Shown: positions 1 to 40,726 of the stretch, one piece after another
Layout: the number at the start of each line of letters is the position of its first letter
Position numbering within the stretch: position 1 is the stretch's first letter
From: Opitutaceae bacterium
GTDB lineage: Bacteria; Verrucomicrobiota; Verrucomicrobiia; Opitutales; Opitutaceae
Direction: 5' to 3'
DNA length: 40,726 nucleotides
Assembly (NCBI GenBank): GCA_028280955.1
Contig: JANQKU010000173.1
Coordinates: forward strand, 1 to 40,726
Position numbers and translations under genes: made by a program
Notes under the pieces: model-generated
Told to the model about the DNA's origin: nothing
Database searches by the model: none
The model's input: the letters and a program-made list of their open reading frames with translations, nothing else

Positions 1-1
1 T

Positions 2-3000
2 ATCGAGATTAGTGGTCGTCAAACTTCTGGTAGCGATGCTTTAAGGATTAATACGACGACTTCTTATGATCACATGGATGGATGGATCCATGTGTTAGCT
101 TCCTGGGATTTAGCGACTGGCTCAACCCATCTGTATGTCTCAGACGTAGACGATAAAACCGTTGTGACAGCAGCCAATGCCAATATCGACTACACCAGAA
201 CAAATTATGTAATCGGAGCTAATTCTTCTTTCGGTAATAAACTCGAGGCGAAACTCTCTGAGTTTTATTTCAATACGAGTGAATATCTGGATTTTTCTGT
301 TGAGTCCAATAGACGAAAATTCATCAGTGCGGACAAGATACCTGTTGATTTGGGAGCAAACGGTTCAATCCCTACGGGAACACAGCCAATTATTTATCTG
401 CATAATGAAGTGCCTAATTGGGAAAGCAATCTGGGCAGTGGCGGTAACTTTACCGAAAATGGCGCCTTGGTGGATGGTGGCGCCGATGTGCCGCTTGCCA
501 CTTCCTCGAATGCTTATATTAAGGATTTGGTTGCTTGGTATGATTTTGATGATGCCACCGATTCGCATGGGACTTATGATCTAACTCCATTGGGGACACC
601 GACCTATACGGGTGGCTACGGCATTGCCAGTGATAGCTCAAACGCTCACTGGATACAAACCTCAGTGGATGATGCTTGGGGTAATGCGGATCATGATACC
701 ACCTTTGTTTGTCGTTTTCGAGGTTACGGCTCTTTTGTCAATGGACACTATGTATACCTGAGTAATGGTTGGAAGCATTCGATCAGGCATAGGTCCGACG
801 GTCTGAGAGCGGAGGTTTTTGATACCTGGCTCAACAGCGGAACAACGGCGGTCAATGGAACCTGGTATTTGCTAGTGGCGACCTATGATGCCTCGACTGG
901 AGAAATGGCTGTTTCGGTCAATGACTCAGCTCCTGTGACCGTTACGGCAACACCTAATCCATCTACTGGAGATCTCTATCTTGGTGGAAATAATGATGCG
1001 CGTGATGTGGAGATCGATTACTTTGGCTGTTTCAATCGCAAGCTAAGCGCTGCGGAAATCACCTGGCTATATAATAGCGGTGGAACCAGAACCTATTCGG
1101 AAGTTTTGGCGGAAGGGACCAGCGATACAGAAAATCCGTCTGCGCCGACAAACTTGATTACCACTGGCAAGACCACGACAACGGTTGACTTAAGTTGGAC
1201 CGCTTCGACTGACAACGTCGGTGTAACCGGCTACAATGTCTATACTAATACTGGTTTCCCCACCGCATTTGCCGATTGGGATCGACGTATCCAGTTGACC
1301 ATTGCAGCAACGGAAGTGGGCTCCACTTTAACTGATTTCCCTGTCTACTTCGATTTATCACAGCTTCCGGCGTCGTTCTGGGCGAATGTCAAAGCTGATG
1401 GTGGAGATATCCGGGTGACAACCAGTGACGGAGTAACAGAGTTACCCTTCGAGATCGTTCATATCGATACAACGGCTCAAGTTGGGGAAATCCATTTTAA
1501 AGCAGGAAGTATCTCAAATTCTACGGACACGGATTTTTACCTCTACTACGATAATGCAGCCGCTTCAGCTTATGCATCCACTGCTACTTATGGCAGTGAA
1601 GCCGTTTGGAGTGATTATGGATTGGTTCTTAATTTTGCGTATATGAACCCAGCAAACATTGTGGATAGTAGTGGAAACAATACGGGAATTACCTCAACAG
1701 GTAGCATGTCCACGGGAAATGCAGGTGGGATAGAGTTTGGAGATAATCAAGGAATGACTGCTCCCGATAACAATTCTCTAGACTTTTCGACAGCCTATAC
1801 GCTTTACGCATGGGTAGATGAAAGGATTGTAGATACCGGAGCTTTTGTCACAATTGCAGAAAAGAACTGGTCAGATCCAAAAGCTTCTCCGTATGCCAGT
1901 TACTCATTGGGGATAAATACCAGTGATAAACTGGATTGTATTAATGTCGAAAGCAGTACCATTCGTTATGTTCGTTCTTCTGCAACGATTCCTACGGCAA
2001 CAGAACTGACGATGGCTGTTACGTATGACAATACGACATTGAGAGGATATATTGATGGTGTTGCCGATGGAACAAAGAGCGTTTCAGGGGGAGCTGGAAA
2101 TACAGTTCACTCTTTAAGCATTGGTCTGGACTCCGATGGAAATAATGATCTTCGCTCACGTCTCCATCAACTCGCTTTAAGTTCCCAAACTCGCTCAGCG
2201 GATTGGCTAGCGGCAAGACATTCAAATCATGTCACGCCGAACACGTTTTATTCGGTTGGAAGCGAGCAAAGCAATTACGTGTTGGAAACCAATGTGACGG
2301 TTACGGGAACGACCGCGACGGTCACGGGGTTAAGTGAAAGTACTAGTTATAATTTTGTGGTGAAAGCCAAGGATGCGGCAGGTAATATATCAGATCCGAG
2401 CAATATTTTGAGCGTTACCACAAATGCGGCCGCTGACACGCAAGCACCAACAGCGCCGACAAACTTAGTTTCAACCGGAGATACTGCTACAACAGTGGAT
2501 CTGAGTTGGACCGCTTCGACCGACAATGTCGCTGTCACCGGCTACGACGTGTATACGGATGCTGTTCTGGAAACCAACGTGACGGTAACTGGCACAACCG
2601 CAACAGTCACTGGCCTGAGTCCAAATACGAGTTATGATTTTACAGTGAAGGCAAAGGATGCGGCTGGCAATATATCCAGTGTCAGTAATACGGCAAACGT
2701 TACAACAGCTGCGGACACGACAGCGCCGAGTGCTCCCACTGGATTGAGTTCCACTGGTAATACGGCTACTACTGTAGATCTGAGTTGGGCGGCTTCGACG
2801 GACAACGTAGGGGTAACCGGTTACGATGTGTATACCGATGCCGTTTTGGAAACCAATGTAACGGTAACAGGCACAACCGCAACAGTTACGGGACTAAGTC
2901 CGAACACGAATTACAGCTTTACGGTGAAGGCGAAGGATGCCGCCGGCAATGTGTCAGCTGCCAGTAGTGCAGTGAATGTCACCACTGCTACTGATACAAC

Positions 3001-6000
3001 TGCCCCGACAGCTCCCACCAGTTTGAATTCCACTGGAAATACAGTGACGACGGTGGACCTGAGTTGGACCGCTGCAACGGATAACGTGGGTGTAACGGGC
3101 TACGATGTGTATACCAATACTGTTCTGGAAACGAATGTGACGATTACCGGTACAACCGCGACGGTCACGGGTTTAACTCCGAATACGAGTTATGACTTTA
3201 CAGTAAAGGCGAAAGATGCGGCAGGGAATGAATCAGCGGCCAGCAATACGGCCAATGTCACCACAGTTGCGGATACGACAGCGCCGAGTGCTCCGACTGG
3301 ATTAAATTCAACCGGAGATACGACGACCACGGTGGACTTGAGTTGGACCGCTTCAACCGATGACGTAGCCGTAACCGGTTATGATGTTTATACCGATGGG
3401 ATTTTAGAGACGAACATGACGATACTCGGAACAACGGCTGTTGTGACGAACCTCAGCCCATTGACGAGTTATAGCTTTACTGTCAAAGCGAAAGATGCGG
3501 CGGGCAATGTCTCCGGCGCCAGTAATGCCGTAAACGTCACGACAGATGCGGACAGCACTGCGCCGAGTGCTCCATCGGGGCTCACTTCAACTGCCAATAC
3601 CGTCACCACAGTGGATCTGAGCTGGACCGCTTCGGTGGATAACATCGGAGTAACTGGTTATGAGGTTTATACCGATGGTATCCTCGAAACCAATGTTTCC
3701 ATCACAGGTACTACGGCTGTTGTCAGTGGATTGTCTCCATCGACGAGTTATTTATTTACGGTTAAAGCTAAGGATGCAGTTGGCAATACCTCTTCAGCCA
3801 GCAGTCCGCTCAATGTCACGACTGCGGATGACGTAACCGCGCCGACCGCGCCCTCTGCTTTGAGTTCGACCGGTAGTACTGTTACAACAGTTGATCTCAG
3901 TTGGACGGGTTCAACCGATGACGTAGCGGTTACGGGTTATAACATCTATGTAGATAGTGTTTTCCAAACAAATGTTTCGGGACCGACCGCGACGGTTACC
4001 GGATTAAACCCGAATACGAGTTATAGCTTTACGGTCAAAGCCACAGATGCAGCCGAAAATGAATCAGCTGTCAGTAATGCGGTTCCGGCCACAACGCTTG
4101 CGGATGTCACCGATCCGAATGCACCAACCAATGTCAGTGTTTCCAGTTATACGGCGACTTCGGTCAATCTGAGTTGGGATGAGGCCACTGATGATGTCGC
4201 GGTCACAGAGTATGAAGTTTATACCAATGGTGTTTTGGAGATTAATGTTTCCATCACAGGTACGACTGCAGTTGTTACAGGGTTAGATCCGAATACGGCT
4301 TACAGTTTTACGGTCAAAGCCAAGGATGGGGCCGGAAATGTATCTGCTGCCAGTTCCGGAGCCAATGCAACGACCTCAGCAGATACCATCTCTCCCAGCA
4401 CTCCGGCCAATCTCAATTCAACCGGAAAGACCTCCAATACAGTCGATTTGAGTTGGGATGCGGCCACTGATAATGTCGCCGTAACCGGTTATGATGTTTA
4501 TAGAGGAACTGTTCTGGCCCTTTCGGTTTCCGGCACGACCGCGACAGTTACTGGGTTAACTCCGAATACCAGTTATGCTTTTTCTGTCAGAGCGGTAGAT
4601 GCGGCTGCCAATGTTTCGAATACCAGTAGTCCTATAGTGGTGACAACAGAGGTTCATCCTAGCCCGGATACGATTACGAATCTGGTGCTCTGGCTCGATC
4701 CGGAGGTTGGCATCACCAAAGATTTGAGCAATAAAGTTTCGGCTTGGGCTGATCAATCGATCAATGGGGATGATGCGGTTCAAAACACCAGTGGATCACA
4801 ACCTGTTTTTGTGGAGAATGCACTCAATGGAAAACCGGCTCTGTCTTTTGATGGAACGGATGACACTCTGGATTTGGGCCAAGCTTTGGATTATGAACGA
4901 GATCAGGCTATTACTGCTTTTACAGTTATCATACCGGATCTAACCGAAGATGCCGGTACCGTACTATCAAAGATGGCTTCTGATTTACGAGGGCAGGAAT
5001 ACTTTTTTTATGGATATAACAAACCTGCCTTTCTTGTTCATTTGATAAACTCTTGGCCATCGAATGGTTTTGGAGTGGAGTATCCGTCCTTCACAAGAAG
5101 AGAGTCTTATTTATTGACAGCCTCTTATGATGGATCTTCTGCAGCCTCCGGTCTTTCTGGTTTTGCAAATGGAGAAACCATTACAGCAAATGCGTTTGTA
5201 GCGACTGGGCCAACGGCAACAATCAAAACAGCAACGTCTGCCACGATTGGATCGCGTGGCGCCTATACCAATTTTTTCAAAGGCAAGATTGCTGAAGTTA
5301 TTGTTTATGAGCGTGAATTAACGGTTACAGAACGCCGTGATGTGGAAAACTATCTGGCGATCAAATATCATCTGGATTACGATTTTGATTCTGACGGATT
5401 AAGAGATAACTGGGAGAGAGATCACTTTGGAAATCTGGACCAGGGCGCTTCGGACGACCCTGATGGGGATGGAGTGACGAATTTGCAGGAGATAACATTG
5501 GGGCTCGATCCCAATCAGTTTAATGTCCTGGAAACACCTCAGACTGTAGCGAATCTAGAGCTCTGGCTCGATCCGGAAACAGGGATTACCAAAGATGGAA
5601 GCAATCAGGTATCAGCTTGGCTGGATCGATCCGGTCAGGAGAACGACGCCGTTCAAGTTACTAGTGGATCACAACCTGTTCTCGTGGAGAATGCGCTCAA
5701 TGGAAAACCGGCCCTGTCCTTTGATGGAACCAATGACTATCTGGATTTGGCGCAAGCTTTGGATTATGAACGGGATCAAGCCGTTACGATTATGGGAGTT
5801 ATGATGCCGGATTCACCGGCACAAGCCGGCACTGTTTTATCGAAAATGGGCACTGGAGACCAGGGGCATGATTTCTTTTATCAGGCTGTAAATTTACCTG
5901 GATTCAGATCTCACTTGATAAACTCCTGGTCATCGAATGCCTTAGCTGTCGATTATCAAATTTCGTTAGAGGGAGCCTATCATATATTAACGGCTTCTTA

Positions 6001-9000
6001 TGATGGATCTTCCATCGCCTCTGGCCTTTCCGGGTTTGTGGATGGAGATAGTATCACGCAAAATCCTTGGATAACAACTGGACCTACGGCGACCATCAAA
6101 ACATCTGCGATTGCCAGTGTGGGGTCACGCAATGGACAGAATACATTTTTCAAAGGCAAAATAGTTGAACTCATTGTCTACGAACGCGAGTTGACCTCTA
6201 CAGAGCGGCGCGATGTCGAAAATTATTTATCCATTAAGTATGGGTTGGACTATGATTATGATTCCGATGGGCTCACCGATAATTGGGAGAGAACCCATTT
6301 TGGAAATCTCGATCAAGGCGCTTCCGGTGATTCGGATGGGGATGGTCTCACCAATCTGCAGGAATTCACACAAGGGCTCGATCCCAATCAATTTGATGAC
6401 TTGGAGGCACCTTCTACTCCGACAGGGCTGACGTCACCTTCACAGACTTCGACTACCATTAATCTGAGTTGGACGGCGTCCACTGACAATGTGGCTGTCA
6501 CGGATTACGAAGTCTATACCAATGGTTTCTTGGAATACAATGTTACGGTAACAGATGCGACAGCTGTTGTGACAGCTTTGAATCCGAGCACGACCTATAG
6601 CTTTATGGTCAAGGCAAAAGATGTCGCTGGAAATGTCTCCTCAGAAAGCAGCGCTATCAATGCGACGACAGCCTCTGCGGATGATTCGACAGCACCGACA
6701 GCTCCCACTAATCTTGCCTCGACTGCGGATGCCGATACAACCGTGGGTCTGGTTTGGGATGCCTCTACGGATGATGTGGGTGTCACCAGTTATGAAATCT
6801 ATGCTAACAGCACCCTGGTGGCCAGTGTTTCCGGGACTCTGACGGCTGCAGTGGTCATCGATTTAACACCCAACACGAGTTACAGCTTCACAGTTAAGGC
6901 AAAGGATGCATCGGGTAAAGAGTCGGCTGCCAGTAATTCCGTATCCGTGACTACGGAAACACAAACGACCGGGTCCATTCTTCGGGAAGAGTGGACGGGC
7001 CTCAGTGGCTCACTCGTTAGTGATATGACATCCAATCCCAATTTCCCGGACAATCCAACCTCTTCCGGCACGGTAACGCTTTTTGAAGGGCCCACAGATG
7101 TGATGGATAATTACGGATCCAGAATTATTGGCTATCTGCATCCTCCCACCACGGGACAATATACCTTCTGGATAGCCTCCGATGATAAGAGTGAGTTGTG
7201 GTTGTCTACTGATTCAACGGCTGAAAATAGAGTCAAGATTGCCTATGTCGAAGTTTGGTCTGACTCTCGCGAGTGGGATAAATTTCCGGCCCAGGAATCA
7301 GCAGCGATTACCTTAACAGCAGGAAAGAAGTACTTTATTGAAGCCATTCAAAAGGAAGCTACCGGCGGCGATAACCTTGCGGTTGCCTGGCAAGGCCCTG
7401 GAATTACTCAAGCCGTTATACCTGGCAGTGCGCTTTCTCTTCTTCCCACAGATGCAGATGGTCTGTCCGATGCTTGGGAACTCAAGTACTTCGGTGGCCT
7501 TGATCAGGGTGATTCGGGCGATCCGGATGGAGATAGTTTGACCAACCTGCAGGAATTTCAGGCTGGTTCCAATCCGGCGATCGACGAAGACACCACGCCC
7601 AAAACCCTTACGGGGCTAAAGTTATGGTTACGTGGCGATGCCGGTGTAGAAGGTCATTATAACGGCCCACTGACCAAATGGAAGGACCAGAGTGGGCAGG
7701 GAAATCATGCCACACAAACAAATGGTATCTATAAATTGGATGCTCCGATTGCGTCTGTGAACGGGAAACCCTTTGTTGGGTTTAACGGAGTGGATGATTA
7801 CCTTACTTTTTCCAATGTGCTCAGTGGAGCAACCGGTGGTGAAATGTTTGTGGTTCTACGCACATCCGTTACTTCCGGAACGGAACAACGATTAACCAAT
7901 TTGAGTGGTCGTTTAAAATATCCAAGGGCTGATGGCGATATAGAACATGATTTTGCCGATACGGGATCTGGCTATGTAATCGGGCAACCGGGAACGGATA
8001 TTACTCAACCACATCTCTATAACGCTGTTTCCAGCTCTGGAGAATGGGTGGCTCGAATGAATGGACGGGAATTGTTTCATAGTTATGAGAGTACCTTCAG
8101 TGGCGGTTCCAGTTCACCTTCCTTAGGCGCTGATATTTCCGGCGGTGGCCCTCAGCAGTTCTTTAATGGAGATGTGGCTGAGTTTATCGTCTATAGTCGT
8201 ACCCTGACAGATTCGGAACGCGAAACAATCGGCGCTTATCTGACGAAAAAATACAGTCTCTCGATTCCGATTCCTCCCGTTGTCGTTGGTTTGAAGGCTG
8301 CCGCGATCGGATCCCAGAGAATTGCTCTGGACTGGGAGCGGAAGGAAGTTTTGGGTGTTACCTATAAAATTGAGCGGAAAGTAAGTGCCGGATCCTGGAC
8401 GCAGATTGCTGAGGTCGTCGATCAAATAAGCTATGTGGATTCTGGCCTGACCGCTGCGACTTCTTACGAGTATCGGGTAACCGCTCGAACCTATGGAGGT
8501 GAAGCGGCTGTGAGTGATGTGGTAAGTGCTACAACCTTGCCGATTTCCTATGCAGATATTCCCAGCTCAGGGATGCAACTCTGGTATTCGCCGGAAACAC
8601 TCTCACTCGGTTCGAATGGACTGAATATATGGCGGGATTTGAGTGGCCAGGATAATCACGCAGTCCAGGAAACTATGGCCAATCGTCCGGATGCACCCAC
8701 TACGACTTTTAATGGCAAGCCTGTTGTCAGCTTTGACGGAACAGATGATAACTTTTTGATTCCGCATGTTCTGAACGGGGCGACTGCTGGAGAAATCTTT
8801 GTGGTTCTTCGGGCTACCTCTGCATCGGGAACCGAACGACGTCTCACCAATGTCAGTGGCATTCTCAAATACCCGATGAGTGACGGACAGTTGGCCCATA
8901 ATTTTGGTTCTACCACTAATTATGTGCTCGGCCAGCCCTTGATGGATATTACGCAACCTCGGGTTTATCATGCCCTGTCGACCAATGGACAGTGGGAGGC

Positions 9001-9541
9001 ACATCTGGATGGAGATGAGCTGCATGCCACCACCACTAATACTTTTGCGGCTAATGCGCCTTATTGGACCGGCAAGATCTATCTGGGGGCAGATGCCAGT
9101 GAAGACTATGGATATGCAGGGACATGGTTTGCCGGTGATGTGGCAGAGGTTATGATTTATAACCGAATCCTGAATACCTCTGAGCGACGCTCTTTGGACA
9201 GGTACTTTGCGGCCAAATATGGGTTGGATATTTATCCTTACAATGTTGCTTCACAGGATCCAACCGGAGATTTGGACGGAGATGGGATAAGCAATTCCGA
9301 TGAAGTGGATCTTTATGGGACGGACCCAACCTTAGTGGATTCGGATGAGGATGGTATGCCCGACGCATGGGAAATTCTCTGGGGTTTTGATCCCGTAGTG
9401 GACGATGCGTCTTCCGATCTGGACAGCGATGGCGTCAGTAATCTGAAGGAATTTCTCCAGCAACGAAATCCAACTAAAGGGGCCATCCCGGATGATGGCA
9501 GTCATGTCGATCTGCAGATCTATTCACCAAAGTCTCAATAA
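2..9541 (+). CDS. Giant LamG/FN3/DUF2341/PA14 surface protein (5' end outside window)
   Basis: The listed ORF starts at an internal ATG (74), but the frame is open back to base 2 (IEISGRQTSG...), so the gene begins outside the window. Residues counted from that ATG: end of a LamG domain (1-120); LamG (145-345); an FN3 domain interrupted by DUF2341 plus LamG (355-785); eight tandem FN3 units (787-1527); two near-copies of a LamG-like module starting LWLDPE, each followed by a thrombospondin-3-like DSDGL...DGDG segment (1532-2112); two FN3 (2110-2296); PA14 (2300-2456, GYLHPPTTGQYTFWIASDD); Ca-binding segment; LamG (2513-2731); FN3 (2734-2822); LamG (2830-3054); final DxDxDG repeats. These modules bind carbohydrate, protein or calcium, so an extracellular adhesin or matrix role is inferred. 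No sortase, PEP-CTERM or T9SS tail is evident at the C-terminus (YSPKSQ). The RHS gene follows after 15 bases, suggesting co-transcription. Secretion signal not visible. Confidence 0.9.
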   Translation: MEISGRQTSGSDALRINTTTSYDHMDGWIHVLASWDLATGSTHLYVSDVDDKTVVTAANANIDYTRTNYVIGANSSFGNKLEAKLSEFYFNTSEYLDFSVESNRRKFISADKIPVDLGANGSIPTGTQPIIYLHNEVPNWESNLGSGGNFTENGALVDGGADVPLATSSNAYIKDLVAWYDFDDATDSHGTYDLTPLGTPTYTGGYGIASDSSNAHWIQTSVDDAWGNADHDTTFVCRFRGYGSFVNGHYVYLSNGWKHSIRHRSDGLRAEVFDTWLNSGTTAVNGTWYLLVATYDASTGEMAVSVNDSAPVTVTATPNPSTGDLYLGGNNDARDVEIDYFGCFNRKLSAAEITWLYNSGGTRTYSEVLAEGTSDTENPSAPTNLITTGKTTTTVDLSWTASTDNVGVTGYNVYTNTGFPTAFADWDRRIQLTIAATEVGSTLTDFPVYFDLSQLPASFWANVKADGGDIRVTTSDGVTELPFEIVHIDTTAQVGEIHFKAGSISNSTDTDFYLYYDNAAASAYASTATYGSEAVWSDYGLVLNFAYMNPANIVDSSGNNTGITSTGSMSTGNAGGIEFGDNQGMTAPDNNSLDFSTAYTLYAWVDERIVDTGAFVTIAEKNWSDPKASPYASYSLGINTSDKLDCINVESSTIRYVRSSATIPTATELTMAVTYDNTTLRGYIDGVADGTKSVSGGAGNTVHSLSIGLDSDGNNDLRSRLHQLALSSQTRSADWLAARHSNHVTPNTFYSVGSEQSNYVLETNVTVTGTTATVTGLSESTSYNFVVKAKDAAGNISDPSNILSVTTNAAADTQAPTAPTNLVSTGDTATTVDLSWTASTDNVAVTGYDVYTDAVLETNVTVTGTTATVTGLSPNTSYDFTVKAKDAAGNISSVSNTANVTTAADTTAPSAPTGLSSTGNTATTVDLSWAASTDNVGVTGYDVYTDAVLETNVTVTGTTATVTGLSPNTNYSFTVKAKDAAGNVSAASSAVNVTTATDTTAPTAPTSLNSTGNTVTTVDLSWTAATDNVGVTGYDVYTNTVLETNVTITGTTATVTGLTPNTSYDFTVKAKDAAGNESAASNTANVTTVADTTAPSAPTGLNSTGDTTTTVDLSWTASTDDVAVTGYDVYTDGILETNMTILGTTAVVTNLSPLTSYSFTVKAKDAAGNVSGASNAVNVTTDADSTAPSAPSGLTSTANTVTTVDLSWTASVDNIGVTGYEVYTDGILETNVSITGTTAVVSGLSPSTSYLFTVKAKDAVGNTSSASSPLNVTTADDVTAPTAPSALSSTGSTVTTVDLSWTGSTDDVAVTGYNIYVDSVFQTNVSGPTATVTGLNPNTSYSFTVKATDAAENESAVSNAVPATTLADVTDPNAPTNVSVSSYTATSVNLSWDEATDDVAVTEYEVYTNGVLEINVSITGTTAVVTGLDPNTAYSFTVKAKDGAGNVSAASSGANATTSADTISPSTPANLNSTGKTSNTVDLSWDAATDNVAVTGYDVYRGTVLALSVSGTTATVTGLTPNTSYAFSVRAVDAAANVSNTSSPIVVTTEVHPSPDTITNLVLWLDPEVGITKDLSNKVSAWADQSINGDDAVQNTSGSQPVFVENALNGKPALSFDGTDDTLDLGQALDYERDQAITAFTVIIPDLTEDAGTVLSKMASDLRGQEYFFYGYNKPAFLVHLINSWPSNGFGVEYPSFTRRESYLLTASYDGSSAASGLSGFANGETITANAFVATGPTATIKTATSATIGSRGAYTNFFKGKIAEVIVYERELTVTERRDVENYLAIKYHLDYDFDSDGLRDNWERDHFGNLDQGASDDPDGDGVTNLQEITLGLDPNQFNVLETPQTVANLELWLDPETGITKDGSNQVSAWLDRSGQENDAVQVTSGSQPVLVENALNGKPALSFDGTNDYLDLAQALDYERDQAVTIMGVMMPDSPAQAGTVLSKMGTGDQGHDFFYQAVNLPGFRSHLINSWSSNALAVDYQISLEGAYHILTASYDGSSIASGLSGFVDGDSITQNPWITTGPTATIKTSAIASVGSRNGQNTFFKGKIVELIVYERELTSTERRDVENYLSIKYGLDYDYDSDGLTDNWERTHFGNLDQGASGDSDGDGLTNLQEFTQGLDPNQFDDLEAPSTPTGLTSPSQTSTTINLSWTASTDNVAVTDYEVYTNGFLEYNVTVTDATAVVTALNPSTTYSFMVKAKDVAGNVSSESSAINATTASADDSTAPTAPTNLASTADADTTVGLVWDASTDDVGVTSYEIYANSTLVASVSGTLTAAVVIDLTPNTSYSFTVKAKDASGKESAASNSVSVTTETQTTGSILREEWTGLSGSLVSDMTSNPNFPDNPTSSGTVTLFEGPTDVMDNYGSRIIGYLHPPTTGQYTFWIASDDKSELWLSTDSTAENRVKIAYVEVWSDSREWDKFPAQESAAITLTAGKKYFIEAIQKEATGGDNLAVAWQGPGITQAVIPGSALSLLPTDADGLSDAWELKYFGGLDQGDSGDPDGDSLTNLQEFQAGSNPAIDEDTTPKTLTGLKLWLRGDAGVEGHYNGPLTKWKDQSGQGNHATQTNGIYKLDAPIASVNGKPFVGFNGVDDYLTFSNVLSGATGGEMFVVLRTSVTSGTEQRLTNLSGRLKYPRADGDIEHDFADTGSGYVIGQPGTDITQPHLYNAVSSSGEWVARMNGRELFHSYESTFSGGSSSPSLGADISGGGPQQFFNGDVAEFIVYSRTLTDSERETIGAYLTKKYSLSIPIPPVVVGLKAAAIGSQRIALDWERKEVLGVTYKIERKVSAGSWTQIAEVVDQISYVDSGLTAATSYEYRVTARTYGGEAAVSDVVSATTLPISYADIPSSGMQLWYSPETLSLGSNGLNIWRDLSGQDNHAVQETMANRPDAPTTTFNGKPVVSFDGTDDNFLIPHVLNGATAGEIFVVLRATSASGTERRLTNVSGILKYPMSDGQLAHNFGSTTNYVLGQPLMDITQPRVYHALSTNGQWEAHLDGDELHATTTNTFAANAPYWTGKIYLGADASEDYGYAGTWFAGDVAEVMIYNRILNTSERRSLDRYFAAKYGLDIYPYNVASQDPTGDLDGDGISNSDEVDLYGTDPTLVDSDEDGMPDAWEILWGFDPVVDDASSDLDSDGVSNLKEFLQQRNPTKGAIPDDGSHVDLQIYSPKSQ
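1251..2280 (+). other. DUF2341-LamG module inserted inside an FN3 domain
   Basis: All other FN3 units in this protein read GY(D/E)VYT(D/N)-x-VLETNVT without a break. In the first unit the sequence reaches GYNVYTNTG and then runs into a complete DUF2341 domain (DWDRRIQLTI...DFPVYFDLS) plus LamG domain ending SVGSEQSN, after which VLETNVTVTGTTATVTGL resumes the FN3 strand pattern. About 1,030 bases are therefore inserted in frame at one loop. Boundaries are good to a few bases because only flanking homology defines them. Confidence 0.75.
2434..4655 (+). repeat. Tandem FN3-coding repeats (8 units, about 270-280 bp each)
   Basis: Eight successive FN3 units begin with Asp-x-x-(A/S)-P (DTQAPTAPTNL, DTTAPSAPTGL and so on) at roughly 2434, 2710, 2992, 3271, 3550, 3829, 4102 and 4381. 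Core strings such as TTVDLSWTASTDNVxVTGYDVYT and NTSYSFTVKAKDAAGN recur in every unit. The DNA is similar but not identical between units, as expected for an older array with recombination and drift rather than a very recent expansion. Confidence 0.85.
4669..6404 (+). repeat. Tandem duplication of a LamG plus TSP3-like module (period about 873 bp)
   Basis: The string ctctggctcgatccgga occurs at 4688 and again at 5561, and the two following stretches encode nearly parallel proteins: LWLDPE.GITKD.SN.VSAW, ALNGKPALSFDGT, ALDYERDQA, ASYDGSS.ASGLSGF, ERRDVENYL.IKY, NWER.HFGNLDQGAS and GLDPNQF. This is an in-frame tandem duplication of one LamG-like domain and its calcium-binding linker. It can be told apart from the more diverged LamG modules elsewhere in the protein. 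Confidence 0.85.
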
Positions 9542-9556
9542 TTTACCTTTATCATC

Positions 9557-12500
9557 ATGCATACGAAACCTTCTTTTTCTCAACTACTAATTACCACAGC
9601 TTTGATGGGAAGTATCGTGGTGGGCTCCGGTAGTCTATCCGCTCAGCAATGTGCCACTCAGTCCATCTGGGCGAATCGCATTGTGGCTAAGAGCACCTAT
9701 CTTCCTAGAGAACTCAGTGGGTTTTTTAGTTATACAGATCCTGGCCCGGGTGTTGTCCCTACGAAATATAAAACAGAGACCTGGTCCGGCACTGGCCGTG
9801 AAGATCGCATTCACAGTGGAGGTTCTTATTGGGCAACGCATACATTGACCGGAAGCTGGGTCTTTAGTGCGACTGATTTCACAGATAGTTCCACTAAGAA
9901 AATTGTGTCTTCCGTGTATCGATATGCAGATGAGTCCACTACTGTTGCTGAACTCACTGAACAGAGACGATCTTGGCCTCCTCTCGGACCAATCACATCC
10001 CCGCTTTGGCCCCCGATAGAGAACATTTCGGCGACAGAGCATTCTCCTACCGGAGGGCGTTATCCTCCTGATCCTAACGGTGAAGGTACCTATATTGTAG
10101 ACAATTTTGGTCGTGGGTGGTGGACCGGTACGGATTATTTGGAAGGATTGTCCGATGAATTTACGGAGCAAGAGGCGATTGATAGGGCAGAAAATTTTGC
10201 GACTCTGGGATCCTCCAGACTTTCCTTTGCCAATGATTTCAGTGGAGAATGGAGTGAGACGAATAGAACCGATCCGGTGACATTTCATGCGCAACGGGTA
10301 GAGTTTAAAGCCGAATTTGATCAGACAAAGACAGGCTGTGCGGGTGATTACACGATTTATTATCATTATTATAAGTGGGCAATGGGCAGCGCTAAACCGA
10401 GTAGCCCCAACTATGTGGAAACCGGATCACTTTCCATTGAGCCAGGAGAACCTCTGCGTGCTCCGGCATCAGGGTGGCATGAAAGTCCGATGGAGATTGG
10501 GATGAACTATGAGATTGCCAAGGTCGAACTGATGCCTGCCCCGAATTGCCCCTTCACTCCCGGAACGGGAGGGGAGAATCTGAATAGCGTGGATGCCTGG
10601 TTTTCTCTGGGTAGCCTGACTGGTGGCGCTTCCGCAGGGATGTTGCAGGTTAAGAGCAGCCAGATAGATGAAACCCTTTATACGCCCGAGATGCTCATTT
10701 TTGGCGGACCGACCTCTGCAGAAGTCACTGTGATTCGGGATGACGATGACTTTATTCGTCAGGTGATCGCGCCGGAAGCGATTGCCGATGTGGTCACTGT
10801 GGATGCCGATACCTATGAGGTTCGGTTTTATCTTCCTTCGCAGTTAGGGACACAAGATCCAGTTACGCTGATTTATGCGCTCAGTGGCTCTCCCTATGTG
10901 ACTCACCGTATTGAAAATCCGGATGTATCACCAACGGCCAATCGACTTCAGATCACCGAAATCAAAGGCGCTCAAAGTGAGGCAACCATTTACACTCAAA
11001 CGGGGGGAGTGATGGAAATGTCCAAAGGCAATGGGCAGCGCGTTGAGACCGTTGAAGAGATTGGAACTGCCGTTACCAGGACGGTCAAGGATTCTCTGGG
11101 AACTGTCATTTCGACGGTGAAAGAGACTTACTCAGATTATTCATGGGGGCGGAGCTTAAGTATGATGGATGAGGGTGTTGGGCAAGATACCTTCCGAAGA
11201 ACCACTTATGAGTATTATGACAGTGGTCCGAGTTACTCACGTCTCAAAAAAAAGTATGATGAAAGCGGAGGTTGGGAAATCTATGAGTATGATGCGGAAG
11301 GGCGACTTACCAAAACGACATCACAATTTCTCAATACGTATTCTCATGAAACCGGAAATCGTGAGACTACCACTACCTATGGGACATTGGTCGATCAAGA
11401 TGGAGATGGAACAGAGGAAAAGCTGATTACCACGGTCCAATCACGGCAAAATCAAGAGATTGGGCGTTTCTACGATGTTTATTTTTCAAAGCTTGAAACA
11501 GTGGGTTCTTTCTCCGTGGCAACCCATTGGTCGATTCAGGCTACCTTGGCAGGAGCCGCCTGGGATGCGGCTACCAATTTGGTGACCAAGACGCGTGAAA
11601 TTGAAGGTGGAGACCTGGATGGCCGTTTGATCAGTCAACTCAATCCGGATCAAACGTTGACTACGGTGGATTATACCGTTGGCGTGAGCAGTATTACCTC
11701 TACCACTCGGACCGGCGCGCCCAATGTCACGCTCGATGCAGTTGTTGATGGCACGCGTACGGTAAAAGTGGAGACCTTGACAGGAAAATTATCCTCCAAT
11801 GATCAGTATGATATTGTTTCCGGTTTATTGCTCTCCTCAGAAATTGTCACACAGACAGATGATTTGGGACGTGCCACCCGGATTGATTATCTGGATGGCA
11901 CTTATGAAACACGATCCTATGCCTGTTGCGGTCTCGATTCCATAACAGATAGGCAGGGTATTACCACCACTTACACCTATGATGGCCTGGGGCAAGTGGA
12001 GACGGAAACGCGTGCTGGCATCACCACTCAATACAGCTACGATGCAGAAGGTCAGTTGCTGACAGTCAAACGAATTGGCAGTGACCTTTCCGAAATAACC
12101 CTGGAAACCCATGCTTACGATGTCCTGGGGAGGCGTATTTCCAGTAAGGATGCGATGAATCGTGAAACGACTTTCAATGAGAACAGGTCTGGTGTGAATA
12201 CCAAAACAACCAAAACACCCGACAATGGCACTATCATTGAAACCTTTGCCGAAGATGGGACTCTGATCGGTATTTCAGGAACGGCAGCCACTGCTCAGTT
12301 GGGATGGGGATATGGAGTGGATCTCAATGGCACCATCACCAATGAAGTTCGTATGGGTCCATCCGGAGAAACGACGGAATGGACAAAAACCTATACTGAT
12401 ATAGCGGGTCGTGTGTATAAAGTGGAGACGGCGGATGGCGCTTTCTCCGAGTATTTTTATAATAGTCTGGGGCAGTTGGTCAAGCAGGTAGATCCCGATG

Positions 12501-15500
12501 GTGTTACCACCTTGTTTGCTTACAATGCGAGAGGAGAGCAGGAGTATGTGGCAATTGATCTCAACCAGAATGGGCTCATTGATTTTTCCGGCACGGATCG
12601 AATTACCAAAACAGAACGCAGTGTGGTCACGGCTCATAGCACCACAGTGCAAAAAGTAACCACGACTCAATGGACCACCGATAATGTGGCAACGACCGAA
12701 GTGGTTTCGACCATTGAAAGTGATGTGGATGGAACCGAAGTCTGGCAAACGATTGGCGGATTAACCACTCACATCCAAACCAGTTATGGCGGTAGTGGAG
12801 CGCGTACAGAAACAACCACCGGACCGGATGGCACAGTACAAACTCGGCAATACCAGGATGATCGTTTGACCTCTGAAGTTATCTCAAATCCGGGAACGGG
12901 AACTCTTTCGTCTGTTTCCTACACCTACGATCCCCATGGTCGATTGGCCACCGCCACAGATCTTCGCAATGGAACGACCACTTACACCTATTACGATGAT
13001 GATCAACTCCATACTGTCATCACACCAGATCCGGACACCGGGCTTTCCGGAACCGGTTATGATGCGCAAACCACTATTTATGACTACGATACAGCCGGAC
13101 GTCTCTGGTATACCGCTCCTCCGGACAGTGGTGTGATTACCAATGAGTATTATCCGAACGGATTACTCAAAAAAACTGCGGGGACCCGGACCTACCCGGT
13201 GGAATACACCTATGATACCCAGGGCAGGCTCAAGACCCTGAAAACCTGGAAAGATTTCATTGGCGATACTGGCAGCTCCCTTACGACCTGGAATTATGAT
13301 ACACAGCGAGGTTGGTTGATCAGTAAACGCTATGAGGATAACCAGGGACCAAACTATACCTATTTCCCATCGGGTCGCTTGAAAACCCGCACCTGGGCAC
13401 GTGGAATTACTACCACCTATGGCTACGATAATGCCGGTGGATTGCTCACGGTTGCTTACTCAGATACGACGCCGGATGTCAGCTATAGTTATGATCGCCG
13501 TGGCAGGGTAAATACCTTCACCGATGCGGCCGGCGTTTTAACGCGCACCTACGATCTCTTAGGACAGCTCGATGACGAAAGTTATGCCGGCACGGGCGTA
13601 TTGACCGGGCAGGTGATTAACCGGGGGCAGGATGCCCTCTATCGCCTGAGCAGTGTCAGTATTCCTTCTGTTGTGACGGCCAGTTACAGCTATGATGCCG
13701 CTTCCCGTTTACAGACGGTCACGAATGGGAACCGTACCTCTACCTATGGTTATTTGGTCAATAGTACTCTGGTGGAGACGCTTACCCATGCGCAGTCGGC
13801 CAGTAATCGACTCATTACCACGAATGTCTTCGACAAATTGAACCGATTGGCTTCGATCAGTAACAGCTTGCCTGTTGTGCCTTCTACCTTGTCCCATACT
13901 TACGCTTATAACGATGCAAACCAACGGGTCAAAGCGACCCGGGAAGACAGTCGCTATTGGGAATATGGCTACGATAGCCTGGGGCAGGTGATCAATGCGG
14001 ATAAGTTTTTGGCCGATACCACTTTGATCAATGGACTCGATTTTGATTTCACCTATGATGATATCGGGAACCGTCAAACGGCTCTGCGTAATGGACGGAC
14101 CGCGGCCTATACCGCTAATGCCTTAAACCAATACGCCAACCGGACAGTGCCCGGTGCCATTGATGTGATCGGCACGGCCAATGAAAATGCTTCGATTACA
14201 GTGAATGATGGTTCCGGCACTCGCCAAACTGAAGCATTCCTTAATACGGCTCCTCTTGATAACAGCAGCTCGGCTGTGTGGAATGAATTGGAAATCGTGG
14301 GAGTTCGCAACAATGCCGGAGCTGGTGGAGAAGATGCGGTGGTGGAAGAAACGAGGAACGTTTTCCTCCCGCAGACACCGGAAAACTATACCTATGATGT
14401 GGATGGCAATCTGCTCAGTGATGGACGCTGGATCTACACCTGGGATGGGGAGAATCGTCTCATCGTGATGGAAACACCAACAGCGTTGGTCACACCGAAT
14501 GGGCCTCTCCCAGTGATCGAGCGCAAAAAACTAGAATTCACCTACGATGCCCAGAGCCGCCGGATCGAAAAGAAAGTTTCTGTCTGGAATGATGGAACCT
14601 CGAGCTACCAACTGTCCACGCATACCCTCTTTCTCTACGATGGTTGGAATCTTTTAGCCGAACTGGATGCGCTCAACAGCAATGCGACTCTGCGCAGCTA
14701 TACTTGGGGTCTTGACCTCAGTGGTTCAGCGCAAGGCGCTGGCGGGGTCGGTGGATTGCTTTCCCTGACGACTTCGAGTGAAAGTTATTTTATCAGTTAT
14801 GACGGCAACGGTAACGTCATCGGATTGGTTGATGCCACCACCGGAACGCTTTCCGCGGAATACGAGTATGGACCCTTTGGTGAAGTGGTCAAATCAACGG
14901 GAACCATGGCTACGGCAAATCTCTTCCAGTTCTCGACTAAATATAGGGATGATGAAACCGGCTTACTTTATTACGGGTATCGGTATTATAATTCGGATAT
15001 AGGGAGATGGTTGAATAGAGATCCAATTGATGAAAATGGAGGATTAAATGTGTATGGATTTACCAGGAATAATGGAGTAGATAATTGGGATCTTTTAGGA
15101 TTATCCTCATGTTCTTCAGCGAGTGATGTTGGTAATATTGATCTTCAATTAGAAGATGTAGAAATAATTAACGGAACACAAAATTTTGATGGAACCCCTG
15201 AAGATCGCCTTAATGATCTTGCAAAGAAAGTCGCAAAAAAAGTAGGCAAAAAAGGCATAGCAGAAATTATTGAAACAGCAATAACTCAGACGAGTAGTTT
15301 GGTTAGTACTTATAAGGCTCGTATAATTATTAAATACAGATGTTGTGAATGTGTTTGTGATGATGACTCAAAAAAATGTTCTGGTGAAGTTCAATGGTCT
15401 TCCTCGTCGGTTTCATCTGCAGAGGTTACAGATAGGTACGCGCAGGGTTCTAACATCATTACTGGAGCTAGTGCGTTACGACGATTGACGAAAAAAACGC

Positions 15501-15532
15501 GTGATTTATTGGTTAGAACAGCTTGTAAGTAA
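9557..15532 (+). CDS. Secreted RHS/YD-repeat protein with variable C-terminal tip
   Basis: A 1991-residue protein with an N-terminal signal peptide (about residues 1-29, ending SLSA before QQC). A poorly conserved N-terminal region of about 550 residues precedes many YD repeats (YEYDAEGRLTKT, TYDGLGQVETETRAGITTQYSYDAEG and others). The RHS-associated core near residues 1740-1849 reads YGPFGEVV...YRDDETGLLYYGYRYYNSDIGRWLNRDPI...NVYGFTRNNGVDNWDLLGL. In known RHS proteins the YD repeats form a shell around a C-terminal toxin released after this core. The tip (1850-1991) has no domain I recognise. It has a Lys-rich stretch (KKVAKKVGKKGIAEI) and a Cys cluster (CCECVCDDDSKKC), so its activity is unknown. 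No clear Shine-Dalgarno precedes the ATG. Downstream exported genes are candidate immunity partners. Confidence 0.93.
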   Translation: MHTKPSFSQLLITTALMGSIVVGSGSLSAQQCATQSIWANRIVAKSTYLPRELSGFFSYTDPGPGVVPTKYKTETWSGTGREDRIHSGGSYWATHTLTGSWVFSATDFTDSSTKKIVSSVYRYADESTTVAELTEQRRSWPPLGPITSPLWPPIENISATEHSPTGGRYPPDPNGEGTYIVDNFGRGWWTGTDYLEGLSDEFTEQEAIDRAENFATLGSSRLSFANDFSGEWSETNRTDPVTFHAQRVEFKAEFDQTKTGCAGDYTIYYHYYKWAMGSAKPSSPNYVETGSLSIEPGEPLRAPASGWHESPMEIGMNYEIAKVELMPAPNCPFTPGTGGENLNSVDAWFSLGSLTGGASAGMLQVKSSQIDETLYTPEMLIFGGPTSAEVTVIRDDDDFIRQVIAPEAIADVVTVDADTYEVRFYLPSQLGTQDPVTLIYALSGSPYVTHRIENPDVSPTANRLQITEIKGAQSEATIYTQTGGVMEMSKGNGQRVETVEEIGTAVTRTVKDSLGTVISTVKETYSDYSWGRSLSMMDEGVGQDTFRRTTYEYYDSGPSYSRLKKKYDESGGWEIYEYDAEGRLTKTTSQFLNTYSHETGNRETTTTYGTLVDQDGDGTEEKLITTVQSRQNQEIGRFYDVYFSKLETVGSFSVATHWSIQATLAGAAWDAATNLVTKTREIEGGDLDGRLISQLNPDQTLTTVDYTVGVSSITSTTRTGAPNVTLDAVVDGTRTVKVETLTGKLSSNDQYDIVSGLLLSSEIVTQTDDLGRATRIDYLDGTYETRSYACCGLDSITDRQGITTTYTYDGLGQVETETRAGITTQYSYDAEGQLLTVKRIGSDLSEITLETHAYDVLGRRISSKDAMNRETTFNENRSGVNTKTTKTPDNGTIIETFAEDGTLIGISGTAATAQLGWGYGVDLNGTITNEVRMGPSGETTEWTKTYTDIAGRVYKVETADGAFSEYFYNSLGQLVKQVDPDGVTTLFAYNARGEQEYVAIDLNQNGLIDFSGTDRITKTERSVVTAHSTTVQKVTTTQWTTDNVATTEVVSTIESDVDGTEVWQTIGGLTTHIQTSYGGSGARTETTTGPDGTVQTRQYQDDRLTSEVISNPGTGTLSSVSYTYDPHGRLATATDLRNGTTTYTYYDDDQLHTVITPDPDTGLSGTGYDAQTTIYDYDTAGRLWYTAPPDSGVITNEYYPNGLLKKTAGTRTYPVEYTYDTQGRLKTLKTWKDFIGDTGSSLTTWNYDTQRGWLISKRYEDNQGPNYTYFPSGRLKTRTWARGITTTYGYDNAGGLLTVAYSDTTPDVSYSYDRRGRVNTFTDAAGVLTRTYDLLGQLDDESYAGTGVLTGQVINRGQDALYRLSSVSIPSVVTASYSYDAASRLQTVTNGNRTSTYGYLVNSTLVETLTHAQSASNRLITTNVFDKLNRLASISNSLPVVPSTLSHTYAYNDANQRVKATREDSRYWEYGYDSLGQVINADKFLADTTLINGLDFDFTYDDIGNRQTALRNGRTAAYTANALNQYANRTVPGAIDVIGTANENASITVNDGSGTRQTEAFLNTAPLDNSSSAVWNELEIVGVRNNAGAGGEDAVVEETRNVFLPQTPENYTYDVDGNLLSDGRWIYTWDGENRLIVMETPTALVTPNGPLPVIERKKLEFTYDAQSRRIEKKVSVWNDGTSSYQLSTHTLFLYDGWNLLAELDALNSNATLRSYTWGLDLSGSAQGAGGVGGLLSLTTSSESYFISYDGNGNVIGLVDATTGTLSAEYEYGPFGEVVKSTGTMATANLFQFSTKYRDDETGLLYYGYRYYNSDIGRWLNRDPIDENGGLNVYGFTRNNGVDNWDLLGLSSCSSASDVGNIDLQLEDVEIINGTQNFDGTPEDRLNDLAKKVAKKVGKKGIAEIIETAITQTSSLVSTYKARIIIKYRCCECVCDDDSKKCSGEVQWSSSSVSSAEVTDRYAQGSNIITGASALRRLTKKTRDLLVRTACK
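15104..15529 (+). other. RHS variable tip (candidate toxin domain)
   Basis: This segment encodes the 142 residues after the DLLGL end of the RHS core. Base composition shifts to AT-rich from about 14940, inside the conserved core, and stays AT-rich through the following genes. Visible traits are an acidic start (DIDLQLEDVEI-like), a basic helix-like stretch, six cysteines (five of them in CCECVCDDDSKKC) and a basic C-terminus (RRLTKKTRDLLVRTACK). I cannot assign a nuclease, deaminase or pore-forming family by eye. Confidence 0.6.
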
Positions 15533-15538
15533 AGGAGG
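15533..15538 (+). promoter_or_regulatory. Strong Shine-Dalgarno AGGAGG deciding the start of the next gene
   Basis: AGGAGG directly follows the RHS stop codon and lies 10 bases before the ATG at 15549. It supports that ATG over the ORF-track start at 15501, which would overlap the RHS gene. Confidence 0.8.
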
Positions 15539-15548
15539 CGTTTCGTTT

Positions 15549-16118
15549 ATGTTATTTTATAAGAAATTTTTACTTAGTTTACTTAGTTTACTTAGTTGCA
15601 ATTTTGTGTTCTCAAAGACCGTAGAACATGAAGTTCTGCAATCGTATGTGTCTAGTTCGATTGCATTGAATATTAATTTGTTGTCATCAGATGATATAGG
15701 ATCTGATTTGAAACAGGACCTTAGAAGTCTATTGCTAGAAAATGTTTTCAAGACTTGGTATTATCATAAGGAGTTGAATCTTCTTAAGTTGAGTGATGAG
15801 ACAGTTGATGATCTACTAAGGATAGCGAAGCCGCATTTGTTAATTCCTGAATTTGTTGATTCAGATCGTTTTTTCGATCCTCTTGGTGTTATGTGGGCCT
15901 ATGATGAGGACACTGGTAAAATAGAGACTCAGTTTTATTCGTCTGATGGCGTGAGCATTTCCCTTTCATTGTTACCTCCTGGATTTGATTTTACGAATAA
16001 GTTATATAAACGAAATGCATATAAAAAACTAGTGAGAAGTTTCCATTTATATTTGCAAAAACTTGGGATTAAAGTGGAGAAAGATCTAAAGAAAAACGGA
16101 AAATTTGAAGACAGCTGA
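15549..16118 (+). CDS. Exported protein, candidate immunity protein A for the RHS tip
   Basis: The start is ATG 15549, not 15501, because a perfect AGGAGG precedes it and it opens a classic signal sequence, MLFYKKFLLSLLSLLSCNFVFS. LLSC at residues 14-17 is a near-lipobox, so a lipoprotein is possible; cleavage after VFS is the alternative. The mature part of about 165 residues has FKTWYYHKEL, a FFDPLGVMWAYDEDTG segment and a basic C-terminus ending in a helix. The protein encoded at 16360 shares this layout (LFRIWYYESKGRL, FSDPLLILDVYAEDGS), so the two look like diverged paralogs. It starts 16 bases after the RHS stop and is strongly AT-rich. Position and export fit an immunity protein acting in the periplasm, but this is inference and no known family was recognised. 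Confidence 0.75.
   Translation: MLFYKKFLLSLLSLLSCNFVFSKTVEHEVLQSYVSSSIALNINLLSSDDIGSDLKQDLRSLLLENVFKTWYYHKELNLLKLSDETVDDLLRIAKPHLLIPEFVDSDRFFDPLGVMWAYDEDTGKIETQFYSSDGVSISLSLLPPGFDFTNKLYKRNAYKKLVRSFHLYLQKLGIKVEKDLKKNGKFEDS
15570..15596 (+). repeat. Three perfect 9-bp tandem repeats in a signal-peptide coding region
   Basis: The 9-mer ttacttagt occurs three times head to tail, encoding Leu-Leu-Ser three times in the hydrophobic core of the exported protein's signal peptide. Slippage here would lengthen or shorten the h-region in steps of three residues without changing the frame. Confidence 0.85.
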
Positions 16119-16194
16119 ACAGAACAAGAAAAATGGGGTACTCCTTGAATCTTGATATTGAAGATGTGCCATAATTGTTCTTCTGAATATATTG

Positions 16195-16320
16195 ATGTTA
16201 TGTTGTGATAATTTAAATACGAAGTTCGACGTTAAACCATTTTGCGACATGAGTTTTGAAAAGCGAAAAGGAAGAGGTAAAAAGCTGCTTGGTAAATTAA
16301 ACACACAATTCAAAGAATGA
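16195..16320 (+). CDS. Small ORF of 41 residues between the two paralogs, possible gene remnant
   Basis: This ORF is too short for the supplied track. From ATG 16195 it reads MLCCDNLNTKFDVKPFCDM..., ending in a Lys-rich KRKGRGKKLLGKLNTQFKE before TGA. It fills much of the 241-base gap between the two exported paralogs. There is no good ribosome site and no recognised domain. It could be the 3' remnant of an orphan toxin tip, a real small protein or chance. The gap shows nothing else of note. Confidence 0.25.
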   Translation: MLCCDNLNTKFDVKPFCDMSFEKRKGRGKKLLGKLNTQFKE

Positions 16321-16359
16321 TCCTTTTTATCCTTCCTCTAACAGGTAGATTGTCGGGGT

Positions 16360-16884
16360 ATGCTAAGTAGAAATAACTCCTTTTATCCCATCATAAAACC
16401 AATACATTTTATTCGATCTGTATTACTATTTATTTTCCTCTCTCTAGTACTAAATGCAGAAGACGAATGCGATGTCTTTCGCCGATACTATGTTAGCGAT
16501 GCCGAATGGTTTCTTGCGATTATGGAGTCAGGAACATTATCTCAGGATGTATGTAAGGATGTAGCAAAGATCACTTACAATCGCCTCTTTCGTATTTGGT
16601 ATTATGAAAGTAAAGGTCGGTTAGAATCTATTAATCCTGATTATTTCGAATATTTGTATTTACGTTTTCGAACGTGGGCGAAAGAGAATTCAGAAGATAT
16701 TTCTATTAAGTTTTCTGACCCACTACTGATCCTGGATGTTTATGCTGAAGATGGCTCATTAACATTAAGACTACCTATCAGAGAGAACAGTTTGTTGAAT
16801 GACTTGAGGACTCGATCCAAATATCAGGAGTTAGTGGATAAGTTTCATGCCGAAACAAAGATTTGGATAAAAGAGAGTAATTAG
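16360..16884 (+). CDS. Exported protein, candidate immunity protein B (paralog of A)
   Basis: A 174-residue protein with a basic N-terminus, then a hydrophobic stretch (SVLLFIFLSLVLNA) followed by EDECD, consistent with a signal peptide of about 33 residues. The mature part resembles the protein at 15549: LFRIWYYESKGRLESI, FSDPLLILDVYAEDGSLTLRLP, and a C-terminal KYQELVDKFHAETKIWIKE matching KKLVRSFHLYLQKLGIKVEK there. Tandem, diverged exported paralogs after an RHS tip are what immunity-gene arrays look like in other polymorphic-toxin loci. No known domain was identified. The start at 16360 has a weak GGGG upstream. Confidence 0.65.
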   Translation: MLSRNNSFYPIIKPIHFIRSVLLFIFLSLVLNAEDECDVFRRYYVSDAEWFLAIMESGTLSQDVCKDVAKITYNRLFRIWYYESKGRLESINPDYFEYLYLRFRTWAKENSEDISIKFSDPLLILDVYAEDGSLTLRLPIRENSLLNDLRTRSKYQELVDKFHAETKIWIKESN

Positions 16885-16984
16885 AGAGGATTCAATTATT
16901 TGCGTTTGCCCCCCTTTTGTTATTCAAGTGACTGGATAACTGCACGCATTACCTTTGGCGGCGGTGCTGAATGTGAATTCACAA

Positions 16985-17437
16985 ATGTTTATTAAGACAC
17001 AAATAAAGTCGTCCGCATTATCAAAGCCTAATGTAACAATATCGCTTTCGGATGATACGGAATATAATTTAATGGTTTTGAATCGTAGCTTTGAGTTTTT
17101 TCTCTCTAGAGAGGATTTAAATATCTTCTTTAAGAAAAAAGGAAATAAGACCTCTGTTTTAGGCGGTACAGAGTATGTTGCTTTGCATAGAGAACAACCT
17201 ATCTTGAAGTATAAACGGTCTGTAATTGGTTTGGGAGATTCTTTTTCTTTCGAAAAGAATGTATGGTTTCGTTTCCCAAATGTTTTTTGGCCAAAAGTTG
17301 ATCAGCTTGGATTTCATGTTTCCAGGTTAAATTGGTTATTTGGCAATGAAGTATATGTAAAATGTAATGAGGAAGCTGATAAATTAAATTGTGTTCTTTT
17401 GGTTTGTATACTTTGGGTGCGTAAATGGGCTGAATAG
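16985..17437 (+). CDS. Hypothetical AT-rich orphan protein
   Basis: The ORF track begins at a TTG (16955). The first ATG in the frame is 16985 (MFIKTQIKSSALSKP) and I prefer it, although neither start has a convincing ribosome site. The protein has about 150 residues and is rich in aromatic and basic residues (FEFFLSREDLNIFFKKKG, KNVWFRFPNVFWPKVDQLGFHV). Its C-terminus is hydrophobic with cysteines (NCVLLVCILWVRKW). There is no signal peptide and no recognised family. It lies in the AT-rich cassette after the RHS gene, so it may be another orphan toxin or immunity gene. Confidence 0.45.
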   Translation: MFIKTQIKSSALSKPNVTISLSDDTEYNLMVLNRSFEFFLSREDLNIFFKKKGNKTSVLGGTEYVALHREQPILKYKRSVIGLGDSFSFEKNVWFRFPNVFWPKVDQLGFHVSRLNWLFGNEVYVKCNEEADKLNCVLLVCILWVRKWAE

Positions 17438-17480
17438 TAACGAAAGGAATAAAAAGCGAGAGGACACTTGTGTTTCCCCA

Positions 17481-17876
17481 ATGCAAATGATTGTTTTGTT
17501 TTTTACGGGTTTTTTGGGAGTAGTTGTGGTAGCTGCAGTTTTACTCCGTGACTCCCCATATAGGTTTCGATTGTCTTTAGCGATAGGTCACTATCTTTTT
17601 ATTTTGATTGTAGCACTAGTAATATGGAGGAGTCTTAATGATGGACAAGCTGGGCTACTATGGCTGATTCCCATGACGGTAGATTTTCCTGTTTCATTGA
17701 TATATAAAGGATTGAAGGTTCTTTTCCCTAATTACTTTAGTCCCTCTAGTTTTGTAGTCCCATTCCTTTTTTTCTCTATGATCGGTACGATGCAGTATTT
17801 TCTTTATGGGGTTGTTTTGGATGTTCTCATTAACAAGTGGAAGAGAAAGAAGGGAAAAATGAAGCAAAAGGGGTAA
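17481..17876 (+). CDS. Small integral membrane protein, unknown function
   Basis: The track start (17391) overlaps the previous gene by 47 bases. ATG 17481 is preferred, preceded by gagagga at a long spacing. The 131-residue product has about three or four membrane helices: MIVLFFTGFLGVVVVAAVLL, LSLAIGHYLFILIVALVIW, a middle segment near LLWLIPMTVDFPVSLIY, and VVPFLFFSMIGTMQYFLYGVV. It ends in a strongly basic cytoplasmic tail (KWKRKKGKMKQKG). It is the last gene of the AT-rich cassette. A membrane-located immunity role is possible, but the sequence gives only topology. Confidence 0.6.
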   Translation: MQMIVLFFTGFLGVVVVAAVLLRDSPYRFRLSLAIGHYLFILIVALVIWRSLNDGQAGLLWLIPMTVDFPVSLIYKGLKVLFPNYFSPSSFVVPFLFFSMIGTMQYFLYGVVLDVLINKWKRKKGKMKQKG

Positions 17877-18036
17877 ATGCAAAAAATTAACTTAACAGGT
17901 ATAAACCAGAGACAACGGTAACAGATAGACTCGATAGAAATAAGGGTCTCTTTATAATAAAGGAACCTTTTATCATAATCGGGAAACTGGGTCTAAAATT
18001 CATGCCCTTAGACTTGACCTGATTGCAGACTTGCAG
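17877..18036. other. Intergenic boundary between AT-rich cassette and GC-richer gene
   Basis: About 160 bases in which composition changes from AT-rich to clearly GC-richer by about 18.1 kb. The frame of the following gene stays open back to the stop codon near 17942 (reading GSLYNKGTFYHNRETGSKIHALRLDL...) but contains no ATG, GTG or TTG before 18031. It could be untranslated leader or the remnant of a longer N-terminus. No promoter could be picked with confidence. Confidence 0.4.
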
Positions 18037-19293
18037 ATGACTGAAGCGAGCTTAACCCATCTGCTTCTTATGAACTTAATCCCCGCTGTTGTCGCCCGTG
18101 GTTTAGTTAAACACTGGAACTATTTTTCTCATCATATCATCGCGAGTCCGGGCATGGCCCATCCGATGCAGGCTTGCTTTGAGGAATCCTATGTGGTCAT
18201 GGGCGCCGCCCGTACCATGGGGCTGCTGGATGACGCGCGGATGACCGCCATCTGTCGTCGTTACAACGATCGCATGATGGAGTTTCAGGGGGTGCATTAT
18301 CCGGACATGTATGACATGGGTTACGGTTACAATCGCGACGCCAATGACATGGTGAATTGCTCCTGTGTGGCTGACAACGCGTCTACGGCCAACGGTATGC
18401 TGGAGGCGGTGCGTACCTTTCCGCATCTGCCGGAAAACAAGAAGGTGCTGGCTAGTGTAAAACGCTATATCGATCACTGTTTGGAAAATTATCTGACTGA
18501 CAAAGGGGTGATGGGTGTTGGGGTACTCAACCATCAGATCAACCCGGAGGAATTGCATGAATACTGGTGCGCCGATGCCCTTTTTGTTTCAACGCTCATC
18601 CGCTATGCTGATCTTACCGGCGAGTCACAGTACTACGACGCGGCGGTGCCGATGGTCGAATACATCAGCACCTATGACTACAAGAACACTCTCATGGGTG
18701 AATGGACAAAGAGCGCACCGCAGCAAATCTTGATCTACACTTCCGAAGGCCTTATCGCGGCTCTGGCCAGTGCCGAGATGAAAAAGCGTCTGCTGGTCCC
18801 GTTGGGCCAGGTCATTCAGTTCAGCCCTAAGGCTGAGCCAGAGGAGGTCGTCCCTGCTCAGGCGCCCAACTTGGTGAACCAGGAACTTGCCTCCACCCTC
18901 AAGGGCGGTGGCGATACGATTTGGTCGTGCCTGGTGGCTCGCTTCGGAGAGTTCACTGACTGGTTTCACCAAAACCAGATGGCTGATGGCTCTTTTGAGC
19001 ATCCAGTCGATGATCACTTCCGCTGTTATGAGCCGCTGGCCGCCGGTTTGTTGCTTGATGCGGCCAGAAATACCGAGGGCAATGCTTGGCTCGAGTCCAT
19101 TGCGGCCAAGCAACTCCGTTTCATGGCCAGCGATGCGGGTAAGCTCTACTACGGGCTTTATGCGAATGATTTTGCTTCGGGTATGGGGCTGGTTTCTTTT
19201 GCTACTGCCGGCGAGATCCTGAAAGAACGTGATCTCGAGGGATGGGAAGCTGCTGTGCAGGGTGTTTTCGATCGCGGTGAGGATATCTGGTAG
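18037..19293 (+). CDS. Probable (alpha/alpha)-barrel carbohydrate-active or related protein
   Basis: About 418 residues from ATG 18037; the track uses TTG two codons earlier. The protein is all-helical in character with repeated small-residue hairpins and aromatic, acidic and His-rich motifs (YPDMYDMGYGYNRDANDMVNCSCVADNASTANGMLEAV, EYWCADALFVSTLIRYADLTGESQYYDAA, DDHFRCYEPLAAGLLLDAARNT). This is the texture of six-hairpin glycosidase-like or lyase-like (alpha/alpha)-toroids, but I cannot name a family or catalytic pair. There is no signal peptide at this start. The open frame upstream with protein-like residues raises the possibility that the N-terminus is missing. The gene is GC-richer than the cassette before it and convergent with the AAA ATPase gene after it. 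Confidence 0.6.
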   Translation: MTEASLTHLLLMNLIPAVVARGLVKHWNYFSHHIIASPGMAHPMQACFEESYVVMGAARTMGLLDDARMTAICRRYNDRMMEFQGVHYPDMYDMGYGYNRDANDMVNCSCVADNASTANGMLEAVRTFPHLPENKKVLASVKRYIDHCLENYLTDKGVMGVGVLNHQINPEELHEYWCADALFVSTLIRYADLTGESQYYDAAVPMVEYISTYDYKNTLMGEWTKSAPQQILIYTSEGLIAALASAEMKKRLLVPLGQVIQFSPKAEPEEVVPAQAPNLVNQELASTLKGGGDTIWSCLVARFGEFTDWFHQNQMADGSFEHPVDDHFRCYEPLAAGLLLDAARNTEGNAWLESIAAKQLRFMASDAGKLYYGLYANDFASGMGLVSFATAGEILKERDLEGWEAAVQGVFDRGEDIW

Positions 19294-19354
19294 GCCTGGA
19301 CGGCTACGTCATCTCCGCTATTGCTCCGTCTGATTTTCAGAAATAGTGGGAGAA

Positions 19355-19455
19355 GTTGTTTTATCCGCAGTCCCGATGTTATCGGGGTCATTAAAATGAA
19401 TTTTGATGAGAAACTCTGAAGTCTTTAGACAGGATCAACAAGATTAACAGGATAG
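19355..19455 (+). repeat. Composite intergenic repeat (unit 2 then unit 1, same direction)
   Basis: gttgttttatccgcag (unit 2) at about 19356-19371 is followed some 50 bases later by ttagacaggatcaacaagattaacaggat (unit 1) at 19425-19453. The same order and orientation is seen at 30453-30540, and unit 1 recurs in several other gaps of this window. It lies downstream of both convergent genes. Confidence 0.7.
19372..19386. other. Small hairpin between convergent genes
   Basis: cccgat-gtt-atcggg forms a 6-bp stem with a 3-base loop in the gap between two converging genes. There is no T-run on either side, so its role as a terminator is uncertain. Confidence 0.3.
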
Positions 19456-19471
19456 GATTTTTGGAAGATGG

Positions 19472-20641
19472 TTAAGTATAGGGAAATGAAGTGAGAAATT
19501 CGGGGAGACTGATGGCTGTGACGGTTTCGGAAAGAGGAAAGGACTTTCCCTCGGGAGTTAAGAAATAACCTCGTGTTGCCTGGAGGGTCTTCATACTTTC
19601 GATAAAGCCGGAGCTGAGTTTTGGAGAGAGGGTACGTTTGATCTCGATGGCATGGATTTCTCCCGTCGGTGTTTCGACAACCAGATCCACCTCCGCTCCG
19701 GCATGGGTGCGGTAGTGGCTGAAATCATGGGTTTTGGGCAGTCGGGTTAGAATCTGTTCGAGGCAATAGCCTTCCCATGAATGGCCACAGATTGGGTGAC
19801 CGAGCACTTGTTCGAGATTTTGAAGACCAGCGATTGTGTGGAGTAAACCCGTATCTCTCCAGTAGACTTTGGGAGATTTGACGAGGCGTTTTCCGGCGTT
19901 GCGACTCCACGCGGGGACAGAACGGACAAGGTAGAGGCCTTCTAAAAGATCGAGATAATGGCGAGCTGTTTTGCCATCGATGCCGAGAGATCCAGCTATT
20001 TTGCTAAGGTTGAGAGTGGTCCCTTGTTGATGAGTGAGCATGGAACAAAAACGACGGAGCAATAACGGGGTGGCAGTGATACCAAGCTGAGGGAGGTAAC
20101 GCTCGACATAACTGGTGACAAAGTCTTCACACCATTGGATTGAGGCGGTATCATCTGGAGCGAGATAGCTATCGGGATAGCCTCCACGGAACCAGTGTTG
20201 CTCCATGACTTTAGCTTCATTACCTAGCTCGATGAGGTTGAGAGGATGAAGTTCGAGATAGCTGATACGACCGGCAAGAGTTTCAGAGCTTTGTTGGAGG
20301 AGTTCAGGGGAGGCAGAGCCAAGAATGAGGAACTGAACCGCTTTTTCGCCTGCCCTGCGACGTTCATCGACTAAGCTGCGGAGAACCGGGAACAGATTAG
20401 GTAATCGTTGGATTTCATCCAGAATGACGAAATGATTGGAGAATTTGGTAAGATAGAGCTCAGGGTCAGCTAATTTGGCGATGTCGGAGGGACGCTCAAG
20501 GTCGAGGTAATGAGTTGGTTTGTCTATGTTGATCCTCTGTGCCAATGTGGTCTTACCAACTTGTCGAGAGCCAAGGAGGGCTACTATGGGGGTTTGTAAA
20601 ATGCGATTCCGTAAGGTGGATTCCAGCTTTCGAGTGATCAT
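19472..20641 (-). CDS. AAA_14 / DUF4143 family ATPase
   Basis: A 389-residue protein with the full layout of the AAA_14-DUF4143 family. The P-loop near residue 24 is GSRQVGKTT, followed by YLDLERPSD, Walker B FVILDEIQRLPN, a sensor-like FLILGSASPELL and LAGRISYLELHPL. A winged-helix-like middle (KIAGSLGIDGKTARHYLDLLEGLYLVRSVPAW) precedes the DUF4143 nuclease-like tail with VDLVVETPTGEIHAIEIKRT, an ExK motif. Members are common accessory genes, sometimes linked to toxin-antitoxin or mobile loci; their substrate is not settled. Length and motifs look complete, so the gene appears intact. It is convergent with the 18037 gene and divergent from the TamB gene. Confidence 0.93.
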   Translation of the reverse strand: MITRKLESTLRNRILQTPIVALLGSRQVGKTTLAQRINIDKPTHYLDLERPSDIAKLADPELYLTKFSNHFVILDEIQRLPNLFPVLRSLVDERRRAGEKAVQFLILGSASPELLQQSSETLAGRISYLELHPLNLIELGNEAKVMEQHWFRGGYPDSYLAPDDTASIQWCEDFVTSYVERYLPQLGITATPLLLRRFCSMLTHQQGTTLNLSKIAGSLGIDGKTARHYLDLLEGLYLVRSVPAWSRNAGKRLVKSPKVYWRDTGLLHTIAGLQNLEQVLGHPICGHSWEGYCLEQILTRLPKTHDFSHYRTHAGAEVDLVVETPTGEIHAIEIKRTLSPKLSSGFIESMKTLQATRGYFLTPEGKSFPLSETVTAISLPEFLTSFPYT

Positions 20642-20932
20642 TTACCTTGAAAATAAGGAATTGATTCCGGGTTTTCAAGGTAAAGATGCCAAAAATAGTC
20701 CTTTCATCCACTGTTTCATCATGGAGAGCAAGGGATTGAACGGTTTCTGGGCCTACAGTTTTTTTATTAAAGTTTGTTTTTTAATTCGAAGTGATTTTTG
20801 TATCATTCTGCTGATGAAGGAGTTGTATTTTTCAGGCTCTGGATGCAGGAGTACAGGTGAAACAAAGTGGATGAGCCTGAGGTCCCATTAAGTTCTCGTA
20901 ATTGGCAATTTTAGAGCTTTTTTCTTAACGTT
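20642..20932. other. Divergent intergenic region between ATPase and TamB genes
   Basis: About 290 bases between two diverging genes. It must hold promoters for both. I see no coding ORF beyond antisense shadows, no tRNA and no unit-1 repeat. The AT-rich stretch around 20755-20810 (tttttttattaaagtttgttttttaattcg) is a plausible promoter zone, but no clean -35/-10 pair can be named. Confidence 0.35.
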
Positions 20933-23900
20933 CTGAAAAAGACGTCTGCAACGGTTTGGTGGTCCCTTGTTAAGTGGGCCTTTAGAGGAATCCTCATCGG
21001 GATTGCTTTTACTGTTATTGGCCTAGCGACTCTTCCGTTTTGGCTGGGCTCTGCCATTCGCATTTTTGCGCCGGAAGATAGTGTCGTCTATGAACGATAT
21101 GAGCGGATGGGCTATGGGCGTTTTGCCCTGACCAATGTTGTGGCAACAACCCCGCAGGCTTCGGTGATGATTGATCGAGTCGAAGCCTATTCTCCCGTGG
21201 TCTGGCTGTGGAAGGCTGTATGGGAAGATGTGTCGCAATCTTTTGTGGCTGCGGGAGCGGTTCGAGTGGATCTGCTGGAATCTCAAGATCCACCGAAGGA
21301 ATTTGCAGGAGAAGTTCCTGAAAATCTATTAGAGGTGATCGAAATGATCGAAGAGTCCTCCGGGTTAGTCGCGTCTTGGATGCCTTTTGCCACAGTCGAT
21401 GTCGTTCAGGCAAAGATGAATGATCAGGCAATTGTCTTGCGTGAAATAACCTGGCGAGAATCACGTTTTTCACTGATAGTGTCTCATGATCGATTTTCTG
21501 AATACGAATGGGATCTGGTGGCCGATCTGAACAGTGAAGAGATGGTTGTTCGATTTGTTTCCGAGGAAGCGGGACTGATGATTGAAAACAAGCTCAGCGC
21601 CGGTGAGGAACAGGCAGACTTATCGGTGCGAATCCTTTATAAGGAAAATCTTTTGGAAGCAGTCGCACTTTTTGGAAGAGAGGGTTGGCTACCTTTTGAA
21701 GCGAGTTGGCAGGGGATCGATTGGTCGGTGGCATCATCGGATTTTGGGAAGGAGGGGCCGTATGCGAGATATGATTTTACGCTCTCGGGTGACTGGAAAG
21801 AGGGTGTTTATCGTAACCATATCAGTGGCGAAACGATACCAATAGAGGAAGATGTCTATGGTTTGCCGTCGGTGAGTTTTGAGAGTTCTCTTTCAGGTAA
21901 TTTAGAGAGGTTGGATATCGAAACGTTTCGTCTTTCTTCTCCGGGATTGAAAGCGCAGGCGGTAGAGCCGGTGGGGATTGAATTGGCCAATCGTCAACTG
22001 ACGGGTGAAATGAAATGGGATATTGACCTGGATCTGACGCTTTTGCAGATCGAAGCTCTAGCAGGCTCTCTTTCCGGTGAAGCGTTTTTGAGCGCTGATG
22101 AAGCAGGAGCATCAGTCGGGAGGTTTGTCCTGCAAGGTACGGATGTTTCTTATGAAGATTTAACGGCGGAGGTCTTTGCGATCGAGGCCACTTTGCAATG
22201 GCCCAAATTGCGTATTGAAACGATGGATATTGTATTGGATACGGGTTCCAAGGTATTGGCAAAGGGGGCTGCTGATCTGGCAAATCGTCAAATGGCCCCG
22301 AGTTCTTTGCAGATTGTTTTTTCGGAAGAGGTTTTGAAAAGGTTCATGCCTGAGGGAGTTGCGGCCCAAGAGGTCAAGGCTTCCGTCGAAGTTGAAGGTC
22401 CCTGGGAGTCGTTGACCCATTCGGGTTCCGCTGAAGTCGGTTTGTTTGAAACGAAGTCACTGAAACCGTTATCGGTTGCGGTCGAATGGCAGGGTGAAGG
22501 CACGTCGTTTGAGCGGCTTCAAGTGGAGGCAGGCAATGGGGAAGCCGGTCTAGAAGCCTTGCTTAAGGGGTCTTTGCTGGATGAGCGGATCGAGGTGGGT
22601 ATGGAGACGTTCGAGCTTTCCAATGTCCAGGGAATCTTGGCATCACTAGATTCTCCAGTGGCGATGACTTTTTTATTAGGCGATTTGATTGAGGGAGCAG
22701 TCGAAGGGTTTTCTCTTTCCGGAGAAGAGGCTCAGGTAGTTTTGGCAACGGAATTTGCCTATCCGGAAAAAGCGAATTTTTCTATCGAGATCAAAGGATT
22801 AAATACGGAGGAGTGGGTTGATCCCTGGTTGAAAACACCTTCGCCAAAGGCTCAATTGAATGAGATGAAGATGTTGGCTCATTGGGATGAGGGTCCGATC
22901 GAGGCGGAGGCGATGTTGGATGGCACAGTCGAGCTGAATGAGAGTGAACTGCTCTTTAAAGGAGAGCTTTCCTTGCTCAAAAAATCGATACGATTGAATG
23001 CTTTTGCGGTTTCTGATCTGGAGGGTGAACTTATGAAGATGGAAGGCGAGCTGCCCTACCAGGTGGATCTTTCCACGACGGACTTTTTGGTAGCCGATAA
23101 GGGAGGGAAATTGGCTCTTTCGATAGAGACGAGTGATAGCCCGACGATTATTTCTCTGGTCGATGTGGTTCATCCGTTGGGGGTAGAATCGCTCAATGCG
23201 CAGGTGAATCTTGAGGGGACACTCGAGAACCCTCAGGGTGATTTGGTCTTCAGCATCCTGACAAAGAAGGGTGAAGGTGAACATGGAGTGCCTCCGACGA
23301 GAGTGAAGGCGAAGGCTCAAATCGATGGAAGAACGTTGCGGATAAGCGAGATGGTGGCGGAGGTTTTGGAGGATAGGTTCGAGGCATCGCTGGAAGTTGT
23401 TTGGCCCGAGGAGGCATTGAAACTGGCTGCTCTGGAGCCGGTAGAGGTTGATTGGCTCTCAACGGAAGTGGCTTTTGTCGCGCCGAAAACGAAGTTGGCA
23501 CCCATAGCGTTCTTCGCTCCGCAGGTGCTTGCCCCGAGTGGTGAATTTGAAGCCGAGTTGAATGGAAATTTAGTGAAAGGGTTCAACGGATTTGTTACTC
23601 TAGAGAATCTGAATACACGGCCGATTTTTCCATTTGGATCCTTCCGTGACATTCAGACCCGATTGGAATTCGGTCAAACGATCGCGACGTTGCAGGCGTT
23701 CAAGGGTAATATTGGCCGGGAGCCGATGACAATGCAGGGGCAGATCGACTTTCGGGATATAGATGACTTGGTCTTTGCCTTCACCATGAAGGGTGAAAAT
23801 TTGCCAATGGTAAGGAAGGCGGGTCTTTTGCTTCGCTCGGATTTGGATGTCGTCGTCAGTAAAGAACTCGAAAGTGAAGCAAAAATCACAGGCACGATTG

Positions 23901-24694
23901 AGATGCGGGAGGGTCTTTTTTTGATCGATACAAGGGTTTTAACGGCTTCGGGCGGTGGAGGTCAGTCGGCGAAATCACGACCTCCTTATTTTTCGGTGGA
24001 AGTGGAGCCGTTTGCGGATTGGGAATTGGACATCGCAGTGAAGGGAGAGCGATTTATGAGGCTGCGAACGCCGGCCGCTACGGGAGCCCTTTCCATTGAT
24101 ATGAACCTGAAAGGAACATTGGAGGAGCCGTTAGCGATCGGGAGGGTCGAATTCGATGAGGGAAATTTGATGTTTCCGTTTGCCTCGTTTAATTTGACAG
24201 AGGGTTTGGTAGATATCCGTATTGAAGACCCTTATACGCCGATGATCAGTTTGCTGGGAGAAGCGCGACGCTTTCGCTATGATCTTGGCATCGAAATTAC
24301 GGGTTCGGCTTTTGATCCGAGTGTTCGTTTTACCTCTAGTCCACCCTTGTCGTCCGAGCAGATTTTGTTGATGGTGATGACTGGGGATGTGCCCGATTCG
24401 AATTTTACCTATAGCACAACGCAACGCGCTTCTAAGATAGGCACTTACTTGAGCCAGGGTCTTTTGTCATCAGGTAGTGAAGGTGGTTTGGGAAGCCGAT
24501 TCAGTATAGAGTCGGGCCAGAATTTATCGGAACAAGGGAAGGAAACTCTGGAGGTAGAGTTTAAGCTGGATGAGAGGTTTCAATTGTTGGGGGAATACGA
24601 TGAGTATGATGAGTGGAATGGAGGCGTTCGCTGGCGGATATTGAGACGACAACCGAAGGAGAGGGCACCCAGTGAGGAGGAGGAATCGAAATGA
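20933..24694 (+). CDS. tamB: TamB-like translocation and assembly module protein (AsmA/DUF490)
   Basis: The track starts at ATG 21107, but the frame is open 58 codons further upstream and encodes LKKTSATVWWSLVKWAFRGILIGIAFTVIGLATLPFWLGSAIRIFAPEDSVVYERYERM. That is a basic segment and membrane anchor as expected for TamB. No ATG, GTG or TTG exists in that stretch, so CTG 20933 is proposed as start. From there the product has about 1253 residues, in the usual TamB range. Long beta-strand repeats follow, with a C-terminal DUF490 domain (FDPSVRFTSSPPLSSEQILLMVMTGDVPDS and LGSRFSIESGQN). TamB spans the periplasm and helps lipid transport and outer-membrane protein insertion with TamA. Its stop overlaps the TamA-like start by ATGA, implying translational coupling. 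Confidence 0.88.
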   Translation: MKKTSATVWWSLVKWAFRGILIGIAFTVIGLATLPFWLGSAIRIFAPEDSVVYERYERMGYGRFALTNVVATTPQASVMIDRVEAYSPVVWLWKAVWEDVSQSFVAAGAVRVDLLESQDPPKEFAGEVPENLLEVIEMIEESSGLVASWMPFATVDVVQAKMNDQAIVLREITWRESRFSLIVSHDRFSEYEWDLVADLNSEEMVVRFVSEEAGLMIENKLSAGEEQADLSVRILYKENLLEAVALFGREGWLPFEASWQGIDWSVASSDFGKEGPYARYDFTLSGDWKEGVYRNHISGETIPIEEDVYGLPSVSFESSLSGNLERLDIETFRLSSPGLKAQAVEPVGIELANRQLTGEMKWDIDLDLTLLQIEALAGSLSGEAFLSADEAGASVGRFVLQGTDVSYEDLTAEVFAIEATLQWPKLRIETMDIVLDTGSKVLAKGAADLANRQMAPSSLQIVFSEEVLKRFMPEGVAAQEVKASVEVEGPWESLTHSGSAEVGLFETKSLKPLSVAVEWQGEGTSFERLQVEAGNGEAGLEALLKGSLLDERIEVGMETFELSNVQGILASLDSPVAMTFLLGDLIEGAVEGFSLSGEEAQVVLATEFAYPEKANFSIEIKGLNTEEWVDPWLKTPSPKAQLNEMKMLAHWDEGPIEAEAMLDGTVELNESELLFKGELSLLKKSIRLNAFAVSDLEGELMKMEGELPYQVDLSTTDFLVADKGGKLALSIETSDSPTIISLVDVVHPLGVESLNAQVNLEGTLENPQGDLVFSILTKKGEGEHGVPPTRVKAKAQIDGRTLRISEMVAEVLEDRFEASLEVVWPEEALKLAALEPVEVDWLSTEVAFVAPKTKLAPIAFFAPQVLAPSGEFEAELNGNLVKGFNGFVTLENLNTRPIFPFGSFRDIQTRLEFGQTIATLQAFKGNIGREPMTMQGQIDFRDIDDLVFAFTMKGENLPMVRKAGLLLRSDLDVVVSKELESEAKITGTIEMREGLFLIDTRVLTASGGGGQSAKSRPPYFSVEVEPFADWELDIAVKGERFMRLRTPAATGALSIDMNLKGTLEEPLAIGRVEFDEGNLMFPFASFNLTEGLVDIRIEDPYTPMISLLGEARRFRYDLGIEITGSAFDPSVRFTSSPPLSSEQILLMVMTGDVPDSNFTYSTTQRASKIGTYLSQGLLSSGSEGGLGSRFSIESGQNLSEQGKETLEVEFKLDERFQLLGEYDEYDEWNGGVRWRILRRQPKERAPSEEEESK

Positions 24695-26814
24695 GATCGA
24701 CTTCGGCTAAAAAGATGTGGCAGCGTTGTCTCCTGGTCTTTTGTGTGATTTTGGTCTTTTCGGGGTCGGGTTTCGAATTGGAGGCGAAGGAAGAACCGGA
24801 GCGAGCGAAGTGGTCCGTCAAAAAGGGAGGATTTTTTAAGAACCGCAGTCTGAAGAAGCAGCTCGATCTGATTTTTAATGAAGAGAAGGCCGAGTTTACG
24901 GCATCGGATATTGAAGATGCTGCTTTGATTTTGATTTCTTACCTGGAGACGGAAGGTTACCTGGCGGCAAAAACGCTGGCGACAATTACTTTGGTGGATG
25001 GAACGGAAAAAACAGTGGAATGGGACAGTCATTTTGATGTTTTTTTGCCGCGTGATACGTCTGCGACCTTTGTTCGTTTCGACTTAATTGAAGGGCCTGG
25101 TTTCTATTACCAGGAGTTGGAGATAGTTGGGAATCAGGTTTTGGCAGTAGAGGAGGTAGAGGCATTCTTTTTTTCAGAGCCGTTCCTGTTTCAGAGTGAG
25201 AAGGCTCGTTTGTTTACGCCGGGGTTGTTGCAAAGAGGTGGTGGAAATCTGCAAGCGCATTTGAATCATTTGGGGTATAAGGATGCTCTGGTCAAAACTG
25301 AGGTCTTGAGTATGGACAAAGAGACCGGAGCCTGTCTGGCGCAGGTGGTAATCGATGAAGGGGTCAAGCATTACGTAAAAGATGTCACAGTCGTTATCAA
25401 AGGAGACCCTCCAAAGTCGTCGGTAGATGTATCGCCCTACTTGGGACAACCTTATAATCGTTTCATTGCTCAGGATATTGCAAAAGAGTTGCGCAACCGT
25501 TTTTTTGAAGTTGGTTATCCGGATACAGTTATCAAGTCATCGCTAAAGGTTGGGCCTGAATCAAAAAAGGGAAAGGGTGTTGAAATATCGATTGAAGTTG
25601 AGCCAGGGGTTCAGGTCTTTGTCAGTTCCATCACCTTTGTAGGATCTGAGGAGACAAAACCTTCGTTGATTAGATCGCGGCTGAAACTGAATGAAGGTGA
25701 TCCATTGAACCCTTCGCTTTTAGAGGATTCGCGACTGAACTTGTCGCGCTTGGGAGTGTTTGATCGGGTGACTTACAACCTGGAACCTGTTGAGGAGAAG
25801 CTCCGATCGGTTGAGTTTAGTTTGACCGAGCGAACAACATGGAATGTGGACATGCTTTTTGGGTGGGGAAGCTATGAGCAGCTACGCGGTGGGTTTGTGG
25901 TGGAAAAGATGAATATTTTTGGACTGGGGCATCGAGCCCGATTGAAGACGATCGCTTCTATGAAGAGCTATTTGGGTGAAGTGGGTTATCTCGTTCCCGA
26001 AATTTTTGGAACCCCTACTTCGTTGTCCGTGAAGGTCTTTGCGTTAGAACGAGAAGAGATCGCTTTTGTGCGAGAGGACTTCGGATTGAATGTAGGTTTG
26101 TCGCGCCAATTCGAAAGAATGGGATTGGATGTGGATACGGTTTACTCCCTAAAAAATCTGGATTTGGGATTTAATAATCTGGGCGATGAGTTGGCCAATC
26201 AGGAAAGTGCGATGGTAGGGAGCCTTGAATTACGTTTGGGAAGAGATCGGCGTGACAGCGCCTTAAACCCAAGAGAGGGTTACCGGATTTTCAGTCGGAC
26301 GGAGTGGGCGGCCAAACCACTCGGTGGTGAAGTGGATTATCAAAGGGCGGAATTTGGTGCTTCGATGCACGGTGAGATATCGCGTGGTCTCTTCTGGCAT
26401 GCAGGATTGACGCATGGAGTGATTGGGTCTTTTGCGGAAGCAGAGAAGCAGGTGCCGGCGAGCGTGCTTTTTTATCCGGGTGGCGAGAGTTCGATTCGAG
26501 GGTACCAGAGAACGGAAGCTGCGCCAAGGGACACGGAGGGCAAGTTCATCGGCGCTCGTGCCTACACGCTCTTGAATCTCGAACTCGAGCAGTTGTTGTC
26601 CGATTCATTATCACTTGTTTTGTTTGTCGATGGATTGGGGACAGCATCGACTATCGAGAAGTATCCTTATAACGATACCTTAGCTTCTGTGGGATTGGGT
26701 CTTCGTTTTAAAACATTTATGGGTCCGATCCGCTTTGAGTACGGACATAATCTCAATCCACGTGCTTTGGATCCGGAGGGAACCTTCCATTTTTCGTTAG
26801 GCTATCCGTTTTAG
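24691..26814 (+). CDS. tamA: TamA/BamA-family outer membrane assembly protein (POTRA plus Omp85 barrel)
   Basis: A 707-residue Omp85 protein. The N-terminus MRSTSAKKMWQRCLLVFCVILVFSGSGFELEAKEE is a signal peptide. POTRA-like repeats follow to about residue 375 (FYYQELEIVGNQVL, VFVSSITFVGSEETKPSLIRSRLKLNEGDPLNPSLLEDSRLNLSRLGVFDRV). The barrel begins near NVDMLFGWGSYEQLRGG. It carries the loop-6 signature GGESSIRGYQRTEAAPRD and ends FHFSLGYPF with a terminal Phe, the usual outer-membrane beta-signal. Paired with TamB in the same operon, TamA is the most likely identity; BamA-like is the alternative. Here tamB precedes tamA, the reverse of the classic proteobacterial order. Start by ATGA overlap with the TamB stop. 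Confidence 0.9.
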   Translation: MRSTSAKKMWQRCLLVFCVILVFSGSGFELEAKEEPERAKWSVKKGGFFKNRSLKKQLDLIFNEEKAEFTASDIEDAALILISYLETEGYLAAKTLATITLVDGTEKTVEWDSHFDVFLPRDTSATFVRFDLIEGPGFYYQELEIVGNQVLAVEEVEAFFFSEPFLFQSEKARLFTPGLLQRGGGNLQAHLNHLGYKDALVKTEVLSMDKETGACLAQVVIDEGVKHYVKDVTVVIKGDPPKSSVDVSPYLGQPYNRFIAQDIAKELRNRFFEVGYPDTVIKSSLKVGPESKKGKGVEISIEVEPGVQVFVSSITFVGSEETKPSLIRSRLKLNEGDPLNPSLLEDSRLNLSRLGVFDRVTYNLEPVEEKLRSVEFSLTERTTWNVDMLFGWGSYEQLRGGFVVEKMNIFGLGHRARLKTIASMKSYLGEVGYLVPEIFGTPTSLSVKVFALEREEIAFVREDFGLNVGLSRQFERMGLDVDTVYSLKNLDLGFNNLGDELANQESAMVGSLELRLGRDRRDSALNPREGYRIFSRTEWAAKPLGGEVDYQRAEFGASMHGEISRGLFWHAGLTHGVIGSFAEAEKQVPASVLFYPGGESSIRGYQRTEAAPRDTEGKFIGARAYTLLNLELEQLLSDSLSLVLFVDGLGTASTIEKYPYNDTLASVGLGLRFKTFMGPIRFEYGHNLNPRALDPEGTFHFSLGYPF

Positions 26815-26815
26815 G

Positions 26816-26850
26816 TTTTTTGGACAGGATTAACAAGGTCTAGAGGATCC
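26816..26850 (+). repeat. Intergenic repeat unit 1
   Basis: ggttttttggacaggattaacaaggtctagaggatcc directly after the tamA stop matches the GACAGGATTAACA core found in other gaps of this window, with some divergence in the second half. Confidence 0.65.
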
Positions 26851-26983
26851 TTTTAGATAGTTTAAAATGGAAATATGAGTGGCGGTTTGGTTTTTGGACA
26901 GTGTGTTCTCTGTGAAGGATCGTGAGAAGCTGGAAGAAGGTATTCGATAAGAAGTAAAATCAAAAAATAGGCTTGATAAAATA

Positions 26984-26998
26984 CCTTACTATGTAAGG
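26984..26998. promoter_or_regulatory. Palindrome in front of the toxin-antitoxin operon (candidate operator)
   Basis: ccttac-tat-gtaagg is a perfect 6-bp inverted repeat with a 3-base spacer, ending 8 bases before the toxin ATG and just after an AT-rich promoter-like stretch (cttgataaaata). Xre-type antitoxins usually repress their own operon at such sites, so binding by the downstream antitoxin is inferred. Confidence 0.5.
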
Positions 26999-27006
26999 GT
27001 AATTAG

Positions 27007-27339
27007 ATGTTCACTTTTATTGAACATCCTACGTTTACCAAACAAATCAATTCCTTGTTTAATGATGAAGAGTATAGACGATTCCAAAATGAACTTGCAG
27101 CTAATCCTAAATCTGGTGATGTCATCCCCAGTTTGGCAGGGTTGCGCAAAGTTCGTTGGGGAGCAAAAGGAAAAGGCAAGCGTGGAGGAGCGAGGATCAT
27201 TTATCTATCCATCCCCCAATCGAATATCTTTTACTTGTTCTATGCTTACACTAAAGGTGATATAATGGATATGAACACAGACCAAAAGAAGCGGCTGCGT
27301 AAAGCTGTTGAAGATATAAAAAAGGAGTATCAGAAATGA
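27007..27339 (+). CDS. RelE/HigB-like toxin
   Basis: A 110-residue protein with the RelE-family order: FIEHPTFTKQINSLFNDEEYRRFQNELAANPKSGDVIPSLAGLRKVRWGAKGKGKRGGARIIYLSIPQSNIFYLFYAYTKGD. The GDVI...GLRKVRW core, the basic GKGKRGGARIIY strand and the YAYTKGD segment are typical of this group, which cleaves mRNA on the ribosome. Its stop overlaps the next gene's ATG by 4 bases (ATGA), giving a toxin-first arrangement as in higBA. The toxin looks full-length. An alternative ORF at 27020 in another frame is a shadow. Confidence 0.9.
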   Translation: MFTFIEHPTFTKQINSLFNDEEYRRFQNELAANPKSGDVIPSLAGLRKVRWGAKGKGKRGGARIIYLSIPQSNIFYLFYAYTKGDIMDMNTDQKKRLRKAVEDIKKEYQK

Positions 27340-27659
27340 AAAAGACCAAAATCCAATTTGATGCAGACGAATTTTTAAGTGCAGTCGAAGACGTGCGTGA
27401 TCATGTGGCAAAAAAGAAGAAGGTTACACTGCGTACGACGAAGGTAAAGTTGCCAGACGTTGCGCCTGAGATTACTCCAGAGGAAATCGTAGCAGCTCGT
27501 GAGGCCCTTAATCTGAGTCAACCTGTTTTTGCCCGTTTGTTGAATGTTCCAACAGTGACGGAAGTCAGTTGGGAAAAAGGTCGCCGTAAGCCATCTGGAG
27601 CTGCCTTAAGGTTGCTGCAAATTGCTCGTAGACACCCTGATGTTTTACTCAAAGCTTAA
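27336..27659 (+). CDS. Xre-family antitoxin (HigA/NadS-like)
   Basis: A 107-residue protein. The N-terminal half (KIQFDADEFLSAVEDVRDHVAKKKKVTLRTTKVKLPD) is a charged toxin-binding-like region. The C-terminal half is a helix-turn-helix: EEIVAAREALNLSQPVFARLLNVPTVTEVSWEKGRRKPSGAALRLLQIARRHPDVL, very close to the NadS/HigA pattern. It should neutralise the upstream RelE-like toxin and repress the operon, probably at the palindrome before 27007. Start overlaps the toxin stop; aaaaaggag lies a few bases before the ATG. Confidence 0.9.
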   Translation: MKKTKIQFDADEFLSAVEDVRDHVAKKKKVTLRTTKVKLPDVAPEITPEEIVAAREALNLSQPVFARLLNVPTVTEVSWEKGRRKPSGAALRLLQIARRHPDVLLKA

Positions 27660-27710
27660 GGCTGCAAAGTGATAGGTTTTTTTAAATATATGCCTACCTG
27701 TCTTTGTATT

Positions 27711-27734
27711 CTATCCTGTTAATCTTGTCTAAAA
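27711..27734 (-). repeat. Intergenic repeat unit 1 (minus orientation)
   Basis: ctatcctgttaatcttgtctaaaa is the reverse complement of ttttagacaagattaacaggatag and lies in the gap between the antitoxin and methyltransferase genes. Confidence 0.75.
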
Positions 27735-27800
27735 TTTCTTTCGAATAGGAGGTTTGGTTTTTGCTCGCACTGTTGAGGGTTGTGACATTTTAAAACCACC

Positions 27801-29039
27801 GTGGCAAAAAAACCGTTTAATGATTTCCCCTTTTCCTATCATCAAGAGATTGAGCTGGAGATTACCACTCTGACCAATCTTGGGGTGGGCTTGGGCCGTG
27901 TCCCTTTGGGAAGTGAACCGGAGAAGAGGTCTGGTTGGGTGGTCATGGTGCCGTTTGCCCTACCGGGAGAGAAGGTGTTGGCCCGAATTTTTCGAAACCA
28001 ATCGGGGCATTCTGAAGCGGATTTGATCAGGGTTTTGGAAACTTCGAAAGACAGGGTGGAGCCGCCTTGTTCTTTGTTTGGAAGGTGTGGAGGCTGCCAG
28101 TACCAGCATCTTAACTACGAAGCTCAATTGGAATGGAAGCGAACGCAGGTGCAGGAACTGCTTCTGCATATGGCAAAGATAGAATTTGAAGTGAGTTCGG
28201 TGATTGCGTCGCCGAAAGAGTATGGCTATCGTTCAAAGATAACGCCACATTTTGAGAGGCCGCGTTCAGATAAACCTTTGCCGATTGGGTTTCGCCAGCA
28301 GGGGAAACGTTTCGGGGTGGTGGATGTGCCTGAATGTCTCTTAGCAACGGAGGGGATCAATGAGCGCCTGACGACATTGCGCGAAGAGGTTCTTGAAAAG
28401 GCCGGTACGTATAAGAAGGGAGCAACGCTCTTGCTTCGAGATGCTGTGGAGGGGGTATCGACAAATCCGAAAGAGATTATCAGCGAGAGGGTTCAGGGTT
28501 TGGAGCTACAGTTTCCGGCAGGCGAATTTTTTCAGAATAATCCGTTCATTTTGGATACGTTTACGGAGTATGCCGGAGATCAGGCCAAGGGAGCAGGAGC
28601 TCGTTATTTAATCGATGCCTATTGTGGCAGTGGATTGTTTTGTTTAACGGCGGCAGGCTCTTTTGAACGGGCGACGGGGATTGAGATCAGCGAGCAATCC
28701 ATTAAATGGGCGCGGGAAAATGCCAAACGAAACGGGCTGGAAAATTGTGAATTTATCCTGGGGCAGGCGTCTTCAATTTTTGAACAGGTCAAGGATCCGG
28801 CTGACGAAACAGCTGTGATCATCGATCCTCCGCGGAAGGGTTCTGATGCACTTTTTTTGAGTCAGCTGCTTGCCTATGGCCCCAAGACGGTGGTTTACAT
28901 TTCCTGTAATCCGGCAACCCAGATTCGTGATCTTCAGCAGTTGGTTGAGGGTGGGTATCAAGTGAAGGCGGTGCAGCCGTTTGATCTGTTCCCCCAGACA
29001 CGGCATTTGGAATGTGTGGTGACTTTGGGGAGAGTTTAA
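27801..29039 (+). CDS. TrmA/RumA-family RNA (uracil-5-)-methyltransferase
   Basis: A 412-residue class I SAM-dependent RNA methyltransferase, starting at GTG (gtggcaaaaaaaccg). The N-terminal TRAM-like domain (residues 10-80: EIELEITTLTNLGVGLGRVP, PFALPGEKVLARIF) precedes the Fe-S cysteine motif PCSLFGRCGGCQYQHL with a further Cys in VPECLL, as in RlmD-type enzymes. The catalytic domain has FFQNNPF, the SAM loop YLIDAYCGSGLFCLTAA, IIDPPRKG, and the nucleophile motif YISCNPATQIRDL. The family makes 5-methyluridine in rRNA or tRNA; which position is not decidable here. The gene is flanked on both sides by unit-1 repeats and appears monocistronic. Confidence 0.92.
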   Translation: MAKKPFNDFPFSYHQEIELEITTLTNLGVGLGRVPLGSEPEKRSGWVVMVPFALPGEKVLARIFRNQSGHSEADLIRVLETSKDRVEPPCSLFGRCGGCQYQHLNYEAQLEWKRTQVQELLLHMAKIEFEVSSVIASPKEYGYRSKITPHFERPRSDKPLPIGFRQQGKRFGVVDVPECLLATEGINERLTTLREEVLEKAGTYKKGATLLLRDAVEGVSTNPKEIISERVQGLELQFPAGEFFQNNPFILDTFTEYAGDQAKGAGARYLIDAYCGSGLFCLTAAGSFERATGIEISEQSIKWARENAKRNGLENCEFILGQASSIFEQVKDPADETAVIIDPPRKGSDALFLSQLLAYGPKTVVYISCNPATQIRDLQQLVEGGYQVKAVQPFDLFPQTRHLECVVTLGRV

Positions 29040-29097
29040 TCCGTAGATTAAACAGCCAAAAAGACATCCTGTTGATCTTGTTAATCCTGTCTAAAAA
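29037..29097. repeat. Composite intergenic repeat (unit 2 plus, unit 1 minus)
   Basis: taatccgtagattaaacagcc (degenerate unit 2) is followed by catcctgttgatcttgttaatcctgtctaaaa, a clear minus-strand unit 1. The arrangement matches the composite copies around the ion-channel gene. Confidence 0.7.
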
Positions 29098-29129
29098 CCA
29101 TCATTCCGTCGCAGTTTTTTTGATGAGAA

Positions 29130-30434
29130 TTATTTTTGAGGATGCCACCAGACTTCGTTGCCGAGGGCGAGATCGTGTAGACCACTGCCGGCTTCGCCTT
29201 TGGTGAAAATGATACCGGGGATGTCCGGCACTTGATTGTGACCAGTGGTGCGTTCGATGTTGGGGAGCCAATGCGCGCGGGTGGAGTCGGGGGTGATGAT
29301 TTCGCTTTGAAAGGTCTCCATGCCGTCTTCAGACCACAGGCGGACGATCTCGGTGTTACTGTGGCCCCATTCTTTAGCCAAGTTATTCGAGGATTCCCCG
29401 TCGGATAATTTGACTAAAGCCGTTATGATAGAAGCATGACCAGAACGGCTGAATGTTATGCCACCACCCATACCGAGTATGCAGCGATGATTACGCCAGT
29501 CTTTCGGTAAATAGGGAGTAAGATCACGCTGATTCCATTTAGCGTGACCATTAGGTGAGGCGAGAATCAATGACGAGGTTTCACCGCGATCACTGGTGTA
29601 AACGATCCAAGGTTTTCCGGATGGATCTACGGCGAGCGGACCTGAGCTGAGGTTGATGCCGTTGTCGAGCTCGCCCTTAGCGATCACATCAATGTTGTCT
29701 CCTGTGACTGGTAATGTGACTGGAGTGCCGTCGGATTTCGTCCATGTTTTTCCGGCATCGGGGCTGACCAGATATCCAACTGTGGTCAATGCAGTGTTTT
29801 CTTTACTCGAGAGCCGTTCGTAAATGCGGCAATTGAGATGTAAGGTGCGATGGTCTGGTCCCCAGGCCAAGGCGGTGGCGAATTGCGCATACTCCACAAC
29901 GCGGGAAGCAATCAATGTATTCAGGTAACGCCATTCACCGTCGGCCGGTTTTTCCCAGAGCTCCTGGGTAAAGGGGTTCACCTGCGGGTCATTGTCGGGG
30001 TCGCCGCGTCGCGCCGTAAGAATGAGTGTATCATCTGGCGTACAGACGACGGTGGGGAATGACAACGCTTGGCCAAAACGGATTTCCGGTTCCCATGCTG
30101 AAACATCGTGTGGTCGAGTGGAACGTCGATGGCGGAATTGTTCGTGATGAGGATAAAAAATGATGTGAAGATGCCCTTGGCTGTCGATGGTCAGACCCGG
30201 ACCGCCGTGATTGTCTTGTGCTTCACCGACGGTGACGGTAGCCGACCATTTACCGGTTGTTTGATCGAGGGTGCGAACCCGCACACGGAAGCCTTCGCTG
30301 CCGGCATCCAGCCAGGCGATGTAAGTTTTGCCGTTTGCCGTGATGATTTTGGGTTGCTCTGAATAAGCGGTAGCACGGCCACTGCCTTCACTGGAGACAA
30401 GAAACGGCGTGGGGTGAGAGGGGGTCTCTTTCAC
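29130..30434 (-). CDS. BNR_4-family beta-propeller protein
   Basis: A 434-residue protein starting at GTG (MKETPSHPTPFLV). It shows the repeated strands and HGGPGLTIDSQGHLHIIFYPHHEQFRHRRS motif typical of BNR repeat-containing family members, followed by FGQALSFPTVVCTPDDTLILTARRG, TWTKSDGTPVTLPV and KPWIVYTSDRGETSSLILASP blade-like segments. The superfamily includes sialidase-like propellers and the seven-bladed ulvan-lyase-type polysaccharide lyases, which share a conserved His in the HGGP region. A role on a polysaccharide is therefore plausible but not proven. No signal peptide is visible, so as annotated it would be cytoplasmic, unless a signal is missing at the 5' end. It is convergent with the methyltransferase gene. 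Confidence 0.8.
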   Translation of the reverse strand: MKETPSHPTPFLVSSEGSGRATAYSEQPKIITANGKTYIAWLDAGSEGFRVRVRTLDQTTGKWSATVTVGEAQDNHGGPGLTIDSQGHLHIIFYPHHEQFRHRRSTRPHDVSAWEPEIRFGQALSFPTVVCTPDDTLILTARRGDPDNDPQVNPFTQELWEKPADGEWRYLNTLIASRVVEYAQFATALAWGPDHRTLHLNCRIYERLSSKENTALTTVGYLVSPDAGKTWTKSDGTPVTLPVTGDNIDVIAKGELDNGINLSSGPLAVDPSGKPWIVYTSDRGETSSLILASPNGHAKWNQRDLTPYLPKDWRNHRCILGMGGGITFSRSGHASIITALVKLSDGESSNNLAKEWGHSNTEIVRLWSEDGMETFQSEIITPDSTRAHWLPNIERTTGHNQVPDIPGIIFTKGEAGSGLHDLALGNEVWWHPQK

Positions 30435-30452
30435 AGGTTTGGTTGGGTTGAG

Positions 30453-30540
30453 GAGTTGTTTTTATCTGCAGATTTGCGCAGATTGGCACAGATTTTTTAA
30501 AGTAGGGGGTGTCAATTTTTTAGACAAGATTAACAGGATT
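30453..30540 (+). repeat. Composite intergenic repeat (unit 2 then unit 1, same direction)
   Basis: gttgtttttatctgcagatttgcgcagattggcacagatttttt (unit 2, with internal gcagatt-type sub-repeats) is followed by ttttttagacaagattaacaggatt (unit 1). Order and spacing parallel the copy at 19355-19455. Confidence 0.75.
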
Positions 30541-30600
30541 TTGTAATGTATGTAGCCCGTTAGTCATATAGAAGGTCAAATGGGTTGAGAGTTTTTATGA

Positions 30601-30670
30601 TCCGCAGATTTGAAATACCATTAACGCAGATTAAACAGTCACTGACATATCCTGTGGATTCTGTCTAAAA
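30601..30670 (+). repeat. Left arm of inverted repeat flanking the ion-channel gene
   Basis: tccgcagatttgaaatacca...ctgtctaaaa matches the reverse complement of 31722-31800 over its full length, apart from two substitutions and a 9-base gap (ttgttaatc absent on the left). It is itself a unit 2 (plus) joined to a unit 1 (minus). Confidence 0.88.
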
Positions 30671-30779
30671 TTCACTGCAGCCTTGATTTCTCCTTTTTAG
30701 AAAAAATTCTGAAAAATAGAAATAGTTTTTAGTCTTTTGTTGTTTGGTTCAGTTTGTAGAGTTTGTTTAACCTTAATTG

Positions 30780-31601
30780 ATGAAATCTGAACGCCCCGTA
30801 AAAGATTCCTGGAGAACGTCTCTGCATGAAATTATTTTCGAAGCAGAGACTCCGGCAGGAAAGGTGTTCGATGTTGGGTTGTTGCTTACTATCGTGTTAA
30901 GCGTGGTGGCAGTTTGCATTGAGAGTGTGACAGTTTATCGCATTACCTATGGTAGTTGGTTGAGAGCTTTTGAATGGGGGCTGACGATTTTGTTTACCAT
31001 AGAATATGGACTAAGGTTGATGGCGGTTCGACGACCTTTTCGTTATGCTTTCAGTTTTTTCGGGATCGTTGATTTTTTGGCGATTTTGCCGACGTATTTG
31101 AGTTTGTTCATTGTCGGAACCCAATCGCTGCTGGTGATTCGAGCGTTGCGCTTGTTGCGGGTCTTTCGAGTGCTAAAATTGAGTCACTTTGTGGGAGAGG
31201 CTCAGATGTTACGTGCAGCTTTGAAGGCAAGTTTACGTAAGATCATTGTCTTCCTGGGTGCGGTTTTGACGATTGTGTTAATCGTTGGGACGTTGATGTA
31301 TTTGATTGAGGGGGAGGAGAACGGGTTTACCAGTATTCCGCGAGGGATTTACTGGGCAATTGTGACGATGACAACGGTTGGCTACGGAAATGTAACCCCG
31401 CATACAGTGGCCGGCCAGACTTTGGCTTCGATAGTGATGATTTTGGGCTACGGCATTCTCGCAGTGCCGACAGGCATTATCTCGGTGGAACTCGCCGGAG
31501 TGACTCGTCAAAAGGTGTCGACGGAAGCTTGCCCGGAATGCAGTGATGAGGGGCATGCGGAAGGGGCTAACTTTTGCAAAAACTGTGGCTCCAAACTTTG
31601 A
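30780..31601 (+). CDS. Voltage-gated-type potassium channel with C-terminal zinc ribbon
   Basis: The ORF opens with TTG immediately followed by ATG; ATG 30780 is taken as start (273 residues). Six membrane segments of the Kv type are visible. S1 begins near VFDVGLLLTIVLSVVAVCIESV. The S4 voltage sensor LLVIRALRLLRVFRVLKLSHF has Arg every third or fourth position. A pore loop carries the selectivity filter TMTTVGYGNVTP, then S6 (ASIVMILGYGILAVPTGIISVELAG). The tail CPECSDEGHAEGANFCKNCGSKL has two CxxC pairs, a zinc-ribbon motif. The channel should conduct potassium across the inner membrane; what the ribbon senses or binds is unknown. The gene stands alone between inverted composite repeats. 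Confidence 0.93.
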   Translation: MKSERPVKDSWRTSLHEIIFEAETPAGKVFDVGLLLTIVLSVVAVCIESVTVYRITYGSWLRAFEWGLTILFTIEYGLRLMAVRRPFRYAFSFFGIVDFLAILPTYLSLFIVGTQSLLVIRALRLLRVFRVLKLSHFVGEAQMLRAALKASLRKIIVFLGAVLTIVLIVGTLMYLIEGEENGFTSIPRGIYWAIVTMTTVGYGNVTPHTVAGQTLASIVMILGYGILAVPTGIISVELAGVTRQKVSTEACPECSDEGHAEGANFCKNCGSKL

Positions 31602-31710
31602 TTGAAAGTTCCTTTTGACCCATTAGCTGTGTTTTACTCGAACAGATGGGCCATTTAGCCCAATCTGCCCAAGCGAGCCTTGCTGAGTGAATCAAAAGAG
31701 CCCTTCAATC
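31600..31710 (+). other. Extended imperfect hairpin downstream of the channel gene
   Basis: Nested inverted repeats follow the channel stop. Outer arms are gattgaa and ttttga (31600-31618) pairing with tcaaaag and ttcaatc (31692-31710). An inner stem pairs cagatgggc (31643-31651) with gcccaatctg (31658-31667) with one bulge, flanked by ctcg/cgag. No T-run follows. It may be a structured 3' end or terminator-like element, or another repeat family member. Confidence 0.45.
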
Positions 31711-31721
31711 ATTATGTGATT

Positions 31722-31800
31722 TTTTAGACAGGATTAACAAAATCTACAGGATATGTCAGTGACTGTTTAATCTGTGTTAATGGTATTTCAAATCTGCGGA
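31722..31800 (-). repeat. Right arm of inverted repeat flanking the ion-channel gene
   Basis: ttttagacaggattaacaaaatctacagg...aaatctgcgga is a complete unit 1 (plus) joined to unit 2 (minus). It is the inverted partner of 30601-30670. The 1.2-kb interval between the two arms contains only the channel gene and the hairpin. Confidence 0.88.
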
Positions 31801-31874
31801 TAAACTATTATCCTAGTTCTGAAAATCCTCATGCCACGGATGAGTATATTGGACAGGATGGGTTATTTTTCTAT

Positions 31875-32567
31875 CTAGCGGGCTTCGATCCATTCGGGAG
31901 AAGCGTATTGATCGATGAGAGCCGTTTCTTCGTCGGGATCAAAATCCGGCCAGCCGGGGTATTCGATTTCGGCGTCTGCCAATTTGGCGAGGGAGGCGGG
32001 AAAGGCTTCGGCAAAACGCTCCCAGTCTAATCCGGGTAAAAGAGGCTTCCAGATAGATCCCTGGAAGAGGAGGCCTTTTTTATTCCGTTTCATGGCAGCT
32101 CCGGCGACTTTGGTCCCATTGGTTGCGAGGACGACATCATTGATTTCTGCTCGGGTGAAACAGATACCCATAGGTGTTTCGGGTGGTTGTTCTTCGAGGC
32201 AGACTCCGGCGCTTTGTTGATTGAGGGCGTCAACCATTGCGGCGTGGATTTGCCGGTAAACATTTGGCCCGGGGCGTTGGCAGAGGTCATGTTTTCTCGG
32301 AATGACAAGGGCATAAGTCCAATCTTCCCGGTGGTCCACCAGCCCGCCTCCGGTGGCTCGTCGTGAAATATCGAGCGTTTCTTCGGGTAGTTGTTGGCGA
32401 ATGAAGTCGATTTTTTGACTGAGGCCAAAGGTAAAAGCAGGGCGACGCCATTCATAGTGGCGAAAGCGGAAGGCGTCTGCAGGGGTGAAGCGTTGTAGCA
32501 TGAGAAAGTCGAGCGCCATGTTTTCGGCGGCATCACCAAGACGATCAGGGAAGATAAGGAACTTCAT
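31875..32567 (-). CDS. Lipoate/biotin protein ligase family protein
   Basis: A 230-residue member of the biotin/lipoate A/B ligase fold. Landmarks are ENMALDFLML, RHYEWRRPAFTFGLSQ, the nucleotide/lipoyl-binding RRATGGGLVDH, and NGTKVAGAAMKRNKKGLLFQGSIW, whose Lys in TKVAGAA corresponds to the catalytic lysine of LplA-type enzymes. It would attach lipoate or octanoate to lipoyl domains, or act as an octanoyltransferase of the LipM/LplA type. It lacks the C-terminal accessory domain of long LplA proteins. The gene lies 65 bases downstream of the 7TM-HDED-like gene on the same strand and may be co-transcribed with it. Confidence 0.85.
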   Translation of the reverse strand: MKFLIFPDRLGDAAENMALDFLMLQRFTPADAFRFRHYEWRRPAFTFGLSQKIDFIRQQLPEETLDISRRATGGGLVDHREDWTYALVIPRKHDLCQRPGPNVYRQIHAAMVDALNQQSAGVCLEEQPPETPMGICFTRAEINDVVLATNGTKVAGAAMKRNKKGLLFQGSIWKPLLPGLDWERFAEAFPASLAKLADAEIEYPGWPDFDPDEETALIDQYASPEWIEAR

Positions 32568-32632
32568 GGAGTGGTAAAGAAGACGGTGGTCGAACAGGTT
32601 TTTCCCGTTTCGGGTGTCTTACCAGAGGCCTT

Positions 32633-34090
32633 CTAGCGCCAGTCTGGAAGATGACGGGTTAATTCGGCATCTCTTTCTTCTTTTGCCAGGACTATTTTGG
32701 CCCGAATGATTTCACGTGTTTCGTCTTCTTTATCTTTCAAGTCTTGCTGCAGTTCTTCAATCTGCCGTTCATACGCATGTATTTTTTCCTGAATCTTTGG
32801 ATGAAGATCAGCGAGTCGGGCTTCGAGTTCTTGGACCTGTGCAGTGGCAGAGGATTCATTGGAAAGCATCTGGCGTCGCTGAGAGACGAGGCCAACGACA
32901 AGTTTGTCTTTCAGTTGACGGGCCAGATGAGGAAGCAGGCGTTCACGCAGGTCTCCATTGGGATTGAGAGGCTCCTCAGATAGAGCGAGCTGTGAGCCGG
33001 CGGGGTGTCTCCTGTGACGGCGAGTCATCGAGAAAACAAGGAAAATGGAAAGAAGAACAGTGGCAGCGATCGCACTCCAAAACCATTTGGGGTCGATCGC
33101 TTCGGAGAAGGGTCCAGCGGGAATGGGCGCGGGTTGAGTGATGGTTAAAATGACAGGTTTGAGTTTTTTGAGATGGTCTATCGCAGCGATGGTTTGTAGC
33201 GAAACCAGATCGCCTTTGGCGATAATGAGTTGCCCGGGGTCATAGCGCATAGCGTTCCAGAGATCGGCTATTTCCAATGCGTGTTGCTGGTAGGTCAATT
33301 CTTCTTCAAACTGCAAGGTGGGCTCGACGAGAGACGAAATGAATTCTTTGAACTGCCATCTTTCCTGGGTGAATTTATCGGAGATAGCCGTTTTGATTTG
33401 TGAGAGGGGGATGAGATCGCTTTTGCCGAAGTATTCACCGGAATCCAATTCCAGAGCGCTGAGTTCCTGGTCGGAATGAAGTGGCGTAACTACGAGAATC
33501 CGGGGGGAACTGGCCAGTCGTTCTGAAAGCTCGCTATCATCGATGATGTGGCGTTTTCCGATAGCTTCGGCAATGGCGAACTTGTATTGCATCAGAACAC
33601 GATTTCCGGAATCGCCTGTTCCCCAGGTTTTAGCCAGCGCGGGCGTAATGACAAACTCACTCTGGGTGGGTTTAAATCTTTTCTGGAAGAGTGCGAATTG
33701 GCTGGAGCTCAGCTCCATCTTGTCGAGTTTGCTGTGACCAAAGTTACTTTCCAGTTCCTTGATAAACTCGTCACGCGCCCGGAGGAAAGCAGTCGTCAAT
33801 TTTGATTCAACTTTCTCTTTGGTTGCAGGATGATAGGAATAAATGGGAGCGAGTTGTCCCAGTCTTTCTTCACGTTCGGTTTCTGTTCTTTCAACATCCA
33901 GAACGACTAGCTGAACAGGCGTATAAAGATCGGCAATGGCAGTATCTCCAGGGGAGTAGTCGGGGATGTCCGGCCAGACAATTTCCTCCATACCCGACAG
34001 GCTAGCACCACTAATGAAGAGCAGGGCGCAGAAAAAATACCGTTGTAAAGGGGTCAATCGGATGGAGTTTTGAGCAGGTGTGAAGATCAC
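32633..34090 (-). CDS. Membrane protein with 7TM-HDED-like sensor domain and coiled-coil tail, no HD domain
   Basis: A 485-residue protein with an N-terminal membrane or signal segment (LQRYFFCALLFISGASLSG). The region 38-330 resembles the extracellular 7TM-HDED domain of PgpH-type cyclic-di-AMP phosphodiesterases: YSPGDTAIADLYTPVQLVVLDVERTETEREERLGQLAPIYSYHPATKEKVE at the start and YDPGQLIIAKGDLVSLQTIAAIDHLKKL at the end are the hallmarks. In PgpH a seven-helix domain and an HD phosphohydrolase follow. Here there is one membrane helix (WFWSAIAATVLLSIFLVFSM) and then a charged cytoplasmic region with a long coiled coil (QVQELEARLADLHPKIQEKIHAYERQIEELQQDLKDKEDETREI). No HD motif is present. 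Function unknown; a sensor or scaffold is inferred. Confidence 0.75.
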   Translation of the reverse strand: MIFTPAQNSIRLTPLQRYFFCALLFISGASLSGMEEIVWPDIPDYSPGDTAIADLYTPVQLVVLDVERTETEREERLGQLAPIYSYHPATKEKVESKLTTAFLRARDEFIKELESNFGHSKLDKMELSSSQFALFQKRFKPTQSEFVITPALAKTWGTGDSGNRVLMQYKFAIAEAIGKRHIIDDSELSERLASSPRILVVTPLHSDQELSALELDSGEYFGKSDLIPLSQIKTAISDKFTQERWQFKEFISSLVEPTLQFEEELTYQQHALEIADLWNAMRYDPGQLIIAKGDLVSLQTIAAIDHLKKLKPVILTITQPAPIPAGPFSEAIDPKWFWSAIAATVLLSIFLVFSMTRRHRRHPAGSQLALSEEPLNPNGDLRERLLPHLARQLKDKLVVGLVSQRRQMLSNESSATAQVQELEARLADLHPKIQEKIHAYERQIEELQQDLKDKEDETREIIRAKIVLAKEERDAELTRHLPDWR

Positions 34091-34284
34091 GGTGAAGGGG
34101 AATCTTTATAAATAACAGCTTTTATCGGTAGCCGCGAGTAGCCGATTGTGCAATGAAGAAAATCGAAGGGATTTTTATTCCAGAGGCTGCCTAAAAAATT
34201 TTAGACAGGATTAAGAGGATCAACCAGCAGTTAAGCAGGTTCTTTTAAGGGAGGCTGTTTAAGAAAACTCGGAAAAGCTGAAAA
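34091..34284. other. Short intergenic region with one unit-1 repeat
   Basis: A gap of 194 bases between two minus-strand genes. It contains a plus-orientation unit 1 (ttttagacaggattaagaggatcaacc, 34198-34225) and otherwise nothing recognisable. Confidence 0.6.
34198..34225 (+). repeat. Intergenic repeat unit 1
   Basis: attttagacaggattaagaggatcaacc shares the TTTTAGACAGGATTAA core with the other copies. This is the rightmost copy seen in the window. Confidence 0.7.
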
Positions 34285-35202
34285 TCAAGTGGAATGATAC
34301 CAGGACTGAAAGGGTTTGGGCACGTTTAGGAGTTCCAGTTGTTCTGAAAAGGTTTGCGGCGATGTTTTTAACTTTTGGGTGAGAGCATCGCATTTAAGTG
34401 AAAGCTTTGCTTGGCGTGGAGTCGTCTCTGAAACCGTCTTTTGCGAACTTTTTTCGATGAGTGTTTCCGGTAGTTTGAAGTGGTTGAGGATTTGGGTTCC
34501 AATTTCAAAGCGGGAAAGAGTTTCTCTGCCGGCCCAGTGAAATTTACCGGTCAGGTCGACTCTTTCGCATAATTCGACGATGACTTCGGAAAGATTTTCG
34601 GCTGAGCAGGGTTGACGGAATTCATCTGCAAAAAGAGGGGTTTTTTCCCCAGTGGACCATTGGGCAAAGAGTTTTTCGTGCAGACTGTGTTGCCCGGTGA
34701 GACTGTTGCCGGAAAGGAGAGGCACTCGAATGATCGTCGTTGTTTCCGGCGCAAAATTCTCGACTTGCTGTTCGGATACGACTTTTTGCTGGCCGTAAAG
34801 GTTGATGGGACAAACAGGATCTGAGGGGTGGTAAAACTCATTCTTCCCGTCAAAGACTTGTTCACTGGAGAGGTGAATCAGGCGTGCTCCGAGATGATGA
34901 GATATTTTGGCCAGGACTTCCGGAAGTGTCACGTTGATGGCTCTGGAGAGGACGGGATCTTTTTCGCAGGCAGATGGATTTGAAATGGCAGCGGCGTTGA
35001 CAATGGCATCGGGAAAGTAGGCGAGTATTAGAGCGGTTGTTTCGTTTTCATCCTGTAAGTCGAGGCGGTGCAGATGATTGACGCCGGGGATATCTTCACT
35101 CCAGGAAGACGCAATACCGAGCACTTCATGTCTTCTGCGACTTGCCACCTTGGCGACGTTTGAGCCGACAAGTCCGGAGGCACCTGTTAGGAGAATTTTC
35201 AT
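34285..35202 (-). CDS. RmlD-like NAD(P)-dependent sugar reductase/epimerase family protein
   Basis: A 305-residue extended short-chain dehydrogenase. The Rossmann glycine motif is TGASGLVGSNV (residues 6-16), then YFPDAIVNAAAISNPSACEKDP, LIHLSSEQVFDG, and the catalytic YGQQK, in the order of the RmlD/MAT2B substrate-binding family. The C-terminal part (DEFRQPCSAENLSEVIVEL, GKFHWAGRETLSRFEIG) also matches that family. RmlD reduces dTDP-4-dehydrorhamnose, but no rml genes are nearby, so the substrate is uncertain. It lies 25 bases downstream of pdxH on the same strand. Confidence 0.85.
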   Translation of the reverse strand: MKILLTGASGLVGSNVAKVASRRRHEVLGIASSWSEDIPGVNHLHRLDLQDENETTALILAYFPDAIVNAAAISNPSACEKDPVLSRAINVTLPEVLAKISHHLGARLIHLSSEQVFDGKNEFYHPSDPVCPINLYGQQKVVSEQQVENFAPETTTIIRVPLLSGNSLTGQHSLHEKLFAQWSTGEKTPLFADEFRQPCSAENLSEVIVELCERVDLTGKFHWAGRETLSRFEIGTQILNHFKLPETLIEKSSQKTVSETTPRQAKLSLKCDALTQKLKTSPQTFSEQLELLNVPKPFQSWYHST

Positions 35203-35227
35203 AGAGGTTTCGGATGGAATATGGCTA

Positions 35228-35860
35228 TCAGGGAGAAAGGCGTTCGATTATCCATCGACCTTCTGCCTTCCGAGTGTAGCGGAGACGATCATGAAGCCGG
35301 CTGGGGCGACCCTGCCAGAATTCGATACTGATGGGTTCGACGCGATACCCTCCCCAGAAGGGCGGGAGGGGAATGGTTTTACCGCGATACTTTTCCATGA
35401 GTTCGGCAATTCGTTTTTCCAGGGCGAAACGATCGGGCACGACTTGGCTTTGATGAGAGGCCCAGGCGCCGAGTTGGCTGCCAACGGGACGGCTGTAAAA
35501 GTAGGCTTCGGTTTCTTCCCGGGAGACTTTGGTGACGGCCCCTCTTATCTCGACTTGTCTCTCCAGGGAAATCCAGGGAAAGAGGAGGGAAACCTCCGGA
35601 TTTTGATCGATTTGCTGACCTTTGCGGCTGCCGTAATTGGTGTAAAAGACAAAGCCGGCGGCGCTGAATTCTTTGAGGAGAACTGTACGGGTAGCGGGTT
35701 GTGCGTTTGCTCCGACAGTTGCCAGAACCATGGCATTGGGTTCCGGGATTTTTACGTGAACGGCTTCGGCAAACCATTTTTCGAATTGTTTGAAGGGATC
35801 CGGATTCAGGTCAGCTTCCGTCAACCCGGCCAATTGATAGTTGCGCCGCATGTCCGCCAC
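35228..35860 (-). CDS. pdxH: Pyridoxamine 5'-phosphate oxidase
   Basis: PdxH oxidises pyridoxamine or pyridoxine phosphate to pyridoxal phosphate with FMN. Diagnostic blocks are MRRNYQLAGL, DPFKQFEKWFAEA, NAMVLATVGANAQPATRTVLLKEF, GFVFYTNYGSRKGQQIDQNPEVSLLFPW, YFYSRPVGSQLGAWASHQS, PPFWGGYRVEP and EFWQGRPSRLHDRLRYTR. The ORF track extends to 35956, adding 32 residues with a hydrophobic run (YLFYIPFALPIWKFF) not found in typical PdxH. I prefer GTG 35860: AAAGGAG lies 11 bases upstream and the resulting 210 residues match family length. The ATG at 35956 or 35851 cannot be excluded. It is likely in one unit with the cupin gene upstream and the reductase gene downstream. Confidence 0.92.
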   Translation of the reverse strand: MADMRRNYQLAGLTEADLNPDPFKQFEKWFAEAVHVKIPEPNAMVLATVGANAQPATRTVLLKEFSAAGFVFYTNYGSRKGQQIDQNPEVSLLFPWISLERQVEIRGAVTKVSREETEAYFYSRPVGSQLGAWASHQSQVVPDRFALEKRIAELMEKYRGKTIPLPPFWGGYRVEPISIEFWQGRPSRLHDRLRYTRKAEGRWIIERLSP

Positions 35861-35978
35861 TTTAACGCCGGCTCCTTTGAAGAATTTCCAAATGGGCAGG
35901 GCAAAGGGGATATAGAAAAGATAGGAGGCAACTTTGCTGCGGGTGTGAGGACGCATTTTGATGTTAATTCAAATAGGT

Positions 35979-36524
35979 TTATTCTCGGGAGAGAGCCAGA
36001 ATCAAATCGCTTCTAGCCGGATACTGGGAAATGAGATCTGGAGCGTTTGCCAGACAGAGGTCGGACTCTATCCAGCCAGGCGAGAGGGTGCATCCGACCA
36101 GAGCCCACTGACCACCTGCCAGAAGCCTGGATCCCTGCCAAACATTTGCCGGGATGAGAGCTTGAGGTTCCTGGCCTGCGAGGAGGTTGTTTCCCAAGAT
36201 ACGTGTTTTGCTGTGACCATCCGGAAAAAGAAGCAGTTGTTCGATGGGGTCTCCGGCATAAAAGTGATAGAGTTCGTCATTTTTGAGTCGGTGAAGGGCT
36301 GAAAAATCGGTGGGTGTTATGAGAAAATAAATAGCTGTGGCCAGAGGGCGGAGCTCTCCTGATGTCTTAAATGTGGCATCCGTCCGGTAGGTTTGGCGAA
36401 AGAAACCGCCTTCTCCGGGCAGGGGCTCCAACTTCAGAGATGAGATGATTTTCTGAATGTCCGGGCTCATGAGGCTTTCAATTAGAGCAAGGGCGATCTC
36501 TATAATCAAGGTTGCACACCTCAT
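35979..36524 (-). CDS. DUF985 cupin family protein
   Basis: A cupin of the DUF985 (YML079-like) family. Hallmarks are LEPLPGEGGFFRQTYR, TAIYFLITPTDFSALHRLKNDELYHFYAGDPIEQLLLFPDG, NVWQGSRLLAGGQWALVGCTLSPGW and DLCLANAPDLISQYP. The start at ATG 36524 is chosen over 36605 because AGGAGG lies 7 bases upstream; ATG 36470 is the family's usual N-terminus and a third option. The chosen product has 181 residues. Members bind small ligands and may act as sugar epimerases, but no reaction is established. It is the first gene of a minus-strand cluster with pdxH and the RmlD-like gene. Confidence 0.88.
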   Translation of the reverse strand: MRCATLIIEIALALIESLMSPDIQKIISSLKLEPLPGEGGFFRQTYRTDATFKTSGELRPLATAIYFLITPTDFSALHRLKNDELYHFYAGDPIEQLLLFPDGHSKTRILGNNLLAGQEPQALIPANVWQGSRLLAGGQWALVGCTLSPGWIESDLCLANAPDLISQYPARSDLILALSRE

Positions 36525-36739
36525 TTTGAAGCCTCCTGATCGGCTTGCATTTCTAGGTCTTCCGTGTTCATTTTCGCCAATCGTCCCAGCTTTTTCCTCC
36601 GTCACTTCAGGATTGTCTCGTATATGACGATGGTTACGTTGGTCGGTTTATACACTTATTTAGATAACCTTATAGATACTTTTTATCGTACTCTGTGCCT
36701 TGTTTTCAAGGAGGGGAGTCGAAGCCAAACCTAGACATT

Positions 36740-38389
36740 ATGCCTAAGAATCTCAGTGAATTATCAGGACGGAAAGGGATTGTTGACAGTCTCTTCGAAA
36801 AGATGGGGCAGGCGGCTGTTGAAGAAGGAACGCCTTCTAAGGAAGAACTCGGGAAGTTGGCTGATGAGTTTCTGATTGGTAAGGCCAATACCTATGGAGC
36901 CGCGACATTTTATGATTTCATGAAGCCCGAGAACAAGGGCAAGAAGGTGTATGTCTGTAATGGTTCTGCCTGTCTCTGCGCCGAGACGCAGGATGGGGTC
37001 AAAAAAGAGCTGAAGAAGCATTTTAAAGAAGAAGAGATTGGGCACATGACGTGCTTGGGGCGTTGTCATGAAAATGCCGCTTTTCATCTCGGAGGTTATA
37101 ATTATTCGGGCAAGGCGATCAAAGAGATCCGTTCAGTGATCGCGGAAAACCATAAGTCATCCAGAGATTCTTATGCGGTCGAAGCTCATGGGATTGCGGT
37201 GCTCACGGCAGAATACGACAAAAAGGAACTTTTCCATTTGCTGCGTAATGCTTTGCGCCGCGATTCGATAGAGATTCTCGACGAAATCAAAGGGTCCGGT
37301 CTTCGCGGTAGAGGTGGCGCAGGGTTCCCCATAGGATTTAAGTTGGAATCCTGCCGATCGGTGGAAAGTGACACGAAATTTATCATTTGTAATGCGGATG
37401 AAGGAGATCCGGGAGCTTACTCAGACAGGTATTTGCTGGAGGAGAGGCCTTTGGCAGTGCTTTTTGGCATGATGGTCGCGGGTTATGCTGCCGGCGCTAA
37501 TTGGGGTGTTTTGTACATTCGTGCGGAATATCCGGATTCGGTGGAAATCATCGAATCGGCCATTGAGGAATTGAGGCATCAGAATTTGCTAGGAGAAGAT
37601 ATTCAAGGCTCCGGTTTTACTTTTGATTTTAAGATCATCAAAGCACAGGGCGCTTATATCTGTGGAGAAGAAACGGCGTTGATCAATTCGATCGAAGGAC
37701 AACGTCCAGAAGTGCGCGCGAGACCTCCTTATCCAACCCAAGAAGGTTTATTTGGCAAGCCGACTGCAGTGAACAATGTGGAGACTCTGGCGGGATTGTT
37801 ATATATTATTCAACATGGAGGCAGAGCTTACAAAGCGATTGGGACAGAGCGATCATCGGGAACGAAATTAGTCTGCCTGGATGGGCGCTTTAATCGTCCG
37901 GGGATAGTCGAAGTGGAAATGGGTACGCCGCTATCTGAAGTCGTCTATAAGTGGGGTGACGGATTTAAAGAACCGGTTAAGGCCTTGCATATTGGAGGTC
38001 CTCTGGGTGGGATCGTGCCACTGTCCAAGATTGATGATCTCACTGTCGATTTTGAGTCTTTCACCCAGGCAGGCTTTTTGCTGGGACATGCTTCTGTCGT
38101 GAGTATTCCAAAGACTTTTTCACTGATGGAGTATATCAATCATTTGTTTGATTTTGCCTCTTATGAAAGTTGTGGTAAGTGTTTCCCTTGCCGGTTGGGG
38201 ACAAAAAGAGGGCATGAACTTACGGAGGGCAGTTTGAAAAATGGGATGAAGATTGATCGGGAACTTTTTGATGACCTTTTGCACACGCTGGCATCAGGGT
38301 CGCTCTGTGCGCACGGAGGAGGCATCCCTTTACCTGTGCGAAATGCGATGGAGTATTTTAATGACGAACTGAAAGCTTACTTTAATTGA
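36740..38389 (+). CDS. NuoE-NuoF fusion subunit of an NAD-dependent formate dehydrogenase
   Basis: A 549-residue fusion. The N-terminal part (1-140) is a NuoE-like thioredoxin-fold 2Fe-2S domain with YVCNGSAC (C-x4-C) and CLGRC (C-x3-C). The rest is NuoF-like: RGRGGAGFPIGFKLE (NADH/FMN glycine-rich loop), NADEGDPGAYSDRYLLEERP, ICGEETALINSIEGQRPEVRARPPYPTQEGL, and the 4Fe-4S motif SCGKCFPCRLGT with a fourth Cys in GSLCAHGG. It passes electrons between NAD(H) and the catalytic subunit encoded next. The track begins at GTG 36695; ATG 36740 is preferred although the AAGGAGG upstream is rather distant. It is divergent from the cupin gene, with 11 bases to the next gene. Confidence 0.9.
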   Translation: MPKNLSELSGRKGIVDSLFEKMGQAAVEEGTPSKEELGKLADEFLIGKANTYGAATFYDFMKPENKGKKVYVCNGSACLCAETQDGVKKELKKHFKEEEIGHMTCLGRCHENAAFHLGGYNYSGKAIKEIRSVIAENHKSSRDSYAVEAHGIAVLTAEYDKKELFHLLRNALRRDSIEILDEIKGSGLRGRGGAGFPIGFKLESCRSVESDTKFIICNADEGDPGAYSDRYLLEERPLAVLFGMMVAGYAAGANWGVLYIRAEYPDSVEIIESAIEELRHQNLLGEDIQGSGFTFDFKIIKAQGAYICGEETALINSIEGQRPEVRARPPYPTQEGLFGKPTAVNNVETLAGLLYIIQHGGRAYKAIGTERSSGTKLVCLDGRFNRPGIVEVEMGTPLSEVVYKWGDGFKEPVKALHIGGPLGGIVPLSKIDDLTVDFESFTQAGFLLGHASVVSIPKTFSLMEYINHLFDFASYESCGKCFPCRLGTKRGHELTEGSLKNGMKIDRELFDDLLHTLASGSLCAHGGGIPLPVRNAMEYFNDELKAYFN

Positions 38390-38390
38390 G

Positions 38391-38395
38391 AGGAG
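38391..38395 (+). promoter_or_regulatory. Ribosome binding site of the formate dehydrogenase catalytic gene
   Basis: AGGAG 5 bases before ATG 38401 fixes the start of a gene that the ORF track does not show. Confidence 0.75.
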
Positions 38396-38400
38396 AAACT

Positions 38401-40726
38401 ATGGGTAAGACAGCATACATCAATGATAAGCCTTTTGAGATAAAAGAGGGAGAGACAATATTATCATTCATGCGGCGGCATCAGGGCGAGGATTCGGTCC
38501 CGACACTTTGCGATGCGCCTAATCTGGATCCGTTCGGTTCCTGCCGAGTGTGTAGTGTGGATGTGGCACTGGAGAAAGAGGGTAAGACGAAGGCGATGGC
38601 TTCCTGCCATACACCGATAATGGAGGGAAACTATATTTATCCGGACTCGGATAATATCACCCGACTGCGAAAAAACATCATTGAATTGGTCCTTACGGAC
38701 CATCCACTGGAGTGTTTAACCTGTGAGGTGAATGGGAATTGCGAGCTGCAAACAGTGGCCGCACGCGTAGGCATAACAGAGGTGAGATACCCTGAGGGAG
38801 AGACCCATACAAACCGGGAGAAGGACAAGAGCCATCCTTACATGACATCGGATCTTTCCAAGTGCATAAACTGTTATCGATGTGTGCGCGCTTGTGATGA
38901 GGTGCAGGGTCAATTTGTGCTGAGCATGGCAGGCCGTGGTTTTGACAGCCATATTATCAAGGGAATGGACCAATCCTTTATGGATTCCGATTGTGTCAGC
39001 TGTGGGGCTTGTTCACAGGCATGTCCGACGTCCGCTATTTCGGATATTTTTATGTCGAAGTCCATTCAGTCGACCGAAAAGACGCGTACTATTTGTACGT
39101 ATTGTGGTGTGGGCTGCAATTTGGATGTCGCGACACGTAATGGAGAAATTCTCTCCATTCAGGCGCCTTATGATGCGGAGGTGAACAACGGGCACACATG
39201 CCTGAAGGGGCGGTATGCCTTTAAATTTTATAATCATAAAGATCGGTTGAGGTTTCCCCTGATCAAACGCAATGGAGAATTTGAAGAAGCCACCTGGGAC
39301 GAGGCCTACGATTTTATTGCGGAGAAACTGACTGGTTTTAAAGAGGAATTTGGTCCCGATTCGATTGCCGGCATTTCATCGGCCCGCTGCACCAATGAAG
39401 AAAATTACCTCATGCAGAAATTTATCCGTGCGGTGGTTGGTACCAATAATATTGATGGCTGTGCCCGAGTTTGTCACTCTCCCACAGCGCTGGGCATGCA
39501 GAGAACTTTCGGAACGGGAGCAGCTACTAATTCCATCAATGATTTAAATCATACGGATTGTATTTTGGTAATCGGCGCTAATCCGACGGATGGGCATCCC
39601 GTTACGGGCGCGAAATTAAAGCAGTTTGCCATGAAGGGCAAAACATCCATTGTTATCGATCCCAGGAGGATTGACCTGGCCAATTATGCGACACATCATG
39701 TCGCGCTGCGCCCCGGGACGAATGTGGCTGTCCTCAATATGATGATGTATTATATCATCGAGGAGGGATTGGTCGATGAGCAGTTTATCGAGAACAGGAC
39801 GGAGGGTTATGATGATTTCGTAAAGCATATCCGAGAAATGGATATGGAAAAAATGGAGCAGGTTTCCGGGGTTTCCCGGGAACAAATGCGTGAGGTAGCG
39901 ATTGCCTATGCATCGGCTCCCAATGCAATGAGTTTCCATGGCCTTGGGGTGACAGAGCATTCTCAGGGGACTTTCGCGGTGATGCAGATTGCTGACCTGG
40001 CTTTGTTGACGGGAAATATTGGACGAAAGGGTGTAGGGGTAAATCCACTACGCGGGCAGAACAATGTTCAGGGAATTGCCGATATGGGGGTCCAGCCTCA
40101 CCAGGGCGCCGGCTATATGGACGTAACCCTGCCGGAAGTCCATCAACAGTATGAAGAGTTTTATGGGGCAAAGCTGCCGTTACATGTCGGCTACAAAATT
40201 CCGCAGATGTTTGATGCAGCGATTGAAGGAAAGTTGAAGGCTCTCTGGATTATCGGCGAAGACATTGCGCAGACAGACCCCAATACCAATAAGGTCATTA
40301 AAGCCTTGGAAAGCACGGATTTGGTAGTTGTGCAGGAGATTTTCATGACAGAGACGGCCAAGTATGCCGATGTCATCCTTCCGGCTTCTTCCTTCCTGGA
40401 AAAAAGTGGAACCTTTACCAATGGAGAGCGGCGTGTGCAGCGAGTGAATCAAGTGGTGAAACCACTCCAGGGAACAAAGCCCGATGGGCAGATCGTGGTG
40501 GATATGATGAATCGTCTGGGCTACAAACAGCCTGACTATACAGCGGCAGGCGTTCTGGAAGAAATTTCAAAAATCGTCCCATTTTTTGCCGGGATTAAAT
40601 GGGAAGAGCTGGGAAAGAACGGAAAGCAATGGCCGGTAGGTCCCAGTGGGAAAGATACGAAAATTCTCCACAAAAAACAGTTCAGGCGAGGGTTGGGAAA
40701 ATTCGAATTTAAGCCATTCGAAGAGA
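38401..40726 (+). CDS. Formate dehydrogenase catalytic subunit, Cys-type (3' end outside window)
   Basis: Not listed in the ORF track because it runs off the right edge. ATG 38401 follows AGGAG by 5 bases; 775 codons are visible and the usual length is about 900 or more. Domain order: N-terminal 2Fe-2S (LCDAPNLDPFGSCRVC); His-Cys 4Fe-4S (DHPLECLTCEVNGNC); two 4Fe-4S ferredoxin clusters (KCINCYRCVRAC, CVSCGACSQACP); then the molybdopterin domain with a 4Fe-4S motif (CTYCGVGCNLDV...CLKGRYA). The metal ligand lies in GCARVCHSPT, where the codon for residue 358 is TGT, so this is the cysteine form, not selenocysteine. It should oxidise formate to CO2, or the reverse, and exchange electrons with the NuoEF-type partner. 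Mo versus W cannot be told. Confidence 0.93.
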   Translation, partial: MGKTAYINDKPFEIKEGETILSFMRRHQGEDSVPTLCDAPNLDPFGSCRVCSVDVALEKEGKTKAMASCHTPIMEGNYIYPDSDNITRLRKNIIELVLTDHPLECLTCEVNGNCELQTVAARVGITEVRYPEGETHTNREKDKSHPYMTSDLSKCINCYRCVRACDEVQGQFVLSMAGRGFDSHIIKGMDQSFMDSDCVSCGACSQACPTSAISDIFMSKSIQSTEKTRTICTYCGVGCNLDVATRNGEILSIQAPYDAEVNNGHTCLKGRYAFKFYNHKDRLRFPLIKRNGEFEEATWDEAYDFIAEKLTGFKEEFGPDSIAGISSARCTNEENYLMQKFIRAVVGTNNIDGCARVCHSPTALGMQRTFGTGAATNSINDLNHTDCILVIGANPTDGHPVTGAKLKQFAMKGKTSIVIDPRRIDLANYATHHVALRPGTNVAVLNMMMYYIIEEGLVDEQFIENRTEGYDDFVKHIREMDMEKMEQVSGVSREQMREVAIAYASAPNAMSFHGLGVTEHSQGTFAVMQIADLALLTGNIGRKGVGVNPLRGQNNVQGIADMGVQPHQGAGYMDVTLPEVHQQYEEFYGAKLPLHVGYKIPQMFDAAIEGKLKALWIIGEDIAQTDPNTNKVIKALESTDLVVVQEIFMTETAKYADVILPASSFLEKSGTFTNGERRVQRVNQVVKPLQGTKPDGQIVVDMMNRLGYKQPDYTAAGVLEEISKIVPFFAGIKWEELGKNGKQWPVGPSGKDTKILHKKQFRRGLGKFEFKPFEE

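Follow-up and report, generated by a model that had tools for sequence, protein, structure and literature searches.

The extracellular N-terminal domain of PgpH, which these proteins carry together with seven helices and an HD domain (PMC10243994; PMC5575661), is still described as being of unknown function (PMC10243994). A single-pass relative of it was suspected in a stretch of 40,726 nucleotides from an Opitutaceae bacterium, referred to here at its full length as the window. The original prediction saw a 7TM-HDED sensor without the 7TM-HD output domain, in which a single membrane helix with a coiled coil takes the place of seven helices and HD. It offered two readings, namely a partner, decoy or regulator of a c-di-AMP phosphodiesterase or a new receptor architecture, and as checks it suggested a PF07697 search with structure prediction, a look for a full PgpH elsewhere in the genome and a survey of relatives. 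What, then, does a PgpH-type head do on such a protein, and with what does it work? In the open-access papers that we searched, there was no description of an HDED domain without HD, nor of a pair like the one formed by this protein (c0) and the TPR protein discussed below (c1).

Architecture of the window gene

Residues 47–310 of c0 match PF07697 (7TMR-HDED) over profile positions 2–223 of 224 (E = 1.1e-11; 45.6 bits, cut-off 27.6). When a profile of 22 c0 family members was compared by hhalign to one of 15 PgpH extracellular domains from relatives, the two aligned over 254 columns with a probability of 97.7 and an E-value of 2.1e-12. In AlphaFold2 models, the c0 head and the head of a PgpH from a same-genus genome run through one and the same series of secondary structure elements (strand-helix-strand-long helix, helices, strand pair, two helices, strand-helix, strand pair, helix); the c0 model has a mean pLDDT of 79, with most of the head between 80 and 95. 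Sequence searches with c0 and with the PgpH head found no solved structure, and Foldseek with the c0 model found none of like fold, a point against the role that we favour below.

Hydropathy shows one transmembrane (TM) stretch in c0 and no seven-helix 7TM-7TMR_HD bundle, and neither c0 nor the six neighbouring proteins scanned gave a Pfam match to PF07698 (7TM) or to HD. The basic stretch TRRHRRH follows the TM helix, and the C-terminus should thus be cytoplasmic. The model places a long helix (381–453) and a second one (456–480) in the tail. NCBIfam had nothing for c0. Both structural claims of the original prediction, the likeness of the N-terminal part to the PgpH extracellular domain and the replacement of seven helices and HD by one helix and a coiled coil, are thus borne out by domain match, hydropathy and model. 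The parts of the gene are given in Table 1.

Table 1. Parts of the c0 gene and their positions in the window
Feature	Position	Strand	Details and evidence
Whole gene, single-pass membrane protein	32633..34090	(-)	485 aa, GTG start, frame intact
Probable signal sequence, residues about 12–33	33992..34057	(-)	Model helix 14–26 (low confidence); N-terminal hydrophobic stretch in orthologues
7TMR-HDED extracytoplasmic head, residues 47–310	33161..33952	(-)	PF07697; hhalign against PgpH heads; secondary-structure order
Single TM helix, residues 337–355	33026..33082	(-)	Hydropathy; helix 334–360 in AlphaFold2 model
Constant cytoplasmic tail, ~110 aa helix and coiled coil, residues 376–485	32633..32965	(-)	Alignments, model, presence on other heads

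PgpH itself was found elsewhere in the same genome, split by contig ends: the HDED part lies on contig C18, where the PF07697 match adjoins a PhoH-like ORF, and contig C239 has the rest of HDED with the seven-helix bundle and HD behind it. The genome also encodes a diadenylate cyclase. Since PgpH sits elsewhere, c0 is an extra protein and not a broken PgpH, and a frameshifted PgpH was rejected as a candidate, HD being absent from the scanned neighbours. It is hardly credible that c0 is what is left of a truncated PgpH, that it is a pseudogene or that the assembly created it. Its head is divergent, most PgpH copies scoring 77–129 bits with PF07697, but its frame is intact, its conserved tail is foreign to PgpH, it has orthologues in many genera and PgpH is separately present, and such conservation refutes this reading.

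A constant tail behind varied heads

A first search of contigs with the single c0 protein found no relative, and an alignment of the whole tail was too diverse as a contig query; a tighter alignment gave matches. Of 200 genomes sampled from the taxonomic family, 17 have whole-protein homologues of c0, and the named records with such homologues belong to Opitutaceae/Opitutia and to Verrucomicrobia subdivision 3. The c0 architecture is an old, conserved family in these class-level relatives, and its recurrence in many genera upholds the notion of a 7TM-HDED sensor without 7TM-HD output, and likewise that of a new receptor architecture. The last ~110 residues form a conserved helical module in the alignments (consensus ...QERIxAYExRIxELE..LAxxxEENRELIxAKI...), to which no known output domain (kinase, HAMP/MA, GGDEF or HD) was matched in Pfam or NCBIfam.

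A class-wide search with this module showed that the tail also stands behind heads other than HDED, and it is the tail, not the HDED head, that is the constant part of the family. The combination of HDED, one TM helix and tail is found outside Opitutaceae in genomes G239, G280, G317, G362, G384 and G452. Other one-TM members have heads that resemble Exo_endo_phos (EEP), GH5 cellulase or LamG domains, and a headless form consists of signal and TM only before the tail. Additionally, there are tail proteins without a TM helix, which have zinc-ribbon heads or, in one record, an FHA head. Outside the family, the tail was absent from a phylum sample of 289 genomes at E ≤ 1e-8. Weak tail matches (E from 1e-5 to 1e-3) in G310, G314, G382, G436 and G453 were discounted as generic coiled coil, in all but G382 after reading the sequences.

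Read by eye, none of the EEP heads retains all of the usual catalytic motifs (LQE has become LQQ or LQH, for instance, and GDFN has become GAFN or GSLN), and in the GH5-like head SPGG stands in place of the usual NEP. The loss of these motifs suggests that both kinds of head serve in binding rather than catalysis.

The exchange of heads can be followed on a tree of 40 c1 sequences, where at least 10 changes of the accompanying c0 head type are required (6 would be the minimum possible) yet the types cluster far better than when shuffled, so that swaps are real but not rampant. In genus g83, for instance, members with an HDED head, with zinc ribbons and with no head are interspersed on supported branches, and zinc-ribbon and HDED heads are sisters inside one genus with support of 98/88. 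The deep part of the tree is unsure, with long branches for G033 and G014.

Two loci show members in unusual states. At L166:4457-6294 there are two tail-type ORFs in tandem, one of which looks like a signal/TM form fused to a partial tail and a zinc ribbon and may link the membrane and zinc-ribbon types as an intermediate. A broken fragment of an HDED N-terminus (G033:C23:5277-5450), just upstream of an intact c0, is a decayed duplicate.

A TPR protein accompanies the tail

The protein c1 consists of a signal sequence, one TM helix, a conserved short juxtamembrane coil and about three C-terminal TPRs; NCBIfam gave only generic TPR similarity for it. At thresholds of E ≤ 2e-7 for c0 and E ≤ 1e-25 for c1, the tail protein and c1 were found in identical sets of genomes, 23 and 23 of the 286 of the class (Fisher p = 2e-34, a value that ignores relatedness). 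The two are on different contigs in 10 of these 23 genomes, among them G280, where c0 is at a contig end, and the fact that unlinked c0 and c1 travel together across many genera is a stronger argument than the Fisher p-values. Within the taxonomic family, c0 and c1 each occur in 17 of 200 genomes, 16 of which have both. The exceptions are G001, a 75% complete genome of a congener of the window genome, with c1 and no c0, and G030, where a c0-like sequence without c1 counts against our favoured explanation; of the two c0 copies in G030 (L048:2706-4157 and L047:4895-5923), one is interrupted by a stop and the other is cut off where its contig ends.

The c1 gene adjoins c0 in 36 of the 49 loci that were testable (non-redundant and with enough flanking sequence), convergently (tail-to-tail) in 33 and in tandem in 3. 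Several EEP-, GH5- and LamG-headed members lie apart from c1, which again speaks against the role proposed below, as does the window genome, where c0 (on contig C44) and c1 (G000:C74:5692-6765; 362 bits) are unlinked. The surroundings of the latter (L053:4138-7551) have the order MgtE-type gene, c1, c36, with no c0 between, and a c36-like ORF directly follows c1 in the congener G001. In the relative G033 the order is MgtE, c1, c0, c36 (L049:698-6388). With c0 between c1 and c36 in that relative, the gene order suggests that c0 left this place, and it appears to have relocated from there to the window. Both genes were kept although unlinked.

A second copy of the N-terminal half of c1, with signal, TM and juxtamembrane coil and no TPRs, occurs in genus g8 (L198, L199, L200, L201 and L202) at an unlinked place that is not beside c0.

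Possible roles of c0 and c1

The proposal that c0 is a partner, decoy or regulator of PgpH, with an HDED head that pairs with the PgpH head or competes for its ligand and so tunes c-di-AMP, is quite improbable. The two heads are homologous, and the window genome has both PgpH and a diadenylate cyclase. However, six HDED-headed members come from genomes that are 90–96% complete and have no second PF07697 match, five of them with a diadenylate cyclase. PgpH is probably absent from these six, so the HDED head does not need it, and most relatives that have PgpH lack c0. As a general role the proposal is further weakened by the constancy of the tail, and not the HDED head, in the family, and of c1 as the invariable companion. 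In all, c0 shares with PgpH and the other 7TMR-HD phosphodiesterases (PF07697-PF07698-HD) the homologous extracytoplasmic domain, and differs from them in having one TM helix instead of seven, no HD, an unrelated coiled-coil tail and a TPR partner, and in that its HDED-headed type also lives in genomes without PgpH.

The main rival is a structural scaffold, in which the heads would fasten the coiled coil and its TPR partner to polymers of the envelope, or to machinery for secretion or pili, with no signalling. We regard this as unlikely, if less so than the regulation of PgpH. Long coiled coils and TPRs are common in scaffolds, the heads include lectin-like (LamG) and glycanase-like domains, and in genus g83 the gene, with zinc-ribbon heads in two genomes and HDED in one, comes after a cluster of type II secretion genes and the gene of a small secreted protein. 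That neighbourhood turned up in a single genus, however, and the zinc-ribbon and FHA heads come without a membrane part, so that anchoring to the envelope cannot be the shared function.

We give about an even chance to c0 being a single-pass receptor or adaptor of the inner membrane, with a periplasmic HDED head and a coiled-coil tail that works with c1. The head homology, the one TM helix, the conserved tail, the head swapping and the exact co-occurrence with c1 are established, and for the topology, the sensing and a physical contact of c0 with c1 we infer the following. As a type I protein, c0 would hold its PgpH-type domain in the periplasm, where the head may bind a putative envelope ligand and so read the compartment. 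The coiled-coil tail would hand the state of the head on to c1 through a contact in the cytoplasm, presumably between two coils or between coil and TPRs, and the TPRs of c1 may dock a putative output.

The tail and its partner stay together while the head changes, even within a genus, which looks like an unrecognised sensing or adaptor system. Somewhat more tentatively, and at a little less than even chance, c0 and c1 could together make up the core of a two-protein system of Verrucomicrobiota, for signalling or as an adaptor, that is so far undescribed. Its constant tail and membrane-anchored TPR partner would serve heads that can be exchanged (HDED, inactive EEP and GH5 folds, LamG, FHA and zinc ribbon), and the PgpH head would act as a stand-alone sensor without c-di-AMP hydrolysis. 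Modular single-pass receptors of bacteria join a variable sensor head to a constant cytoplasmic module. The c0 family resembles them in its interchangeable heads, constant tail and constant partner, and differs in that its tail matches no known output domain in Pfam or NCBIfam and some of its members have no membrane part. A single-pass relative of the PgpH head with a clear partner also offers a simple handle on what HDED binds.

Neighbouring genes

In the window, c0 lies on contig C44 between lipoate ligase-like and RmlD-like genes, and its neighbours (these two and PNPOx-like, Cupin_5, ion channel and BNR repeat proteins) are all without HD or 7TM-HD. Farther away are a giant surface protein (positions 2-15532, + strand; >3179 aa, with ten fn3 stretches, LamG, PA14 and TSP3), after which comes an RHS-repeat protein (1991 aa), and a pair of TamB-like and Omp85/POTRA genes (21107-26814, + strand). 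In four other loci (L047, L049, L050 and L131) an HDOD-domain gene is near c0, which recalls HDOD and other HD-superfamily regulators; this gene is not conserved with the c0 family, however, and is not near the window gene.

None of c0, c1 and the small secreted protein c4 matched a PADLOC model of anti-phage defence. The last of these has about 150 aa and a C-terminal KSFLW; in genomes of subdivision 3 it is found immediately upstream of the tail protein (L116, L120, L124, L126, L153, L162, L166, and L121, L123 and L125 of genus g83). In g83, both c4 and the tail gene come after GspF, pseudopilins and GspK.
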